This document shows, piece after piece, positions 1 to 64,000 of a stretch of 64,000 bases of DNA. Each line of letters begins with the position of its first letter. The stretch's first letter is position 1. The stretch spans positions 186,001 to 250,000 of the forward strand of contig CP034120.1 of assembly GCA_003856375.1 (NCBI GenBank), written 5' to 3'. A program made the position numbers and the translations under genes. The notes below the pieces were generated by a model. The model had not been told where the DNA came from and did not search any database. It was given only the letters and a program-made list of their open reading frames with translations. The stretch comes from Glaciecola amylolytica. Its GTDB lineage: Bacteria; Bacteroidota; Bacteroidia; Flavobacteriales_D; Crocinitomicaceae.

Positions 1-3000
1 AAATGGTTCTCTTTGGGAATTGAACACAAGACAACGTTTACGATGACCGACAATTTTGACGGTCATGTGCAGGCAAAAGGAAAGTATAAAAACGATTGGT
101 ACCATTATACGAGTTTCTATCTGAGATTCCATATCCGAAGACATTACGATAACACGACTTATCAGGATTCAATCCGTCCGCCGGTTGTAACGAACCCGGA
201 GGTAACAAATCCTGATTGGACTCAACCGGTAAGAAATCCTCCGATTGTAGATATTACCAATCCGAGTGTTACAGGAACAACGGTGAATTCAAACAGTTAT
301 GTGATCAAAGGACGCATTCAACGCGTAAGTTCAAACTCGAACGTGATTTTCCGCCAGAATGGAAATTACATCACGAACTTCTCTTTCAATCCTTCTACGC
401 AGGAGTTCCAAAGTGTGGTAACTCTGGTTCCGGGACAAAATACGTTTGAATTAACCGGAACGAATGATTTCGGATCCGATATGGATCAAACGGTGATCAA
501 TTATGTGAGAGAAACTCCGACACCTCCGGTTGTGACTTATTCCAATCCGAATTCGAATCCGACAACTGTTCAGAATCCGACGTTCAACCTGACGGGAACT
601 GTTCTGAACGTAAGCGGGAAAGATAAAATTACGATGACTCTGAACGGAGCAGCTGTGAATTTCAATTACAACGGTTCAACAAGAGGAATTACTTCAACCT
701 TGAATTTGATTACAGGTTCAAACATTGTAACGACAACCGGAACCAATCAATATGGTTCGGATAGTGAAACGGCTACGATTATTTACCAACCTCAGCAAGT
801 GATTCAGCCGCCGGTTGTTTACTTTGTGAATCCGAATATCAATCCGTATACTGTTAATCAAAATACATTCACGTTAAATGCTGACGTATTGAATGTACAG
901 GATGCGCAGCATGTAACGTTCAAACAAAACGGAACGATTAACAACAACTTTGCTTACAACGCACAGACGGATAAGTTTGCAAGTAATGTGATTCTGAATC
1001 CGGGACAAAACGTGTTTGAGGTGATTGGAACGAATGCGGCAGGTTCTGCATCAGCAACCACAATCATTATTTTCAACCGCATTGCTCCGAAACCTCCGAT
1101 TGTAACGATTACGAATCCGGGAACAAACCCGCTGGAAACTTCAAGCAGTGTATTTAATCTGAATGCAACGGTGTTGAACGTGACACAAAAGAGTCAGATT
1201 AAAGTGATTCTGAATGGAACGAATTTGCCGAATTTCAATTACAATGCCGGGACAAATGGTGTAACTGAAACATTGAATCTGGTTACCGGAGCCAATGTTG
1301 TGACAGTAACGGGAACAAACGCGGATGGTTCTGATTCGAAGCAAACAACGATTATTTACAAACCAGCAGCGATTGTTCAGCCTCCGGTTGTTCAGTTTAC
1401 GAATCCGAATGTAGATCCGTATTCGACATCTTCTGCAAGTTACAATGTAGCAGCTTCCGTTTTGAATGTAGCAAATCAAAGCGGGGTGAATGTGAATGTA
1501 AACGGAACAAACATTACGAACTTCACATTTGTAAATAGTTCGGCTTCGTTCCCTGTGAATTTGATCGAAGGAGCAAATATTATTACGGTAACTGGAACAA
1601 ACACTGCAGGAACAGCCAGCGAAACACAAACGATCCTTTATAGAAAACCGGTTGCGGTTCAACCTCCGGTTGTTTCGTTTATCGATCCGAATATGAATCC
1701 GGCAATATCGTTCAGTGCAACTTATCTGGTAAAAGCGCGTGTACGTTTTGTATCAGCTGCAAGTCAGATCGTTTTGAAAATAAACGGACAGGTTTCTACG
1801 AACTTCACGTATGTTGCATCAAGTGAAATGATGGAATTCACAACAGGATTGGTGAACGGTTCGAATGTGATTGAAATCACTGCAACAAATGCGGCAGGTT
1901 CTGATTCGAAAACCACTTTGATCAATTACCGTGCTCCGAATCCGACATTGCCTCCGGTGGTGACAATCACTTATCCTGCGGCTAATCCGCATACGGTGAA
2001 TGTTGCAAGCAGCAATGTTACGGCAACTGTTTTGAATGTCGATAACCAACAGCAGATTCAGGTATTGGTGAATGGAAATCCTGTAAGTGGATTTACTTAT
2101 TCTACTGCAACAAAAGTGTTGGAAATGAATACGCCGTTGAATCTGGGATCAAATACCGTGAAAATCACCGCAACGAATTCTGCAGGAACAGCATCCGATG
2201 AAACACAGATTGTTTTCAGAAGAGATGAGATTATCAAACCTCCGTTTGTGACTTTCATTAATCCTGCAAGTCCGGGACAAGTTGTTTCGAGCGAAACGTA
2301 TGTCATGAAAGCGCATGCAACGAATGTCACAATGCAGTCGCAAATTACGGTGAAAGAAGATGGTTTGATCGTAAATCCAAGTTTCTGGACTTTCAATCCT
2401 TCTACAAATGAGATTACTTTCAATCATACGTTGAATGCAGGAAACAACATTTTTGAAGTTACTGCAACCAATCTGGGAGGAAGCCATACAGCTTCAACAT
2501 CGGTGATCTACAAGAAAATCGAAGTTCCTTGCAACAAGCCGGTAATTACCTTTAAAAATCCGAACACACAGAATTCAACTGTTGAAAATGCTTCCTTTGC
2601 GTTGAAAGCGACAGTGGCAAATGTGACTTCCGTAAATCAGATCGAAGTGTATTTGAATGGAAGTCTGCAAGCGGCAGGAACATTTAATGCTTCAACTTCT
2701 GAATTTGATAAGCCGTTGAATCTGATCGAAGGAGCCAATTCAATTGAGATCAAAGCGACAAATACGTGTGGTTTCACAAGCGTTACTTCTATTGTCATTA
2801 TGACACCGAAAGTAGAGCCGTGTATCGCTCCGGATATTACTCGTTTGAAACCTGCTTCCGAGCAGTTGGTGACTGAATCCGAAATGATTTCATTGAGTGC
2901 TTCTGTGAGTAAAATCACTCAGGCATCTCAAATTGAATTGAAGATCGACGGAGTGATTATTCCGTTCACGTACGATGAAGGATCTCATATGCTGTCAGCA

Positions 3001-4206
3001 AATGTGGCTTTAACGGAAGGAACTCATACTATTGTTGCTCTTGTGAGAAACGAATGCGGATCAAAACAATTGACATGGACCGTGACCCGAAATGTATGTA
3101 AACCACCGGTTGTAATCATTACGAACAGTTCTGCTTCCAATGGTGCAACAGTTACTTCGGATGCCTTCACGTTATCCGGAACGATTTCCAATGTGGAAAA
3201 TCAGGAAAGTATAGCAGTGCTGCATAACGGTCAGAACATTGCGTTTGTCTACAATCAGCAAACCGGAGTCATTACCGTTTCGAGAAATCTGACATTGGGA
3301 ACGAATGCAATCACCGTTATGGTCGTTAACAAATGCGGAAAGGATTCCAAAACAATCAATGTATTGAGAAATGACCTGGTAGTTGTGACTCCTCCGACGA
3401 TTGAGATTACAAGTCCGTCAATTTCTCCGTTGGAAACAGATCAGTCTGCTCAAACCATTTTGATTGCAACTACAGGAGTTACTTCAGCTTCTCAGGTTTC
3501 TGTAACCTTGAATGGGGTTGTAACGAACTTTGACTTCAAAGCGTCTTCGGGAGCTGTGAAATTCAATGCAAGTTATGTTTTGGGAGCGAACGTGATTGTT
3601 GCTACGGCAGTTACGGCAGGAGGAACAGCAACAGATATGAAAACGATTATTTACAATGCGCCGGAAGTTATTCCTGCACCGGTTATTACTTTGAAAAACC
3701 CGATACGCTGCCCGGCAATTTTAGCTCCCGGAAGTGTAACGATCACCGGAACAGTGGAGCACGTTGCGAATGCAGGTCAGGTAAGTATTTTGTATAACGG
3801 GGAGAATGTAGAGTTTTCTTCAAGCATGGAAAGTAATGTGTTGACGTTCTCTTTCATTATCAATGTTACTTCTTCTACCGTTTCGATTCCATTGATTATT
3901 ACAGCAAGAAATGTTTCGGGAACAGACAGTAAATCGTGTTTGATCAGTGTGAATCCGAACAGCAATTCAAATGCAACAAACGGACAGGGAAATAACGGTC
4001 ATGGAAATAATGCGGATGGAACGGATGAATCGAATCCGGGGAAAGGCTCAGGAGGTCCAACAGGAACTGAAGGAGGAAGTACGGATGATGAAAACAAACC
4101 AAAAATTCCACCCCGTATAACAAGACCGGAAACCATTACAACTCCTACAACAAAACCAACAGTAACAACACCGGTGCGAACGACAAAACCGCCGGTAAGA
4201 CCATAA
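1..4206 (+). CDS. Ig-like repeat protein, 5'-truncated by window edge
   Basis: I do not recognise a named gene. The frame is open from base 1, so the true start lies outside the window; the TTG at 13 is not a believable start. About 13 tandem units of roughly 90-105 residues follow. Each opens with PPVV or PPIV and an NP turn, has an LNG/QNG turn in the middle and closes with GTNxxGSDSxT and IIY, which looks like a stack of bacterial Ig-like beta-sandwiches. Cysteines occur only in the later units (from about residue 838). The last ~80 residues are Gly/Asn-rich and then Pro/Thr-rich, and I see no T9SS sorting domain, so surface anchoring would depend on the unseen N-terminus. A strong terminator follows directly. 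A role as stalk or adhesin is inference. Confidence 0.85.
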   Translation, partial: KWFSLGIEHKTTFTMTDNFDGHVQAKGKYKNDWYHYTSFYLRFHIRRHYDNTTYQDSIRPPVVTNPEVTNPDWTQPVRNPPIVDITNPSVTGTTVNSNSYVIKGRIQRVSSNSNVIFRQNGNYITNFSFNPSTQEFQSVVTLVPGQNTFELTGTNDFGSDMDQTVINYVRETPTPPVVTYSNPNSNPTTVQNPTFNLTGTVLNVSGKDKITMTLNGAAVNFNYNGSTRGITSTLNLITGSNIVTTTGTNQYGSDSETATIIYQPQQVIQPPVVYFVNPNINPYTVNQNTFTLNADVLNVQDAQHVTFKQNGTINNNFAYNAQTDKFASNVILNPGQNVFEVIGTNAAGSASATTIIIFNRIAPKPPIVTITNPGTNPLETSSSVFNLNATVLNVTQKSQIKVILNGTNLPNFNYNAGTNGVTETLNLVTGANVVTVTGTNADGSDSKQTTIIYKPAAIVQPPVVQFTNPNVDPYSTSSASYNVAASVLNVANQSGVNVNVNGTNITNFTFVNSSASFPVNLIEGANIITVTGTNTAGTASETQTILYRKPVAVQPPVVSFIDPNMNPAISFSATYLVKARVRFVSAASQIVLKINGQVSTNFTYVASSEMMEFTTGLVNGSNVIEITATNAAGSDSKTTLINYRAPNPTLPPVVTITYPAANPHTVNVASSNVTATVLNVDNQQQIQVLVNGNPVSGFTYSTATKVLEMNTPLNLGSNTVKITATNSAGTASDETQIVFRRDEIIKPPFVTFINPASPGQVVSSETYVMKAHATNVTMQSQITVKEDGLIVNPSFWTFNPSTNEITFNHTLNAGNNIFEVTATNLGGSHTASTSVIYKKIEVPCNKPVITFKNPNTQNSTVENASFALKATVANVTSVNQIEVYLNGSLQAAGTFNASTSEFDKPLNLIEGANSIEIKATNTCGFTSVTSIVIMTPKVEPCIAPDITRLKPASEQLVTESEMISLSASVSKITQASQIELKIDGVIIPFTYDEGSHMLSANVALTEGTHTIVALVRNECGSKQLTWTVTRNVCKPPVVIITNSSASNGATVTSDAFTLSGTISNVENQESIAVLHNGQNIAFVYNQQTGVITVSRNLTLGTNAITVMVVNKCGKDSKTINVLRNDLVVVTPPTIEITSPSISPLETDQSAQTILIATTGVTSASQVSVTLNGVVTNFDFKASSGAVKFNASYVLGANVIVATAVTAGGTATDMKTIIYNAPEVIPAPVITLKNPIRCPAILAPGSVTITGTVEHVANAGQVSILYNGENVEFSSSMESNVLTFSFIINVTSSTVSIPLIITARNVSGTDSKSCLISVNPNSNSNATNGQGNNGHGNNADGTDESNPGKGSGGPTGTEGGSTDDENKPKIPPRITRPETITTPTTKPTVTTPVRTTKPPVRP

Positions 4207-4209
4207 GTT

Positions 4210-4241
4210 AAAAGTCCTCTGAATTTCCAGAGGACTTTTTT
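4210..4241 (+). terminator. Rho-independent terminator after the repeat protein
   Basis: Perfect 12-bp stem AAAAGTCCTCTG / CAGAGGACTTTT around a 6-nt loop, ending in a T run, 4 nt after the stop codon of the repeat protein. Confidence 0.9.
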
Positions 4242-4277
4242 ATTGAATGAAGAATTCATTCTTCCCTTTCGAATCAG

Positions 4278-4285
4278 TATTTTTG
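4278..4285 (+). promoter_or_regulatory. Bacteroidota -7 promoter element for mrp-nifU
   Basis: TATTTTTG matches the Bacteroidota sigma-A -7 consensus TAnnTTTG and sits 17 nt before the mrp ATG, just after the upstream terminator. No convincing -33 TTTG is visible. Confidence 0.5.
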
Positions 4286-4302
4286 TACCATAATTCAAGA
4301 GT

Positions 4303-5397
4303 ATGACCAAGGAAGCAGTTTTGGAGGTGTTGGGAACGATTTTAGAACCCGATTTAAAGAAAGATATCGTAACACTCAACTTTGTTGAAGATTTGCAGAT
4401 TGAGGATTCGAAGATTACTCTGACAATCTATGTTTCCAATCCGGCCTTGCATGCAAGAAAGCGTATGCAGGAAGCAGTAGAATTCAATCTGAAACGCGTT
4501 TTTGGAGAAGAAATTCAAATTACCTGTATGGTGAAAGGATTGCCGTCTGAAGCTCGTGAAACGCATCGCAAAATTCTGCCTGAAGTCAAAAATATCATCG
4601 CAATCGCATCCGGAAAAGGAGGAGTAGGTAAATCAACTGTAACGGCAAATCTTGCCGGTGGATTGGCAAAAGCCGGTTACCGTGTGGGAATTGTAGATGC
4701 GGATATCTACGGGCCAAGTATCCCGACGATGTTTGATGTGGTAGGAGAAAGACCAACCATGCTGGATGTAGAAGGAAAACCGATGATCAATCCGGTGATG
4801 AGCTACGGAATCAAGATTTTATCCATGGGCTTCTTTTCTCAAAATGATGAGGCAATCGTTTGGCGCGGACCAATGGCTGCAAAAGCGATGACGCAGTTGT
4901 TTACGGATGCTTACTGGGGCGAATTGGATTATTTGTTGATTGACCTTCCTCCGGGAACAGGAGATATTCACCTTTCTTTGGTACAGACTGTTCCTCTGGA
5001 CGGTGTTGTGATTGTCAGTACGCCGCAGGAAGTTGCGCTTGCTGATGCCCGGAAAGGAGTGAATATGTTCAAGCTGGATACGATCAATGTTCCGATTGTA
5101 GGCTTGGTTGAAAACATGGCGTGGTTTACACCGGCTGAATTACCGGAGAACAAATACTACATTTTCGGAAGAGACGGAGTGAAAAATCTTGCTGCGGGAA
5201 TGAATGAAACATTTTTGGGACATATTCCATTGGTGCAGGGTGTTCGTGAGTCGGGAGACGTTGGAAGACCAGCTGTATTTCAGGAAAATACGCCAACTGC
5301 ATTAGCTTTTGAAGAATTAGTACGTATCTTTGTAGACGAGGTAAACGTGATCAAAGCACGTAAAGCAATAAAAACACAAAAAGATGGTGTTAAATAA
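4303..5397 (+). CDS. mrp: Mrp/NBP35-type ATP-binding Fe-S cluster carrier
   Basis: Cytoplasmic P-loop ATPase of the Mrp/ApbC family, which assembles or carries Fe-S clusters. Residues 1-85 form a MIP18/DUF59-type domain; the ParA-like ATPase follows with a deviant Walker A GKGGVGKST at about 104-112, a DADIYGPS switch and the DLPPGTGD motif. The C-terminal CxxC that binds the bridging cluster in E. coli ApbC is absent: the corresponding stretch reads ENMAWFTPAELPENKYY and the only Cys is near residue 75. Length 364 aa is normal. The next gene, a NifU-type scaffold, overlaps its end by 14 nt, which supports a joint role in cluster delivery. Family assignment is certain; loss of the CxxC seems a lineage trait rather than damage (inference). 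Confidence 0.95.
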   Translation: MTKEAVLEVLGTILEPDLKKDIVTLNFVEDLQIEDSKITLTIYVSNPALHARKRMQEAVEFNLKRVFGEEIQITCMVKGLPSEARETHRKILPEVKNIIAIASGKGGVGKSTVTANLAGGLAKAGYRVGIVDADIYGPSIPTMFDVVGERPTMLDVEGKPMINPVMSYGIKILSMGFFSQNDEAIVWRGPMAAKAMTQLFTDAYWGELDYLLIDLPPGTGDIHLSLVQTVPLDGVVIVSTPQEVALADARKGVNMFKLDTINVPIVGLVENMAWFTPAELPENKYYIFGRDGVKNLAAGMNETFLGHIPLVQGVRESGDVGRPAVFQENTPTALAFEELVRIFVDEVNVIKARKAIKTQKDGVK

Positions 5398-5629
5398 AAC
5401 CGAATTAACCGATAAAATAAACCTTTCATTAAGTGAATTAAGACCTCACTTGAATGCCGATGGAGGAGATATGGAATTGGTTGATATCACCGATGAAGGA
5501 GTAGTACAGGTAAGATTACTTGGTGCTTGCAGCGATTGTTCCATGAGTCTGATGACTATCAAGGCAGGATTGGAAGAGGCTGTTAAGAAAGTTGCTCCCG
5601 AAATCATTGCTGTTGAAGCAGTTGAGTAG
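5384..5629 (+). CDS. NifU C-terminal domain protein (Fe-S scaffold)
   Basis: 81-aa stand-alone NifU C-terminal domain, the thioredoxin-like scaffold that holds a labile Fe-S cluster through a CxxC. The sequence shows the family signature LRPHLNADGGDMELVD and then GACSDCSMS with both cysteines. It starts inside the end of mrp in another frame (14-nt overlap), so translational coupling is likely. Expected to act in the cytoplasm, passing clusters to or through Mrp, which itself lacks the usual CxxC here. Confidence 0.93.
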   Translation: MVLNKTELTDKINLSLSELRPHLNADGGDMELVDITDEGVVQVRLLGACSDCSMSLMTIKAGLEEAVKKVAPEIIAVEAVE

Positions 5630-5716
5630 TTATTTTTTTAGTTGATTAAATTGGCATAGTGCAACTTTTCTTTGACACATGGCGTCTAGCTCATGTCGAA
5701 AGAAATAACCCGTACT

Positions 5717-7351
5717 ATGAAACAGTTGAAATTAACCCTTGTTGTTACTCTCCTCCTTCTTTATTCCAATTTTTCTCATTCTCAGTTGGTTTATTCAGGA
5801 GTTCCGAATCTGGAAGTTTTGATAACCAATATCTTTGGAGTTCAATGCCAGGGCATCACGAATGTCGGGGTTCAGGGAACCCAAAATCAGATTGCACGTT
5901 TTGAAAATGGCGCAGCCTTAGGCGTTAACAGCGGATTGGTCCTTTCAACGGGATTTCCGAATTTGTCGAGCGTGCCGTCTTCCACTTTTTCAAGTGTGAA
6001 TATGAATATGCCGGGAGATTACGATATCATTCAATATGGTAATCTGACGGGGCAGGGGGCTTACAGCTTTGATGCGATCGCAGTTCATTTTGATTTCACT
6101 CCGATTATTTCCGATACAATCCGTTTCAATTACATTTTTGCTTCGGAAGAATATCCGGAATATTCGAACACAACTTACAACGATCGCTTTTTGTTTCTGG
6201 TGTCTGAAAATGGCGGAGTTCCTGTGAATATCGCTCAGGTTCCCGGAACAAGTATTCCGGTCGAGATCAATTCGATCAATCAATATGTCAATTCCCAATA
6301 TTACATCGATAATGCTTCCGGGCCCAATTCCATGTACTTTGTTTTTGACGCTTACACCGTTCCTTTGGAAGCGAAATTCTATGCGCAGGTCGGAAACACG
6401 TATCACATCAAACTGGTGATCTCGGACGTGTCAGACGGTATTTATGATTCTGCCATTTTTCTGGATGAGCAGGAAGCAAACAATGATATTTCGGGAAGTT
6501 TGACGGTAAATGGTCAGCCAGCAGAAGGAACTCTGGAAGTTTTCAATTTTATTCAGGATACCTTGGTAGCAGTTCCGGTTGAAACGGTGAACGTAACAAA
6601 CGGATCTTACGTAGCAGATAGTCTACCTACAGGTTTGTATCATGTTCGTTTCACTCCGGATCCTGTTTTGTTTCCCGGTGCAGTTCCGCTTTACTTTGCA
6701 ACGAGTTCTACCTGGACTGGTGCCGATGCAATTGGCCTTCCATGTTATCTGAACAATGCAAATATCAATGCAGATACTTTGGATGTGCTTGATGCAACAG
6801 GAAGTGTTTCCGGAACAATCGTAGTGGATACATCGTATTTAAAATCGTTGAATGTTCCTTTTGAAGGAGCGCTGATGCTTTTGAAAAATGCGCAAACTCA
6901 TGAAACCAGAGGATTTGCGTTTACCGCTTCAAATGGTACTTACACCATTGAACACGTAGAAGCCGGCACGTATTATTTGCTGGTTGATGTTCCGTATATT
7001 CCGCATTCCGATACTTTGTTCTTTACAGTTCCTGAAGATGCTGAAGTTTTGGGTGCGGATTATGCGATTCTTCCAAGTGGAATAGAAAGCAATGGAACGC
7101 CATATCTTGGTTTAAATGAATTCAAAGAAGTTCAATGGAGTATTTCCCCGAATCCGGCAGTAAAGTCTGTTGAGATCGCCGTAGACCATGTCGTGAAAAC
7201 CATTCAGGTGATTGCGGTCGACGGAACGGTAGTCTTAGAAGTTCACCCCGACAGCTTGAAAACGATTCTGGATATCAGCCATCTGAAACAAGGAGTGTAT
7301 TTGATCCGTTTGGATCAGTCTGCTCCGAAAAGACTAATTGTTACGAAATAA
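5717..7351 (+). CDS. Secreted choice-of-anchor L protein with T9SS type A sorting domain
   Basis: Exported surface or extracellular protein. An ATG at 5693 is in frame, but I prefer the ATG at 5717 because it gives a standard signal peptide (MKQLKLTLVV..., hydrophobic core, cut after SHSQ). Residues ~25-260 look like a choice-of-anchor-L domain: the SGLVLSTGFP segment, the FIFASEEYPEY-like stretch and the LVISDVSDGIYDSAIFLDE end are typical. Two carboxypeptidase-regulatory-like beta domains follow. The final ~75 residues (WSISPNPAVKSVEI ... GVYLIRL ... KRLIVTK) are a type A T9SS sorting domain, which is cut off as the protein is released or anchored at the surface. Ligand unknown. Confidence 0.88.
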   Translation: MKQLKLTLVVTLLLLYSNFSHSQLVYSGVPNLEVLITNIFGVQCQGITNVGVQGTQNQIARFENGAALGVNSGLVLSTGFPNLSSVPSSTFSSVNMNMPGDYDIIQYGNLTGQGAYSFDAIAVHFDFTPIISDTIRFNYIFASEEYPEYSNTTYNDRFLFLVSENGGVPVNIAQVPGTSIPVEINSINQYVNSQYYIDNASGPNSMYFVFDAYTVPLEAKFYAQVGNTYHIKLVISDVSDGIYDSAIFLDEQEANNDISGSLTVNGQPAEGTLEVFNFIQDTLVAVPVETVNVTNGSYVADSLPTGLYHVRFTPDPVLFPGAVPLYFATSSTWTGADAIGLPCYLNNANINADTLDVLDATGSVSGTIVVDTSYLKSLNVPFEGALMLLKNAQTHETRGFAFTASNGTYTIEHVEAGTYYLLVDVPYIPHSDTLFFTVPEDAEVLGADYAILPSGIESNGTPYLGLNEFKEVQWSISPNPAVKSVEIAVDHVVKTIQVIAVDGTVVLEVHPDSLKTILDISHLKQGVYLIRLDQSAPKRLIVTK

Positions 7352-7370
7352 TAATTTCAAGAATGGTTAA

Positions 7371-7409
7371 AAAAAAGTCGGGGTGAAAAATTTTTCACCC
7401 CGACTTTTT
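7371..7409. terminator. Bidirectional terminator, GGGTGAAAAATTTTTCACCC core
   Basis: Perfect palindrome with A run, GTCGGGGTG arm, AAAAATTTTT centre, CACCCCGAC arm and T run. It lies between convergent genes (T9SS substrate and superoxide dismutase) and can stop transcription both ways. The same core recurs at 27916 and 63837. Confidence 0.92.
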
Positions 7410-7430
7410 GTATTGTAATATGTTGTTTTC

Positions 7431-8030
7431 TTACTTCGCAGCTGCATATTTTTTAGCTACCACGTTCCAGTCAATGACATTAAAGAAAGCATTGATGTAA
7501 TCCGGACGACGGTTTTGGTAATTCAAATAGTAAGCGTGTTCCCAAACATCCAATCCAAGGATTGCAGTTCCTTTACAACCTTCACCCATCATCGGGTTAT
7601 CCTGGTTTGCAGTGGAGCAAACTACCAATTTACCTCCTTCAACACACAACCATGCCCAGCCTGAACCGAAACGAGTTGTTGCTGCTTTTGCAAATTCATC
7701 TTTGAAATGCTCGAATGTTCCGAAAGCATCATTGATTGCTTGTGCTAATTCACCTGTTGGAACACCTCCGGCTTTTGGAGCCATTACTTCCCAAAATAAG
7801 TTGTGATTCCAGAAACCTCCTCCGTTGTTACGAACAGCAGGTTTGTCTTTGCAGTTTTGCAAAATGAACTCAATGGATTTTCCTTCCAGATCAGTTCCTG
7901 CAATTGCATTATTTAAGTTCGTGGCATACGCCTGGTGATGCTTTGTATAGTGGATTTCCATTGTACGAGCATCGATGTACGGTTCTAACGCATCGTATGC
8001 ATATGCTAATTTTGGTAATTCGAATGCCAT
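7431..8030 (-). CDS. sod: Superoxide dismutase, Fe/Mn family
   Basis: Converts superoxide to O2 and H2O2. All four metal ligands can be placed: H27, H76 (in FWNHNLFW), D161 and H165 (in DVWEHAYY). The length of 199 aa is normal. The outer-sphere residues point to the Mn or cambialistic type: Gly precedes FWNH and the Gln comes late, in TANQDNP, whereas typical FeSOD has Gln in the earlier position. No signal peptide, so cytoplasmic. Metal choice is inference from these residues only. Confidence 0.96.
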
Positions 8031-8054
8031 AATATTTTAATTTATGTTGTCTAA

Positions 8055-8062
8055 CAAAAATA
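8055..8062 (-). promoter_or_regulatory. -7 promoter element for superoxide dismutase
   Basis: On the minus strand TATTTTTG fits TAnnTTTG; it lies 25 nt upstream of the sod ATG. No clear -33 box. Confidence 0.45.
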
Positions 8063-8163
8063 GGAAACAAAATTGAAAAAGCCGATTGAATCTGTAAGAA
8101 GCTTTTGTTAGGAAAGGTTAAAGATCTATCAAATAGTTAGGGACGCGATACATCCCCAACTCC

Positions 8164-9441
8164 TTATTTTCCATATTTCTTTTTATACTTCTCATACAAC
8201 CGGGTCTGGAAATTGGAAATCGGAACAAATTCTCCGTTGATTAAAATCACGGATGCCTGATTTCCTTTCATTTCCAAAGCAGATCCGTTCGATCCGAACA
8301 AGGTTGCTTTTTTACCGATCTCAATACTTCCGTAGGATTTTGAAATCCCCATGATTTCGCAAGCACTTAAGGTAATGGAGCGAATGGCTTCTTCTTCTGT
8401 CAAACCGTAAGACATAGCCGTTCCGGCAAGAAAAGGAAGATTTCGCGCGTTCATAGCTTCCATGTCCCCTTCGTTTTGTAAACAGAATTGAACTCCGGCC
8501 TGTTGAAGCAGGAAAGGAAGTTTGTAAGGTAAATCGAAAGGATCATCGTCGCGCTTTGGCAAAGAATGTAAACGGCCCAACATTACCGGAACTTTCTTGA
8601 TCTTCAGACGATCTGCAACCAGGTAACTTTCGTATCCGCCGACAATCACCGGAAACTTGATTTCCAATTCTGTGATCAAATCCAGAATATCGTTGATTTG
8701 CTGTGCTTCTTCCGCGTGAAAATACAAGCGTTTTTCTCCCGTAAAACAATCGCTCAATGCGCTGTATTGAAGTGGTGTTGTTGGATTTTTGGTACTTGCA
8801 GCAGCTTTTGCGGCAGTTAAGAACGAAAGCATTTCGCGTTTCTGATCTTCGTACGATTCATTGTGTTTGGTCAGCGGATCTCCCCAGGAACGGCTGTATG
8901 CCGGAGGCCATTCGATGTGAATTCCGTCATCTGCTTTTACGGTTCCGTCTTCCCAGTTCCAGCAAGCACTCGTCATTAAACTGGATTGCCCGGAAATTCT
9001 TCCGCCTCTCGGTGTGGTTTGAATGATCAGGATTCCATTCGTGCGAACGGTTTCAATGACGTTAGATTCACAATTGTAGGCAATCTGAGCACGAACATGC
9101 GGATTGTAAGTGCCAAGTTCCTTAAAATCCTTGGAAGCTTTTACGGCATCTATTTCGGTTAATCCCAACGTGGAGTTTGGTGCCACGAAACCCGGGTAAA
9201 TGTGATGTCCGCTGAGATTGATTACCGTATCCCAATCCGACTTGTTGTAAGTATAGGCAAGTGTGTTCCGGACAACGGTAATTACTCCGTTTTCAATTCC
9301 GATCGTTCCCGTTGCGATAACCTGCCCGTTTCCGATATGAACGGTTGCGCTTTCGAGCAGGATTTTTGAATACTTTTTCTGACCGTAACCAGTGCTCACA
9401 AATGCAAGCAGGATCAGGAAAGAATAACTGATTGTTTTCAT
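8164..9441 (-). CDS. Exported amidohydrolase-like protein, metal site degenerate
   Basis: Member of the amidohydrolase superfamily by its overall layout (N-terminal beta region, VxIxNGxI-type turns, PGFVAPNST in the place of PGFID-x-HxH, C-terminal SITLSACEIMGIS...GSIEIGKKATLF). The HxH metal motif is missing, so hydrolase activity is doubtful. The frame is open to an ATG at 9480, which would overlap the upstream gene by 20 nt; I chose the ATG at 9441 because it starts a compact signal peptide (MKTISYSFLILLAFVSTGYGQ). It follows a longer amidohydrolase in the same operon. It may be a non-catalytic partner of that enzyme (inference). Confidence 0.85.
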   Translation of the reverse strand: MKTISYSFLILLAFVSTGYGQKKYSKILLESATVHIGNGQVIATGTIGIENGVITVVRNTLAYTYNKSDWDTVINLSGHHIYPGFVAPNSTLGLTEIDAVKASKDFKELGTYNPHVRAQIAYNCESNVIETVRTNGILIIQTTPRGGRISGQSSLMTSACWNWEDGTVKADDGIHIEWPPAYSRSWGDPLTKHNESYEDQKREMLSFLTAAKAAASTKNPTTPLQYSALSDCFTGEKRLYFHAEEAQQINDILDLITELEIKFPVIVGGYESYLVADRLKIKKVPVMLGRLHSLPKRDDDPFDLPYKLPFLLQQAGVQFCLQNEGDMEAMNARNLPFLAGTAMSYGLTEEEAIRSITLSACEIMGISKSYGSIEIGKKATLFGSNGSALEMKGNQASVILINGEFVPISNFQTRLYEKYKKKYGK

Positions 9442-9460
9442 GCTGAATTTGTTTGAATAA

Positions 9461-12400
9461 TTAGTGTTCATTGGTTTCAAATGATTCTTCTTCCCCTAAA
9501 GTATTGCAGTGGAAATGTCCGCGGCGTTTGCGGTTGAATGTTTTAGTCGGTTCGCCTTTTTTACTTTCTTCCGACATTTTTGCAATGATTCGTGCTCTTT
9601 CGGCAGCAATTTCCTGCTGCATCAGAAAATCTTTTTGTGCGTCAAACAGGATTTCTCCGTCAACCACGGTGTAAAGTGGTTTGGCAGTGACACTCAACGG
9701 ATTATTCGTCCAAAGAACCAAATCGGCATCTTTTCCAACCTGAACAGTTCCCATGCGGTCATCCAGATGCAAGAGTTTTGCCGGATTCAAAGTCACCATT
9801 TTCCATGCCTGATCTTCCGTCATTCCACCGTATTTGATCGTTTTCGCAGCTTCCTGATTCAAACGTCTTCCCATTTCGGCATCATCCGAATTGATTGCAA
9901 CAGTCAGACCCATATTGGTCATCATCGCCGCATTCTGAGGAATGGCATCCAATACTTCGAATTTGTAAGCCCACCAATCGGAGAAAGTAGAAGCGCCAAC
10001 GCCGTGTTCTTTCATTTTGTCGGCCAGTTTGTAGCCTTCCAGAATGTGTGTGAAGGTATTTACTTTAAATCCGAAAGAATCGGCAACGTGCATCAGCATA
10101 TTGATTTCTGACTGTACATAGCTGTGACAGGTAATTCTTCGTTCACCGCTCACAATTTCATACAATGCTTCCAGTTCCAGATCAGTTGCCGGAGGGACGG
10201 CATTTTTGTCTTTTTTTCCAGTAGGATTTTTTGCCTGATGATAAGCCAAAGCGCGTGAAAATGCATCGATGTAAACTTGCTCAACTCCCATCCGGGTTTG
10301 CGGGAAACGGTTTCCGGAACCCCAATTCGTTTGTTTCACGTTTTCCCCCAAGGCAAATTTGACAAACTTCGGTGCGTTTTTGATTAGAAGATCCTGTGGA
10401 TAATGTCCCCACTTCAATTTGATCAAAGCAGATTGACCACCAATCGGATTGGCTGAACCGTGCAACAATTGAGCAGCAGTAACTCCTCCGGCAAGCTGAC
10501 GATAAATATCAATATCGTCTGCGTTGAGAGCATCTTCCATCCGAACTTCACAACTGATTGCTTTCCCACCTTCATTCACACCACGTGTCAACGCAATGTG
10601 TGAATGTTCGTCAATAATTCCGGTTGTTAAGATTTTTCCGCGTGCATTGATCACAATTGCATCGTTGGGTTTCATGTATGTTCCGGAACCTTTGTGAATG
10701 GCTTTGATCTTTCCGTTTTCAACAATCACGGTTCCTTCCTGAATAATTCCCTCATCAGTGTTCGTCCAGATAGTTGCCTGTTCAAAAATGATGGTTGTTT
10801 GTTTTGGCGGAGTGACGAATCCGAACGCATTGTTGGGGAAACGAATTCCCGGAACGGATACGGTATCCAAAGTCCAGGCTTGTTTTTTTTCATCCTTTGC
10901 CTCGTATTTTTTACTGCGGAAAGCACTCCACTTGATCCATTTTCCTTTGTTGTTGGTTCCTTCTCCTTCGAAAATGAAAACCCGCGGGTTAATATCACCC
11001 TTCAGACTGAACGTTTGTTTTTCAGAATCGACCTGTTGAACAAAATGAATGGCAATATCATTGTTTATGATCGAAATTTTTGCATTGCTTGTCAGAGTAT
11101 CCGCTTTGTTTGCTAAAGTCAGTGAATCCTGGATGGTACGGACCAGTTTTACTTTTCCCTCCGGCTGACTTGCGCTTCCCGCAATTTCCATTAAAAATTT
11201 AGAACCGTCGATGTTCAGACTATACGTTCCACGGATGTCGGCAATCGGCATGTTTTGAAATACCTTGCGTTCACCTTTCGAATAAGCTTCCAGTACTTTT
11301 GCCTGATATAAAAACGGATTCTGGTCGTAAACCGTGAAATTCGCCCATTTGTCAACTTCGATTGTTCCAATTTCTTTCTGAACTCCCAACAAGGTTGCCG
11401 GAGCAACGGTTAAGGAGCGAAGTACATCATTGACGCTCCAACCCGCAGCCAAAGCCTGATGAATGTGTTTCCAGAAATCTGCAGCGGCTGTGTGTCCGGA
11501 AGCAGAAGTAATAAAAGGAACTTTGTGTTTCATCAGAAAGGCCGGATTTTTCGGAGCCATTTCCCAGATCTTCAATTCGCCGTAAGGAATCTCATGAGCG
11601 AGATACGGATCTTTTAAATCAAAGGATTCCGGGAAGTTGATCGGAATAACCAAGGGAACTTTTAAAGTATCCCACGCATTTCCGAGAAATTGTTCCTGCC
11701 CGGTTCCGATAACGGTGAAATCGCGTTTGAACTCCCGCATAAATGATTTTACACGGAAAACATCAGATTCATCGTCTAACGTAAAGAAAGCCGGTTTTTT
11801 CAATTGCAGTGTCAGGGCTTCCAAACTGTAATTGGCATCTTTTCCATATTCGGAATGCCACTGAGCATCGTAGAAAACTTGTCTCAACAAGGCGATGCAG
11901 CCAACCAGTGAACTCGGATATTCCTGCTGTGAACTTCCTCTTCTGAAAGAGTAAAAAGAAGCAGACCGGTTGGCGTAAATTTGCTGATCCGGATTTTTCA
12001 CACCCAATTGAATCAGTGGAGCATATCCTTGAGCTAATCCGTCGTGGCGGTGAATCAAAACCGAACCGAAGCCCATTTTCTGATATTCAGAAAGCGCTTT
12101 TTCATCCGTTTTATACCAATCTACCGCATCAAAATCAGAACGAATGGCATGATTCCAGTAATATGGCCCTGTTTTATTCTCCGCTTTTTGATCGGGAGAA
12201 ATTCCCATCGTACTGTTGACTTCGATAAAAGAAGGAACCACAACGGCATTATTTCCGTCAATCACAATCAGGTCTTTCGGAGTCGTTAACGAGAACTTTT
12301 CTACTGAAACGATTTTTCCGTTTCGAACTGTAATAGTCCCGTTTTCAATGGTTTTATCCGGTGAAATCAGGATCGTGACATTTGTGAGAACAAAGGAGTT

Positions 12401-12490
12401 CTGATCAGGTGCTTTAATGCCGTTTTGAGGCTTTTCTGCCTGACCGAATACACTTAATGGAAATAAGAGAGCAAGTATATAACGAATCAT
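9461..12490 (-). CDS. Exported double amidohydrolase-family protein
   Basis: 1009-aa exported protein with signal peptide MIRYILALLFPLSVFGQ. It contains two amidohydrolase modules. The first (~25-420) has PSFIEVNST where the HxH motif should be and looks metal-free. The second (~575-1000) keeps the ligands of a real amidohydrolase: H629-S-H631 in GIIDEHSH, H789 in CHSY, a later His in FTHILEGY and D869 in NSDDAE, close in style to imidazolonepropionase-type members. It ends with the usual AKLLHLDDRMGTVQVGKDADLVLW segment. Between the modules is a beta-rich linker. The next gene overlaps or abuts it and is a third, degenerate module. Substrate unknown; periplasmic hydrolysis of a cyclic amide or dipeptide is possible. 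Confidence 0.9.
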   Translation of the reverse strand: MIRYILALLFPLSVFGQAEKPQNGIKAPDQNSFVLTNVTILISPDKTIENGTITVRNGKIVSVEKFSLTTPKDLIVIDGNNAVVVPSFIEVNSTMGISPDQKAENKTGPYYWNHAIRSDFDAVDWYKTDEKALSEYQKMGFGSVLIHRHDGLAQGYAPLIQLGVKNPDQQIYANRSASFYSFRRGSSQQEYPSSLVGCIALLRQVFYDAQWHSEYGKDANYSLEALTLQLKKPAFFTLDDESDVFRVKSFMREFKRDFTVIGTGQEQFLGNAWDTLKVPLVIPINFPESFDLKDPYLAHEIPYGELKIWEMAPKNPAFLMKHKVPFITSASGHTAAADFWKHIHQALAAGWSVNDVLRSLTVAPATLLGVQKEIGTIEVDKWANFTVYDQNPFLYQAKVLEAYSKGERKVFQNMPIADIRGTYSLNIDGSKFLMEIAGSASQPEGKVKLVRTIQDSLTLANKADTLTSNAKISIINNDIAIHFVQQVDSEKQTFSLKGDINPRVFIFEGEGTNNKGKWIKWSAFRSKKYEAKDEKKQAWTLDTVSVPGIRFPNNAFGFVTPPKQTTIIFEQATIWTNTDEGIIQEGTVIVENGKIKAIHKGSGTYMKPNDAIVINARGKILTTGIIDEHSHIALTRGVNEGGKAISCEVRMEDALNADDIDIYRQLAGGVTAAQLLHGSANPIGGQSALIKLKWGHYPQDLLIKNAPKFVKFALGENVKQTNWGSGNRFPQTRMGVEQVYIDAFSRALAYHQAKNPTGKKDKNAVPPATDLELEALYEIVSGERRITCHSYVQSEINMLMHVADSFGFKVNTFTHILEGYKLADKMKEHGVGASTFSDWWAYKFEVLDAIPQNAAMMTNMGLTVAINSDDAEMGRRLNQEAAKTIKYGGMTEDQAWKMVTLNPAKLLHLDDRMGTVQVGKDADLVLWTNNPLSVTAKPLYTVVDGEILFDAQKDFLMQQEIAAERARIIAKMSEESKKGEPTKTFNRKRRGHFHCNTLGEEESFETNEH

Positions 12491-12581
12491 TTTTTCGGTA
12501 ACTTCTGGTTTTTAGGGCTGAAAAATAATGATTCTCTGCGGAAATAAGTGATTTAGTGAAGGAATGAGGTCTTTTTTTCGG

Positions 12582-12589
12582 TAATTTTG
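12582..12589 (+). promoter_or_regulatory. -7 promoter element ahead of the 12606 operon
   Basis: TAATTTTG fits TAnnTTTG and lies 16 nt before the ATG at 12606, in the spacer that separates it from the divergent amidohydrolase operon. Confidence 0.5.
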
Positions 12590-12605
12590 CCAAAACTTTC
12601 TTATT

Positions 12606-13043
12606 ATGGATGCATTAATACACGGACATTCCGGCTTGCGTTGGCTAGCCTTGGCTTTATTGGTTTTCGCAATTGTGAATGCGATATTGAAATTGAAGAG
12701 CGGTAAATACGAAAAAGGCGACAAGATGCTGAATTTGTTTGCCATGGTCATGCTGCATATTCAGATTACATTGGGAATCGTACTTGCTTTTATCAGCGGG
12801 AAGATTTCGTATGCTGAAGGCTGGATGAAAAATCCGCAATACCGGTTTTTCGGTTTGGAGCACATTTTGTTGATGGTTTTGGCTGTAACATTGGCTACAA
12901 TCGGAAGAAAGAAAGCAGAAAAAGCGTTGGACCCGGCGAAAAAACATAAAACAATTCTGATTTGGTATACCATCGTATTGATTGTCCTTTTTGCGGGAAT
13001 TCCGTGGCCATTCAGAACAGTATTGGGAGGATCATGGTTTTAA
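12606..13043 (+). CDS. Four-helix inner-membrane protein, cytochrome b-like
   Basis: 145 aa with four predicted membrane helices (about residues 10-28, 42-62, 84-101, 118-135). Histidines near the start (IHGHSG), in helix 2 (MLHIQ) and before helix 3 (LEHILL) could hold haem, and similar Bacteroidota proteins are often labelled cytochrome b; I treat that as unproven. The stop codon overlaps the start of a lipoprotein cytochrome c (ATGGTTTTAA), so the two are coupled and may form a small electron-transfer pair. Confidence 0.82.
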   Translation: MDALIHGHSGLRWLALALLVFAIVNAILKLKSGKYEKGDKMLNLFAMVMLHIQITLGIVLAFISGKISYAEGWMKNPQYRFFGLEHILLMVLAVTLATIGRKKAEKALDPAKKHKTILIWYTIVLIVLFAGIPWPFRTVLGGSWF

Positions 13044-13375
13044 AAGTTGCTTTGTTTGGAATAACTTGTTGTTTGCTTTTAGCAGGCTGTGGAGAAACTC
13101 CGGCAGAAGCAACAACGAAACCCGTTTCCAATGAACCGATCTCCCTGGAAGCCGCAAGTGCGGTTTATACGCTCAATTGTGCTTCCTGCCATGGGCCCGA
13201 CGGAAAATTGAAAGCATCGAATGCGGCAGATTTGTCCATTAGCGAGATGGATGAAAAAAAGATCGAGCAAACCATTCGAAAAGGAAATGATAAAGGGATG
13301 ATGCCTTACGAAGAAATGTTGAGCACGCCCGAAATTAAAGGATTAGTAAAATTCGTTCAAAATTTACGAAAATAG
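13034..13375 (+). CDS. Lipoprotein c-type cytochrome
   Basis: 113-aa lipoprotein: signal sequence ending in the lipobox LLAGC (Cys19), then a mono-haem cytochrome c domain with C49-A-S-C52-H53 and a likely axial Met in GMMPYEEML. A longer frame reaches back to 12962, but the ATG at 13034 gives the lipoprotein signal and overlaps the upstream stop codon by 10 nt. Haem is attached in the periplasm, so the protein should be tethered to a membrane there. Partner oxidase or reductase is not in the window; the adjoining four-helix protein is the nearest candidate. Confidence 0.92.
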   Translation: MVLKVALFGITCCLLLAGCGETPAEATTKPVSNEPISLEAASAVYTLNCASCHGPDGKLKASNAADLSISEMDEKKIEQTIRKGNDKGMMPYEEMLSTPEIKGLVKFVQNLRK

Positions 13376-13379
13376 AAAA

Positions 13380-14561
13380 ATGAGTGAAGGTCACGTATTA
13401 GTTGATGCAGTTGAAGAAACCTGCGTACTTGTTGGAATTATTACATCTTCTGTTACGGACGAACAAGCTCATGAATATTTAGATGAGTTGGAGTTCCTGG
13501 CAGAAACTGCCGGTGCAACAGCCGTAAAACGATTTGTACAAAAACTTCCGATGGCCAATCCGAGAACCTTTGTGGGAACGGGGAAGCTGGAAGAAATCAA
13601 GGATTATGTTAAGGAAAACGGAGTAGAGCTTGTCATCTTTGATGATGAGCTTTCGCCGTCGCAATTGCGAAACATCGAAAGAGAGCTGGAATGCAAGATT
13701 CTGGATCGAAACATTCTGATTCTCGATATTTTTGCTTCGAGAGCGCGTACATCACATGCGAAAACGCAGGTGGAACTGGCGCAAATGCAATACATGCTTC
13801 CGCGTTTGAAACGACTTTGGACTCACTTGGAGCGACAGAAAGGGGGAATTGGTTTACGTGGTCCGGGGGAATCTCAGATCGAAACCGATAGACGGATTAT
13901 TCAAACCCGTATTGCCCTTCTGAAGGAAAAACTGAAGGAAATCGACAAACAAATGTCGGTTCAGCGCAGCAACCGCGGACAATTGGTTCGGGTGGCTTTG
14001 GTGGGATATACCAACGTTGGAAAAAGTACGATGATGAACCTCTTGAGTAAATCGGAGGTTTTTGCGGAAAATAAATTGTTTGCAACACTGGATACAACCG
14101 TCCGGAAAGTGGTGATTGAGAATTTACCCTTCCTTTTGACAGATACCGTAGGATTTATCCGCAAGTTGCCACATCAGTTGGTGGAATCCTTCAAATCTAC
14201 TTTGGATGAGGTGCGCGAAGCTGATTTATTGATTCACGTGGTCGATATTTCCCACCCGAACTTCGAAGATCAGATTCATGTGGTGAATGAAACGCTGGCA
14301 GAATTGGATAACAAAGACAAGCCGGTGATTTTGGTTTTCAATAAGATTGATGCCTACAAATACAATCCGGAGAACGAACACGGTGCCAACATGACGTTGG
14401 AAGAGTTGAAAAAAACATGGATGAACCGTCTTCCGGCTACCAAATGTGTGTTTATTTCTGCTACGGATAAGGAGAATGTGGAAGAGTTGAAAGAAACAAT
14501 GTATTCTGAAATCAAACGCATTTTTGCCATTCGCTATCCGTTTAATAATTTCTTGTATTAG
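13380..14561 (+). CDS. hflX: Ribosome-associated GTPase HflX
   Basis: GTPase that splits stalled ribosomes. The N-terminal HflX domain (~1-190) carries the hallmark GPGESQIETDRR; the G domain follows with Walker A GYTNVGKST, DTVGFIRKLPHQLVESFKSTL (switch II region) and the NKID specificity motif. At 393 aa it is of normal length, with a short C-terminal extension. It starts 4 nt behind the cytochrome c gene, so it is probably transcribed with it. Confidence 0.96.
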   Translation: MSEGHVLVDAVEETCVLVGIITSSVTDEQAHEYLDELEFLAETAGATAVKRFVQKLPMANPRTFVGTGKLEEIKDYVKENGVELVIFDDELSPSQLRNIERELECKILDRNILILDIFASRARTSHAKTQVELAQMQYMLPRLKRLWTHLERQKGGIGLRGPGESQIETDRRIIQTRIALLKEKLKEIDKQMSVQRSNRGQLVRVALVGYTNVGKSTMMNLLSKSEVFAENKLFATLDTTVRKVVIENLPFLLTDTVGFIRKLPHQLVESFKSTLDEVREADLLIHVVDISHPNFEDQIHVVNETLAELDNKDKPVILVFNKIDAYKYNPENEHGANMTLEELKKTWMNRLPATKCVFISATDKENVEELKETMYSEIKRIFAIRYPFNNFLY

Positions 14562-14825
14562 GATTTTACTTCGGGTGTTTCGCCAAAAATGCACATATTT
14601 TTTATGGCGCTTACCAAAAGCCATTTGAGCGAGACCGGTAATCAAGTACATTTTTGTCGTTATCTGATTAAAGTACATAAATCCCACTGCATCTTTAAAA
14701 ATCGTGAGTGAATGACTTTCAAATAAGAAGGGTGTTACAAATGTGTAAATGAACCTTTCGGTTGATGTTTGTCCGACTGGAGGAAAAATTTCGTCATAAC
14801 TTTTTGAAAATTGGTATCTTCGAAT
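14562..14825 (+). other. Spacer between hflX and the TPR/SpoIIE gene
   Basis: 264 nt without a supported gene. It contains a weak relative of the TTGAACC-N14-CTGTA motif (TGAACC at 14750-14755, with TTGTCC 13 nt later) that could serve the downstream phosphatase gene. No hairpin terminator is evident after hflX. Confidence 0.4.
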
Positions 14826-17033
14826 ATGCGAAGTTGGATTTTTGTGTCAGCCCTGTTTGCTTGTTCTCTGGTTCATGGTCAGACATCCTATCTGGACAGT
14901 TTGAAATATTCCCTTCAGAAGCCGGTTTCCTCCGATACCATGCGCGTTTTTCAATACAACGAAATTGCCTGGACGTATCTCGATTATTCACTCGATTCGA
15001 CTTATTTCTACTTGCAAAAAGGATTGAATCTGGCTCAAAAGAAGAAGTATCCGAACGGAATCATGGATGCTAAAAACACCTTGGGAATTTATTATCGTTA
15101 CCTGTCGGAATATTCAAAAGCAATCGACACATATAATGAATTGATTGCACTTCGGATACAGAACAATCAGGAAGATAAATTGACAGGAGCTTATGCAAAT
15201 CTGGGATCTGTTTATTATGAAAAAGGTTCGTATGCACAAGCTCTGAAACACTATCAGAAAGCGATTGATATCGCTAAAAAGTTTCATCAGGATGATAAAG
15301 TGCTGGTTTTATACTCAAATTTAGGTGCAGCTTATAAATCTGTAGGGCTTTATGATCAGGCGATATCCACGTTTAATGAAGGACTGAAACTAAATAAACG
15401 CATCAAGAATAAAGAACAGGAAGCCCAGCTTTATATGAATTTAAGTACCGTTTATCACGACAGGAATATGATAGACGAATCGGTTAAATATTCTGAAATT
15501 GCCAGAAAGTTGAGCCGGGAAGTAAATGCGGTACGAAACAGACAAACCATCCTGTATAATTTGTCATTGGATTACCGCTCAAAAAAGCAATTTGCGAAAG
15601 CAAAGGCATGTCTGGACGAAATGTATTCAGTTGCAAAAGAAATGGATGAGGAGGATATTTGGTTGGAGTATTTCTTAGCAAGAGCCAATTATCTGTATGA
15701 CCTCAAACGCTTTAGTGAGGCGATGAAACTAACTGTAACAGCAGAAAAATATGCCAACCGAGAAGCTGATTTGTTGAGTTACGGTGAAGTACAGCTTACG
15801 AAAGCAAGCATTTATGCCGAATTAAAAAAGTTCAAGGAAGGAATTGAAGCTGCTGATCTGGCACTGGATGCATTCCAGGATACGGAAGATGCCAATGCAC
15901 AAATCCGGACGTTGAAAGTATTGGCGGGGTTGTATAAAGCAAGCGGTGCGCATGAAAAGGCTCTAAAAGTGTTTGAAGAAGCTCAGGCATTGAAAGAAAA
16001 AACAGATTTGGAATCAGTAACAAATCAGATTGCGACCTTGAATTCTTTGAATGAACTGGATCGGAAAGAACAGGATCTGGCGCTTTCAAAACAAACCAAT
16101 CAGCGCATTTCTGCAGAGAATGAACGCAAAAACAACCTGATTTTAGGACTGTTCTTAATCGGAGGATTGATTGTAATCTCTTTGGGAATCAGTTTTAAGT
16201 CAAATCAGCAAAAGAAAAAAGCAAATGCCTTGCTGAATCAGCAAAATGAGGAAATCGAAAACCAAAAATCGTTGATTGTCGAAAAGCAAACGGAAATTCT
16301 GGATTCGATCCATTATGCGAAACGGATTCAGGAATCGTTGCTGGTTCAGAAAAAACTGTTGGAGGAAGCATTGCCGGATTCTTATATTTTCTTCCGGCCA
16401 AAGGATATTGTTTCAGGAGATTTTTACTGGGCAACCAAGCGGAATAACAAATTCTATCTGGCCATTTGTGACAGTACCGGACACGGCGTTCCGGGAGCAT
16501 TTATGAGCGCTTTGAACATTACTTTTTTAAGTGAAGCGATCAATCAGCTGGGAATTGAAGAGCCGGGACAGATTTTCGATCATGTTCGCAGTCGTTTGGT
16601 GGAATCGATTTCCCACGACGGGGCGAAAGACGGAATGGACGGAATCTTGTTCTGCTTTGATGAAAACAATCGAAACCTGACTTATGCAGCAGCATACAAT
16701 AATCCGGTTATTGTGCGAAATGGGGAGCTGATCAAATTCCCGGCGGATAAAATGCCGGTGGGAAAAAGCGATAGCATGAACGATTTTCAAACGTATTCCA
16801 TGGAAACAGAAGCGGGAGATACCTTGTTTGCTTACACCGATGGTTATGCCGATCAGTTTGGCGGGGAAAAGGGAAAGAAATTGAAACTGGCAAATCTGAA
16901 TGCTTATCTGGTCGAAATTTCGGCTAAGAGAATCAGTGATCAAAGCAATATGCTGAAAAATCATTTCGCGGCGTGGAAAGGAAACCTGGATCAGGTGGAT
17001 GATGTGTGTGTATTTGGAGTTAAACTAATCTAG
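14826..17033 (+). CDS. TPR sensor with SpoIIE/RsbU-type PP2C phosphatase domain
   Basis: About 735 aa. I chose the ATG at 14826 over a TTG at 14811 because it opens a signal peptide (MRSWIFVSALFACSLVHGQ). Residues ~20-420 hold about eight TPR units (for example AYANLGSVYYEKGSYAQALKH), then one membrane helix (LILGLFLIGGLIVISLGISF), a coiled coil and a cytoplasmic SpoIIE phosphatase domain with FFRPKDIVSGDFYW, CDSTGHGVPGAFMS, and YTDGYADQFGG supplying the acidic metal ligands. Such proteins read a signal through the periplasmic TPRs and dephosphorylate an anti-sigma-antagonist-like target. The first carotenoid gene begins 4 nt downstream. Confidence 0.93.
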   Translation: MRSWIFVSALFACSLVHGQTSYLDSLKYSLQKPVSSDTMRVFQYNEIAWTYLDYSLDSTYFYLQKGLNLAQKKKYPNGIMDAKNTLGIYYRYLSEYSKAIDTYNELIALRIQNNQEDKLTGAYANLGSVYYEKGSYAQALKHYQKAIDIAKKFHQDDKVLVLYSNLGAAYKSVGLYDQAISTFNEGLKLNKRIKNKEQEAQLYMNLSTVYHDRNMIDESVKYSEIARKLSREVNAVRNRQTILYNLSLDYRSKKQFAKAKACLDEMYSVAKEMDEEDIWLEYFLARANYLYDLKRFSEAMKLTVTAEKYANREADLLSYGEVQLTKASIYAELKKFKEGIEAADLALDAFQDTEDANAQIRTLKVLAGLYKASGAHEKALKVFEEAQALKEKTDLESVTNQIATLNSLNELDRKEQDLALSKQTNQRISAENERKNNLILGLFLIGGLIVISLGISFKSNQQKKKANALLNQQNEEIENQKSLIVEKQTEILDSIHYAKRIQESLLVQKKLLEEALPDSYIFFRPKDIVSGDFYWATKRNNKFYLAICDSTGHGVPGAFMSALNITFLSEAINQLGIEEPGQIFDHVRSRLVESISHDGAKDGMDGILFCFDENNRNLTYAAAYNNPVIVRNGELIKFPADKMPVGKSDSMNDFQTYSMETEAGDTLFAYTDGYADQFGGEKGKKLKLANLNAYLVEISAKRISDQSNMLKNHFAAWKGNLDQVDDVCVFGVKLI

Positions 17034-17037
17034 ATTT

Positions 17038-17664
17038 ATGGTTCTGACCAAAAGACAGAATATCCTGTTATTGATTTTAATTGTTTTTTATTCGGTAGGA
17101 GTTATCGGATTACATACGAATTTGAGAGGCTCTTTTTTGAGACTGACACCGTTTAATTTACTGTTGTCGTTTGGATGTCTTTACTTGTCTTTTAAGGATC
17201 TTTCGTTCAAAAAGCACCTCGATTTTTTGCTGATCGCATTGGCCGGTTATGCAATCGAGTGGATCGGAATTCATACGTCGTATTTGTTCGGAAATTACCA
17301 TTACGGCTCCGTTTTGGGCTTTAAGTTTGGCGATGTGCCTTTGATCATCGGCTTGAATTGGGTTTTATTGACTTTCAGTGCGAGTGCGCTTGTCAATAAA
17401 TGGAAGATTCCGCTTGTGTTGAAAGCAATCATTGCGGGAGCTTTGATGACTGCCTTGGATTGGTTGATGGAACCTGTTGCAGTGAAATCCGGATTTTGGT
17501 GGTGGGAAAATGGAACCATCCCTGTCTACAATTATATTTGCTGGATGCTTTTTTCCACGCTTTTCAGTTATTGGATTTTGGAACGAAAAACGGTAGAGAC
17601 AAATAAAGTAAGTGTCGGGTTATTTGTGATAATTGCGCTTTTTTTCGCAATTTTAAACAGATGA
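17038..17664 (+). CDS. cruF: Carotenoid biosynthesis membrane protein, CruF-like 1',2'-hydratase
   Basis: 208 aa with about six to seven membrane helices, matching the CruF/COG2324 family: the GNYHYG, GDVPLIIGLNW and ALDWLMEPVAVKSGFWWW blocks are characteristic. CruF adds water to the 1',2' double bond of acyclic carotenoid ends, a step toward myxol- or saproxanthin-type pigments. It overlaps crtZ by 4 nt. With crtZ and the lycopene cyclase it would convert lycopene into a monocyclic hydroxylated xanthophyll; crtB and crtI are not in the window. Confidence 0.88.
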   Translation: MVLTKRQNILLLILIVFYSVGVIGLHTNLRGSFLRLTPFNLLLSFGCLYLSFKDLSFKKHLDFLLIALAGYAIEWIGIHTSYLFGNYHYGSVLGFKFGDVPLIIGLNWVLLTFSASALVNKWKIPLVLKAIIAGALMTALDWLMEPVAVKSGFWWWENGTIPVYNYICWMLFSTLFSYWILERKTVETNKVSVGLFVIIALFFAILNR

Positions 17665-18146
17665 TTCCAACTTGGTCAGGCATACTTTTTCTGATCGCAG
17701 CATTTTTTCTGACTGAACTGGCTGCGTGGTCTGCACATAAATTTGTGATGCACGGATTCATGTGGTATTTCCACCGGGATCATCATCAGGGAAAATCCGG
17801 TTTTTTCGAACGAAACGATGTGTTCTTCCTCATCTTTGCTATTCCCAGCTGGCTTGGGATCATGCTTGGATTAATGTACAGGCAATATGCATTTGTCTGG
17901 ATGGGATTTGGAATCATGGCCTACGGATTCACCTATTTTTTGCTGCACGATGTGTTTATTCATCGCAGGTTCAAATGGATTCGCGAGATCAATACACCTT
18001 ATTTTCTGGCGATCCGGCGCGCACATAAAATGCATCACAAACACGTCGAAAAAGAAGACGGAGAATGCTTCGGATTGCTCATTGTTCCGATGAAGTACTA
18101 CCTCGAGTCCCGAAAGGCATACAAACAAAATCAAACGACCAAATGA
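17661..18146 (+). CDS. crtZ: Beta-carotene hydroxylase CrtZ
   Basis: 161-aa membrane di-iron hydroxylase that adds OH at C3 of beta-ionone rings. The four His clusters of the family are present: HKFVMHG, HRDHH, HDVFIHRR and HKMHHKH. Three to four membrane helices. It overlaps both neighbours by 4 nt (ATGA), which argues for tight co-translation with cruF and the lycopene cyclase. Confidence 0.95.
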   Translation: MIPTWSGILFLIAAFFLTELAAWSAHKFVMHGFMWYFHRDHHQGKSGFFERNDVFFLIFAIPSWLGIMLGLMYRQYAFVWMGFGIMAYGFTYFLLHDVFIHRRFKWIREINTPYFLAIRRAHKMHHKHVEKEDGECFGLLIVPMKYYLESRKAYKQNQTTK

Positions 18147-18829
18147 GTTTATACCTTTGGATTATTCTCGGAACAATCATCTTTCCTCTTTTATTGAGCT
18201 TTGATAAGAAAATCCACTTTTACACGCATTGGCGAACCGTTTTTCCGGCAATATTTATCGTCGGACTGTTCTTTTTGCTGTGGGACAATTATTTTACGGA
18301 GCACGCGGTTTGGGGATTCAACAAGCGCTATGTTCAGGGAATTTATCTCTTCCGACTGCCTTTGGAAGAAGTTTTGTTCTTTTTGGTAGTTCCGTATGCC
18401 TGCCTCTTTGTTTATGAAGTGGTGAAGGGCTATCTCCCGAATTTGAAACTGGATTTGCTGGGAAGGGCTTTTGCTTTTCTGATGGTTCTTTCCGGTTTGC
18501 TTCTAACGATTTTTTATCTCCGGAATTGGTATACACTGACGGCTTGTTCGCTGTCTGTTTTGCTGGTTATCGGAATCCATTTCAGAGCAAGAGCGAAGTG
18601 GTTTAACCATTTCGCTCTTGCATTTATCATCTGTTTGATTCCTTTTTTGATTGTAAACGGAATTCTGACCGGTTTTGTAACTCCTGAACCGGTTGTCTGG
18701 TATTCGGAAGATCACATTACGGGAATCCGCATCGGTACAATTCCTCTGGAAGATATCTACTACAATCTGAGTATGCTTCTGCCAATCGTTTTAATCCATG
18801 AGGTTTTATCGACGAAACGAAAGAAATAA
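18143..18829 (+). CDS. Lycopene cyclase, fused CrtYc-CrtYd type
   Basis: 228 aa from the ATG at 18143, which overlaps the crtZ stop (ATGA); an in-frame ATG at 18065 lies well inside crtZ and is rejected. The protein is an internal repeat of two ~100-residue membrane modules, each with the conserved acidic motif: RLPLEEVLFF in the first half and TIPLEDIYYN in the second. This matches the heterodimeric-type lycopene cyclase fused into one chain, as in many Bacteroidota. It forms the beta-ionone ring that CrtZ then hydroxylates. Confidence 0.92.
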   Translation: MSLYLWIILGTIIFPLLLSFDKKIHFYTHWRTVFPAIFIVGLFFLLWDNYFTEHAVWGFNKRYVQGIYLFRLPLEEVLFFLVVPYACLFVYEVVKGYLPNLKLDLLGRAFAFLMVLSGLLLTIFYLRNWYTLTACSLSVLLVIGIHFRARAKWFNHFALAFIICLIPFLIVNGILTGFVTPEPVVWYSEDHITGIRIGTIPLEDIYYNLSMLLPIVLIHEVLSTKRKK

Positions 18830-18836
18830 ACCCGTT

Positions 18837-19247
18837 CTAGTCGTTGTCTTTTTCTTTGTTCTTGAATTTCAATACGTCGTTATTCGCGTCGTCCATCAAC
18901 CACATTTCTTTGCTTTTCAATCTGCGGATAGAGTACACTTTACTCAGATTTCCTATTGAAATGCGGATTTTCTCTTTTTTATCTGTGAATTCCCATGTTC
19001 CTTCAACCGTTATAAAACCTGATTGGTACATACATTCCATGTCGTCCGTAAGTTCCATAATTTCACCTGAAGTGTCATAGGTAACAGTACCGTCAGCGTG
19101 ATCCGTTTCCTGTAAATCCCATTCACCTTCTACGCGCTCTTTTTTGGAAAGCATAGAAAAACCAGGTCCGTCGGGATACTTGTTACAAGATGTGAATAGA
19201 AGTGTACCGGTTAAAAGACCGGCCAAAGTAAAGGCTGTGATTCTCAT
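18837..19247 (-). CDS. Small lipoprotein, lipocalin-like
   Basis: 136 aa. Signal sequence with lipobox LFTSC (Cys at about residue 21), followed by a beta-rich domain in which KERVEGEWDLQE and TVEGTWEFTDKKEKIRISI resemble lipocalin-like lipoproteins of Bacteroidota. No catalytic residues are visible. It ends 7 nt from the convergent lycopene cyclase gene and begins 52 nt after the prenyl synthase stop, so it may belong to that operon. Function unknown. Confidence 0.85.
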   Translation of the reverse strand: MRITAFTLAGLLTGTLLFTSCNKYPDGPGFSMLSKKERVEGEWDLQETDHADGTVTYDTSGEIMELTDDMECMYQSGFITVEGTWEFTDKKEKIRISIGNLSKVYSIRRLKSKEMWLMDDANNDVLKFKNKEKDND

Positions 19248-19299
19248 AAAAACAATTTTTGATAATTAAATGTAGGGATAAATAATTGAGTGGAAAACA

Positions 19300-20271
19300 T
19301 TAATTCATACGAACCATTAAATTTTTCGCAAGTATGTGAAGTTCTTCAATGGGAAAAGAATCGTTTTCGAGCTTGTCCAGATTCTCCATCGCCAAACGAT
19401 AATATTCCGACATTTTCTCCTTTGCGTGCGTTAAAGTTCCGTTTTCCTGAAACAAGCGTTTGGCGAAATCAATTTTATCCGGATTTGCTTCCATCTCCAA
19501 AAGGGTTTTAAAATCCTGCTGGTACGTTGAATCACTTGTATTTCGTGCATGAATGAAGAGCAAGGTTTGTTTGTGAGCTAAAATATCTCCACCGACCTGT
19601 TTTCCGAACAATTCAGGATCTCCATACAAATCCAGAATATCGTCCTGAATCTGAAAAGCAATACCGAGAGAAACACCGAATTCATATAAACGAAGGCGGG
19701 TTTCTTCACTTTGATGGGCAAGAATAGCTCCAAATTCAAGTGCACAACCTAAAAGAACGGATGTTTTCAGACGAATCATCTCAATGTATTCCGCTTCCGT
19801 CACATCGTTTCGGGATTCGTAATCCATATCCATTTGTTGTCCCTGACAGACTTCAATAGCCGTTTCATTGAATCTCTTCAATAAAAGCGGAAGCCGTGAA
19901 TCGGTATATTTTTCAAGCTGCTGGTATGCTTCCACATAAAGCACATCTCCGCAAAGAATAGCTACACTTGAATTCCATTTGATATGGACGGTTGCTTTTC
20001 CTCTTCGAAATGGAGCTGCATCCATGATATCGTCATGAATCAATGAGAAATTATGAAAAAGCTCAATAGAAAGTGCTGCATGAATGCTTTCTTCCTTCGG
20101 AACACCAAAAATGTTTCCTCCCAGAATGGTCAGAATCGGGCGGATTCTTTTCCCTCCGAGTGAAAGAAAATATTTTAAAGGGTTAAACAGGTTCTGGGGC
20201 TCTTTATCCAGATTTATAATACCTGTGATTTCATTTTCAAGGTATGCTTTGTATTCACTAAATTCCTTCAT
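19300..20271 (-). CDS. Trans-isoprenyl diphosphate synthase
   Basis: 323-aa prenyl chain elongase joining IPP to allylic diphosphates. It shows GGKRIRP (IPP binding), the first Asp-rich motif DDIMD with RRG after it, and the second Asp motif QIQDDILDLYGD. The first motif has no two-residue insert and Phe stands five residues before it, which suggests a short product (C15-C20); this is inference. Its start codon shares one base with the rfbA stop (TAATG). It may feed the carotenoid pathway encoded on the other strand or quinone synthesis. Confidence 0.93.
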   Translation of the reverse strand: MKEFSEYKAYLENEITGIINLDKEPQNLFNPLKYFLSLGGKRIRPILTILGGNIFGVPKEESIHAALSIELFHNFSLIHDDIMDAAPFRRGKATVHIKWNSSVAILCGDVLYVEAYQQLEKYTDSRLPLLLKRFNETAIEVCQGQQMDMDYESRNDVTEAEYIEMIRLKTSVLLGCALEFGAILAHQSEETRLRLYEFGVSLGIAFQIQDDILDLYGDPELFGKQVGGDILAHKQTLLFIHARNTSDSTYQQDFKTLLEMEANPDKIDFAKRLFQENGTLTHAKEKMSEYYRLAMENLDKLENDSFPIEELHILAKNLMVRMN

Positions 20272-21134
20272 TACTTATTCAGCAATTGCAATAAATAGGT
20301 CCCATATCCGCTTTTCACCAAAGGCTGAGCAATGGTTTTTAATTGTTCGGCGTCAATGAATCCGTTTCGGTAAGCAATTTCTTCGATACAGCCCACTTTT
20401 AAGCCCTGACGTTCTTCGATCACCTGAACGAATTGTCCGGCTTGCATCAGTGAAGGGAAGGTTCCTGTATCCAGCCATGCGGTTCCTCTGCTCAGAATGG
20501 CAACTTTCAATTGACCTCTTTTCAGATATTCCGCATTGACATCGGTGATTTCATATTCTCCTCTTGCCGAAGGTTTCAGGTTTTTAGCGATTTCAATCAC
20601 GTTGTTGTCGTAGAAATACAAACCGGGAACGGCATACTTTGATTTTGGATTTTGAGGCTTTTCTTCAATGGAAATGACATTCATTACCTCATCGAATTCC
20701 ACCACTCCGTAACGTTCAGGATCACTGACGTGATAGGCGTAAACAACTCCTCCATCAGGAGAAACGTTTTCTTTCAGCAGTTCATCCATTCCGACACCAT
20801 AAAAGATGTTGTCGCCCAAAATAAGCGCTACCGAATCATTTCCGATAAAGGATTCTCCGATGACAAAAGCCTGCGCGAGACCATTTGGTTCCGGCTGTTC
20901 GGCATAGGAAAAAGCACAGCCCAACTGACTTCCGTCTCCAAGTAGTTTCTTGAATTGAGGTAAGTCGTGCGGAGTGGAGATAATCAGAATCTCCCGGATA
21001 CCTGCAGTCATTAAAATCGACAACGGGTAATAGATCATCGGCTTGTCATAAATAGGCATTAACTGCTTACTGATGGCCAATGTCAGAGGGTGAAGCCTTG
21101 TGCCCGAACCTCCTGCGAGAATGATTCCTTTCAT
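20271..21134 (-). CDS. rfbA: Glucose-1-phosphate thymidylyltransferase RfbA
   Basis: 287-aa nucleotidyltransferase making dTDP-glucose, the first step toward dTDP-L-rhamnose and other surface sugars. Signature [18 protein letters not shown], then [25 protein letters not shown] and [13 protein letters not shown]. The rest of the rfb set is not nearby; the gene is sandwiched between an exporter (3-nt gap) and a prenyl synthase (1-nt overlap), an unusual setting. Confidence 0.96.
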
Positions 21135-21137
21135 CGT

Positions 21138-23813
21138 TTAGTCTTCCTTTTTTTCATTTGAATCGCTATCCGGACTTTTTGTTTCGTCCGATCCATCCAG
21201 TTTTTCGATTTCCAATAAATCCCAGTTGATATCTGAGTCTTCATCGTAAATTTCGAAAAGAGGTTCTTCAAACGATTTGGTAGTCAATCGACGTTCGTAA
21301 CTTAACAACAAACAAGGCAACAAGATCAGGTTTGTGAAAAGTGCCACGAAATAAGTGATTGCAGATAAGTATCCGAGGGCCTGAGTTCCACCGAAATCAG
21401 AGAACACGAATACGATGAATCCGAAGAATAAGATAACGGATGTGTAAATGATACTCAATCCGGTTTCACGAATCGAAATGGCGATACATTCTTTCAAATC
21501 CCATTTCTTCTGCTTGATTTCGTGACGATAATGGGCCAGGAAGTGAATTGTATTATCGACCGTAATTCCTAATGCAATTGAGAAGATCAACAGGGTAGAA
21601 GGTTTAAGCGGAATTCCGAAAATTCCCATGATTCCGGCAGTGATCGCCATTGGAATCAGGTTTGGAACCATCGATACGATAACCATTCTGAAAGAGTAGA
21701 ACAACACACACATCAAAGCAGCAATAGAAATTACTGCGAAAACGATACTCGAAGTCAGGTTGCTCACCAGGTATTTGGTTCCTTCCGATGCCACAACAGA
21801 AGTTCCCGTTAATGTAACATCATAGTATTCGTTATCGATCGCTTTGCGAAGTGTTTTCTTAAAGGTCGGCTTCTTGAAATATTTTCGAACCAGTTCCGGA
21901 TCAGAATCGAAAGCGTATTGTTTTTCATCGTTTCCATTGGAAAGCAAAGAAGTCACATTGTTGTAAACACCGCTCGACAAATCGAAAATCGAATCAATGT
22001 ATGCCAATCTTCCCTTTTTGACATTGGAATAATAGTTCTCCAGTTGAGTTTTGTCGGGATTCATGATGCTGTCGATCCGTTTTTGAATCAAATGCACCTC
22101 ATCTTCCACTTCATACGATCCCAAATCTTTCATGGAAGTCCGCACACGAAGAATATGATTCGTGGTATCTACCAATTCCTTGATTGAGAATGTGCTGTTG
22201 TTTGTGGTTGTAGACAGATTTTTCAGATATGCATTCAGTCGAAGTTTATCCTTGGTTGCGAAAATCTTATACTGATCTGGATTATTGTTGTAATATGCCA
22301 TATTCACCACTTTCACAAAGTCAACAATAGAAAGACTTTTTGCAAACAAAGTGTCTTTATTGAGCATGTCCTGAACCTGCTCTACACTCTGCATGGTGTT
22401 TTTTCCGAAAAGGCGTCCTCTTTCTTTGTAATCAATCAGAACTTCAAACGGAACAGCCCCGCCGAAGTTTGTTTCCATAAACTGGATGTCCTTCAGGATC
22501 GGATCTCTGGCCGGAAGATCGCCGGTAATGTTCCCGGTTACTTTTATAAAGAAAATCCCGATTCCTGTTCCAACTGTCAAGAGAATGGTAACAGCATAAA
22601 CCGTTTTGCGGTGATGTGCGGTGATGTAAACCAATTTCTCCAGGAATCTAACTGCTGCTTTTCGGTCGAGGTGTTTTAAATGTCTTGTTTTCGGTTGTTT
22701 GGAGAACGACGCAAAAATCGGAATCAAACAAAGTGAAACGACGTAACACAACATGATGTTCAAAGACGAAATTACCCCGAATTCAAAGAATTTAGTGGAA
22801 TTGGTGAACAAGAACGTCATGAAACCGATTGCCGTGGTTACGTTGGTAAGCCACATGGCAGTTCCCGTTTTACGAATAACCTGCGTCAATGCCTTGATCT
22901 TGTTTCCGTGTTGCCGGAATTCGAAATGATACTTGTTGAAGAGATAAATACAGTTCGGAATTCCGATGACAATCATCAGCGGAGGAATAAGAGCCATCAT
23001 GATGGAAATATTGTACTCAAAGAGTCCGATGGTTCCCATTGCCCAGATTACGGTAATCATTACGACCAATACGCTGATAAGCGTTACGCGAACTGACCGG
23101 AAGAAGAAATACATGATTCCGAATGAAACCAACAATGAAATGACCACGAAAATGTACATTTCAGACATCACGCGTTTTCCGATCAAAACCCGCATGTGAG
23201 GCAAACCGGCAAAGTGTACCTTGTTGAATTCTTTTTCGTAGGATTTTGCCAGGTTTTCAATCTCAATTACGACTTTCTGTTTGTCTTTATCGACCAAAAA
23301 GTTTTCATCCAGACTCACCATCATCAAACTTACGTTCGTGGAATCGTTGTAAAGAACGCCATTGTAGATCGGGTTTCTGCGAATTTCATTCTTGATCTGC
23401 TCAATGGATTTTTCCTTGAAAGAAATATCGGAGAAAATCGGTTTGATCGTAAACTGACTATTTGCCGTGTCGTTGATCAGATTGAATAATTTCGCTTCCG
23501 AGATCACGGATGTTACCCCGTCAATCTGAAGAATAGAATCCCCCAGATTTTTCCACATGAGGAATTTCTCTTTAGTATATAAATCCTTGTCCTGAATTGC
23601 AATAACGAGCGCAGATCCATCTTCCCCGAACATCTTTTTAAAATTCAGATATGTGATCTGAGTAGGACTGTCTTTCGGAAGCATGTTTCCATACTTGTTA
23701 TCGATTTTCAAACCGGTTAGCGCATAATATCCCAACAAAACTGTCAGAAGCGCCATGATAGCAAGAATAATAAAACGATTTCTTAGAATGATATTGGCAA
23801 TTCTATTCCACAT
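21138..23813 (-). CDS. MMPL/RND-family exporter
   Basis: 891-aa inner-membrane transporter with the doubled RND layout: one helix, a large periplasmic loop (~40-215), five helices (~220-400), then the same again (loop ~430-690, helices ~690-850). The second-half block PSTLLIFSIALGITVDNTIHFLAHYRHE and the first-half GIPNCIYLFNKYHFE match the MMPL/sterol-sensing-like subgroup rather than drug pumps with adaptor proteins. The C-terminal 50 residues are very acidic. Likely exports a lipid or hydrophobic compound; the operon partners (rfbA, prenyl synthase) do not settle the substrate. Confidence 0.9.
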   Translation of the reverse strand: MWNRIANIILRNRFIILAIMALLTVLLGYYALTGLKIDNKYGNMLPKDSPTQITYLNFKKMFGEDGSALVIAIQDKDLYTKEKFLMWKNLGDSILQIDGVTSVISEAKLFNLINDTANSQFTIKPIFSDISFKEKSIEQIKNEIRRNPIYNGVLYNDSTNVSLMMVSLDENFLVDKDKQKVVIEIENLAKSYEKEFNKVHFAGLPHMRVLIGKRVMSEMYIFVVISLLVSFGIMYFFFRSVRVTLISVLVVMITVIWAMGTIGLFEYNISIMMALIPPLMIVIGIPNCIYLFNKYHFEFRQHGNKIKALTQVIRKTGTAMWLTNVTTAIGFMTFLFTNSTKFFEFGVISSLNIMLCYVVSLCLIPIFASFSKQPKTRHLKHLDRKAAVRFLEKLVYITAHHRKTVYAVTILLTVGTGIGIFFIKVTGNITGDLPARDPILKDIQFMETNFGGAVPFEVLIDYKERGRLFGKNTMQSVEQVQDMLNKDTLFAKSLSIVDFVKVVNMAYYNNNPDQYKIFATKDKLRLNAYLKNLSTTTNNSTFSIKELVDTTNHILRVRTSMKDLGSYEVEDEVHLIQKRIDSIMNPDKTQLENYYSNVKKGRLAYIDSIFDLSSGVYNNVTSLLSNGNDEKQYAFDSDPELVRKYFKKPTFKKTLRKAIDNEYYDVTLTGTSVVASEGTKYLVSNLTSSIVFAVISIAALMCVLFYSFRMVIVSMVPNLIPMAITAGIMGIFGIPLKPSTLLIFSIALGITVDNTIHFLAHYRHEIKQKKWDLKECIAISIRETGLSIIYTSVILFFGFIVFVFSDFGGTQALGYLSAITYFVALFTNLILLPCLLLSYERRLTTKSFEEPLFEIYDEDSDINWDLLEIEKLDGSDETKSPDSDSNEKKED

Positions 23814-23840
23814 ACCTCTTTGTATTTTATTTTTAATCAG

Positions 23841-23947
23841 ACCGGGTTAACGTGCCCGTCTTTTGTTACTTTTTATGACTGCGTTGACGCTTGTCTTTCG
23901 TTAGAAGTAAAACTGCGCTAACGCTTGTTTTTTTCAGAAGCAGTGCT
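23841..23947. repeat. Short imperfect tandem repeats in spacer
   Basis: Two units of about 34 bp beginning ACTGCGTTGACGCTTGTCTT (23878) and ACTGCGCTAACGCTTGTTTT (23912), with a more distant copy from 23841 (ACCGGGTTAACGTGCCCGTC). They lie between the S9 peptidase stop and the exporter start. Confidence 0.5.
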
Positions 23948-23958
23948 TCTTCTTCTTC

Positions 23959-25989
23959 CTACTTTAAATATGTATTTAACCAGTCGAAAAATTCTCTGTT
24001 CCACAGCATACTGTTTTGCGGCTTGGTTACCCAATGCCCTTCATCCGGAAAATAAAGAAACTTGCTTGGAATTCCTTTTAACTGAAGCACCTGAAAAGCT
24101 TGCATTCCTTCGGATTCCGGAACCCGGAAATCTTTTCCTCCGTGAATAACCAACATCGGAGTATTCCATTTGTCGACCAACTTGTGAGGACTGTTTTTTG
24201 CATACAGTTCCTTGTTTTCAGGAAGCCAGTAAGGTCCTCCGATATCCCAGTTTGCGAAAAACAATTCTTCTGTCGTTCCGTACCAGCTTTCCAGATTGAA
24301 CAAACCACAATGCGAAATGAATGCTTTGAAACGGTTTTCGTGAATTCCTGCAAGGTAGTAAACCGAATAACCTCCGTAGCTTGCGCCAACAGCTCCCAGT
24401 TTGTCTTTGTTAATTGCCGGAATTTGCGCCACACAACTATCCACAGCTGTTAAGTAGTCGCGCATTGCTTGTCCTCCCCAATCTTTTGAAATCGCGTCGT
24501 TCCATTCCTGCCCGAATCCCGGAAGACCTCTGCGGTTTGGAGCGATCACAATGTATCCTTGTGATGCCATCAAGCGGAAGTTCCAGCGGTAAGAGAAATA
24601 TTGCGAAACGGGACTTTGCGGTCCACCCTGACAATAAAGTAAAGCCGGGTATTTTTTTGAAGCATCGTAATTCGGAGGGTAAATGACCCATGTAAGCATT
24701 TTCTTTCCGTCGGTTGTCGTGATCCATTTTTCCTGAACGGTTGGTTCAGCTACTCCGTTTAATTGTTCTTTATTCGCATGAGTTAACTGCTCATTCAAAC
24801 CTGTTTTCGGAGTGAAAATCCAGATGTCCGTAGGATTGATCATATCTTGTCTTTCCAACAAAATACGGTCTTTCATGACGCTGAAATGAACATAATCGCA
24901 ACGATCAGAAGTCAATTGCTGAATTTTTCCGCTCACAACATCCAGTGAATATAATTGCTTGGTAGCTTTTACGGTTGCGGTAAAATAGATGATTTCTTTT
25001 GACGGATGCCACGCAAAATCGTTTACGCTCAGATCCAGATTTGCAGTCAGATCTTTTTCCTGCCTGCTTGCCAGATCCATGATCCGGATGCGGTTTTTAT
25101 CCGATTCGAAACCATCTCTTTCCATACTGAGCCATGCAAGGGTTTTACCCGTTGCATTCACGGCAGGATTTGTGTCGTATCCTTTGTGTGCTGAAGTTAA
25201 AACAGTCGTGATTTTATCTGCTGTTTTGTATGCATAGATCTCAGAATTGGTAGATTGTGCGAAGTTTTTTCCTGCCAGTTTTTTGGTAGAGTAGAAGATC
25301 GTTTGTCCGTCTTTGCTGAAACAAACACCTTCAATTCCGCCGAAAGGACCTGTTGCCGAAGGAAAGTTTTCTCCCTGCATCACATCTGCTTTTTTGACGA
25401 ATTTCCCTTCAGCAGAAAGCTCGTACCAATACAAATGCATGACTTCCGGAGACGACCATTGATTCCAGTGACGGTAAAGCAAGTCGGTTTCTACCCGTCC
25501 GGATGTTTGCGGTAAATCCGGATATTTATCCGAAACGGTTTGTTTGATCTTTAGTAATTCCAGTGTTGCAAAACGCTTTCCATCCGGACTCATCACCAAA
25601 CCTTCAACAGACAGAGGCCCGAAAGTGTGAAGGGTTTTAACGGCTTTGCTTGCCGGATTCAAACTTTGAAGCTGAAGTTCAGAACCTACGGTTTGAAGAA
25701 AAACCAATTGATTTTCCGCATTCCAGGAAAAGTTCCATGCCCCTTCAATTGAAAGAATACTCGTTTTTCCGGTTTTCAGTTCAATTAATCGGGTGCTTGT
25801 TTTTCCTTTGTTTACGGTATAATCGTATGTGGTACTTTGATATACGGCCCATTCTTCATTGGGAGATCCCAGAGTTCCTGAAATCCGATTGAGTGACCAC
25901 ATTTTTTCAGGAGTAAATTCTTGAGCTTCCGCCTGAAATTGCACTAGAACGCTTGTAATCAGTGCAAGTAAAATTGATAGTTTACCCAT
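23959..25989 (-). CDS. Secreted S9-family prolyl oligopeptidase
   Basis: 676 aa with signal peptide MGKLSILLALITSVLVQFQAEAQ. Residues ~40-430 form a beta-propeller of WD40-like repeats; the alpha/beta hydrolase domain follows. The catalytic Ser is S537 in GASYGGY; the Asp lies in HGGKDFRVPESEG and the His in PDEGHWV. This is the DPP/acylaminoacyl-peptidase layout, cutting short peptides in the periplasm or outside. No T9SS sorting domain is present, so it probably stays periplasmic. Confidence 0.94.
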   Translation of the reverse strand: MGKLSILLALITSVLVQFQAEAQEFTPEKMWSLNRISGTLGSPNEEWAVYQSTTYDYTVNKGKTSTRLIELKTGKTSILSIEGAWNFSWNAENQLVFLQTVGSELQLQSLNPASKAVKTLHTFGPLSVEGLVMSPDGKRFATLELLKIKQTVSDKYPDLPQTSGRVETDLLYRHWNQWSSPEVMHLYWYELSAEGKFVKKADVMQGENFPSATGPFGGIEGVCFSKDGQTIFYSTKKLAGKNFAQSTNSEIYAYKTADKITTVLTSAHKGYDTNPAVNATGKTLAWLSMERDGFESDKNRIRIMDLASRQEKDLTANLDLSVNDFAWHPSKEIIYFTATVKATKQLYSLDVVSGKIQQLTSDRCDYVHFSVMKDRILLERQDMINPTDIWIFTPKTGLNEQLTHANKEQLNGVAEPTVQEKWITTTDGKKMLTWVIYPPNYDASKKYPALLYCQGGPQSPVSQYFSYRWNFRLMASQGYIVIAPNRRGLPGFGQEWNDAISKDWGGQAMRDYLTAVDSCVAQIPAINKDKLGAVGASYGGYSVYYLAGIHENRFKAFISHCGLFNLESWYGTTEELFFANWDIGGPYWLPENKELYAKNSPHKLVDKWNTPMLVIHGGKDFRVPESEGMQAFQVLQLKGIPSKFLYFPDEGHWVTKPQNSMLWNREFFDWLNTYLK

Positions 25990-26008
25990 AGATATTTTTC
26001 AAGTTGCT

Positions 26009-26016
26009 CAAAAATA
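26009..26016 (-). promoter_or_regulatory. -7 promoter element for the S9 peptidase
   Basis: TATTTTTG on the minus strand, 20 nt before the peptidase ATG, fits TAnnTTTG. Confidence 0.45.
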
Positions 26017-26067
26017 CCTAAAAAAGTCAATTAGGGGGCTATAAAATACGATGAAATACAGCTTTAA

Positions 26068-26280
26068 CTAAGATTTAAGCTTTGCTTTTTTGCGTCGGGA
26101 ATGACTTCGAATGTAACCGTATCCAAAAACGAGCAGAGCGATAATCCCTGTGGAAATGAAGGTGATGGAAAGTGTTTCCACGAAAGGATAGGATTGCGAA
26201 CTGCAATAAAAGAGCGAATTAATGGCTGCCAACAGAATAATGAGTGTTCTTTGAAAACGTTTTATCGGAATCATTAACAA
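26068..26280 (-). CDS. Small two-helix membrane protein
   Basis: Tentative 70-aa gene. It encodes two hydrophobic helices (~10-27 and ~36-55) with a basic N-terminus (IKRFQR) and a strongly basic tail (SHSRRKKAKLKS), the charge pattern expected of a real inner-membrane protein. An ATG at 26274 is an alternative start. No homologous family is recognised and no clear promoter is visible. It fills most of the 407-nt spacer between the S9 peptidase and the gene at 26397; the rest of that spacer holds promoter motifs only. Confidence 0.5.
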   Translation of the reverse strand: MLMIPIKRFQRTLIILLAAINSLFYCSSQSYPFVETLSITFISTGIIALLVFGYGYIRSHSRRKKAKLKS

Positions 26281-26350
26281 ACTGATTTTGAACGAATTTA
26301 ATTAAAAATATCATTCAATGTTGTTAACGTGAATAATTACACAAAATAGA

Positions 26351-26378
26351 TTTGAACCTTTTGAGTTCTTTACTGTAC
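26351..26378 (+). promoter_or_regulatory. TTGAACC-N14-CTGTA promoter-like motif, copy A
   Basis: TTTGAACC (26351-26358), 14 nt, then CTGTAC (26373-26378), 18 nt before the ATG at 26397. Two further copies with identical spacing stand at 27115 and 59653. The GAACC box resembles ECF sigma -35 elements. A TAGATTTG -7-like box overlaps it at 26347. Confidence 0.55.
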
Positions 26379-26396
26379 TGTCAAAAAAAATAGGTT

Positions 26397-27104
26397 ATGA
26401 AATCAAAATCCGTTCAATATTCTATCCAGAATCCATGTCATGAAAACTGGAATGAAATGCAGCCTGAAGTACAAGGTCGTTTTTGCAGTTCCTGCGAAAA
26501 ATCGGTAGTTGATTTTACCACCATGTCTGATTTTTCGATTGTCAATTATCTGGAGAACCACAAAAGGGATAAAGTTTGTGGAAGGTTTACAAAACCTCAG
26601 CTGAATCGCGTTTATCAATTGAATCAAGCGGTTTCATCACCGATGTTTGATTTGCGTGCAGTAGTTTTGGGTTTGGCTTTGACCACTTTTTCTGCTGTTC
26701 ATAGTTTCTCACAAACGGAACCTCAGGAACTGGTGAAAATCGATACGACCGTTCAGCAGATTCCACCGATAATTATGGGGAAAGTTGCTATGGAAACCTT
26801 CGACCACAGAGGTGAAAAAATAGCGAAAGGAACAATCACAAATTCTCTGAGCTCTTTCAAAGGAATTCATGTTCAATTGAAAAATCAGGATGGAAAAGTG
26901 TTGAAAACGATACAACCGGATTCAAAAGGGAATTTTGAATTTGAACTGAACTGGAAACAAAATCCGACGTATGTCGAAGTTTCAGGAACGGGATTTGAAA
27001 CCGCAACGCGTTATTTCCCGGCTATGAATACCTTGTCCGATATCAGAATTGAACTTGCAGAAGTAGAAATCATGATGTTGGGAGAAGTGATTCAGGTGGA
27101 ATAA
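26397..27104 (+). CDS. Cys-rich-domain membrane protein, paralogue 1
   Basis: 235 aa, function unknown. The N-terminal ~65 residues carry a conserved Bacteroidota pattern: PCHENW, then GRFCSSCEKSVVDFT and VCGRF, giving four cysteines plus a His that could bind a metal. A membrane segment follows (VVLGLALTTFSAVHSFSQ, ~85-102), then a beta-sandwich resembling a carboxypeptidase-regulatory domain (GIHVQLKNQDGKVLKTIQPDSKG...). The expected topology is a cytoplasmic Cys domain with the beta domain outside. The next gene is a paralogue, and both share the upstream TTGAACC-N14-CTGTA motif, so duplication included the promoter. Confidence 0.85.
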   Translation: MKSKSVQYSIQNPCHENWNEMQPEVQGRFCSSCEKSVVDFTTMSDFSIVNYLENHKRDKVCGRFTKPQLNRVYQLNQAVSSPMFDLRAVVLGLALTTFSAVHSFSQTEPQELVKIDTTVQQIPPIIMGKVAMETFDHRGEKIAKGTITNSLSSFKGIHVQLKNQDGKVLKTIQPDSKGNFEFELNWKQNPTYVEVSGTGFETATRYFPAMNTLSDIRIELAEVEIMMLGEVIQVE

Positions 27105-27114
27105 AAAGAAAGCA

Positions 27115-27142
27115 TTTGAACCATTTTTGAGAACAACTGTAT
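27115..27142 (+). promoter_or_regulatory. TTGAACC-N14-CTGTA promoter-like motif, copy C
   Basis: TTTGAACC (27115-27122), 14 nt, then CTGTAT (27137-27142), 13 nt before the ATG at 27156. It matches copies A and B in both boxes and in spacing, although the 14-nt spacer differs. Confidence 0.5.
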
Positions 27143-27155
27143 TCAACCTGGAATT

Positions 27156-27875
27156 ATGAAAATCAAAAAGATTAAGTATACGATCGAAGAGCCTTGTCAT
27201 GCTGATTGGGATCAGATGAAACCTGAAGCTCAGGGTCGGTTTTGCGAGTCCTGCAGTACGAAGGTTGTAGACTTCACCGTGATGTCTGATTTTTCCATTG
27301 TCAATTACATGGAAAGCAAAAAGAATGAATCGGTTTGCGGACGTTTTACGGAAGGGCAGTTGAAAAAGGATTATCAATGGATCAAACCGCAGCAGCATGC
27401 TTTATATTTTGATTTGAGAGCGGTTGTTTTGGGTTTGGCGCTGAGTACTTTTTCTGCCTTGCCTTCACAGGCTCAAAATTCGATGGCGACCGAGCAGCAT
27501 GATTCTGTTGTGAAGATCATTCCGGAACGGGAATTTCAAGGCCGGATCATTAGCGGTTACAATCATACGAAAGATACTTTTACAGGAGGAAAGATTAAAC
27601 TTTCGGAGAATGGCGGGGACTACAATTTGGTGAGGATTTCTTTGCTGGATAGTTCTTTGCAGGAAATGACTTCTCTTACTCCGACGAAAGCCGGAAGTTT
27701 CAAAATTCCTTTGGATTGGTCTAAAAATCCGATCGGGATCAAAGTAACTGCTCCGGGGTATTTGCCTCAAACCATTTATTTCAGCAGTCAGAAGACCATC
27801 AGTAATCTGGCGATTACTTTGCACATAGAAGAGCATATTTGGATGGGAAAAGTCCTTCCGAAGGGTTCGCATTGA
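27156..27875 (+). CDS. Cys-rich-domain membrane protein, paralogue 2
   Basis: 239 aa, paralogue of the gene 51 nt upstream. It repeats the N-terminal pattern (PCHADW, GRFCESCSTKVVDFT, MSDFSIVNY, VCGRF), the membrane segment (VVLGLALSTFSALPSQAQ) and a divergent outer beta domain of about 110 residues. The Cys domain and helix are much better conserved between the two than the outer domain, so the inner half is probably the constant, signalling or targeting part (inference). A bidirectional terminator follows. Confidence 0.85.
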   Translation: MKIKKIKYTIEEPCHADWDQMKPEAQGRFCESCSTKVVDFTVMSDFSIVNYMESKKNESVCGRFTEGQLKKDYQWIKPQQHALYFDLRAVVLGLALSTFSALPSQAQNSMATEQHDSVVKIIPEREFQGRIISGYNHTKDTFTGGKIKLSENGGDYNLVRISLLDSSLQEMTSLTPTKAGSFKIPLDWSKNPIGIKVTAPGYLPQTIYFSSQKTISNLAITLHIEEHIWMGKVLPKGSH

Positions 27876-27915
27876 AATGAAGCATTTATACGTTTTACCA
27901 AAACCTCCATATGAC

Positions 27916-27951
27916 AAAAAGCCGGGTGAAAAATTTTTCACCCGGCTTTTT
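27916..27951. terminator. Bidirectional terminator, GGGTGAAAAATTTTTCACCC core
   Basis: Perfect palindrome with arms AAAAAGCCGGGTGAAAAA and its complement, between the convergent paralogue gene and glmS. Same core as at 7371 and 63837. Confidence 0.92.
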
Positions 27952-27965
27952 TATTCATTTTCTTA

Positions 27966-29810
27966 TTATTCTACTGTAACGGATTTTGCAAGGTTTCTTG
28001 GCTGATCCACGTTACAGCCTCTCATCACGGCAATGTGATAACTTAAAAGCTGAAGTGGAATAGTTGCCAGGATCGGAACCAAATGTTCGTCTGTGTCCGG
28101 AATTTCGATCACGTGGTCAGCCATTGCTTTCACGTCTGTGTCTCCTTCCGTAACGATTGCGATAATCTTTCCTTTACGGGCTTTCACTTCCTGAATGTTG
28201 CTCACTACTTTTTCGTAAGAAGTACCTTTTGTTGCGATTACAAAAACAGGCATTTCTTCGTCGATCAAAGCAATTGGTCCGTGCTTCATTTCTGCTGCCG
28301 GATAACCTTCAGCGTGGATGTATGAAATCTCTTTCAATTTCAAAGCTCCTTCCAATGCAACCGGGAATGAACTTCCGCGACCTAAATAAAGGGCGTTTGT
28401 TGCGTCTTTATAGATTTTTGCAATTTCTTCGATCTCAGCATTGCGCTCCAGAATGCGTTTCACTTTCTCCGGAATGATTTCCAATTCAGACAACATGGTT
28501 CTGAATTTGGACTCGCTCAAAGTTCCTTTTTTGTGAGCCAATGAAAGCGCCATCAAAGTCAGAACGGTTACTTGTGCCGTAAATGCTTTGGTAGATGCCA
28601 CTCCGATTTCAGGTCCTGCGTGAGTATAAGATCCTGCATCTGTAATACGCGAGATGGATGAACCTACCACGTTACAAATTCCCAGAATAGTTGCTCCTTT
28701 TGATTTTGCAAGCTCCAAAGCTGCCAAAGTATCTGCAGTTTCACCTGATTGAGAAACAGCGATTACAATGTCGTTTTCATTGATGATCGGGTTTCGGTAT
28801 CTGAATTCAGATGCGTATTCAACTTCCACGTTGATTCTTGCCAGATCTTCAATTAAATATTCTCCCACCTGACAAGCGTGCCAGGAAGTTCCGCAAGCAA
28901 TCATGACAAGGCGTTGTGCATTGATCATTTTTTGCTCATAATCTTTGATTCCTCCTAAAGAAACCCATCCTTCCGAAGCATTCAAGCGTCCGCGGAAACA
29001 ATCTTTGATAGAACGCGGCTGTTCGTGAATTTCTTTCAACATGAAATGCTCGTATCCGCCTTTTTCAAGTGCTTCCAATTGCATTTCCAATTCCTGAACG
29101 TAAGGAGTTTTCGGCTGGTTGCGCAGGTTTGTAATGTTCAATCCTGTTACCAGGTCAACGACAGCAATTTCTTCGTCCTCCAGATAAACCACCTGATTGG
29201 TGTATTCGATGATCGGAGTAGCGTCAGAAGCTAAATAGAAATCGTTTTCCTTTCCGATTCCGACAACTAACGGAGAACTTTTACGCGCTGCAATCAATTG
29301 ATTCGGGTTGTCAGAAGAAATTACCACGATCGCATAAGCTCCGATTACGTTTTGCAATGCAATTCGAACTGCTTCGGCTAAATCTACGTTTTCTTTTTTC
29401 TGAATATCGTCGATCAGGTGAACCAATACTTCGGTGTCTGTTTGACTTTTGAAGTGGTACCCACGAACGATCAGCTCTTCTTTCAAGCTGTTGTAGTTCT
29501 CAATGATTCCGTTGTGGATCAAAGCGATTTTCTCGTTGTTGGAGAAATGAGGGTGTGCGTTTACGTCATTCGGAGCTCCGTGAGTTGCCCAACGAGTATG
29601 ACCGATTCCTGCATGTCCGGCAAGATTTTTACCAGCTGCGAATTCTTCTAAATTGGACACTTTCCCCTGACGTTTGTACAGGTTCACTTTCCCCGAATCC
29701 AAAAGTGCAATTCCCGCACTGTCGTATCCGCGATACTCCAAACGCTTTAATCCTTTAATTAAAATAGGATAAGCTTCCTTCTTTCCAATATATGCTACAA
29801 TTCCACACAT
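27966..29810 (-). CDS. glmS: Glutamine-fructose-6-phosphate aminotransferase GlmS
   Basis: 614-aa enzyme making glucosamine-6-phosphate for peptidoglycan and LPS. N-terminal glutaminase domain with the catalytic Cys2 (MCGIVAYIG), HTRWATHG and the DTEVLVHL segment; two SIS domains follow (ACGTSWHAC, SQSGETADTLAAL), ending in PRNLAKSVTVE as in all family members. It starts 2 nt after the DUF4270 gene stop. No glmS ribozyme-like leader is seen. Confidence 0.98.
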   Translation of the reverse strand: MCGIVAYIGKKEAYPILIKGLKRLEYRGYDSAGIALLDSGKVNLYKRQGKVSNLEEFAAGKNLAGHAGIGHTRWATHGAPNDVNAHPHFSNNEKIALIHNGIIENYNSLKEELIVRGYHFKSQTDTEVLVHLIDDIQKKENVDLAEAVRIALQNVIGAYAIVVISSDNPNQLIAARKSSPLVVGIGKENDFYLASDATPIIEYTNQVVYLEDEEIAVVDLVTGLNITNLRNQPKTPYVQELEMQLEALEKGGYEHFMLKEIHEQPRSIKDCFRGRLNASEGWVSLGGIKDYEQKMINAQRLVMIACGTSWHACQVGEYLIEDLARINVEVEYASEFRYRNPIINENDIVIAVSQSGETADTLAALELAKSKGATILGICNVVGSSISRITDAGSYTHAGPEIGVASTKAFTAQVTVLTLMALSLAHKKGTLSESKFRTMLSELEIIPEKVKRILERNAEIEEIAKIYKDATNALYLGRGSSFPVALEGALKLKEISYIHAEGYPAAEMKHGPIALIDEEMPVFVIATKGTSYEKVVSNIQEVKARKGKIIAIVTEGDTDVKAMADHVIEIPDTDEHLVPILATIPLQLLSYHIAVMRGCNVDQPRNLAKSVTVE

Positions 29811-29812
29811 GT

Positions 29813-31159
29813 CTATTTGAATTCAGTATATTTAATAACCAACTTAGGTTTTGTTTTGTAAGGTGATGCCGGACCGTTAAAAATAATACGCTCGGCTGTA
29901 CAGGTAAAGTATTTCGAAGATTGATTGATATACAAACCTCTGTTTTCTGCTTTCCCTGAAACAATATCCTGGATGTAATCTCTTAAATCGAGCACAAATG
30001 CTTTTTGGTTATTGTCATAAGTAGCTGTTCTGAAGGATACAATTTTTCCACTGTCTGTTTTGTATCCGATTTCCAATGTGACACTCGGATAATAATAGTT
30101 CCCGGTCTGATAAGCTACAGGAAGGTAAAGAAGTGCATTGTTGATCAGCGAGTTGCTTTTCAGGTTGTTAACCGAAGGAAACTCAATAACTCCCATATTG
30201 TCAAAAGACTGAGTATAGAATTGAGTTTGCCCGTTTAAAGGATTTGCAAGAACATCCGCTACATGGTAACCGGTGTGATCAATTTCTACATGGTTGAAAT
30301 CACCACATGCAGCATTCACTACTAACTCAATTCTACCTTGTTGGGTAGGAGTAGTGGAATGTTTATAGTAAATCGTCAGCTTTGTTTGGCTGTTCCCCAG
30401 ATTAAAGTACAAAACAGCTCCTTTTCCACTTGTTGGGTTTGTATTTGTAACCTTTATTTTGAATCCTTCAAAGTAATGAGAACTCAAAAAAGCATCGCTG
30501 CTGGCAAATGCACCATTTCCGGCAATAATATCGTTTACGAACTGCTGTCCCAAAGCATTGTCCAGTTTTAATCGAAGCTGCGGATTCAACGTATCAATGT
30601 CGCCGTCATTATCCGTGTCAATCGTAATTCTGGAAGTGGTGTTTGGTGTTTGCGTAGCTGATCCCGGTTCCACAAGATCTACTCCTGTTGTTGCCTTTGC
30701 TGTGTTTCTGTAATAAACAGAGTCTTTATGCAATGCATCTGTAAGCTTATAGACTTCAAAAGTTTGAGGATCTAATTTACCGTAATAACCTCCATAGTTC
30801 AAACTTAAAACCACCGAATCAATCGTTGCAGTTCCTGATGGAATTGTGACCAAACCGTTGATGGTAAACTGAGAGTACAAAGAAGCATTTACAATTCCGA
30901 ATTTCGGATCATGGTAAGCCCCGACAGTTCCGAAAATTTGATTGTCAGTTGGCAGTGTATCTTGCGAAACTGAATATGTTTTCAATTGAAAAGTGTCTTT
31001 TCCGCCTGCCGCTAAAAGGTCTTCCACGCTAAGAGCTTCAGTCCCGAATTTAGAGGATTTCTTCTTGCAGGAAGGTAAAACGGAAATAGCTAAGACAAAA
31101 CAAGCGGAAAGTAAAAATGCTTTCCGCCAGTTGTTATGTAGTTTTTTTAGATTCATCAT
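29813..31159 (-). CDS. DUF4270-family lipoprotein
   Basis: 448 aa. Signal sequence with lipobox SVLPSC at about residues 25-30, then a beta-rich DUF4270-type body: early phrase LPTDNQIFGTVGAYHDPKFG, middle SVVLSLNYGGYYGK, and a C-terminal ERIIFNGPASPYKTKPKLVIKY. DUF4270 proteins are Bacteroidota outer-membrane or surface lipoproteins of unknown function and usually lie beside glmS and the glycogen-synthase-like gene, exactly as here (2-nt gap to glmS, 4-nt overlap with the upstream gene). Confidence 0.88.
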   Translation of the reverse strand: MMNLKKLHNNWRKAFLLSACFVLAISVLPSCKKKSSKFGTEALSVEDLLAAGGKDTFQLKTYSVSQDTLPTDNQIFGTVGAYHDPKFGIVNASLYSQFTINGLVTIPSGTATIDSVVLSLNYGGYYGKLDPQTFEVYKLTDALHKDSVYYRNTAKATTGVDLVEPGSATQTPNTTSRITIDTDNDGDIDTLNPQLRLKLDNALGQQFVNDIIAGNGAFASSDAFLSSHYFEGFKIKVTNTNPTSGKGAVLYFNLGNSQTKLTIYYKHSTTPTQQGRIELVVNAACGDFNHVEIDHTGYHVADVLANPLNGQTQFYTQSFDNMGVIEFPSVNNLKSNSLINNALLYLPVAYQTGNYYYPSVTLEIGYKTDSGKIVSFRTATYDNNQKAFVLDLRDYIQDIVSGKAENRGLYINQSSKYFTCTAERIIFNGPASPYKTKPKLVIKYTEFK

Positions 31160-31986
31160 TGTATCAAAATGCCTTCTTCTATGACTTTGTCAAAGAACTC
31201 TGATAGTCCTTTTGTTAAGTGTTCTTCAGGTAAATAATTTAGTTTCAAACAAGTTGCTTCATCGTACACTCTTTGCAAATCAGCCGGAATTGCTTCACTG
31301 CTTTGAACAACTCCGTCAGAGAACGTAACAGCAGCTTTAGTTATTGCATCCAGAGTAGGCGATTTAACTAAATTTGTGACTTCGTCATCAAAACCGTCGA
31401 ACTTCAATTTTTCGTGAAAGCGCTCATCCCAGGAAGATTCGAAACCTTCTTTGTGGTCATAAATGCTGTAAACGACTTTTGTATCGGCGAAATGAGGATC
31501 CTTATTGTAGATCTTTTTGATGTACAAAGGCATCAAAGAAGTCATCCATCCGTGACAGTGAATCACATCCGGCTTCCAACCCAATTTCTTAACGGTCTCC
31601 AAAACACCGCGGCAGAAAAACATACTTCTTTCATCATTGTCTGTGAAATCAGCACCTTTGTCGTCTGCTACATTGGTTTTGCGTTTAAAGAACTCATCGT
31701 TATCGATAAAATAAACCTGAAGACGAGCCGCAGGAATAGATGCTACCTTGATGATTAGTGGATGATCATTGTCGTCAATAATGATATTCATTCCCGAAAG
31801 GCGGATTACTTCGTGAAGCTGGTGTCTTCTCTCATTAATACTACCAAAGCGAGGTGTGAAAACGCGTATCTCTTTACCATTCTCCTGAGTCCCTTGCGGA
31901 AGTTTACGAGCGTTGTGAGAAATTTCTGTTTTAGCAAGAAATGGATATATTTCCTGAGAAACAAAGAGAATTCTTTTCTTTTCCAT
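31156..31986 (-). CDS. Miniature glycogen/starch synthase-like protein (GT5 N-terminal half only)
   Basis: 276 aa, about half the length of glycogen synthase. It corresponds to the N-terminal Rossmann half of GT5 enzymes: KRILFVSQEIYPFLAKTEIS at the start, PDVIHCHGWMTSLMPLY in the middle. The donor-site motif KxGGL is replaced by KTEIS, and the whole C-terminal donor-binding domain is missing, so normal ADP-glucose transfer is unlikely. The ORF ends on a normal stop that overlaps the DUF4270 start, and this short form is usual in Bacteroidota, so it is not a recent truncation. Role unknown. Confidence 0.9.
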   Translation of the reverse strand: MEKKRILFVSQEIYPFLAKTEISHNARKLPQGTQENGKEIRVFTPRFGSINERRHQLHEVIRLSGMNIIIDDNDHPLIIKVASIPAARLQVYFIDNDEFFKRKTNVADDKGADFTDNDERSMFFCRGVLETVKKLGWKPDVIHCHGWMTSLMPLYIKKIYNKDPHFADTKVVYSIYDHKEGFESSWDERFHEKLKFDGFDDEVTNLVKSPTLDAITKAAVTFSDGVVQSSEAIPADLQRVYDEATCLKLNYLPEEHLTKGLSEFFDKVIEEGILIQ

Positions 31987-32022
31987 AGAATTCGATAGGG
32001 GAATTTTTGAATATTACAAGTG

Positions 32023-32030
32023 CAAAATTA
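32023..32030 (-). promoter_or_regulatory. -7 promoter element for the GT5-like/DUF4270/glmS operon
   Basis: TAATTTTG on the minus strand fits TAnnTTTG; 37 nt from the ATG at 31986. It is back to back with the panC promoter. Confidence 0.55.
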
Positions 32031-32063
32031 AGAAAAAAACACGGAATCTTCAAGATATTAATA

Positions 32064-32071
32064 TAGTTTTG
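32064..32071 (+). promoter_or_regulatory. -7 promoter element for panC
   Basis: TAGTTTTG fits TAnnTTTG. It covers the in-frame TTG at 32069, so translation must begin further on; the GTG at 32102 is 31 nt downstream. Confidence 0.55.
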
Positions 32072-32101
32072 CCTGCTTGTTTTGAACGAAAGGGTATAAA
32101 T

Positions 32102-32941
32102 GTGGAAATAATTAACACGGTTGAGGAGCTAAAACAGGCTTTAAACTCACTCCGAAAAGAAGGTAAACACATTGGTTTTGTGCCAACTATGGGAGCTTTG
32201 CATCAAGGTCATATGGACTTGATAAGTCGCGCTGGCGCTGAATGTGACGTGGTAGTGGCAAGTGTTTTTGTAAACCCGACTCAATTCAATAATCCATCCG
32301 ATTTAAAGTTGTATCCACGTACTCCGGAAGCGGATGCCGAGTTGTTGAAAAAATTTGGCTGCGACTTCGCTTTTTTTCCTTCTGTTGAAGAAATTTATCC
32401 TGAAAACTGGATAGTTCCCCGGGTAGATTTGGGGAGTTTGGACCGGGTAATGGAAGGTCAGTTCAGACCGGGACATTTCAACGGAGTTGTTCAGGTTGTT
32501 TCGCGCCTTTTTGAAATCGTGGAACCGCATAAAGCATTCTTCGGACTGAAAGATTTTCAACAGGTTGCAGTGATCAAACGAATGGTTTCCGAATTGAAGA
32601 TGCCGGTTCAGATCGTAGCTTGTGAAACGCTGAGAACCGAAAAGGGTTTGGCGATGAGCAGCAGAAACAAGCGCCTTTCCGATGAACAAAAAGAAGAGGC
32701 TCTGATTATCTATCAAACCCTTTCCCGCGCAAAACGCGATGCTCAAACCTATTCGCCTTCCGAAACCTTGAAAAGAGCGAAAGCATTCTTTGAATCCGGA
32801 AGTCTTAAGCTGGAGTATCTGAATATTGTTCACCCGGAAACTCTGGAAGATCTGGAAGACGATTGGATTCCGGGAGCAACGATGTGTATTGCTTGTTTTT
32901 GCGGAGAAGTGAGACTGATTGATAATATAACCTTGAATTGA
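32102..32941 (+). CDS. panC: Pantothenate synthetase PanC
   Basis: Joins pantoate and beta-alanine with ATP in coenzyme A synthesis. 279 aa from the GTG at 32102 (GTG-GAA-ATA, preceded by AAAGGG), which gives the usual start EIINTVEELKQAL; the TTG at 32069 lies inside the promoter. Motifs: GFVPTMGALHQGHMDLI (HxGH ATP site), VFVNPTQFN, FGLKDFQQVAVIKRM and the KMSKS-like SSRNKRLS. panD follows 115 nt later, keeping the two beta-alanine/pantothenate steps together. Confidence 0.96.
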   Translation: MEIINTVEELKQALNSLRKEGKHIGFVPTMGALHQGHMDLISRAGAECDVVVASVFVNPTQFNNPSDLKLYPRTPEADAELLKKFGCDFAFFPSVEEIYPENWIVPRVDLGSLDRVMEGQFRPGHFNGVVQVVSRLFEIVEPHKAFFGLKDFQQVAVIKRMVSELKMPVQIVACETLRTEKGLAMSSRNKRLSDEQKEEALIIYQTLSRAKRDAQTYSPSETLKRAKAFFESGSLKLEYLNIVHPETLEDLEDDWIPGATMCIACFCGEVRLIDNITLN

Positions 32942-33025
32942 AAATTGAGAAGGGAAAAATTGAAAAGCAGATTTTTTGAATAAGCCTGTTAACTTTTCAA
33001 TTCTACATTTTACATTCTCAATTTT
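32941..33025. repeat. AT-rich inverted repeat in panC-panD spacer
   Basis: Left arm (32941-32968) with AAAATTGAGAA and ATTGAAAAG pairs with a right arm (32993-33025) carrying CTTTTCAAT and TTCTCAATTTT. The arms match except for a short middle mismatch. It may act as a panC terminator or be a small dispersed element; similar vocabulary occurs in the spacers near 59580 and 61920. Confidence 0.6.
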
Positions 33026-33029
33026 ACAT

Positions 33030-33037
33030 TAACTTTG
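33030..33037 (+). promoter_or_regulatory. -7 promoter element for panD
   Basis: TAACTTTG fits TAnnTTTG and lies 19 nt before the panD ATG, directly after the inverted repeat. Confidence 0.55.
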
Positions 33038-33056
33038 CACTTCGATTTTTACAAAC

Positions 33057-33407
33057 ATGTTGATACAAGTAGTCAAATCAAAAATTCACCGCGTACGCGT
33101 CACTCAAGCAGAATTAAATTACGTAGGAAGTATTACCATTGATGAAGCATTGATGGATGCATCCGATTTGGTTGAAGGAGAACGTGTTCAGGTAGTCAAT
33201 ATTAATAATGGTGAACGTTTGGAAACTTACGTTATAAAAGGTGACAGAGGAAGCGGAACAATTTGTTTGAATGGTCCGGCTGCCAGAAAAGTTTCCGTTG
33301 GTGATATGATCATCGTTATCGGTTACGGTTACATGACTCCTGAAGAAGCAAGATCGTTTAAACCGTCTTTGGTTTTTCCAAATGAATTGACTAATTTGAT
33401 AGTCTGA
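33057..33407 (+). CDS. panD: Aspartate 1-decarboxylase PanD
   Basis: 116-aa pyruvoyl enzyme that makes beta-alanine from aspartate. The self-cleavage site is the Gly-Ser of [10 protein letters not shown], with the Ser becoming the pyruvoyl group. [16 protein letters not shown] at the start and the [20 protein letters not shown] core are typical. Its stop overlaps the next ATG (TGATG), so the flippase-like gene is co-translated. Confidence 0.97.
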
Positions 33408-34432
33408 TGAAAAAAGCAGCGGGTATTCTTCTAAAAACAGTTCTTCCACTGGCCTTAGGTGTTTATCTGATCTGGTATTTTTTTCACTCCATGGAACCCG
33501 CGGTGAAAGATGCTTTCTACAAAGCACTTCGCGAAGCCAATTATTTCTGGATTTTCCTGTCCTTACTATTAAGTTTCTTTGCCTTGCTTTCCAGAGCTTA
33601 TCGCTGGAAGTATTTATTGGAGCCAATGGGATACAAAACTCCTTTCTGGAACCGTTATCATGCAATTATGATTGGTTACATCGTGAACCTGACGATTCCA
33701 AGAGCGGGAGAAGCTTCAAGAGCTGCAATGCTGTATCGCTCAGACGGTGTTCCTTTTTCCAAATCTTTCGGAACGATTCTGGCAGAACGCGTTTTCGATT
33801 TAATCATGCTGCTTTCCGTTGCGCTTTTGGCGTCTGTAATCGGTGCCGGTGATTTTTGGAAACTTAAGGGATTGATTGAAGCGAATTTTTCCGGTGATCC
33901 CGAATCTGCTTCCAGGTTTCAGTTAATCAAATGGATTGTTATCGGATTTTTCTTGCTTGCGTTTGGGATTGTATTTCTCATTAAAAAGATTCGCGATAAA
34001 GTATTCGGGTTTGTTAAAGGCTTATTTGCAGGTGTTTTATCCGTTTTCAAAACAAAGCACCCGTTTGCATTTATCGGCCACACCTTGTTCATCTGGATTC
34101 TGTATGTCGTCTATTTCGCGATATGTTTTTTTGCACTTCCTGAAACGTCTGAAGTTCCACCTACGGGAATGTTGCTTGCTTTTTTAGCGGGTTCTTTGGG
34201 AATTACTTTGACCAATGGCGGAATCGGAATTTTCCCCTTGGTTGTAGGATTGGTTATCGAATACTATCTGAAAGATCAATACGGTGATCAGGCTCGTGGA
34301 ATCGGCTATGCACTTGGGGCAATTATCTGGTCAACTCAAACACTTTTGCTTATTGTTTTAGGCTTGTTGTCCTTTTATCTCTTACCAAAAAACTATTCAA
34401 AAGATGGGGAAATTCGAACAGATCAGGAATAA
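33407..34432 (+). CDS. Lysylphosphatidylglycerol-synthase-like membrane flippase domain protein
   Basis: 341 aa with about eight membrane helices, of the UPF0104/AglD-like family (the transmembrane half of MprF without its synthase). Typical blocks: NLTIPRAGEASRAAML (conserved PRAGE), FGTILAERVFDL and TNGGIGIFPLVVGLVIE. Members are thought to move lipids or lipid-linked sugars across the inner membrane; the substrate is unknown. It overlaps panD by 1 nt and rfaE2 by 29 nt. Confidence 0.92.
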   Translation: MKKAAGILLKTVLPLALGVYLIWYFFHSMEPAVKDAFYKALREANYFWIFLSLLLSFFALLSRAYRWKYLLEPMGYKTPFWNRYHAIMIGYIVNLTIPRAGEASRAAMLYRSDGVPFSKSFGTILAERVFDLIMLLSVALLASVIGAGDFWKLKGLIEANFSGDPESASRFQLIKWIVIGFFLLAFGIVFLIKKIRDKVFGFVKGLFAGVLSVFKTKHPFAFIGHTLFIWILYVVYFAICFFALPETSEVPPTGMLLAFLAGSLGITLTNGGIGIFPLVVGLVIEYYLKDQYGDQARGIGYALGAIIWSTQTLLLIVLGLLSFYLLPKNYSKDGEIRTDQE

Positions 34433-34919
34433 GATTACTTCATTGGATGAAATGACGAACCGCATTCAGGATTGGAAAAAAGCGGGAGAAAAAGTGGTTT
34501 TCACCAACGGATGCTTCGATATTTTGCACGAAGGACATGTGACTTACCTGGCAAAATCTGCTGATTTCGGAAGTAAACTGATCATTGCGATCAACACAGA
34601 TGCTTCCGTCAAACGACAAGGAAAAGGGGAGGAGCGACCAATCAATCCGGAAGCTTCAAGGGCTTTGATTCTCGCAGCTTTGGAATTTGTAGACGGAGTT
34701 GTATTCTTTGATGAAGATACGCCTGTTTCGGTGATCGAAACCCTGAAGCCGGGCGTTTTGGTAAAAGGAGCCGATTACGATGCCGATGAAACGGATTCTT
34801 CCAGTAAGAAATACATTGTGGGCCGGGAAGTGATTCTGGCAAATGGTGGTGAAGTGAAAACCGTGAGTTTGGTGGAAGGTTTCAGTACCACGAATATTGT
34901 GAAGAAGCTAAAGGCTTAA
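34404..34919 (+). CDS. rfaE2: Heptose-1-phosphate adenylyltransferase RfaE2
   Basis: 171-aa cytidylyltransferase-fold enzyme, the stand-alone C-terminal half of HldE, making ADP-heptose for LPS. It shows FTNGCFDILHEGHVTYL (with the HxGH-type site), INTDASVKRQGKGEERPIN and the end GFSTTNIVKKLKA. It overlaps the flippase-like gene by 29 nt and touches the convergent gene at 34916 by 4 nt. The kinase half (RfaE1) is not in the window. Confidence 0.95.
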   Translation: MGKFEQIRNKITSLDEMTNRIQDWKKAGEKVVFTNGCFDILHEGHVTYLAKSADFGSKLIIAINTDASVKRQGKGEERPINPEASRALILAALEFVDGVVFFDEDTPVSVIETLKPGVLVKGADYDADETDSSSKKYIVGREVILANGGEVKTVSLVEGFSTTNIVKKLKA

Positions 34920-35386
34920 TCATCTTCTGTTTTCTGACTTTTTACGTAAAATTTAATCCAGAAAATCAGGGATAATAATCCGATAACCATCGAAGGATAA
35001 TAGCTCCAGAATCTGAAACTTGAATAGAAATCCAATTCATCCCTTGAAATACCGATGAGTCTCCGAAGGTGTTTGATTTCGTAATCTTTTTTGGTCAACA
35101 GTTCGTATTTCAAATCGAATAATTCCAGTTTTTTCCTGAAATCCGAGGATCTAAAAGCGTTCAGTCCCTTTTTTAGTTTGTTCAGAATCTTGATTTCATC
35201 ATACAATACCTTGGATTCATTATTCATGAGATCCAGCTTGTAACTCAGTTCACTTTGCCGGATTTCAATCTCTTTGATCTTGTCGGTTGGATAGATAATA
35301 TTGAACAGGATGGTTCCGATGCACATGGTCAATAGAAATTTGAACACGTTGTCGCCGGATGATAAAAAACTACTTGCTGTTTCCAT
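34916..35386 (-). CDS. Two-helix membrane protein with central coiled coil
   Basis: 156 aa, not recognised. One helix near the N-terminus (VFKFLLTMCIGTILFNIIY, ~15-33) and one near the C-terminus (MVIGLLSLIFWIKFYV, ~133-148) enclose ~95 residues rich in Lys, Glu and Leu with heptad spacing (KIKEIEIRQSELSYKLDLM...). Both ends should lie on the same side of the membrane. It begins 1 nt after the stop of the EVE-like protein gene, so the two form a unit. The final 4 nt overlap rfaE2. Confidence 0.75.
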   Translation of the reverse strand: METASSFLSSGDNVFKFLLTMCIGTILFNIIYPTDKIKEIEIRQSELSYKLDLMNNESKVLYDEIKILNKLKKGLNAFRSSDFRKKLELFDLKYELLTKKDYEIKHLRRLIGISRDELDFYSSFRFWSYYPSMVIGLLSLIFWIKFYVKSQKTEDD

Positions 35387-35387
35387 A

Positions 35388-36356
35388 TCAATGATTCGTT
35401 AAGCGGTCAAAAATGGAATCGTTTTCAACTTCCAGATTTTTCCGGATATTTTGAATGGAATCCATGTAAGGAATGTACTCTGTCGGGATCGTTTCCCGGT
35501 TTATCTTCATACTGATTTCATCATTGGTGCAGCCATTCAGAAACATAGATAAAATCAAACTGGTTATGATCAACGATTTTCCAACCGGTAACTTGATATT
35601 AATGAATCCGGGTGAGTTTAAACTCAGTTTGACTGTGGTCGCATCAATCTTTTCTCCAAAGTTGAAATCGGCGTTTACTTTGGAAATGAGCCCCAAATAA
35701 TTGTCAAATAAATCCTTCAGATCCGTCAAACTGATTTCCGATTCTTTGTTGATTCTCAAAGACAAAAAACAATCACCATCCTTGATGTACAATTCTTCCA
35801 TTAAGGAATCAATGAAATCAGCATGCTGTTTAATGGAAACAATCGTGTGGGAATGTTTCAGTAAATAGAACAACGAATTGTAATAGTGGTGTTTGACGGA
35901 AGTTTTCAGCCAATTCACCTTTCTTCGTTTGAGATAAGAACCCGGTGATAAATCCGTTTCTGCTGCGTGATAGATTTCATCGTCGGCAATTTCACCGATA
36001 CTGAATAGATCCGATTCTTCAGATGGAATCAGGATCACATCGCCTTTTTTCAGGTTTTTGAAAGTGAACAGTTTGTTGATGGTTTTGGTAACGGATGATT
36101 TTTCTCCGGATCCCAACCAGTCGTAAGGAACATTTCTGTATTTGTAACTGTTTGTGATGACGGATTTTCGGAGATATTCCAGATTCTCTTCCCGAATATC
36201 TGAAGCGGAAATAAAATTCCAGTTGATTCCAATATATCCGTTTTGAATAAAATCGGCATAATCTTCTCCGTCAGCCCGGAAATACCAGTATTCCTTTTGG
36301 CTGTTTATTTCTGCAACATGGTCGAAAACAGGGATTGTATTTTTTAGATTAAGCAT
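35388..36356 (-). CDS. EVE/PUA-like domain protein with one membrane helix
   Basis: 322 aa. Residues ~22-135 resemble the EVE/PUA-like sensor domain seen at the N-terminus of Mrr-type and other defence nucleases: EYWYFRADGEDYADFIQNGY, IGINWN and KKGDVILIPSEESDLFSIGEI. No nuclease motif follows. A mixed region (~150-255) leads to one membrane helix (SLIITSLILSMFL, ~268-280) and a short C-terminal tail. If the N-terminus is cytoplasmic, it could read a modified nucleotide or nucleic acid and act on the membrane with its coiled-coil neighbour. The domain match is by eye, and function is inference. Confidence 0.7.
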   Translation of the reverse strand: MLNLKNTIPVFDHVAEINSQKEYWYFRADGEDYADFIQNGYIGINWNFISASDIREENLEYLRKSVITNSYKYRNVPYDWLGSGEKSSVTKTINKLFTFKNLKKGDVILIPSEESDLFSIGEIADDEIYHAAETDLSPGSYLKRRKVNWLKTSVKHHYYNSLFYLLKHSHTIVSIKQHADFIDSLMEELYIKDGDCFLSLRINKESEISLTDLKDLFDNYLGLISKVNADFNFGEKIDATTVKLSLNSPGFINIKLPVGKSLIITSLILSMFLNGCTNDEISMKINRETIPTEYIPYMDSIQNIRKNLEVENDSIFDRLTNH

Positions 36357-36455
36357 GTGGTGGTGGATTGGTGGTGTTTAGCTGCGATAATTCAAAGTTC
36401 AGGATACAGAATCAGATTCCATATCCCGAACTTCTTTTATTCCCGTGTTTTAGGG

Positions 36456-37562
36456 TCAGATGCTGAATCTAACCACTACAACGGTACTTGCAGTGTTGGC
36501 GAAATTTCCCGCTTCAGGAGTTTGACTGACGCTCGAATGTTCCATTGCAATTGTTTCGTCTGTAATCAAGGTTCCATCCAGATTTCTTAATTCATAAGTG
36601 AATCCAAGATCCTGAAGGAGTTCTCTTTTAGCTACGGACCAATCTCCGATACTTAAATCAGGAACAACGCGAATGGTTGGGAATGTAAGCACCAAAACGG
36701 TATCGGCTACATTCACGAAAGTGGCACCAGGAGGAGCTTGCAATCCGATTGGTAATCCTTCTACGACTGTTTCGTCCGTAATTACGGTTCCATCCGAAGT
36801 TCTTAATTCGTAATTAACTCCATGATTCTGAAGGATTATTGTTTTTGTTTCTTCATTCCAGGTTTTTCCACTCAGATCCGGAATGACACGAATTTCTGCA
36901 AATTGAAGGGTCAGAATGGTGTTTGTTGTATTGACAACCGTTCCGAACTCAGGGATTTGATCCAGGATCGTTAATCCTTCTACCAGTTCTTCGTTGGTAA
37001 TCAGATCACCATACATCGTTCTTAATTCGTAGGTAAATCCAAGGTTTTGAATCGTTTCTTTTCTTTCTTCGTTCCAGGTTTTACCGCTTAGATCCGGAAC
37101 ATTTCGGATTTCGGATATATTCTGAGGCGGCGGAACAGGAACGATTTTGAACTTCAGTTTTGCCATCGCATTTGCCTGTAATCCGAAACGATTCACATTT
37201 CCTGCATTCAGTGGAGTTGCGTTGATTTTATACTTGGAAAGCGGAGAGCCGCCGATTGGACTGCTCTGTTGCGATTTCAGATCGAGAGATAAGGAAATCT
37301 GCGCTTCAACTTCTGTTTCCGGAATGGTGTAAAAAGTCGGTTGATATCCGATTTCACGAATCAGGCTCAGAAGCTTTAATTCGTCTTCTGTTCTTTCTTC
37401 GTCTTTACTGATGTCGTAGATATCCAGGGTTTGTTCAAGCGCACCTTGATCAAGTGCTGCCTGCGCATCGCCTACTCCCTGACCGACGGAACTGATCAGT
37501 TCTCCCAGCGGACTGCCAAGCAGCTCGCTGAATAATTGTACGGGGTTATTTGTATTGCTCAT
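36456..37562 (-). CDS. IAEAQ/PTFY-domain paralogue with three PASTA-like repeats
   Basis: 368 aa, last gene of the novel operon. Residues ~10-150 are a divergent copy of the operon's core domain: LLGSPLGELISSVGQGVGDAQAALD helix, IGYQPTFYTIPETEVEAQISLS strands and KIVPVPPP tail. Three repeats of ~70 residues follow (153-221, 225-293, 298-367), each starting VPDLS, with GFTYELRxxxGxxIT in the middle and QxPxxGxxVNxxxTVLVLxF at the end, as in PASTA domains with an insert. No signal peptide or membrane helix, which is unusual for PASTA proteins. Its start overlaps the preceding gene by 17 nt. Confidence 0.88.
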   Translation of the reverse strand: MSNTNNPVQLFSELLGSPLGELISSVGQGVGDAQAALDQGALEQTLDIYDISKDEERTEDELKLLSLIREIGYQPTFYTIPETEVEAQISLSLDLKSQQSSPIGGSPLSKYKINATPLNAGNVNRFGLQANAMAKLKFKIVPVPPPQNISEIRNVPDLSGKTWNEERKETIQNLGFTYELRTMYGDLITNEELVEGLTILDQIPEFGTVVNTTNTILTLQFAEIRVIPDLSGKTWNEETKTIILQNHGVNYELRTSDGTVITDETVVEGLPIGLQAPPGATFVNVADTVLVLTFPTIRVVPDLSIGDWSVAKRELLQDLGFTYELRNLDGTLITDETIAMEHSSVSQTPEAGNFANTASTVVVVRFSI

Positions 37563-38460
37563 GTTTACTAAAAATTACGGTGATCAATTGATTTTTATTG
37601 ATTTTTTCTCCTGCAGTCGGTGATTGTTTGAAGGAATCTCCGTTCATAACAGCCGGATTGTTCTGATAAACCGGATTTAATCTTAAATTGAGACTTTTCA
37701 AAACTCTTCGCACAGCTGTTTCGGTCAATCCTTTTAAATCCGGGATAACTAAAACAGGCGCTTGTACTGTCTGATTCGAGGTGATGTCGAAAACGAGTTC
37801 ACTGATTGCATTTCCATTGACGTTTTCCGAACTGTCCGGATCAAGCAGAGTAGCACTAACGCTTTCTCCGTCTCGTTGAATCATGGCTTTCAGTTTAAGA
37901 GATATGTTTGAAAGTTTGAACGGAGAAGAATCGGAAGCGTTTGCTGCGGTCTCGATTTCAGAAACAATATTCGAATACAATTCATTGATCGGAAGTGGAG
38001 CTCTGTCTGCCGGAGGAGCCACTTTGAAAGGACTGGTGATGGGCAGGAAATCAGCGAATTTGCTGCTTGAATCCTTCATTAATTCTGCCGGAACTAACCA
38101 TACGGTGCCGAAATTAATCTCAAAGGTTTCGGTTACTTCATTCAGGTGAAAGGAAAAAGTGCTTGCAATGACCGGCTGTTTGAGAAGGTCTTCATCGACT
38201 TCTGCCGGAATTACCCGAATCGGTGGCATTTTATCATTGAGAATTGCGTCAAATAAATCGGCTTCTTCAGTTGGCATTCCTGTTCTGATAATGCTGTTGA
38301 TAGCCAAACCACCTTTCGTATTGAGTGGTAATTCATAGAGGTTTACCCAACTTTGATCCGTAAATCTGTAATATTGAACAATTACCGGCAGGCTGGGTAC
38401 TGCATCTCCACTTGTGTCGAGAAGTGTTAGTTTAATGGATAATTTTTGAAAAACTGTCAT
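37546..38460 (-). CDS. Beta-sandwich protein with C-terminal PASTA domain
   Basis: 304 aa. Residues ~1-120 look like an Ig-like beta-sandwich (KLSIKLTLLDTSGDAVPSLPVIVQYY). Residues ~157-230 (INELYSNIVSEIE ... FKLSNISLKLKAMIQRDGE ... ELVFDIT) recall the trypco2 adaptor domain of conflict systems; this is a weak resemblance by eye. Residues 237-298 form one PASTA domain (VLVIPDLKGLTETAVRRVLKSL ... QSPTAGEKINKNQLITVIF). No export signal. It overlaps the neighbours on both sides (4 nt and 17 nt). Confidence 0.85.
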   Translation of the reverse strand: MTVFQKLSIKLTLLDTSGDAVPSLPVIVQYYRFTDQSWVNLYELPLNTKGGLAINSIIRTGMPTEEADLFDAILNDKMPPIRVIPAEVDEDLLKQPVIASTFSFHLNEVTETFEINFGTVWLVPAELMKDSSSKFADFLPITSPFKVAPPADRAPLPINELYSNIVSEIETAANASDSSPFKLSNISLKLKAMIQRDGESVSATLLDPDSSENVNGNAISELVFDITSNQTVQAPVLVIPDLKGLTETAVRRVLKSLNLRLNPVYQNNPAVMNGDSFKQSPTAGEKINKNQLITVIFSKHEQYK

Positions 38461-39167
38461 GATTTACTGATTGAGATTGATGAAAATTGTGATCCGCTAT
38501 TGGCAACAAAAACAAAGGTTTTCCCGTTGTAAAAGTCTACTGTATTCACTTTGCATTTGGCTTCAAATATTCCGTGAATATTGGTGTATCCGTCTTTGTC
38601 ACTTGAAAAAACAGGAGTTCCGACTGCCTGATTGGAATTGAAACTGAATGAGGTGTCTTTGTCGAAATTGATTTCTACCCGCTGACCGACTACCGGTTCA
38701 TTGTTTGCCTGTAAAAGTTTGAATGTGACTCTCAAATAGGTAAATGTCGAATCAGAGCCGCCAACATCACCTGCACCTGTCAGGGAGAATTGAGGTAAAC
38801 CTTCGTTGGGCATTACTGCAACAAATCTTCCTGAAATGTTGCTGGTGATACTTCCCAGGTTTTTGGAAGTCGTTTCAGTGCTTCGGAAGGGAATAAAGCG
38901 AAGTGCACCAACGGGAGGAGCCATTTGTGAAAGGGTTCCGCCTCTTAGAATCGGAGGAGATGGACTTCCTGTTTGAGCTGACTCGAATTGTGAAATAACT
39001 TCGAGGTTAAAATCCAGATAGGGAATTTGATAGAGGGTATTTGGTCTTCCGTATTCATCATACGGAGGCATACTGCGAAGCTGATCTTGTGCTTCGTTCA
39101 AACTGTCGGCGATGCTGAGAACTATTTCGTGCAAGGCCAGTGAATTGATGGTGGTTGATGAACTCAT
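38457..39167 (-). CDS. Divergent core-domain paralogue with beta-sandwich end
   Basis: 236 aa. The start (LALHEIVLSIADSLNEAQDQL) and the following YQIPYLDFNLEVISQFES copy the helix plus strand pattern of the operon's core domain, and GALRFIPF fills the place of the VPAP motif. The C-terminal ~100 residues (TYLRVTFKLLQANNEPVVGQRVEINFD ... DGYTNIHGIFEAKC) look like an Ig-like or invasin-like domain. No signal peptide. It lies 2 nt after the coiled-coil gene and overlaps the next one by 4 nt. Confidence 0.83.
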   Translation of the reverse strand: MSSSTTINSLALHEIVLSIADSLNEAQDQLRSMPPYDEYGRPNTLYQIPYLDFNLEVISQFESAQTGSPSPPILRGGTLSQMAPPVGALRFIPFRSTETTSKNLGSITSNISGRFVAVMPNEGLPQFSLTGAGDVGGSDSTFTYLRVTFKLLQANNEPVVGQRVEINFDKDTSFSFNSNQAVGTPVFSSDKDGYTNIHGIFEAKCKVNTVDFYNGKTFVFVANSGSQFSSISISKS

Positions 39168-39169
39168 TT

Positions 39170-40240
39170 TTAAGTGTATTTTTCGTTTTTGCGTTCTTTC
39201 TTTTTACTCGACCGTTCTTCTTCTTTGCGTTCGGCCTTTTTTCTGGATAGAAATTGTTCTTTTCGTTTTTCTCTGCGTTCAGTCTCTTTTTGTTCGGCTT
39301 CTTTCTGTTCAGCTTTTTTAGCAGAGGCATTCTCAGAAAGATTATTTTGACGATCATCCAACGACAATTCGTTCTCCAGTTTATCTGTCAGTTCTTTGAT
39401 TTCAGGAACTTTTGATTCCAGCGATTCCAAAGAATCTTTGACGGCCGATTTTGCGGACTGAACAAAACGCTTCTTTTCCTCCAGTTTGTCTGAGAGCTTT
39501 TGAAGTGTGATCTTTTCCTTCAGTTTTTCCTTTATGGTTTCACGTTTTTCATCCCAATCATCTTTGAGTTTGGGAATTTTCGGCGGAATTACTTTTGGTT
39601 TTTTTTCCTGATCCAGTTTTTGTTGAAACTTCGCAAGATCCTTCTGTCCGAGTGAATCGAGTTCGGTTTTTAGTTTCCTGATTTGATCCGGAACTTTTGC
39701 AACCTTTCTGATTTCTTCGGTAAGCACTCTTTTCTTTCTTTCTATTTCATCTTTCTGTTTCCGTATCGTGTCGGCATTCAGCCTGATTCTTTCGGAACTT
39801 TTTTTTGATTTCGGTGCTTTTAGGCTGGTTGAAGGATCTTGTTCGGTTTCTTTTTTAAGCAAAGTTTTCTTTTGGAGAGCGAGTTTTTCTTTCAGTCGGT
39901 TCTGATTTTGTTCCCATTTCTCTAATTCTTTGCTCTTTTTTAAGAGCCGCTCTTCGAGTTTTCTCTTCTGAGCGGCTCTGTTTTTTTCCTTCTCGCGTTT
40001 ATTTTTAAACGATTCGATAGTACCGGCGAATCGAGGATTTTCTTCTACAGGATTAGTCGTTTGAAGTAAATTGCCCATCTCATTTTCCAAAGACTGCCGT
40101 TCCTTCAACAATTCATCCAATTCCTGGTTTTGCGCTGCAATTTCATCCAGCGTTAATTGAATACTACTAAAAGAGTTTTCGCTTTCGTTATTTGAATCGA
40201 AATCTGTGGTTTTGACGAGTTTTTTCCAGCTTTTTGTCAT
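39170..40240 (-). CDS. Highly charged coiled-coil protein
   Basis: 356 aa, almost entirely Lys/Glu/Arg-rich coiled coil (residues ~28-345), with a short serine/asparagine-rich N-terminus. No signal peptide and no membrane helix. In the middle of the operon, it may act as a ruler, scaffold or tether for the surrounding core-domain proteins (inference). Not related to a named family that I can recognise. Confidence 0.85.
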   Translation of the reverse strand: MTKSWKKLVKTTDFDSNNESENSFSSIQLTLDEIAAQNQELDELLKERQSLENEMGNLLQTTNPVEENPRFAGTIESFKNKREKEKNRAAQKRKLEERLLKKSKELEKWEQNQNRLKEKLALQKKTLLKKETEQDPSTSLKAPKSKKSSERIRLNADTIRKQKDEIERKKRVLTEEIRKVAKVPDQIRKLKTELDSLGQKDLAKFQQKLDQEKKPKVIPPKIPKLKDDWDEKRETIKEKLKEKITLQKLSDKLEEKKRFVQSAKSAVKDSLESLESKVPEIKELTDKLENELSLDDRQNNLSENASAKKAEQKEAEQKETERREKRKEQFLSRKKAERKEEERSSKKKERKNEKYT

Positions 40241-40274
40241 AATCTTGTTTTGCGGATAGGGTTAGTGTTTAATC

Positions 40275-40805
40275 TTAGGTGCCTGTTTCCAATGCAGTTT
40301 CCATTGCTGATTCGTCCATCAGTTGTTTCAACCGGCTTTCGAACATCGCAGGAGCAGGAACCGTTACGAGTTTGGTACGCATTTCGGAACTTCCGTTTGC
40401 TTCGTATTGGTATTTCTGAGAATAACTGGCGTTTACAGAAGCTGCAACTACACCAAACGGTGACCAGGCAGCAGCTTTGATAGAAGTTCCAACAGAAGCC
40501 TCTTGCTCAGTTTTCATTGAAATGGCCAATCTGAGTTCAATATATGTTTCTACGAACTGATAGAATGTTGGCGTGAAACCGAGAGCCAGTAAACTGACTC
40601 CGTCGTCTCCTTCCCGGAGTTTGATCAGCGAAGTTTCGTCACGTTCCAACGTTCCGTCATCATTCATTTTAAATCCCGCCATTAATTGCGCGATCTTGAT
40701 AGAAACACGATCGAGTGCATATTGAGCCTCGGCAATCCCTACACCAAGCGTTCGAACTAATTCGGGAAACGGAGCATTTAATAACTCTCTTCCAATATCT
40801 GCCAT
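40275..40805 (-). CDS. Minimal IAEAQ/PTFY core-domain protein
   Basis: 176 aa, one of the two simplest copies of the core domain. Order: ELLNAPFPELVRTL (6-20), GVGIAEAQYALDRVSIKIAQLM (21-42), LGFTPTFYQFVETYIE (75-90) leading into a strand LRLAISMK, a variable loop, ASYSQKYQYEANGSS (126-140), RTKLVTVPAP (143-152), then a closing helix FESRLKQLMDE. No export signal or enzyme motif. The sister gene 63 nt upstream shares every one of these blocks. Function unknown; a self-assembling subunit is a reasonable guess. Confidence 0.88.
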   Translation of the reverse strand: MADIGRELLNAPFPELVRTLGVGIAEAQYALDRVSIKIAQLMAGFKMNDDGTLERDETSLIKLREGDDGVSLLALGFTPTFYQFVETYIELRLAISMKTEQEASVGTSIKAAAWSPFGVVAASVNASYSQKYQYEANGSSEMRTKLVTVPAPAMFESRLKQLMDESAMETALETGT

Positions 40806-40868
40806 ATGCTTATAGATTAAGGGTTAATAGAGCAGCTGTCGCTTTGACAGCTGCCTGGATTGATTGGT

Positions 40869-41747
40869 TTATGGAATCGGTGCTGGAGTAATGTTGTTGA
40901 ACTCCTCATCCATCAATCGCTGGATACGTTCTTCCAGAACTGAAGGTGCCGGAACCGGAACCAATTTAGTGCGAAGCAAACTCGATCCTTCTGCTGAGTA
41001 GCTGTACTTCTGAGAGTAAGAAGCATTCACTTGTGCAATCTGTACTGTTTTTCCGGATTTGATTTTTTTGAAACCTTTCCCGATGCGTTTTGCCGGAGAT
41101 TGGTTACTTACAGAAGCATTGGTGCTGACATTTCCTTCCTGTGTGTACTTGATGGAAATCTTCACTTCAATGATCGTATCCACGAATTGGTAGAAAGTCG
41201 GTGTAAAACCGCATTCCAACATCGAGATTCTGCGTGGAAGATGAAGAATCGCACTATTGTCATCCGTAGTACTTGTGGTAGATGTAATTGTCAAATCGCC
41301 ATAAGAACAAGGAGTAGATGCAGATGAACCGCTCCCGCTCAAATAGAATACACCTCCGAAATCGATAAATTTATCTGCTGTTGCAATAACAGCTCCGGCC
41401 GTATAACCACCAGGAACAGCTAAAGGAGCTGGTTTAAATCCTGTATTGTTAAGCAAGGAACGGATTTCAGCCTTTTCCTGAATATTGTTCGTTCCATTGT
41501 GACGAGCAATTGCCTGAGCTTTTGTCATTTTTTCCTTTCCGAAATAAACGCGGCTGTCTTCAAAAGTGACATTTCCCTGTTCATCTGTAACGGTGGATAA
41601 ACCGCCCATCATTTCGGCTACTTCGATAGAGTTCTGATCCAGAACAATTTGTGCTTCTGCGATTGCAAAAGCCATTTGGCGAATCATGTCGCCCATAGGC
41701 ACGTCAAGAAGTTCCTGACCAATGCGTGGTTTGGTGTTTTCAAACAT
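40869..41747 (-). CDS. IAEAQ/PTFY core-domain protein with inserted segment
   Basis: 292 aa. Same blocks as the 176-aa sister: ELLDVPMGDMIRQMAFAIAEAQIVLDQNSIEVAEMM (12-48) and then, after a ~120-residue insert (about 51-170), CGFTPTFYQFVDTIIEVKISIK (179-200), ASYSQKYSYSAEGSS (242-256), RTKLVPVPAP (259-268) and LEERIQRLMDEE. The insert contains EVRSLLN-like helices and a Gly/Ser/Thr-rich stretch and matches nothing I know. Near-identity of the C-terminal half with the 40275 gene indicates a fairly recent duplication. Confidence 0.88.
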   Translation of the reverse strand: MFENTKPRIGQELLDVPMGDMIRQMAFAIAEAQIVLDQNSIEVAEMMGGLSTVTDEQGNVTFEDSRVYFGKEKMTKAQAIARHNGTNNIQEKAEIRSLLNNTGFKPAPLAVPGGYTAGAVIATADKFIDFGGVFYLSGSGSSASTPCSYGDLTITSTTSTTDDNSAILHLPRRISMLECGFTPTFYQFVDTIIEVKISIKYTQEGNVSTNASVSNQSPAKRIGKGFKKIKSGKTVQIAQVNASYSQKYSYSAEGSSLLRTKLVPVPAPSVLEERIQRLMDEEFNNITPAPIP

Positions 41748-41774
41748 ACGTTGTTGTTTTTGGTGATTAAAAGA

Positions 41775-42236
41775 TTACGTTGTTGTGTTTCCTTCTGAGC
41801 TTAAATTTTTCAGAAGTGTAACGAGATTTTCGGGTGGAGGCAGTGAAACCATGCGGGCTGCAATACTCGAAGAAGCCGAAGCGGATTGATCGAATTTTCG
41901 TGCATAACCTGCACTGATGGTAGTTGAAACTACTTTGGTTTCCACTGAAACTACACCACTTGCGTCGAAAGCAGTTGATTCTGACATGGAGAAATCCATT
42001 TTTGCATCAAAAGTTGCTTCTGTAAAAGCGTAGAAACTGGGAACAAAACCTAGATTTAATAGGCTGACTTGATTCCCGCCGATTTCCACTGTGCTGGAAG
42101 CGAGGTTTTTGAGCATGGTGATGGAATTGCTGTCCAATGCTGCCTGCGCTGTTGCTATCGAAAGTCCCATGTTTTCAATCATTGATGAAAGCGGGGAGTT
42201 CGTCAGCGTGCTTGTTATTGTTTCAATTGCTGGCAT
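41775..42236 (-). CDS. Minimal IAEAQ/PTFY core-domain protein, divergent
   Basis: 153 aa, the shortest copy of the core: NSPLSSMIENMGLSIATAQAALDSNSI (13-39), LLNLGFVPSFYAFTEATFDAKMDFSM (59-84), SAGYARKFDQSASASSS (108-124), ARMVSLPPP (127-135) and a short C-terminal helix. It is closer to the C-terminal half of the 609-aa protein just upstream (ARMVSLPAP) than to the 40275/40869 pair (RTKLVxVPAP), so the family falls into two subgroups. No signal peptide. Confidence 0.87.
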   Translation of the reverse strand: MPAIETITSTLTNSPLSSMIENMGLSIATAQAALDSNSITMLKNLASSTVEIGGNQVSLLNLGFVPSFYAFTEATFDAKMDFSMSESTAFDASGVVSVETKVVSTTISAGYARKFDQSASASSSIAARMVSLPPPENLVTLLKNLSSEGNTTT

Positions 42237-42261
42237 TTACTAGGGATTTAATAGGTTAATA

Positions 42262-44091
42262 CTATTCTCCCGTGCCGTAAGTGTCTTCAAGGAATTGTAC
42301 AAACTTTGTCGGCGCAGGAAGTGAAACCATTCGGGCTGACATGGATGAATTTCCCTCCATCGACATCTCAAACTGACGGGACATTCTGAAATCCACACTC
42401 GCGCTTAGGGCAAATGAACTGTCCTGGGATTTATTGCTGACAGCTTCATTCAGGATGGATTTTTGATTTTTGGTTTTTCCAAAGAGATGAGTAGAGCTTT
42501 GTTCTGATCCTTGACTCGTGCTTTCTTCGTTGCTTTCAACCTCAATTTCTTCCGATTGATTGGTAAGCATTGTGAACTTAACAATTGCCTCGTCATCCAA
42601 AAAGTAATGAAGCTCATCAGAAGTTTTCTCATATGAATGGTTTGCAATCTGTGCTTTAGCAGCGATTACCAATGCACTGAAATCGGCATTTACAGCATGA
42701 ATATCTAAATTGCCGTATGTAACAGTCAAATCGGTGAAAGCAACTGAAGGTGTTACCGTGTCATCGACATAAACGAATCCGTTTGATCCGCCTTTTGGTA
42801 CTGCTGCTTTTTTCACATTAGGACCAATAAGAATCAGGTAGTCGGCATCCAACTCGATTTTGGCGTAGCGTTTTGTTAAATCGCTTGCACCTTCCGAATT
42901 CGTTACCGCACCAATTGCTACATTGATCGGAGCATCAGATCCGAAGATGTGATTACGCAAATTTTCAGCACGTCTTTTCGCCAGACTTTTGTTTTTCGGA
43001 TTGTCTCCACCTTTCGGATCTGTCATTCCGGTAATCTTAATAGACGCATCCGGATCTTTCGCTTGAATTAAGCGAAGAGCTTTATGAACCGATAGATGAT
43101 AACTGTGGTTTTGGTTGGGCACAGCACCCGTCAAATCTGACGAATAGGTTACCTGGGCATTGTCTCCGGGACCATCCTTCAGGTTTTTGAGATAAGTAAT
43201 CTCATCGCTGTTGTATCCAAAGTACATCGTACTTGAAACTGGAACCCAGACACTTCCGATTTTGGTGATTAAATCCCCGTTTTTGGTTAAAGCAAAAACT
43301 TTTGCTCCTGATCCGGTTTTAGTTACGGCATCGTTTAAAGTAGTGTTTGTAAAACTGTCTACCAATTCTATTGGATCTGTCGAACCTCCGGTACCATCGA
43401 TATCAATTTCTGATGGTACGCTCAAGTCCTGGACTTTAAAAACTCCAACTCCTGATGCTCCGAAATGCAACCCTTCTTCTATTCGAAGGAATCCTCCGTC
43501 CATCCAGACATCCACTCCACGACTTTGATTTTCGGTTAGTTTTCTGGATTGAATTTCTTCATAAACCTGATCTACACCGGCGTCATGCTTGATGTCGTAT
43601 TTGAATTTTTCCAAACGAGTCTTTGCTTGAAGCGTTTCACTTTGTTTAACGAATTTGCTGTTGATTTTCACAGCTTTTTTCTCTTTGGCACGGAAACTAA
43701 ATTGTCGGGAAGCCTTGTATTCTTCCGTTGTTTCCGAGTAATTGTCTTCACTCAAAAAAGAGTGTGTGTCTTCGGTGTATCCTTTGTTTTTGGCTAGCTG
43801 AAGATCCAGTCCGAATCCGAATTCCAATGATTCTCTCGAGGCCATTTTTAAGTAAATGCTGGCGCTGATGTCTGCATATTGGAATGAGTAGAATACTGGA
43901 ATGAATCCCAACTCCAACAAGGATTCGTTTCCGATCTTTGTTTCTGCCAACTTAATAGCCTGGGCTATCGAATTGTCATCTAGTTTCTCTTGGGCTTCCG
44001 CAATTCCGAGAGCGAGGTTTTTAAAGATGCTGCTGACATCAACCTGCTGCAGAATGGAAGCTCCTTCACTGAATTTGGTTAAATCACTCAT
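42262..44091 (-). CDS. IAEAQ/PTFY core domain interrupted by OmpA-like module
   Basis: 609 aa. The core domain is split: its first half is at 20-90 (IFKNLALGIAEAQEKLDDNSIAQAI, LGFIPVFYSFQYADISASIYLKM) and its second half at 558-605 (ALSASVDFRMSRQFEMSMEG, ARMVSLPAP). Between them are ~465 residues: a charged helical part, a beta region, an OmpA-like domain at ~288-415 (STMYFGYNSDEITYL, ITGMTDPKGGDNPKNKSLAKRRAENLRNHI) and an acidic Ser-rich linker. OmpA-like domains normally bind peptidoglycan in the periplasm, yet no signal peptide is present. The gene begins after a 173-nt structured spacer. Confidence 0.87.
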   Translation of the reverse strand: MSDLTKFSEGASILQQVDVSSIFKNLALGIAEAQEKLDDNSIAQAIKLAETKIGNESLLELGFIPVFYSFQYADISASIYLKMASRESLEFGFGLDLQLAKNKGYTEDTHSFLSEDNYSETTEEYKASRQFSFRAKEKKAVKINSKFVKQSETLQAKTRLEKFKYDIKHDAGVDQVYEEIQSRKLTENQSRGVDVWMDGGFLRIEEGLHFGASGVGVFKVQDLSVPSEIDIDGTGGSTDPIELVDSFTNTTLNDAVTKTGSGAKVFALTKNGDLITKIGSVWVPVSSTMYFGYNSDEITYLKNLKDGPGDNAQVTYSSDLTGAVPNQNHSYHLSVHKALRLIQAKDPDASIKITGMTDPKGGDNPKNKSLAKRRAENLRNHIFGSDAPINVAIGAVTNSEGASDLTKRYAKIELDADYLILIGPNVKKAAVPKGGSNGFVYVDDTVTPSVAFTDLTVTYGNLDIHAVNADFSALVIAAKAQIANHSYEKTSDELHYFLDDEAIVKFTMLTNQSEEIEVESNEESTSQGSEQSSTHLFGKTKNQKSILNEAVSNKSQDSSFALSASVDFRMSRQFEMSMEGNSSMSARMVSLPAPTKFVQFLEDTYGTGE

Positions 44092-44264
44092 AAATTAATT
44101 GTTTTTAATGTTTCGCACAAAGCGTGCAGACAATCATTCAAAGCGTCCTGGCGAAATGGTTAGGCGTGAATGGTCGGTCCCGGTCTTTCCCGGGATTGAT
44201 TGTGGTGGTCGGCTATCATTTGTGGAGGCAAATCAGACTGCCCGCACACTTGTGTGAAACGTGG
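44092..44264 (-). other. Structured GC-rich intercistronic spacer in the operon
   Basis: 173 nt between the TPR gene and the OmpA-fusion gene, much longer than the other gaps (2-63 nt, or overlaps). It has several short stems: TCCCGG/CCGGGA with a 6-nt loop (44078+100: 44178-44195), GCAC/GTGC (44115-44127) and the palindrome CACACTTGTGTG (44245-44256). Its GC content by eye is above that of the flanks. No -7 TAnnTTTG element was found. Possible RNA-processing or attenuation site. Confidence 0.45.
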
Positions 44265-44822
44265 TTAGAACGGATTGATCATTTCCGGCAGTTTAACTGC
44301 TATTGTTTCGTTGACATTTTCCTTACGAACCGTAAAGTAGTGATGTCTGTTTTGTAAATCACGCACTTGTTTGTGAGTAACTGCATAGCCTCTTCGAAGC
44401 CAATTCAGCAGCTCTTTACTCAAAGGCATAGATAACTCTTTTGCTTCTTTCAGAGCTGAATCGAAAGCTACTATCGCTTCTGCTTTTTCATCCAGGTAGA
44501 TGCACTGGATGCCTTTCCGTTCCCAGAGCGATGCAAGGTTTTTCCTGAACCATTCATCTGTACGTTCGGCCTTTTTTGGTGTCAGGAAATCAATGCTTTT
44601 ATCGCAATAAGTGATGATTTCTTCGTGTGCCTCCATCAATTCCAGAGATTCCATTGCACACAAACTGTAATGCTGCAGGAATACTTCTGAATTCTCTACT
44701 GTCTGGCACATCCGCATAGCTTCTTTATAGTGGCGCAATGCTTCTTTGTGATCTCCTTTTAAAGCGAGGATTTTTCCGTTTTCAGCGATTTGGAGATGGA
44801 GGTTAGGTTTGTTTTCGTTCAT
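44265..44822 (-). CDS. TPR protein, second gene of the operon
   Basis: 185 aa made of about three to four TPR-like helix pairs (IAENGKILALKGDHKEALRHYKEAMRM at 12-38; ASLWERKGIQCIYLDEKAEAIVAFDSALKEA later). No signal peptide. Similar proteins in Bacteroidota are sometimes mislabelled peptidylprolyl isomerase; no isomerase domain is visible. Placed 5 nt after the first gene, it is probably a chaperone or adaptor for the core-domain proteins (inference). Confidence 0.85.
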   Translation of the reverse strand: MNENKPNLHLQIAENGKILALKGDHKEALRHYKEAMRMCQTVENSEVFLQHYSLCAMESLELMEAHEEIITYCDKSIDFLTPKKAERTDEWFRKNLASLWERKGIQCIYLDEKAEAIVAFDSALKEAKELSMPLSKELLNWLRRGYAVTHKQVRDLQNRHHYFTVRKENVNETIAVKLPEMINPF

Positions 44823-44827
44823 AGTGG

Positions 44828-45886
44828 TTAGTATTCGTATTCAATTTCACATCCAATGGTTTCCAACTGTTTTTCAAGTAGCCGGCTCAAAGTGCTTCCG
44901 AGGGGCAGAGGGGCTTTCCAGACATCTGTAGATTTGTCGACATGGACATCTTTGTAAAATTTGCTCAGGATTTCCCTTGCTTTTCCTGAATCGGTAATGT
45001 TACTTACTGAGAGGACGTACTTTCCAAATGGAATGAGTTCTTCGGAACAGTCTAAACCAGCTTGCTTGTACAAGGCTAATTTTTCCTGAAGTGTTCCGTA
45101 GTTCACCGATTCATCCAGTAAAACCGGAAGATTGGCGTGAATTTCTGCGATTACTTCTTTCGGCATGCCGATTTCACTAACCAAAAAATGGGTCAGAGAA
45201 GTATTCGTCAGATCAAAATTCTCCAGAAGAATACGGAATCTGGAATAACTTTGATTGTAGATCTTAACCTCGTGCTGCGAGCGATAGCGCGTGAGAAACT
45301 GGTTCATTTGGTCGTAGCTTAGGTTGCGAACCCATTTTGTTTCTCCTTCAGGAACTTTGATTTCCTGGTTTTTGATGAGGTTAATCAACTTCAAGCGGTC
45401 ACTTTCTGATTCTGCAGTGAATTCAATGGTGTACAAATCCATTTTGGGGTTACTTGCAATCACTTCAGCATCTATGCGTTTTTGCAAGCTCTCTGCTGTG
45501 GCCATAGAAACTCCACCCAAAACCACACATGGTTCGTTGAGCAAAAGCTGCAGAGATTCATTTTCAGTACAGCCCAGAAATTCAGACAACTGTTTGTTGA
45601 CGGTGCTTAGTTTCACCGGATCATTGATATGGACGGCGATATCAAGGGATTCTGTCGGCAGAGGTGCTTTTTCATCCGTACTTTGTATCAGAACTTCCAG
45701 CCCAAGTTCTGTTAAAATGGTGAATGCCTTTTCTGCCAGCGCTTCATCTGCATGATCTAAAAAAACAGCAGGCGCATTGTAGAGAATTTTGAATAATAAC
45801 TCCTGATTGATTTCAAAAGCTTCAGAAAGCGCTTTGATAACTTTAGGGGTTGCCGTACCAACGGAAAGGATGATAATTCGTTTCAC
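44828..45886 (-). CDS. Protein of repeated L7/L12-CTD-like modules, first gene of the operon
   Basis: 352 aa, unrecognised as a named family. The first ~67 residues (KVIKALSEAFEINQELLFKI, LYNAPAVFLDHADEALAEKA, FTILTELGLEVLIQ) have the order and spacing of the ribosomal L7/L12 C-terminal or ClpS-like alpha/beta fold. Three weaker copies follow at about 82-150, 215-290 and 293-352 (the last with WKAPLPLGSTLSRLLEKQLETIGCEIE). Such folds bind other proteins, so an adaptor or assembly role is plausible. It stands behind the best promoter in the window. Confidence 0.83.
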   Translation of the reverse strand: MKRIIILSVGTATPKVIKALSEAFEINQELLFKILYNAPAVFLDHADEALAEKAFTILTELGLEVLIQSTDEKAPLPTESLDIAVHINDPVKLSTVNKQLSEFLGCTENESLQLLLNEPCVVLGGVSMATAESLQKRIDAEVIASNPKMDLYTIEFTAESESDRLKLINLIKNQEIKVPEGETKWVRNLSYDQMNQFLTRYRSQHEVKIYNQSYSRFRILLENFDLTNTSLTHFLVSEIGMPKEVIAEIHANLPVLLDESVNYGTLQEKLALYKQAGLDCSEELIPFGKYVLSVSNITDSGKAREILSKFYKDVHVDKSTDVWKAPLPLGSTLSRLLEKQLETIGCEIEYEY

Positions 45887-45955
45887 GATTCGATTTATAA
45901 TGGTTAATATTTAAGGTTGTTTTCGCATCGGTTCTTCTACCGATTTGCTACCTTA

Positions 45956-45987
45956 CAAAGATAAGAAATCTTATTCGATAAAACAAA
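45956..45987 (-). promoter_or_regulatory. Promoter of the ten-gene operon
   Basis: On the minus strand TTTG (45987-45984), 20 nt, then TATCTTTG (45963-45956): a full match to the Bacteroidota -33/-7 promoter. The transcript would have a leader of about 60 nt before the ATG at 45886. Confidence 0.75.
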
Positions 45988-46003
45988 TTATTTTAGACAT
46001 TTT

Positions 46004-46190
46004 TTGATTAAAAATTAATCTTTTTTGTCATTTTGTCAATAAAAATGGCTATTTATGCATCTGGATTTTTCTTTCTTTTTTTGATTAAAATATAATCAAT
46101 TGAAAAATAAGCCGTTGCAAAATGAGCTCCTTAAAAGGAAAAAAGGGCAGCTCTTTTTAAGGAACTGCCCGGGTGATTTTTTGATTAAAA
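46004..46190. promoter_or_regulatory. Three TTGATTAAAA sites, two as inverted repeats
   Basis: TTGATTAAAA occurs at 46004, 46081 and 46181. The first belongs to GATTAA-AAA-TTAATC (46006-46020), the second to TTGATTA-AAATA-TAATCAA (46081-46099), a perfect 7-bp inverted repeat. They occupy the 313-nt gene-free stretch 45887-46199 upstream of the operon promoter and could be operators; the rest of that stretch holds only the operon promoter, its leader and a terminator. Confidence 0.5.
46139..46170 (-). terminator. Terminator of the 46200 giant gene
   Basis: On the minus strand GGGCAG/CTGCCC stem (46170-46145, extended by a partly paired inner stem) followed by six T. It lies 30 nt after the stop of the T9SS type-B protein. 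Confidence 0.8.
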
Positions 46191-46199
46191 AACGACTGA

Positions 46200-49100
46200 T
46201 TATCGGATCAATTGAACGAACTTTTGTCCTTCCAATTGTTCTCCCAAAATGCCGGTAACTTTATACTGATAGAAATAAACTCCTTCCGAAGCAGGATCTC
46301 CGTTTGGCATAGTTCCATTCCATTGGAAATGGACATCCGAAGATTTGAACATCAGATTCCCCCAACGATTCGTAACGGTTACTTCCAAAGTGGCTACGTT
46401 GGAACTTGCAAACTCGAAGAAATCATTGTTGTGATCACCGTTCGGAGTGAAAATATTCGGGAATTCAATGATCATCGGCATGGCAGGCTCAACAACTGTA
46501 ATGGTTACGTAAGCCGTGTCTGAGCAGCCATTTTGCGAAGCAATCAGCATCACGATATACTGGCCGATGCTGTCATATGTTTGCGTGTGTCCATTTATAT
46601 TCGCCGTATTCAGTTGCAATCCGTTTCCGAAATCCCAGAAATACGTATTTGCATTCTGACTTCCGTTAGTCAGATTGACAACCAATGGAGCCGTTCCCGT
46701 TGAAGGATTTGCATGAACAACCGCTATTGGAGGCGCAATTAAGCTGACCGCGGCACTTGTTCCCGTACAACCGTTTGCATCCGTAACAGTCACCGTAATG
46801 GGTGAAGATGAGGTCGTTTGTATCGTTTGTTGGTTTCCACCAATATTCCACGAATAACTTGCATAAGGCCCACCGGCACTTAAAGTTGCCTGATCTCCTT
46901 CACAATACCACAAGTTTCCGGTAATGACAGGAACAGGATTCGGATTTACAACCAATGTCACATTCGAAATACTGTCACAACCTCCGGATGCACTAAATGT
47001 TTGCGAGTACACGCCCGCAGTTGTTTGAGGAGTTCCATGAATGGAAATGCTTTGTCCCTGGCAAACTGAAACCGTTGAATTGGTCACAATTTGAGAAACT
47101 TCATTGACATTTACCGCCGGACTTGTTCCCTGACAGCCATTATTGTCAATGACAGTAACAGTGATTCCGTTTTGAACCGTTGTATTGATTGCCTGAGTCG
47201 AAGCTCCGGTACTCCAGGAGTAAGAAGCATACGGTCCGCCGGCATTTAAAGTTGTCTGACTTCCGGTACAATAGCTTAAGTTTCCTGAAATTGCAGGTGT
47301 TGGTAAGCTATTCACTGTAACGGTTTGAGTTTCAGAATCCGGGCAAGTTCCGTTTGTGGTATACTGAACGGTATAAGTTGTTCCTCCGACACCGTTGGTG
47401 ATTGCACCTGTTGAAGCATTGATTGTTGCTCCGTCAGTTGGAACCGGATTGAATGCAAATGTTCCTCCCGGAGTTACAATTCCTGTAGCGCTGTTTGGAG
47501 AACCCTGACAGTAATTCGTTAATGTAAATGATGCATCATCGATACTTCCAGGTCCTGTAAGTGTAGCGAATTCCACCGCCGGACAACCGGAACCTCCCGA
47601 AGTTACGACTGCAAAATTGTTAATCGCAACGGATGGATCAGTTCCTGCACCGTCGTCATTATTTGTCCATCGAATGGCAATCCGGAGATTGGGAATATTT
47701 TCGCAGGAAGCCGGAAGCGAAGTTGAATAAGCAGACCACAATCCTTGGGGAGAACATGCTCCTGTTCCGGAAAATAAAGCTCCGCCTAATTGTGTCCAGC
47801 CCGAACCGGTGTTGTACCAAACCGTTGCCTGATCGTTCGGAGCGTCTCCCTGAGCGATGTAATCAAACTGTAAAGTCAGATTGGATTGTCCGGTAGTATT
47901 AATCACCGGACTTTCAGCTTGCCGGTTGGTTTGCGGACAGAACAAAATTCCGCACAATCCGCCGGCATCATATGCTGCACCGCCACTTGGGTTGAAAACG
48001 CTTGTAATATGAAGTGTTGCATCTCCGTTTCCTGCAAGACCGCAGCCTCCCGGAGCAACTCCACCTTCGTCATCATCGACCTCGAAATAATTCGGATCAG
48101 CACCTTCAGTACCTGTTGATACATTTAGGTTCCAGTTGTTTGCTCCGTTTTCGAAATCTTCGGAGAACAATTGGTTGCTTGAACCGTTTGCGTCCGTTAC
48201 CTGAAGTGAATAAGTTCCTCCGCATAAATTAGAGATTACTGCAGAATTTGTCCCGATCGGATTATTCGACGCATCAAACCATTGATAGGAGTAAGGAGGA
48301 TTTCCACCTGAAACCGTTGCAGTGATAGAACCGTTGCAACCTGCGCCACAAGTTGGATTCACCGTTTGCATATTATCAATACTTGGTCCTCCTATACTTC
48401 CAACAGATTGACTTCCGGTGCTCTGACAGCCCGAGTTGTCTGTAACCAAAATGGTATAAGATCCTGCCGTCAATCCTGAGAATGTTCCCGAGCTTTGAGA
48501 AGTTCCACCATTGATGCTGTAACTATAAGCCGGAGTTCCGCCATTCGGTGTAATAGTGATTTCTCCGTCGGCATTTCCACAATTTTCAGGAGTTGCTGCT
48601 GATGTGAAAGTGAAGCTTGTTGCAGTAACTGTTTGAGTGGATGATGCCGGACAAGCTCCGTTCGTTGTATATTGAACTGTATAAGTCGTTCCGGCAGTTG
48701 CATTTGAAATAGAACCGGTTGAAGCATTAATTGTTGCACCGCCAACAGGAGCCGGATTGAAACTGAACGTTCCCCCCGGAGTAGCAATTCCTGTTGCCTG
48801 ATTTGTTCCTCCCGGACAGAAGTTTGTCAGCGTAAATGCCGGATTATCTGCCGGATTGATTGTCACGACAATCTGGGCCGTTCCAAAACAAGCCGGATCG
48901 TTCGGATCTTCATATCGAACCCAATAGGTTCCGCTTGTGGCTACTGTTGTTGAAATCGGGCTGACATCGTTTTGAGCATTTGCCTGAGTTGCATGATAAC
49001 TCAGGGTTGCCGGAGCAGATCCTGCTGCGATAGCATTACTCAAATTGACAGTTCCTGGAGCACACGTGCTTAAAGGATTCACATTAACAACCGGAGGAAT

Positions 49101-50720
49101 ACATCCGTTGCATGGATCTACAATAATATTGACATTTTCAGTATGTGTAGCACAACCCGGAGTTCCGTTGGAAACGGTCAATACGTAATTTGTTGTCGAA
49201 GTAGGGCAGGCTTGTGTATTGATACTGTTCGGATTTGAAAGTCCGGTGGTTGGCGACCAGGAATAGTTTACCGGCGCATAAATCGGTGGATCGTTGAATG
49301 TGATTGACCAACCTTGCAGCGTTCCGAATCCAAGTCCAAGACCCGGAGCATTGAACGATAAAGTCCAGACTCCATTCGGATCACAACCATTCAAATTTGA
49401 AAACGGTTGATTCGGATTCCATGGACCACCGGTCGGAAAACCTGCTCCGATATTTGTTCCTCCCACGGGAACGAAAACGGTAGAATTGTAGTTTCCACTT
49501 GCAGCACCGGCCGGAGCCAATACGATGGAACATCCTCCGGGAGAAGTGAGTGTAACGGTGAAACCACTTGCGGTTAAGTTACAGGTAGAACCAAATCCGA
49601 TATTCGTTCCATTACAGTTACAGCCTCCGAAAGAAGTGCAAAAGAATGAACCGGAAAAACTGAATCCGTTGATAGTGACGTTTTGAATCAATCCGTTTGT
49701 AATGGATGAAGTATTGATTCCCTGAACATTGATGTTTACGGCAGCACTTCCGGAAGCGACAACGGAGAACTCATTGTTTTCATAGGTTTCTATTCCTCCC
49801 GGATCAAGAACGATTTGTCCTGTTCCCGAAATTGTTGAACATTCTCCGGAACAAAGAGTTGTCGGATTGGCAGAAACGTTGACATCGTAAACCGGATCAG
49901 TGACTATAATCGTAATCGTTGAAGTACAAACTTGTCCCGTTCCGGTTGTGATCTGAGCAGTATAAGTCGTGGTTGTAGTAGGAGTAACCGGAGTAGGATT
50001 CACTCCACCGGGATTTCCTATACCGTAAGAATATCCGTCGTGCAACCAAACCACCTCTGCATTGATATCGTTTTGGAAAATCTGCACATTGTCGATTCCC
50101 CAGTGATCATAATCAGCACCGGAATCGGCAGTTTGATGCCATCTGATCAAGGTGTTCGCAGTAATTGCAGCAGCAGGAAGTGCGAAACACCAGTTGTTCC
50201 AATTGGTCAGCTGCGGATCGTTTCCACCATTCGGATCAAAGTAGTGAATATCAATCCAGGTTGCTCCGCCATCGATAGAATATTGCAGGTAAACGCCTTC
50301 ATCCGGTTCGTCCGGTCCTTCACACGGAGCAGCATCACCTTGTGAAGCAAAAAGTAAGTCGAAGCAAATTGAAACTCCCGCAGTTGCGGCTGTAAGATTA
50401 TACGGGGCAGAAGTCAGCGTTCTGGGAACACTGGTGCTGCTTCCCATCCAGGCATGTGGAGTTCCGTCTACACCACCCGGTGAACAGGGGTTGTTGAAAT
50501 TGGTAGAACCGGGAGTTGCTCCCCAACCAGGTCCGAAAGCTCCGGTGTTGAATGTTTCATTCAGAACCATTTGTCCTGTAGAAGAACCAAATGCAGATAG
50601 ATTGACACTTTGCCCGCAAGTTATAGTGGTGGAACTTGCAGAAGTGTTGATGTCACATTGAGCGAACAGACTCTCCGCTGCAATGAAGATTGTAGAAATT
50701 AGTAGTAGTAAGTATTTCAT
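46200..50720 (-). CDS. Giant secreted T9SS type B protein, copy 1
   Basis: 1506 aa, exported (signal peptide MKYLLLLISTIFIAAESLFAQ). Order: a Reelin-like/MAM-like beta domain (~45-235), a P-domain-like region (~290-490), PKD/SprB-type repeats (for example CGNADGEITITPNGGTPAYSYSINGG), a second Reelin-like domain (~865-1050, starting FSEDFENGANNW), further Ig-like units, a PKD domain and a C-terminal gliding-motility/T9SS type B sorting domain (FPNIFTPNGDHNNDFFEF ... GVYFYQYKV ... KFVQLIR). Likely a surface adhesin. The first ~850 residues are almost identical to the gene at 51243, while the second Reelin-like domain is unique to this copy. Confidence 0.92.
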   Translation of the reverse strand: MKYLLLLISTIFIAAESLFAQCDINTSASSTTITCGQSVNLSAFGSSTGQMVLNETFNTGAFGPGWGATPGSTNFNNPCSPGGVDGTPHAWMGSSTSVPRTLTSAPYNLTAATAGVSICFDLLFASQGDAAPCEGPDEPDEGVYLQYSIDGGATWIDIHYFDPNGGNDPQLTNWNNWCFALPAAAITANTLIRWHQTADSGADYDHWGIDNVQIFQNDINAEVVWLHDGYSYGIGNPGGVNPTPVTPTTTTTYTAQITTGTGQVCTSTITIIVTDPVYDVNVSANPTTLCSGECSTISGTGQIVLDPGGIETYENNEFSVVASGSAAVNINVQGINTSSITNGLIQNVTINGFSFSGSFFCTSFGGCNCNGTNIGFGSTCNLTASGFTVTLTSPGGCSIVLAPAGAASGNYNSTVFVPVGGTNIGAGFPTGGPWNPNQPFSNLNGCDPNGVWTLSFNAPGLGLGFGTLQGWSITFNDPPIYAPVNYSWSPTTGLSNPNSINTQACPTSTTNYVLTVSNGTPGCATHTENVNIIVDPCNGCIPPVVNVNPLSTCAPGTVNLSNAIAAGSAPATLSYHATQANAQNDVSPISTTVATSGTYWVRYEDPNDPACFGTAQIVVTINPADNPAFTLTNFCPGGTNQATGIATPGGTFSFNPAPVGGATINASTGSISNATAGTTYTVQYTTNGACPASSTQTVTATSFTFTSAATPENCGNADGEITITPNGGTPAYSYSINGGTSQSSGTFSGLTAGSYTILVTDNSGCQSTGSQSVGSIGGPSIDNMQTVNPTCGAGCNGSITATVSGGNPPYSYQWFDASNNPIGTNSAVISNLCGGTYSLQVTDANGSSNQLFSEDFENGANNWNLNVSTGTEGADPNYFEVDDDEGGVAPGGCGLAGNGDATLHITSVFNPSGGAAYDAGGLCGILFCPQTNRQAESPVINTTGQSNLTLQFDYIAQGDAPNDQATVWYNTGSGWTQLGGALFSGTGACSPQGLWSAYSTSLPASCENIPNLRIAIRWTNNDDGAGTDPSVAINNFAVVTSGGSGCPAVEFATLTGPGSIDDASFTLTNYCQGSPNSATGIVTPGGTFAFNPVPTDGATINASTGAITNGVGGTTYTVQYTTNGTCPDSETQTVTVNSLPTPAISGNLSYCTGSQTTLNAGGPYASYSWSTGASTQAINTTVQNGITVTVIDNNGCQGTSPAVNVNEVSQIVTNSTVSVCQGQSISIHGTPQTTAGVYSQTFSASGGCDSISNVTLVVNPNPVPVITGNLWYCEGDQATLSAGGPYASYSWNIGGNQQTIQTTSSSPITVTVTDANGCTGTSAAVSLIAPPIAVVHANPSTGTAPLVVNLTNGSQNANTYFWDFGNGLQLNTANINGHTQTYDSIGQYIVMLIASQNGCSDTAYVTITVVEPAMPMIIEFPNIFTPNGDHNNDFFEFASSNVATLEVTVTNRWGNLMFKSSDVHFQWNGTMPNGDPASEGVYFYQYKVTGILGEQLEGQKFVQLIR
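48232..50670. repeat. Long near-identical DNA repeat, copy 1
   Basis: N-terminal two-thirds of the 46200 gene. Pairs with 53028-55455; stretches of 100 bp or more are identical (for example around 48258-48400 and 53046-53190), interrupted by blocks with scattered changes. Confidence 0.8.
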
Positions 50721-50723
50721 GAC

Positions 50724-51131
50724 CTAATTGATTGTAACATTCTTGATGTCAAAGCTGACCAGAGAACGTTTGATTGTGTTTTTCTTGTCTTGTGCGAACA
50801 GATAGAAAGTCTTATCCTTCGAATTGGAGGAGTTGTATTCGATACTTGAATTTGCAGGAATAGAAACTGTGAAAGTCTTTTCCTGAGGCTTGGCAGTTTC
50901 ACTGTCAGAGTAAGTAATCATGCGATTGAAACTCAACTGAACTGCCTGATTGGTTTTGTTCTCATACCGAAAAACAATCCGGGCGTGATGGATTCCAAGT
51001 TGCGGATCATCAATTTCAGTTAGTTGATACTGAATTGCAATACCACCTTCGTCATAGTAGGTTTGCCATTCCTGAGCTTTTGAGCTGAATGCAAACAGGG
51101 TTGCAAAGAATAAAAATGTAAGTGATTTCAT
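50724..51131 (-). CDS. Small secreted protein between the giant genes
   Basis: 135 aa with signal peptide MKSLTFLFFATLFAFSSKAQ followed by a beta-rich domain (GIAIQYQLTEIDDPQLGIHHARIVFRYEN). It resembles no family that I can name. It sits 3 nt upstream of copy 1 of the giant protein, and copy 2 has no such gene directly in front, so it probably serves or shares expression with copy 1. Confidence 0.85.
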   Translation of the reverse strand: MKSLTFLFFATLFAFSSKAQEWQTYYDEGGIAIQYQLTEIDDPQLGIHHARIVFRYENKTNQAVQLSFNRMITYSDSETAKPQEKTFTVSIPANSSIEYNSSNSKDKTFYLFAQDKKNTIKRSLVSFDIKNVTIN

Positions 51132-51166
51132 TTTGTTGTTGTGTTTGGTTTATGTTCTATTATTGG

Positions 51167-51224
51167 TCAGCCGCGACTGGCCTCTGTTTAGTTTCTCATT
51201 ATCCGCCACTGCGGATATATTTAT
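51167..51224 (-). terminator. Hairpin pair after the 51243 giant gene
   Basis: Two small stems follow the stop: ATCCGC-agtg-GCGGAT and GGCCAG/CTGACC with one mismatch. They lack a T run, so terminator function is uncertain. Confidence 0.3.
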
Positions 51225-51242
51225 CGAAAGGAGTGCTTTCTC

Positions 51243-54200
51243 CTACTTTAAAAGGTTGACGTGTCCGGTAATTTCATATCGTTTATCCATATTTCGTTCT
51301 TTAAGGGTAATGGCGTAAGTGTAAATTCCTTCTTTGCAGATCATCCCGTTGTATGTTCCGTCCCAGCCGATGTACATGTCTTTTGATTCAAAAATGATTT
51401 CACCCCAGCGATCGAAGATGAGGAATGAATAATCTTTGATATCAAATCCGGGACTGAATACTGGCTTGAAGTAATTATTCACTTCGTCTCCGTCAGGAGT
51501 AAAGCTGTTCGGAACGAACCAATACAATTCATCGACCACGGAAATAACCATTTTTGCAGAATCGCGACATCCGAAATCGTTATAAGCAGTCAGCAAGACT
51601 GTATAAACAGAAGCCACATCGTCATAAGCATGAACAACATTGGTCAGATTGGAGCTGGTTCCATCATCCAGATTCCAGACATAATTGCTTGCACCGCTTG
51701 ATGTATTGGTAAACTGGAAGATCGGATTCAGAACCGTTTGCTGAATGTAATCAACGGTGAAAGATGCATTTACTTCCGGATGAATCGTGATCATGTCCGT
51801 AATCGTTGCCGAATTGGTGCAGCCGTTTGCATCTGTAGTAGTGAGTGTCACATCGTAAATTCCTTCCTGATTGAATGTTTGGGTTACGGAACCACATCCG
51901 TTTTGGCTGCCTGATCCTTCAAAAGTCCAGATGCAATTGGAAGAAGCGGGGCTGGTATTTGTAAAAGTGATTGTTTGAGGAGCACAACCTTCTGTTATAT
52001 TACTTGTGAAAGAGACTTGCGGAGCAGCAAGAACTGTAAACAGGATATTTCCGCTGCAACCTCCATTGGTCAGATAAGTAATAGTTGTTGTTCCGGGAGA
52101 AATACCTGTTACAAATCCGTTGTTGTTGACTGTTGCAATGGTCGGATCAGAAGATGTCCACGGATTGGAGGAATCGGGAGTTCCGCTTCCGGATAATTGA
52201 GAACTTGTTCCGTTGCAAACGGTTATGTTTCCGGTAATTGTTGCTCCGGAACTAACTGTAAGCTGAACGGTATTGTTGCATCCTCCTGAATTGGTGTAAG
52301 TAATGGTGACAATTCCATCGGAAATACCGCTTACCAACCCGGTGTTTGAAACCGTTGCTATTGCAGGATCTGAACTAAGCCACGGATTACTTGCATCCGG
52401 CGTTCCGGAACCTGTCAGTTGAGTAGTTCCTCCGGAACAAATGATGAGGTTTCCGCTAATATTCGGCGAATTGACAACGTCCAGCGAGTAAGTGGAAGAA
52501 CATCCGTTCGAATTCGTGAATGTGATGATCGTTGTTCCAGTAGTCAATCCGTTCACCAATCCGCTAGTGCTTATTGTTGCTATTGCCGGATTGGAACTGG
52601 TCCAAGGTGTAGTTGCAGCGGGCGTTCCGGTTGCAGTTAGTTGAACAGAAGCTCCGATACAAACTTCACTTCCTGAAATAGCCGGTAATTCATAGACGCT
52701 TACGGTTTGTGTTTCTGAACCCGGGCAGGCCCCGTTGGTTGTGTATTGAACGGTATAAGTTGTTCCGCCAACACCATTTGAAATGGAACCAGTTGAAGCA
52801 TTGATAGTGGCTCCGTCGGTTGGAAGTGGACTGAAAACGAACGTTCCACCCGGAGTTGCAATTCCTGAAGCAGTGTTTGCAGTTCCTTCACAGTAATTGG
52901 TTAAAGTGAAAGAAGGATCGTCTCCGCCGCTTGCTGCAAGCAATGTTGCAAAATCTATGGAAGGACAAGCCGCGGATGCATCCGTGACTTCCAATGAGTA
53001 AGTTCCGTCACATAAATTGGTAATGGTCAGAGAATTCGTCCCGATCGGATTATTCGACGCATCAAACCATTGATAGGAGTAAGGAGGATTTCCACCTGAA
53101 ACCGTTGCAGTGATAGAACCGTTGCAACCTGCGCCACAAGTTGGATTCACCGTTTGCATATTATCAATACTTGGTCCTCCTATACTTCCAACGGATTGAC
53201 TTCCGGTGCTCTGACAGCCCGAGTTGTCTGTAACCAAAATGGTATAAGATCCTGCCGTCAATCCTGAGAATGTTCCCGAGCTTTGAGAAGTTCCACCGTT
53301 GATGCTGTAAGTATAAGCCGGAGTTCCACCATTCGGTGTAATACTGATTTCTCCGTCGGCATTTCCACAGTTTTCAGGAGTTGCTGCTGCTGTGAAAGTG
53401 AAACTTGTTGCAGTAACTGTTTGAGTGGATGATGCAGGACAAGCTCCGTTCGTTGTATATTGAACTGTATAAGTCGTTCCGGCAGTTGCATTTGAAATAG
53501 AACCGGTTGAAGCATTGATTGTTGCACTTCCTGCAGGAGCCGGATTGAAACTGAACGTTCCCCCCGGAGTAGTAACTCCCGTTGCCTGATTTGTTCCTCC
53601 CGGACAGAAGTTTGTCAGCGTAAATGCCGGATTATCTGCCGGATTGATTGTTACGACAATCTGGGCCGTTCCAAAACAAGCCGGATCGTTCGGATCTTCA
53701 TATCGAACCCAATAGGTTCCACTTGTGGCTACTGTTGTTGAAATCGGGCTGACATCGTTTTGAGCATTTGCCTGAGTTGCATGATAACTCAGAGTTGCCG
53801 GAGCAGAACCACTTGCAATTGCGGAAGCGAGATCCACGCTTCCCGGAGCACAGGTATTCAATGGGTTTACATTAACAACCGGAGGAATGCATCCGCCACA
53901 AGGATCTACTGTGATAGTAACATTTTCAGTATGTGTAGCACAACCCGGAGTTCCGTTGGAAACGGTCAAAACATAGTTTGTTGTCGAAGTAGGGCAAGCC
54001 TGCGTGTTGATGCTGTTCGGATTTGAAAGTCCGGTGGTTGGCGACCAGGAATAGTTTACCGGCGCATAAATCGGTGGATCGTTGAATGTGATTGACCAAC
54101 CTTGAAGTGTTCCGAATCCGAGTCCAAGACCCGGAGCATTGAACGATAAAGTCCAGACTCCGTTCGGATCACAGCCATTCAGATTTGAAAACGGTTGATT

Positions 54201-55505
54201 CGGATTCCACGGACCGCCCGAAGTTGGGAAAGTTCCGCCTAAAGCAGTTCCGCCAACAGGAACAAAAACAGTGCTGTTGTAATTTCCGGATGCGACTCCA
54301 GCCGGTGCCAGAATAATGGTACATCCTCCCGGAGAGGTCAGAGTTACTGTAAATCCACTTGCGGTTAAGTTACAAGTAGAACCAAATCCGATATTCGTTC
54401 CGTTGCAGTTGCAGCCTCCGAAGGAAGTACAGAAGAATGAACCTGAAAAGCTGAATCCGTTGATGGTTACGTTTTGAATCAATCCGTTTGTAATGGATGA
54501 GGTGTTGATTCCCTGAACATTGATGTTTACGGCAGCACTTCCGGAAGCGACAACAGAGAATTCATTGTTTTCATAGGTTTCCACACCTCCCGGATCAAGA
54601 ACGATTTGACCAGTTCCGGAAATGGTTGAACAGTCTCCGGCACAAATAGTTGTCGGATTGGCAGAAACATTGACATCGTATACCGGAGAAACAACGTTGA
54701 CAGTAACGATCGTCGTGCAAACTTGTCCTGTTCCGGTTGTGATCTGAGCTGTATAAGTTGTGGTTGTAGTTGGTGTCACTGAGTTCGGGTTTACTCCGCC
54801 GGGATTTCCTACACCGTAAGAATATCCGTCGTGCAGCCACTCGACTTCTGCATTGATATCGTTTTGAAAAATCTGCACATTGTCGATTCCCCAGTGATCA
54901 TAATCCGCACCGGAATCGGCAGTTTGATGCCATCTGATCAGCGTATTTGAAGTAATTGCAGCGGCAGGAAGCGCAAAACACCAGTTGTTCCAATTGGTCA
55001 GCTGCGGATCGTTTCCACCGTTCGGATCAAAGTAATGAATATCAATCCAGGTTGCTCCGCCATTGATAGAATATTGCAGGAAAACACCTTCGTCCGGTTC
55101 ATCCGGTCCTTCACATGGAGCAGCATCTCCTTGTGAAGCAAAAAGCAGGTCGAAACAAATCGAAACTCCCGCAGTTGCAGCCGTGAGATTGTACGGAGCA
55201 GAAGTCAGCGTTCTGGGAACACTGGTATTACTTCCCATCCAGGCATGCGGAGTTCCGTCTACACCGGCGGGTGAGCAAGGATTGTTGAAATTGGTCGATC
55301 CGGGAGTTCCTCCCCAACCGGAACCAAAAGCTCCACCGTTGAATGTTTCATTCAAAACCATTTGACCCGTTGAAGAGCCAAAGGCACTTAAACTCACACT
55401 TTGTCCGCAGGTAATCGTAGTCGAACTGGCGGATGCATTGATATCGCATTGAGCAAATATCACCGAATAGTGAGTTAGCAAGAGTAGTAGCAGACATTTT
55501 TTCAT
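51243..55505 (-). CDS. Giant secreted T9SS type B protein, copy 2
   Basis: About 1420 aa. The frame is open to 55571, but the ATG at 55505 gives the signal peptide MKKCLLLLLLTHYSVIFAQ and matches copy 1. The Reelin-like domain, P-domain-like region and SprB/PKD repeats are near-identical to copy 1 up to about residue 850. Then it differs: it lacks the second Reelin-like domain and has three Big_2-like units (PWTSSNPAIATISTSGLVNG and relatives), PKD domains and a different type B sorting domain (WFVPNSFTPDGDEVNNYF ... GIYTYAITL ... HVNLLK). A surface-exposed adhesin is likely. Confidence 0.92.
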   Translation of the reverse strand: MKKCLLLLLLTHYSVIFAQCDINASASSTTITCGQSVSLSAFGSSTGQMVLNETFNGGAFGSGWGGTPGSTNFNNPCSPAGVDGTPHAWMGSNTSVPRTLTSAPYNLTAATAGVSICFDLLFASQGDAAPCEGPDEPDEGVFLQYSINGGATWIDIHYFDPNGGNDPQLTNWNNWCFALPAAAITSNTLIRWHQTADSGADYDHWGIDNVQIFQNDINAEVEWLHDGYSYGVGNPGGVNPNSVTPTTTTTYTAQITTGTGQVCTTIVTVNVVSPVYDVNVSANPTTICAGDCSTISGTGQIVLDPGGVETYENNEFSVVASGSAAVNINVQGINTSSITNGLIQNVTINGFSFSGSFFCTSFGGCNCNGTNIGFGSTCNLTASGFTVTLTSPGGCTIILAPAGVASGNYNSTVFVPVGGTALGGTFPTSGGPWNPNQPFSNLNGCDPNGVWTLSFNAPGLGLGFGTLQGWSITFNDPPIYAPVNYSWSPTTGLSNPNSINTQACPTSTTNYVLTVSNGTPGCATHTENVTITVDPCGGCIPPVVNVNPLNTCAPGSVDLASAIASGSAPATLSYHATQANAQNDVSPISTTVATSGTYWVRYEDPNDPACFGTAQIVVTINPADNPAFTLTNFCPGGTNQATGVTTPGGTFSFNPAPAGSATINASTGSISNATAGTTYTVQYTTNGACPASSTQTVTATSFTFTAAATPENCGNADGEISITPNGGTPAYTYSINGGTSQSSGTFSGLTAGSYTILVTDNSGCQSTGSQSVGSIGGPSIDNMQTVNPTCGAGCNGSITATVSGGNPPYSYQWFDASNNPIGTNSLTITNLCDGTYSLEVTDASAACPSIDFATLLAASGGDDPSFTLTNYCEGTANTASGIATPGGTFVFSPLPTDGATINASTGSISNGVGGTTYTVQYTTNGACPGSETQTVSVYELPAISGSEVCIGASVQLTATGTPAATTPWTSSNPAIATISTSGLVNGLTTGTTIITFTNSNGCSSTYSLDVVNSPNISGNLIICSGGTTQLTGSGTPDASNPWLSSDPAIATVSNTGLVSGISDGIVTITYTNSGGCNNTVQLTVSSGATITGNITVCNGTSSQLSGSGTPDSSNPWTSSDPTIATVNNNGFVTGISPGTTTITYLTNGGCSGNILFTVLAAPQVSFTSNITEGCAPQTITFTNTSPASSNCIWTFEGSGSQNGCGSVTQTFNQEGIYDVTLTTTDANGCTNSATITDMITIHPEVNASFTVDYIQQTVLNPIFQFTNTSSGASNYVWNLDDGTSSNLTNVVHAYDDVASVYTVLLTAYNDFGCRDSAKMVISVVDELYWFVPNSFTPDGDEVNNYFKPVFSPGFDIKDYSFLIFDRWGEIIFESKDMYIGWDGTYNGMICKEGIYTYAITLKERNMDKRYEITGHVNLLK
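53028..55455. repeat. Long near-identical DNA repeat, copy 2
   Basis: Partner of 48232-50670 in the second giant gene. The uneven pattern of identical and diverged blocks suggests gene conversion after duplication. Confidence 0.8.
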
Positions 55506-55857
55506 GTAGCTTTTTTTGGAAATAATGAAATAAATGACCGTGCGAAAAAACAAGCGCAAAGCCATACTCATCTACTTCCTGAGCAGGAAGGGAATACCTT
55601 AAATTTTTTTCGAAATCGTTTGGGAGAGAGGCAACGATTCGAGTTTAAACCAATACCGTAGTTGCATTTGGCTTAATACACGAAAATTACTCGCTGCGTT
55701 AGCAACAAGTTTGTTAGTAGTAGACCTTAATTGATCAGTCTAGTAGATGTAAGTACATCAAAGTTAACGAAGAGAATGTAAAAAAGGATGCTTCATGTTC
55801 AATTATTAACACAAAGTATTTAAAAAATGACAATATTAACTAAAGATGAAGAATCTG
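55506..55857 (-). other. Spacer upstream of giant gene copy 2
   Basis: 352 nt without a supported gene. A -7 element TAACTTTG (minus strand, 55766-55759) could start the giant gene with a long leader of about 250 nt. No terminator hairpin is seen after the LytTR gene at the other end. Confidence 0.45.
55759..55766 (-). promoter_or_regulatory. -7 promoter element, candidate for giant gene copy 2
   Basis: TAACTTTG on the minus strand fits TAnnTTTG; the -33 region is A-rich without a clear TTTG. Confidence 0.4.
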
Positions 55858-56583
55858 TTAGAGCCCCAGGCGGGATTTCAGATCGCTGTATGAAGAGCGG
55901 GAAATCGGAATGCTTGTTCCGCTTTTCAAAATGGCTACATAACTGTTTTTCTCATAAGATTCAATCTTCGTAAGCTGATTCACATTCAGGATATACGAAC
56001 GGTGAATCCGGATAAACTGGTCTTTGGGAAGAACCTGTTCGAAATGATTCATGGTCTGTTTTTTCAGAATGTACTTTTTGCCCTGATAGATCTTCACGTA
56101 ATCATCGTATGCTTCAATGTAATCGACATCCTGAATCGGAATGATTTTAATTTCCGTTCCGTCTTTCACCACAATTCGATTTTGTTCGTGAATGATTTGA
56201 AGCGGAACTTCAATTTTTGAGCTTCCGTTTAGTTCCGAATTTCTTTTTTTACTGATGGCGGTATCAAAACGCTCTTCCGAAAAAGGTTTCAGAAGATAGT
56301 CGAGAGCGTTCACCTCAAATGCCTTTAAAGCGAATTCGTCAAAAGCCGTGGTGAAAATAACCGATGGTGCTTCCGACAACAATTCCAACAATTCAAAACC
56401 GCTGATCTTCGGCATCTGAATATCCAGAAACAACAAATCCGGTTTCAGTTCCGGGATTAATTTCAATGCTTCAAATCCGTCGCTTGCCTCACCAACAAGG
56501 GTAATATCGCTGTATCTTTGTAAATGTTTCTTGACAACTTCTCTTGCCAAAGGTTCATCGTCTACAATAAATGCCTTTATCAT
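55858..56583 (-). CDS. LytTR-family response regulator
   Basis: 241 aa. Receiver domain (1-~120) with the acidic pair in VDDEP, phospho-acceptor Asp in LLFLDIQMPKISG and the K of LLKPFSEERF; LytTR DNA-binding domain (~140-241) with DYIEAYDDYVKIY and IHRSYILNVNQL. It overlaps the sensor kinase gene by 4 nt, so the pair is a standard LytS/LytR-type system. Targets unknown; the LiaF-like first gene of the operon suggests envelope stress. Confidence 0.96.
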   Translation of the reverse strand: MIKAFIVDDEPLAREVVKKHLQRYSDITLVGEASDGFEALKLIPELKPDLLFLDIQMPKISGFELLELLSEAPSVIFTTAFDEFALKAFEVNALDYLLKPFSEERFDTAISKKRNSELNGSSKIEVPLQIIHEQNRIVVKDGTEIKIIPIQDVDYIEAYDDYVKIYQGKKYILKKQTMNHFEQVLPKDQFIRIHRSYILNVNQLTKIESYEKNSYVAILKSGTSIPISRSSYSDLKSRLGL

Positions 56584-57605
56584 TGCGGGATCAAAATTTT
56601 AGTAATGAATAGCTTATCTTGTTTTTCTGTAGTGAGTAAGTCGTATTGATTGTACAACAGAGAAAGTCTTCTTTTGACACTGGTGAGTCCGAATCCTTTT
56701 CCGGTTTTGTATTGAACATAATCGGGGTCATAAGGATTCCGGACCTCAATCTGCAATCCGTTTTCGGAGTTGGTAACACCAATGTAAATCGTTACTTCTT
56801 CCGTTGAACCGTACAAGCCGAATTTGATTGCGTTTTCAATCAGAGGCTGCAGCAATAGTGGAGGAACAGGTGTTTGAAGACATTCTTCCGTGATGTCGAA
56901 TTCTGTTTTCAAGCGGTGTCCGAAACGGATTTTCTCGATTTCCAGATAGCGCTTTAACTGCTCGATTTCTTCTGAAATGGGCACCAGTGTTTGAATGTCC
57001 TTTCGCAAAGTTCCCCGTAAAAAGTCGCTCAACAATAAAATCATGCGATTTGCTTCTTTCGGGTTGATTTCTGTCAATGCTCCTATCGAGTTCAAGCTGT
57101 TAAATAAAAAGTGCGGTTGTAATTGCTGATGAATATTATCCAGTTCTGCTTTGGTAAGTGCCCGCTCCTGTTCGATCAGTTGTTGTTGAACCTGAGATTG
57201 AATTTGTTTGTTTTTATTGATCCACCAGTAGAGACTGATTGCGATCAGAATGAAAAATACGATGTAAGCCCGTGCGCCTTCAAAAGGTAAAATGTACCGG
57301 GTCCAGCGCTCATTTCCCAAAACGAGTTTAAAAGCACTATTGATTAAAACCTGATAGAATACCGTGAGTACGAGAATCAATCCGAAATTGGAAAAATTCA
57401 CCGGACTTTTTGCGTGGTAGTAAGTTTGAATGAAATAGAGGATTTGAGAAATAAAGGAAATAATCAATCCTGAAAACAAAGCGTCTTTCCATGCAATGTC
57501 TATCGGGAAATGATTGGCAAGAAGTAAACAGAAAAGTACAAGACTTGCAACCACCGTCCAAACGATGAAAAGTAATTGAACTCTTGCACTTGCTCTGATA
57601 AACAT
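56580..57605 (-). CDS. LytS/YehU-type sensor histidine kinase
   Basis: 341 aa. Four membrane helices (~10-135) with short loops and no large sensor domain, a coiled coil, then the HisKA_3-like block HQQLQPHFLFNSLNSIGAL with the phospho-His, and an ATPase domain with LLQPLIENAIKFGL and GKGFGLTSVKRRL. Partner of the LytTR regulator (4-nt overlap). With no large outer domain, the signal is probably sensed in the membrane or through the LiaF-like protein encoded 16 nt upstream. Confidence 0.95.
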   Translation of the reverse strand: MFIRASARVQLLFIVWTVVASLVLFCLLLANHFPIDIAWKDALFSGLIISFISQILYFIQTYYHAKSPVNFSNFGLILVLTVFYQVLINSAFKLVLGNERWTRYILPFEGARAYIVFFILIAISLYWWINKNKQIQSQVQQQLIEQERALTKAELDNIHQQLQPHFLFNSLNSIGALTEINPKEANRMILLLSDFLRGTLRKDIQTLVPISEEIEQLKRYLEIEKIRFGHRLKTEFDITEECLQTPVPPLLLQPLIENAIKFGLYGSTEEVTIYIGVTNSENGLQIEVRNPYDPDYVQYKTGKGFGLTSVKRRLSLLYNQYDLLTTEKQDKLFITKILIPQ

Positions 57606-57621
57606 ATGGATTGGTTATTGT

Positions 57622-58437
57622 TTATTTGCTGAAACTATTGACTTCGATTCCTCCGAAAATGCAAGCTCCTCTTAAGACGATCACTTTATTCGGTTCACCG
57701 GCTTCTCTTTGATAAACCGGACGTTTGTCTTCGTAAGCTCCAAAAACGCTTGCCACTTCCGAGATCACTTCCCAGTTGTTGGGAATGGTGAGCGTTGTTC
57801 CTCCGAAAATGGTGGTGAGATCCACCACTACACGGCCTTCAAAATCTGCCTGAGAAAGGTTTACATCCGTTCCTCCGAAAATGGAAACGATATCTGCTCC
57901 TTTGAAGTTTTTGCTGAGAACGGTTTTGGTAATTCCACCGAAAAAACTGACACTGTCGATGAAATCATCCCCGTTGTACTTGTAAGAAGCGTAGCCTCTG
58001 TGATGTGCTTCGTGAATGTGTTTCCAGTTTTCCTTGGTGAATCGGTGATGTCTTCGATTGTGTTTTCCGAATTTCCGGCTGGAGAAAACAACAACCAGTC
58101 CGATGATAATCAAAGCAACCGGAACAATGAGTTTTACATCAATCAGATCAGGATACCATTGAGTCCATAGAAAGATATTCCCGATCAGAATGAGTACATA
58201 ACCGTGAAACTTCCTGAATTTGTGTTTGATCAGCACTACAATCCCGATGACGATCAGAATCATTTGCCAACTTAAGAGATAATCCGGAATTTTATATTCC
58301 AATTGTTTCAGGAGGTAGACAACGCCAAAGAATACAATGGCTAAACCTCCTGCTATTTTTCCGCGACGATGACTTTTTTGTGCTTTTAGAATTTCGTGTT
58401 CGATTTCCGTGCGGATATTTATGTTATCTGTTTCCAT
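57622..58437 (-). CDS. LiaF-like membrane protein
   Basis: 271 aa from the ATG at 58437. The ATG at 58449 would leave only ~2 nt of leader behind the -7 element, so I prefer the later start. Four to five membrane helices (~30-135) in the LiaI/LiaF layout (GLAIVFFGVVYLLKQL, LLSWQMILIVIGIVVLI), then a C-terminal beta-helix-like domain with repeated FGG turns (SVSFFGGITK, SIFGGTDVNL, TIFGGTTLTIP, CIFGGIEV). LiaF proteins inhibit or tune cell-wall-stress two-component systems, which fits the kinase and regulator downstream. Confidence 0.93.
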   Translation of the reverse strand: METDNINIRTEIEHEILKAQKSHRRGKIAGGLAIVFFGVVYLLKQLEYKIPDYLLSWQMILIVIGIVVLIKHKFRKFHGYVLILIGNIFLWTQWYPDLIDVKLIVPVALIIIGLVVVFSSRKFGKHNRRHHRFTKENWKHIHEAHHRGYASYKYNGDDFIDSVSFFGGITKTVLSKNFKGADIVSIFGGTDVNLSQADFEGRVVVDLTTIFGGTTLTIPNNWEVISEVASVFGAYEDKRPVYQREAGEPNKVIVLRGACIFGGIEVNSFSK

Positions 58438-58457
58438 AATCTGAACCATTTACAAAA

Positions 58458-58465
58458 CAAAGGTA
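58458..58465 (-). promoter_or_regulatory. -7 promoter element of the LiaF-like/kinase/regulator operon
   Basis: TACCTTTG on the minus strand fits TAnnTTTG. The expected start point lies about 14 nt before the ATG at 58437. Confidence 0.55.
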
Positions 58466-58520
58466 GGAGAAGGGATAAGAGTTCACCAGTCAAAATCGGT
58501 CAACGGTGGACGAAAATCGG

Positions 58521-59135
58521 TTAACGCCCGTATTTCCACTCTTTTGACTTTCCTTCTTTCAGGTTTTTAAGCATTTGTTCCAGTCTGCGCTGTCTGGTTT
58601 CTTCTCTTTTCGCCTCTGCAATCCAAACAATGTATTCTTTTTTGTGGGATGGAGGAAATGCTTCAAAAACGCTTTTTGCCTGCGGGTTTTTATCCAGAAG
58701 TGCCTGTAATTCTGCCGGAATTTCCAAAACAGTTTTCTCGGTTTTAGCAACTCTTGCCCGCGGTTTTACTCCTTTTTCGATCAAGAACATTGCTTCTGTA
58801 ATACCAGCTCCAAGCTGATCATTAGCCGGCAGATCGGAAAGTGAAGTGATTTTTCCCAGGCTTCCCATTCCGCCTTCTTCGGCGCGTTTGAAAATGCCGT
58901 ATGGGTCACTCATTTCGGATTGCAGCCAAAAACCAAAGGCACAATGATTTTTGAACGAAGCCATGCTGCACAGAATTTTCCCGCGATACATGAAATGCGG
59001 AAAACTCCATTTCCAGCCTTCTTCAACCTCCGGACAAAAGGAATGAATGATTTCCCGTAATTGAGTCAGAATTGGTTGTGCAAAGTCGGCAGAATTCGAA
59101 ATGTAAGTGGTAATCCGCTCATCAAATTGCTTCAT
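58521..59135 (-). CDS. YdeI/OmdA-family protein with DUF1801 domain
   Basis: 204 aa. N-terminal DUF1801/YdhG-like domain (~5-115: GWKWSFPHFMYRGKILCSMASFKNHCAFGFW) and C-terminal OmdA domain (~130-200: EIPAELQALLDKNPQAKSVFEAFPPSHKKEY, WIAEAKREETRQRRLEQML). Members have been tied to antimicrobial peptide resistance in Bacillus (YdeI/YdhG) and to OmpD-associated phenotypes; the molecular role is unknown. It overlaps the membrane-protein gene upstream by 14 nt. Confidence 0.93.
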   Translation of the reverse strand: MKQFDERITTYISNSADFAQPILTQLREIIHSFCPEVEEGWKWSFPHFMYRGKILCSMASFKNHCAFGFWLQSEMSDPYGIFKRAEEGGMGSLGKITSLSDLPANDQLGAGITEAMFLIEKGVKPRARVAKTEKTVLEIPAELQALLDKNPQAKSVFEAFPPSHKKEYIVWIAEAKREETRQRRLEQMLKNLKEGKSKEWKYGR

Positions 59136-59538
59136 CGGTTTTCTTTTTTCGGATCAGGAAATACGCAATAAATCCAAGCGGAATAAAAGTAAACAGACAA
59201 GTAACCAGCATCCAATTCGGATAAGCGGCCAATACTGATTGAACCAAAGCCAGAACATTCAATACAACAATGGTAGCGAACATGGGTTTGAAAGAAGTTC
59301 TGCCGGAAACGAAGGTGCTGATAATTGCTGCGATGAAGGCCGCAAATCCCCAATTGAAGATAATGACCAATTTGGATCCGAGAGGAACTTCGTTTTCAAC
59401 AAAATCCGCCATCAGTGAGCGGTCGGTCGGATATGGTTTGTCTAAAGGGAAAAGATATGAGCTTAAACTGTCTCCAAGAGCGACGAAAATCCCTCCGATA
59501 ATAATTCCAAGTACAATAGCGATCGTTTTTCTATTCAT
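59122..59538 (-). CDS. Four-helix membrane protein
   Basis: 138 aa with four membrane helices (~6-28, 58-80, 85-108, 112-130), a short outer loop after helix 1 and a basic C-terminus (IRKKKTDEAI). Unnamed family common in Bacteroidota. Overlaps the YdeI-like gene by 14 nt in another frame, so the two are co-translated. No functional motif is visible. Confidence 0.83.
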   Translation of the reverse strand: MNRKTIAIVLGIIIGGIFVALGDSLSSYLFPLDKPYPTDRSLMADFVENEVPLGSKLVIIFNWGFAAFIAAIISTFVSGRTSFKPMFATIVVLNVLALVQSVLAAYPNWMLVTCLFTFIPLGFIAYFLIRKKKTDEAI

Positions 59539-59652
59539 AGCAAGTGTATTTATAGTAAATATAGGAATTGAAACTGGAGAATTGATATTTGGAAAGTGAA
59601 AAGATTGAAACCTGCTTGCTCATTTATAATTCCCCGGTTCTTTTCAATTGGA

Positions 59653-59679
59653 TTGAACCTTTTACGCTCTTTTCTGTAC
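59653..59679 (+). promoter_or_regulatory. TTGAACC-N14-CTGTA promoter-like motif, copy B
   Basis: ATTGAACC (59652-59659), 14 nt, then CTGTAC (59674-59679), 47 nt before the ATG at 59727. Same boxes and spacing as copies A and C some 33 kb away, in front of an unrelated gene. Confidence 0.55.
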
Positions 59680-59726
59680 TTTGTACCAAAATTGCTTTTT
59701 AAGCGTTTAGAACAAAAAAACTGAAA

Positions 59727-60371
59727 ATGACCAGATTGTACTTTATCATCTGTATGCTTATCGGCGGAGCTTGCAGCTTTACCCAATCTCAGGAAACACC
59801 ATTGAATATGACTGAATCCGAGGCTGTTTCTGTGGAATCGGATTATGATTCGGTGCGGATTTCGAAAGTGCTGCCCCAACAAATCGAAGCAGTGAAAAAA
59901 TACATTCAAAGTAAGGGAACTGTTTATTCCAGCAGGCGTGCGATTTTGGTGGACATGAAAATTCCGTCTAAATATTTCCGTTTTTTTGTGGTGGATTTGA
60001 AAACAAACCAGATTCTTTCGAAAGGCTTGTGTGCACATGGTTCCGGGTCGGAAATAGAAGGAACGGATTCTCTGCAGTTCAGCAATGTTCCGAATTCTTA
60101 CATGACTTCGCTGGGAATGTACAAGATCGGAAATGCATATCAGGGAAGTTTCGGGAAATCATACAAATTAATCGGTCTGGAGAAATCCAACGATAAAGCC
60201 CTGGCGAGAGCCATTGTTTTGCATCGTTATGGCTGTGTTCCGGATGAAGAGCAGTATTATCCGATCTGTAACAGCTTGGGTTGTGCCATGCTGGCGGAAA
60301 ATTACTTTGAAGAGTTAATTCCGATGATAGACAATGAATCGAAACCGATGATTCTGAAAATTTATTATTGA
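59727..60371 (+). CDS. Murein L,D-transpeptidase-like protein
   Basis: 214 aa with a signal peptide (MTRLYFIICMLIGGACS). The body matches the L,D-transpeptidase catalytic domain family of Bacteroidota: RFFVVDLKTNQIL, LCAHGSGS, FSNVPNSYMTSLGMYKIG, ARAIVLHRYG and the catalytic C186 in NSLGCAML. These enzymes cross-link or modify peptidoglycan in the periplasm. The usual SHG before the Cys is replaced by NSLG, but the His in VLHRYG is kept. It shares its promoter-like motif with the Cys-rich membrane pair at 26-28 kb, suggesting a common envelope regulon. Confidence 0.9.
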   Translation: MTRLYFIICMLIGGACSFTQSQETPLNMTESEAVSVESDYDSVRISKVLPQQIEAVKKYIQSKGTVYSSRRAILVDMKIPSKYFRFFVVDLKTNQILSKGLCAHGSGSEIEGTDSLQFSNVPNSYMTSLGMYKIGNAYQGSFGKSYKLIGLEKSNDKALARAIVLHRYGCVPDEEQYYPICNSLGCAMLAENYFEELIPMIDNESKPMILKIYY

Positions 60372-61126
60372 TTCTTCAACGATTCCTTAATCTCCTTCAT
60401 AAAGTCGGAAGCAAACACAAAATCATTGATTTCCTGATTGTCAGTCGTGATGATTGATTTGCGGTCGCCCTGCCACCAATTCTGTCCTTTGTTAATGAAC
60501 ACAACGCTGTCGCCGATTTCAATTACGGAGTTCATATCGTGCGTAATCACAATGGTCGTGATTTCGTATTCGTAGGTGATCTCGCGGATCAGATTATCAA
60601 TAATGATGGAAGTTTGAGGATCCAGTCCTGAATTCGGCTCATCACAAAAAAGATATTTCGGATTCATGGAAATAGCACGTGCAATGGCGATTCGTTTCTG
60701 CATACCTCCGGAACATTCTGCCGGATACAATTTGTTTCTTCCGGCAAGATTCACGCGTTCCAGACAAAAATTCACACGGTCGAGCATTTCTTTTCGGCTC
60801 ATTTTGGTAAACATTGTCAGAGGAAACATGATATTTTGTTCCACAGTCATGGAATCAAACAATGCCGATCCCTGAAATAACATTCCGATTTCCTGACGGA
60901 TTTCTTTTCGTTGTAAACGATCCAATTTGGTGAAATCTCTTCCGTTGTAAAGAATCTGCCCCGAATCAACTTCGTGAAGACCCACAATGCATTTTGCCAA
61001 TACGGATTTTCCCTGACCGGATTGACCGATGATCAGGTTCACTTTTCCCTTTTCGAAAGTTGCGCTAACGTCTTTCAGTACCTGATTATCACCAAAAGTT
61101 TTATTGACGTGGAGAACTTCAATCAT
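60365..61126 (-). CDS. mlaF: Mla-type ABC transporter ATPase
   Basis: 253 aa. ABC ATPase with Walker A GQSGQGKSVLAKC, signature ECSGGMQKRIAIARAI and Walker B YLFCDEPNSGLDP. The EPNSGLDP form and the adjoining MlaE permease place it with the MlaF/TTG2A-type lipid transporters that keep outer-membrane asymmetry. It shares one base with the permease stop (TAATG) and converges on the L,D-transpeptidase gene with a 7-nt overlap. No MlaD-like substrate-binding gene is in the window. Confidence 0.93.
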   Translation of the reverse strand: MIEVLHVNKTFGDNQVLKDVSATFEKGKVNLIIGQSGQGKSVLAKCIVGLHEVDSGQILYNGRDFTKLDRLQRKEIRQEIGMLFQGSALFDSMTVEQNIMFPLTMFTKMSRKEMLDRVNFCLERVNLAGRNKLYPAECSGGMQKRIAIARAISMNPKYLFCDEPNSGLDPQTSIIIDNLIREITYEYEITTIVITHDMNSVIEIGDSVVFINKGQNWWQGDRKSIITTDNQEINDFVFASDFMKEIKESLKNQ

Positions 61127-61866
61127 TACAACAAGAACATTTGAGTTAGGAAGAAATTTGCGATCAGAATGGCAACACTTGAACTTACAACAGCTTCTGT
61201 TGAAGATCGTCCCACGTCCAAAGCTCCGCCTTTTGTATAATAACCTTTGTAAGATGCGATGGATGTGATCAGGAATGCGAATACCACTGTTTTGGTCAAT
61301 GCGTAAACAATATCACTGTCTCTGTAAAAGAACCGGATTCCATAAACATACGTTTCTGTAGAGGAAAGACCGGAAAGCAATAAAGATAACCATCCGCCCA
61401 TCAAACTTAATCCGATAGAGAAAATAATCAGGACCGGGAAGAAAACCATTGCAGAAGTCACTTTCGGAAGAACCAGGTAGCTCAACGAGTTTACACCCAT
61501 GATCTCCAAAGCATCAATTTGCTCCGTCACACGCATCGTTCCCACTTCGGAAGCAATGTTGGATCCTACTTTTCCTGCCAGAATCAAGGAAATAATCGTT
61601 GGAGAAAACTCCAGAATGGTAGAAGAGCGGGTAATGTAACCGATCGTGTAGGAAGGAAGCAATGGATTGTCCATGTTTGATGCAGTCTGCAAAGCAATAA
61701 CAGCTCCCATAAAAGCAGACATCAATGCAACAATCGGAATCGACTTAACTCCAATCAGTTCCATTTCCTCAAAAAAACGCTTACGGAATATTCTCCATTT
61801 CTCTGGTTTCGAAAACACGATGTACAACATCATGAAATACTTACCAATGTTTTGTATAATCGCCAT
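61126..61866 (-). CDS. mlaE: MlaE-family ABC permease
   Basis: 246 aa with five to six membrane helices and the MlaE core: GAVIALQTASNMDN, VGSNIASEVGTMRVTEQIDALEIMGVN, YLVLPKVTSAMVF, and GKGYYTKGGALDVGRSSTEAVV near the end. Forms the membrane part of the phospholipid transporter whose ATPase follows immediately. Expression likely starts in the spacer 61867-62089, where no strict TAnnTTTG element was found. Confidence 0.95.
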   Translation of the reverse strand: MAIIQNIGKYFMMLYIVFSKPEKWRIFRKRFFEEMELIGVKSIPIVALMSAFMGAVIALQTASNMDNPLLPSYTIGYITRSSTILEFSPTIISLILAGKVGSNIASEVGTMRVTEQIDALEIMGVNSLSYLVLPKVTSAMVFFPVLIIFSIGLSLMGGWLSLLLSGLSSTETYVYGIRFFYRDSDIVYALTKTVVFAFLITSIASYKGYYTKGGALDVGRSSTEAVVSSSVAILIANFFLTQMFLL

Positions 61867-62089
61867 TTCGGATATAAAGTTAAAAAAATATGAATAGAGG
61901 AATTCAAAATAGTCAATTCAAAATGTAAAAGTGAAATCCAGATAGCTATCGGGAGAAAAGTGAAAATTCTTTTAAAGTCCTTTTTAAACTTTTGTCTTTT
62001 CAATTTTACCTTAACCAGGATTATTCACCAATCTTCATTCATAACTTGTTAAGCCGGGGGATACTTCGAAGCAAAAAATCCCGTTCTTT

Positions 62090-62743
62090 GTGCAATTGGA
62101 ATTGAAATTGACAAAAAAGGAAAAATACGAACAGCAGTTGAAAGCTTATCTGCCGGCCGGTTTCGAGTCGATGGTGGCTGATTTGCTCCTGAGTCATCCG
62201 GTTCGTTTTGCGATCACAAACCCGCGATCGACCAAGTTGGGAGATTACCGTGCGCCTCAGCAAGGAGAAACTTTTCATCGTATTTCGGTCAACGGGAATA
62301 TGAATCCGTACAATTTCTTAATCACCACGCTGCACGAATTTGCTCATTTGCGGGTTTATGTTCAGTTCGGATTTCGGATCAAACCGCATGGTGAAGAATG
62401 GAAAACCGAATTCAGAAAATTACTTTGGCCGGCTATTCAAACCGGATTACTGCCAAAAGACATTGAAGTTGCACTGATGACCAGTTTAACGAACATGAAA
62501 GCTTCTTCCTGCACGGATACACAGTTGTCACGCGTACTGCGGCAATACGACAAACGGGAAGGAGGGGAGATTATACTGGAGGAAATTCCAAAAAATGCTA
62601 CTTTTGTTTTGCAAGGAAAAACCTTTGTGAAAGGAGAGTTGAGGCGAACTCGTTTTTTGTGTACGGAAGTACCTTCGAAACGCCAGTTTTTAATTCATTC
62701 GCTTGCAACAGTTCAACTTTTAGAAAACAACCATGAAAAATAA
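62090..62743 (+). CDS. SprT-like zinc metalloprotease-domain protein
   Basis: 217 aa from a GTG start (GTG-CAA-TTG); no in-frame ATG occurs before residue ~30. The SprT-like domain has the zinc motif HEFAH with a third potential His in KPHGEEW. A later region (ATFVLQGKTFVKGELRRTRFLCTEVPSKRQFLIH) resembles the SprT C-terminal end but without the usual zinc-ribbon CxxC pairs. SprT/Spartan-type proteases act on DNA-protein cross-links; a role here is inference. It overlaps the manC start by 11 nt. Confidence 0.88.
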   Translation: MQLELKLTKKEKYEQQLKAYLPAGFESMVADLLLSHPVRFAITNPRSTKLGDYRAPQQGETFHRISVNGNMNPYNFLITTLHEFAHLRVYVQFGFRIKPHGEEWKTEFRKLLWPAIQTGLLPKDIEVALMTSLTNMKASSCTDTQLSRVLRQYDKREGGEIILEEIPKNATFVLQGKTFVKGELRRTRFLCTEVPSKRQFLIHSLATVQLLENNHEK

Positions 62744-63821
62744 CTATTGTGTGATCATGGCCGGAGGAATCGGAAGCCGGTTCTGGCCCATGTCAACTGC
62801 TCAGCGTCCGAAGCAATTTTTAGATGTGTTGGGGATTGGAAAATCTTTACTGCGCATGACTTTCGAGCGTTTATTACACATTGCTCCGGCGGAGAATATT
62901 TATATTGTTACCAATGCAAATTATGCTTCATTGGTTAAAGAGCAGCTTCCGGAATTAACGGATAGTCAGATCTTGACCGAGCCAGAAAGAAAGAACACCG
63001 CTCCTTGCATTACGTATGCAGCTGCAAAAATTCATTCGATCAATCCGGATGCAACATTGATTGTAGCACCTTCGGACCACTTGATTTTAAAAGAAGATAA
63101 ATTCACGGAAATTGTCAATACGGCAATTTCTAATGCAAATAAAGAAGATCGTTTGGTGACTTTGGGAATCAAACCGACTCGTCCTGATACCGGTTACGGC
63201 TACATTGAATTCGTTGAAGACGGAGATATTCTTCCCGGACAGGTGAAAGATGTGAAGCATTTTACGGAGAAACCAAACAGGGAATTGGCTGAGATCTTTT
63301 TGCGAAGCGGAAATTACTACTGGAATTCCGGAATCTTCATCTGGCGTGCGAAAACAATTTTGAATGCTTTGGAGAAATTCAAACCGGAATTGTATCATTT
63401 GTTTACGGATCAATCTGAGAAATACAATACTCCGCAGGAACAGGCTTATGTGAATGCATCTTTTTCGGCATGTGAAGATATTTCCATTGACTTTGCGGTG
63501 ATGGAAAACGCGAAAAATGTGGATGTGGTTCTGTCTAATTTCGACTGGTCGGATTTGGGAACCTGGGGAAGCTTGTACTCACATTTGGAGAAAGATTACA
63601 ATGGAAACGCAGTGATCGGTGACCATGTTCATATGATCAACTCGGAAAATTGTATCGTAAATCTTCCAAGCAATAAGTTGGCTCTGATTCAGGGCTTACA
63701 AAATTACATCGTAGTGGAATCGGATAATATGCTGATGATTCTGAACCAGCACGATGAGCAGAACTTGAAAAAGTATATGTCTCCGATGCAGGAATCAAGC
63801 CCGGAGTTTTTTCCGAAATAG
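62733..63821 (+). CDS. manC: Mannose-1-phosphate guanylyltransferase
   Basis: 362 aa. Makes GDP-mannose from mannose-1-phosphate and GTP. It shows MAGGIGSRFWPMSTAQRPKQFLD (nucleotide and metal site), TEPERKNTAPCITYAA, APSDHLI, GYGYIEF, KPNRELAEIF and NSGIFIWRA. It has only the transferase domain and lacks the C-terminal isomerase domain of bifunctional ManC/AlgA. A terminator follows 15 nt downstream. Confidence 0.95.
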   Translation: MKNNYCVIMAGGIGSRFWPMSTAQRPKQFLDVLGIGKSLLRMTFERLLHIAPAENIYIVTNANYASLVKEQLPELTDSQILTEPERKNTAPCITYAAAKIHSINPDATLIVAPSDHLILKEDKFTEIVNTAISNANKEDRLVTLGIKPTRPDTGYGYIEFVEDGDILPGQVKDVKHFTEKPNRELAEIFLRSGNYYWNSGIFIWRAKTILNALEKFKPELYHLFTDQSEKYNTPQEQAYVNASFSACEDISIDFAVMENAKNVDVVLSNFDWSDLGTWGSLYSHLEKDYNGNAVIGDHVHMINSENCIVNLPSNKLALIQGLQNYIVVESDNMLMILNQHDEQNLKKYMSPMQESSPEFFPK

Positions 63822-63836
63822 AGATTAAAACAGCAA

Positions 63837-63869
63837 GTCGGGGTGAAAATTTTTTCACCCCGACTCGTT
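63837..63869 (+). terminator. Terminator after manC, GGGTGAAAAATTTTTCACCC-like core
   Basis: GTCGGGGTGAAAATTTTTTCACCCCGAC hairpin (arms GTCGGGGTGAAAA and its complement) followed by TCGTTTTT. Third member of the shared terminator family; it lies between convergent genes. Confidence 0.88.
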
Positions 63870-63886
63870 TTTGTAAAGGATGGTCT

Positions 63887-64000
63887 TTACGGTCTATTAT
63901 TGTATTCGCGAAGCAAGTCGAAGTAGCTCAAAGTCTCCATTACGACAACTCCACCGGTAGTATCTCCATATTTTGCAGGAATCGCACCTGAGTAAACCAT
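63887..64000 (-). CDS. C-terminal end of a TonB-plug-type protein (partial)
   Basis: The last 37 residues of a minus-strand gene that runs off the right edge. The stretch SGAIPAKYGDTTGGVVVMET is typical of the plug domain of TonB-dependent receptors, and here the protein stops soon after it (SYFDLLREYNNRP), so it is a plug-only protein rather than a full receptor. The ATG at the edge is probably internal. Confidence 0.75.
   Translation of the reverse strand: MVYSGAIPAKYGDTTGGVVVMETLSYFDLLREYNNRP

Follow-up and report, generated by a model that had tools for sequence, protein, structure and literature searches.

A patchily distributed ten-gene bacterial cassette encoding six paralogous subunits remotely related to DUF2589

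Organization of the ten-gene cassette

The window analysed here (64,000 nt of Glaciecola amylolytica contig CP034120.1, positions 186,001–250,000) contains ten adjacent ORFs, designated A–J, all on the minus strand and running from position 45886 (A) down to 36456 (J). These and two associated elements are listed below in window coordinates.

45956–45987, minus strand: promoter-like site, taken to be of the Bacteroidota type (TTTG, 20 bp, TATCTTTG), upstream of A
44828–45886, minus strand: gene A, 352 aa, starting at GTG, with an N-terminal domain that resembles the L7/L12 C-terminal domain
44265–44822, minus strand: gene B, 185 aa, TPR protein (TPR_2, 27.4 bits against a cut-off of 27)
44100–44272, minus strand: long RNA hairpin between B and C, at the genus level (folding z −4.77)
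42262–44091, minus strand: gene C, 609 aa, DUF2589-like domain interrupted by an insert with an OmpA C-terminal-like module
41775–42236, minus strand: gene D, 153 aa, minimal single-domain subunit (AlphaFold2 model)
40869–41747, minus strand: gene E, 292 aa, copy of the domain with an insert inside it (sequence match to F)
40275–40805, minus strand: gene F, 176 aa, single-domain subunit (sequence comparison)
39170–40240, minus strand: gene G, 356 aa, Lys/Glu-rich, coiled-coil or disordered, scaffold-like
38457–39167, minus strand: gene H, 236 aa, divergent domain copy followed by a C-terminal Ig-like domain
37546–38460, minus strand: gene I, 304 aa, N-terminal region of its own, PASTA at the C-terminus
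36456–37562, minus strand: gene J, 368 aa, N-terminal domain copy followed by PASTA repeats

The intergenic distances from A to J are 5, 173, 25, 27, 63, 34, 2, −4, and −17 bp. An earlier interpretation made from the DNA letters (the sequence-only reading) had described mostly tiny gaps or overlaps, which holds for most junctions but not for that between B and C. It had also placed a promoter ahead of the operon, and the site upstream of A was conserved in the window and the five congeners aligned. This site was not recovered by a strict scan with 19-bp spacing, for which approximately 1.4 chance matches per window are expected, so the evidence for it is its conservation rather than its match to the presumed Bacteroidota consensus. 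In the B–C hairpin, 8 of the 32 pairs were changed on both sides among six sequences, and 91% of cells were paired, compared with 34–49% when it was slid; no Rfam match was found in positions 33000–47000.

A profile of 31 A proteins matched 1ctf (E = 1.5e-6), indicating homology with the ribosomal L7/L12 C-terminal domain, and the single A sequence fell under the Pfam cut-off for that domain (14.7 vs 25.9 bits). The L7/L12-like domain of A and the TPR of B, both named in the sequence-only reading, are thus backed by profile matches. As that reading also stated, A–J include no recognised transposase, secretion, or enzyme gene.

Distribution among bacteria

The identical A–J order was found in 59 of 80 related loci, in several phyla, and 14 of the 21 exceptions were located at contig or locus edges. 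The two outcomes that the sequence-only reading had named as counting against it, a gene order conserved nowhere else and an already characterised phage or injection component, were not what was found. The hosts include Bacteroidota, Pseudomonadota, and Myxococcota, with isolates of Caulobacter, Halomonas, and Corallococcus among them. Archangium violaceum is another host, which makes rhapidosomes a possible candidate for comparison. The distribution is broad yet patchy, and few bacteria carry A–J. In the source genus, the cassette was present in 7 of 14 genomes, and the flanking genes were retained in the five cassette-free congeners inspected, of the seven that lack it; the absence sites are clean and the cassette is a unit of gain and loss. 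That 7 of 14 congeners live without it was counted against the reading preferred below. No recurrent flanking partner was accepted: the largest cluster of flanking ORFs reached 16 loci, and its kinase- or response-regulator-like members varied in size, side, and distance and were treated as unrelated. A search of the open-licence literature found no published study of the cassette.

A duplicated domain in six of the ten proteins

One domain is common to C, D, E, F, H, and J. Direct sequence and profile searches linked C, D, E, F, and J, in agreement with the duplicated domain proposed earlier, and both divergent extra copies suspected in J (36456) and H (38457) were recovered, J by these searches and H by hhalign. 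The H and J domains aligned over 109 columns with a score of 56.3 (P = 2.8e-9), compared with a best score of 22.4 among 150 column-permuted decoys and 25.3 with the alignment reversed. A seventh copy in I found no support (hhalign P =.016 to.14). The window F protein shared 44–67% identity with 36 other F proteins. The C slot holds an ORF without the insert in some relatives (276 aa in locus L085 and 188 aa in L100), and the length of J varies from 223 to 378 aa among congeners.

In a paralogue tree of 15 loci, the proteins clustered by gene position across phyla. C, D, E, and J each formed one group, that of E with a support of 98 and that of D without branch support, and F required two changes. 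The duplication into six paralogous subunits preceded the spread of the cassette.

The AlphaFold2 monomer model of D, with a modest mean pLDDT of 67.9 and values below 50 at residues 88–117, predicted a helix (16–47), two strands (68–93 and 108–132), and a second helix (136–148), and matched no PDB fold at E < 0.077. The H model contained a helix (3–31), strands at 50–63 and 103–116, and an Ig-like fold at 128–233, mostly with pLDDT > 90.

Relationship to DUF2589 and a five-gene relative

DUF2589 (PF11655) is a Pfam family of unknown function to which the sequence-only reading had loosely likened the shared domain. That lead was supported, for D, as remote homology below the Pfam cut-off. With an hhalign profile of 22 DUF2589 members, D aligned in register over nearly its full length (P = 3e-6), and after trimming it retained a score of 37.6 (P = 2.1e-5), compared with 28.0 for the best of 150 decoys and 17.9 for the reversed alignment. 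The gathering cut-off of 23 bits was not reached by window D (13.0 bits), and Pfam matches at E up to 1 were found for 1 of 42 D proteins and none of 37 F proteins. Weaker hhalign values were obtained for F (P =.0024 and.0094), H (.018), and J (2.4e-4, over 41 columns only). The layout is also shared: an N-terminal helix with an Ala-Gln motif, a proline-marked entry into a long hairpin, and a C-terminal proline and helix. On these alignments, the shared domain belongs to the DUF2589 superfamily as a distant branch. Tandem copies are common among DUF2589 proteins, as exemplified by AF0414–AF0417 in a passage of PMC3949148, but no ten-gene setting was seen for them.

Reduced, five-gene relatives also exist, in which the domain subunits and an I-like coiled coil are retained. 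Their d1 protein aligned with the DUF2589 profile over almost its entire length (P = 3.4e-7), and the middle of I weakly matched their proteins cc (P = 2.6e-4, 31 columns) and h (P =.0013). The I proteins themselves range from 243 to 1546 aa, several with a coiled coil. In the G slot, the longest same-strand ORF was present in 71 of 80 loci (109–518 aa), and a sequence match to window G was found in only seven of the 80.

Wall-binding and Ig modules

The additional modules named in the sequence-only reading were also recovered. PASTA (PF03793) exceeded its cut-off of 23.2 bits in I (34.7) and J (28.1) and was found in 31 of 31 I and 43 of 50 J orthologues. The Ig assignment of H is supported by its model and by a Big_1 match in 9 of 32 H proteins. 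With an E threshold of.01, 45 of the 49 C orthologues matched the OmpA C-terminal family (PF00691), the strongest at 3.8e-18; window C itself was under the curated cut-off (20.4 vs 27.2 bits). OmpA-like, PASTA, and Ig (Big_1) modules are typical of the envelope or the cell exterior. The OmpA C-terminal and PASTA modules of C, I, and J are of the peptidoglycan-binding type, but here they occur on subunits without a recognisable signal peptide, whereas elsewhere they are carried by outer-membrane proteins or kinases. Residues D358 and R374 of C occupy columns conserved in at least 90% of sequences and are likely counterparts of the Asp and Arg through which OmpA-like domains bind DAP, as described in part of PMC5974059.

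Amino acid composition of C–J

C–J are strikingly poor in cysteine, at.22% in C,.00% in D (all 73 orthologues lack it),.05% in E,.08% in F,.08% in G,.22% in H,.14% in I, and.12% in J, compared with 1.11% in A (71 orthologues), 1.78% in B (73 orthologues), and 1.10% in the flanks. The cysteine content of C–J, G not counted, was less than half the flank rate in all 73 loci with enough flank, a contrast that spurious ORFs could inflate, as the flank ORFs are mechanical calls. In the window, C–J contain 3 cysteines, compared with 19.8 expected from 22 other, hand-picked genes (0.79%). The label "chaperone-like" given earlier to A and B gained support only indirectly, from their being the two of the ten proteins with normal cysteine; A is presumed to be a cytosolic helper and B a cytosolic assembly chaperone.

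Extracellular proteins economise on costly residues. With one control set per class, the Cys, Trp, and His contents of window C–J (.12,.44, and.76%) resembled those of nine exported flagellar axial proteins (0.0,.46, and.50%) more closely than those of the P2 tail (.53, 1.40, and 1.24%) or a cytosolic ribosomal set (.58,.61, and 1.93%). This depletion points to a site outside the cytoplasm. Low cysteine can also stem from cost saving in abundant proteins. Like C–J, the flagellar axial proteins have no Sec signal and little Trp and His, the flagellar set being Cys-free, but no sequence relation to A–J was found and the cassette has no export apparatus, so the comparison extends only to how such proteins work.

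Discussion

We tentatively propose, with a probability of roughly 0.36, that this patchy, self-contained cassette encodes a multi-subunit assembly in contact with the cell wall, whose site of action is outside the cytoplasm. A and B would stay behind as cytosolic proteins that protect the subunits or load them. A ring, tube, or lattice may arise from the co-assembly of C–F, H, and J, joined through the N-terminal helix and the long beta-hairpin of two strands, and G together with the coiled coil of I may serve as its scaffold or set its length. The OmpA-like and PASTA modules of C, I, and J and the Ig domain of H would be on display, where they would bind either peptidoglycan or some partner on a surface. 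C–J would leave the cytoplasm by lysis or by a host export route. No signal peptide was seen by eye in A–J, and no export gene or regular membrane segment was recognised in them, so that action outside the cytoplasm would proceed without a known route. The lack of the C insert in some relatives and the restriction of Big_1 matches to 9 of 32 H proteins also count against the proposal. A more specific version, which we consider unlikely as a whole, is a phage-independent, non-contractile extracellular nanoparticle in which six DUF2589-superfamily paralogues are joined by long beta-hairpins and carry wall-targeting OmpA-like, PASTA, and Ig tips, two cytosolic helpers are left behind, and the five-gene version is the minimal form.

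The same absence of signal peptides and export genes is what would be expected of a scaffold or lattice confined to the cytoplasm, whether storage-like, compartment-like, or cytoskeletal, whose proteins would be low in Cys, Trp, and His because they are abundant and cheap. The single operon with one promoter-like site and the coiled-coil-like G and I also fit such a structure. However, the OmpA-like, PASTA, and Ig (Big_1) modules on C, I, J, and H do not, and the ribosomal control, likewise abundant and cytosolic, is less Cys-poor; we regard an intracellular structure as unlikely.

A structure on the producer's own wall, with C–J in the periplasm by an unrecognised route and the OmpA-like and PASTA modules anchored to the producer's peptidoglycan, would explain the composition of C–J as readily as the extracytoplasmic assembly that we prefer. 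OmpA-like modules generally tether envelope complexes to the cell's own wall, and nearly all of the hosts belong to phyla that we take to be diderm. It is nevertheless quite unlikely, given that no secretin or inner-membrane family was found in A–J (Pfam, PHROGs, and NCBIfam; G by Pfam only).

Phage tails, tailocins, and eCIS resemble the cassette in being operons of several structural-looking genes with wall-binding parts, here with a coiled-coil protein whose length varies widely. A relationship with them, as an injection or tailocin-like device that has degenerated, is improbable, because A–J matched no tail, sheath, tube, or baseplate family (Pfam, PHROGs, and NCBIfam; G by Pfam only) and the composition of C–J is unlike that of the P2 tail. 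The best PHROGs match was that of C (E =.0041), to a family of unknown function. F and D had no relative among 50,697 phage records, and pattern-based scans of IMG/VR, which detect mainly close relatives, found none of F, D, two DUF2589 proteins, or d1. The leads in favour of such a device are a structural match of D in BFVD to an unnamed protein (A0A516MP19, E = 8.9e-6, 20% identity), a single DUF2589 protein encoded on a faecal record of 4 kb that is labelled as phage (37% identity), and a DUF2589 gene pair that adjoins an eCIS_core gene in locus L131. The first two are the only leads to a phage origin, which was rejected. Contractile-sheath co-occurrence was uninformative: sheath-family matches at E up to.001 occurred in five of the seven congeners with the cassette and three of the seven without it, and only one of the 14, cassette-free, exceeded the cut-off.

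A phage-defence or bacterial conflict module is very improbable, since its patchy gain and loss and the match of the next gene, K, to the candidate defence family PDC-S02 (E = 1e-16) are offset by the absence of K from one congener with A–J, by its being matched at only 4 of 80 loci, and by the lack of any nuclease, toxin, or other enzyme family over its Pfam cut-off in A–J. No PADLOC model was matched over the core genes (all but G scanned); PADLOC matched I only through its PASTA end (PD-T4-6; E = 3.8e-8 at best), A only weakly, in a TIR-like hit (E =.0062), and no other protein scanned.

To the sequence-only reading, our analysis adds the patchy spread, the extracytoplasmic type of the module set, the Cys, Trp, and His depletion of C–J, and the five-gene version. 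The cassette fits no system that could be compared, and its core domain belongs to a family without known function; that the ten-gene order has held across distant bacteria implies that the system must be worth keeping whole. An exported, wall-binding particle, if one is indeed formed, would represent a new type of bacterial nanomachine. Should none be formed, the DUF2589 superfamily still gains a gene neighbourhood informative enough to be tested directly.

Organization of the cassette and its surroundings

The ten-gene cassette is a real, conserved unit in gene set, order, homologies, modules, and composition, and it lies in a genome of one 4.6-Mb contig. By gene F, the closest named relatives belong to Fluviicola. 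From A to J, successive genes are spaced by 5, 173, 25, 27, 63, 34, 2, −4, and −17 bp.

Features of the cassette and its flanks in the window, all on the minus strand
51243–55571 and 46200–50720: pair of similar large proteins bearing SprB or Big_2, PKD, and CHU_C type IX secretion domains
45987–45956: promoter-like site, kept in the window and five congeners
Start at 45886: gene A, 352 aa, first in transcription
Gene B, 185 aa
44100–44272: strong B–C intergenic RNA hairpin, folding z −4.77
Gene C, 609 aa
Gene D, 153 aa
Gene E, 292 aa
Gene F, 176 aa
Gene G, 356 aa
Gene H, 236 aa
Gene I, 304 aa
End at 36456: gene J, 368 aa, last in transcription
35388–36356: gene K, matching the candidate defence family PDC-S02 (E = 1e-16)
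34916–35386: small neighbour of K

The hairpin, which sits between the helper and structural genes, was kept in the window and five congeners, with both sides changed in 8 of 32 pairs (shuffled mean, 4.0; 5 of 500 shuffles as high); further pair types were no more numerous than in shuffles (216/500). The B–C gap is short in the other genera shown. The hairpin may set the ratio of helper to structural gene products. Most congeners also carry K and its small neighbour directly after the cassette, but both genes are missing in G001 (L025).

Distribution and conservation of gene order

When the window's genome and its relatives were searched with gene F, 8 of the 59 genomes matched (genus, 7/14; rest of the family, 1/22; rest of the order, 0/23). 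The A–J order was identical in five congeners, and two further genomes (one congener and one of another genus) carried A–J on two contigs in a compatible arrangement. A search of 395 genomes of the phylum with the domain profile gave four positives, including the window's own genome. J varied from 223 to 378 aa across close relatives (L023–L027), perhaps through PASTA repeat number. Five of the seven unmatched genomes in the genus were inspected (G004, G005, G010, G011, and G013); all five retained collinear right-flank genes and lacked A–J, the right flank adjoining other left-side genes or a new gene. In G013, the homologue of 46200–50720 ended 82 bp from that of 34404–34919.

A pattern scan of 84,980 species genomes yielded 206 stretches, of which 169 were confirmed; the following counts refer to the best 80 loci of these, ranked by similarity to F. 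The exact order A-B-C-D-E-F-H-I-J on a single strand occurred in 59 loci (8.4–10.9 kb), so that the order noticed in the sequence-only reading is kept in other genomes, both in the five congeners and at distant loci. An ORF filled the G slot in 54 of these 59 and in 71 of the 80, and the G sequence was recognisable in only 7. For 14 of the 21 non-exact loci, a contig or locus edge lay no more than 1.2 kb away; the remaining seven (L072, L103, L104, L105, L108, L112, and L123) reflected copies labelled otherwise, an extra copy, or an order upset by ORF calls, with gene I unscored in L112 and C–F alone scored in L105.

The 80 loci belonged to Pseudomonadota (44), Bacteroidota (26), Myxococcota (5), and one metagenome bin each, possibly misbinned, of Gemmatimonadota, Latescibacterota, Chloroflexota, Acidobacteriota, and Verrucomicrobiota. 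In the Chloroflexota bin (L082, from 2807–8652 on), gene I encoded 1546 aa, five times the length in the window, and three additional domain copies followed J, the last cut off at the contig end. In the F tree, built by a quick method and with several long branches flagged, five Paracoccaceae were nested with Gammaproteobacteria (support 96). The bins labelled Gemmatimonadota and Latescibacterota fell among Halomonas (support 94, unstarred). This nesting with other lineages suggests, without proving, that the cassette has been transferred between lineages. When the paralogues of 15 loci were placed in a tree, a single cross-phylum group emerged for each of C, D, E, and J (D without branch support), and F needed two changes; such grouping by gene across phyla indicates that the domain duplications most likely predate the spread.

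The shared domain and its relationship to DUF2589

Sequence searches connected the domain of C, D, E, F, and J, and profile alignment joined H to J (P = 2.8e-9), bearing out the proposal that the products of 36456 (J) and 38457 (H) are divergent copies; gene I does not clearly belong. The suspected resemblance to DUF2589 also held: D aligned over nearly its full length with 22 DUF2589 proteins (P = 3e-6 untrimmed; trimmed score 37.6, top decoy 28.0). Matches were weaker for F (P =.0024 and.0094), J (P = 2.4e-4, 41 columns), and H (P =.018). By these alignments, the cassette domain is a remote relative of DUF2589, a family that itself has no assigned function. DUF2589 proteins, including the 22 aligned, occurred in 18 of 296 genomes of the phylum, in 2 of 15 cassette-carrying genomes (the window's own, among the 15, was negative), and in 0 of 114 searched in the class of Halomonas. 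At L131:3644–6700 (Sphingomonas trueperi), in a single case, a DUF2589 gene pair adjoins an eCIS_core protein (E = 1.3e-22).

The AlphaFold2 model of D comprised a helix, two 25-residue strands, and a helix (pLDDT 67.9), and that of H the same helix and hairpin followed by a confident Ig-like fold, with weak structural matches to Ig-type folds (best E =.0049). Foldseek found no PDB match to D better than E =.077, the weak matches including long-hairpin pore stems and ring proteins; D matched one unnamed model of a viral library (E = 8.9e-6). The cassette was not found described in the open-licence literature searched and is assigned to no known family of systems.

Composition, wall-type modules, and a reduced version

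In orthologues from the best 80 loci, cysteine made up 0.00–0.22% of C–J, whereas A and B had 1.11% and 1.78%, and 659 flanking ORFs had 1.10%. All 73 D orthologues lacked cysteine, compared with 14 of 98 flanking ORFs of 140–200 aa. Tryptophan and histidine were likewise low in C–J. In a comparison with a single control set per kind, the composition of C–J was close to that of flagellar axial proteins and far from that of ribosomal proteins and the P2 tail. This difference, the main new argument and an indirect one, points to an extracytoplasmic site of action for C–J and a cytoplasmic one for A and B.

The OmpA module was present in 45 of 49 C proteins, PASTA in all 31 I proteins and in 43 of 50 J proteins, and a Big_1 match in 9 of 32 H proteins. 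In A. baumannii OmpA, DAP is bound by Asp271 and Arg286, according to an excerpt of PMC5974059. Columns D358 and R374 of C, at least 90% conserved, would be their counterparts. We infer hetero-assembly of the products, their location, wall binding, and the roles of A and B (presumed helpers), G (scaffold-like), and I.

A five-gene relative was found in two genomes of genus g99 (L133 and L134) and on a Sphaerotilus plasmid (L182); a third g99 genome, G379, also has two domain copies. Of its five products, one is small, two are domain proteins, one is H/I-like, and one is a coiled coil with an I-like C-terminus. Against the A, C, D, F, H, I, and J profiles, its proteins showed nothing beyond the domain and a weak resemblance to H/I, and the small protein of L182, the sole one scanned, had no Pfam match. 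From the protein lengths and this comparison, the five-gene version appears to be without PASTA, OmpA, Ig, and TPR parts. This gene content suggests that the core consists of domain subunits and a coiled coil, with the wall-binding modules as an addition.
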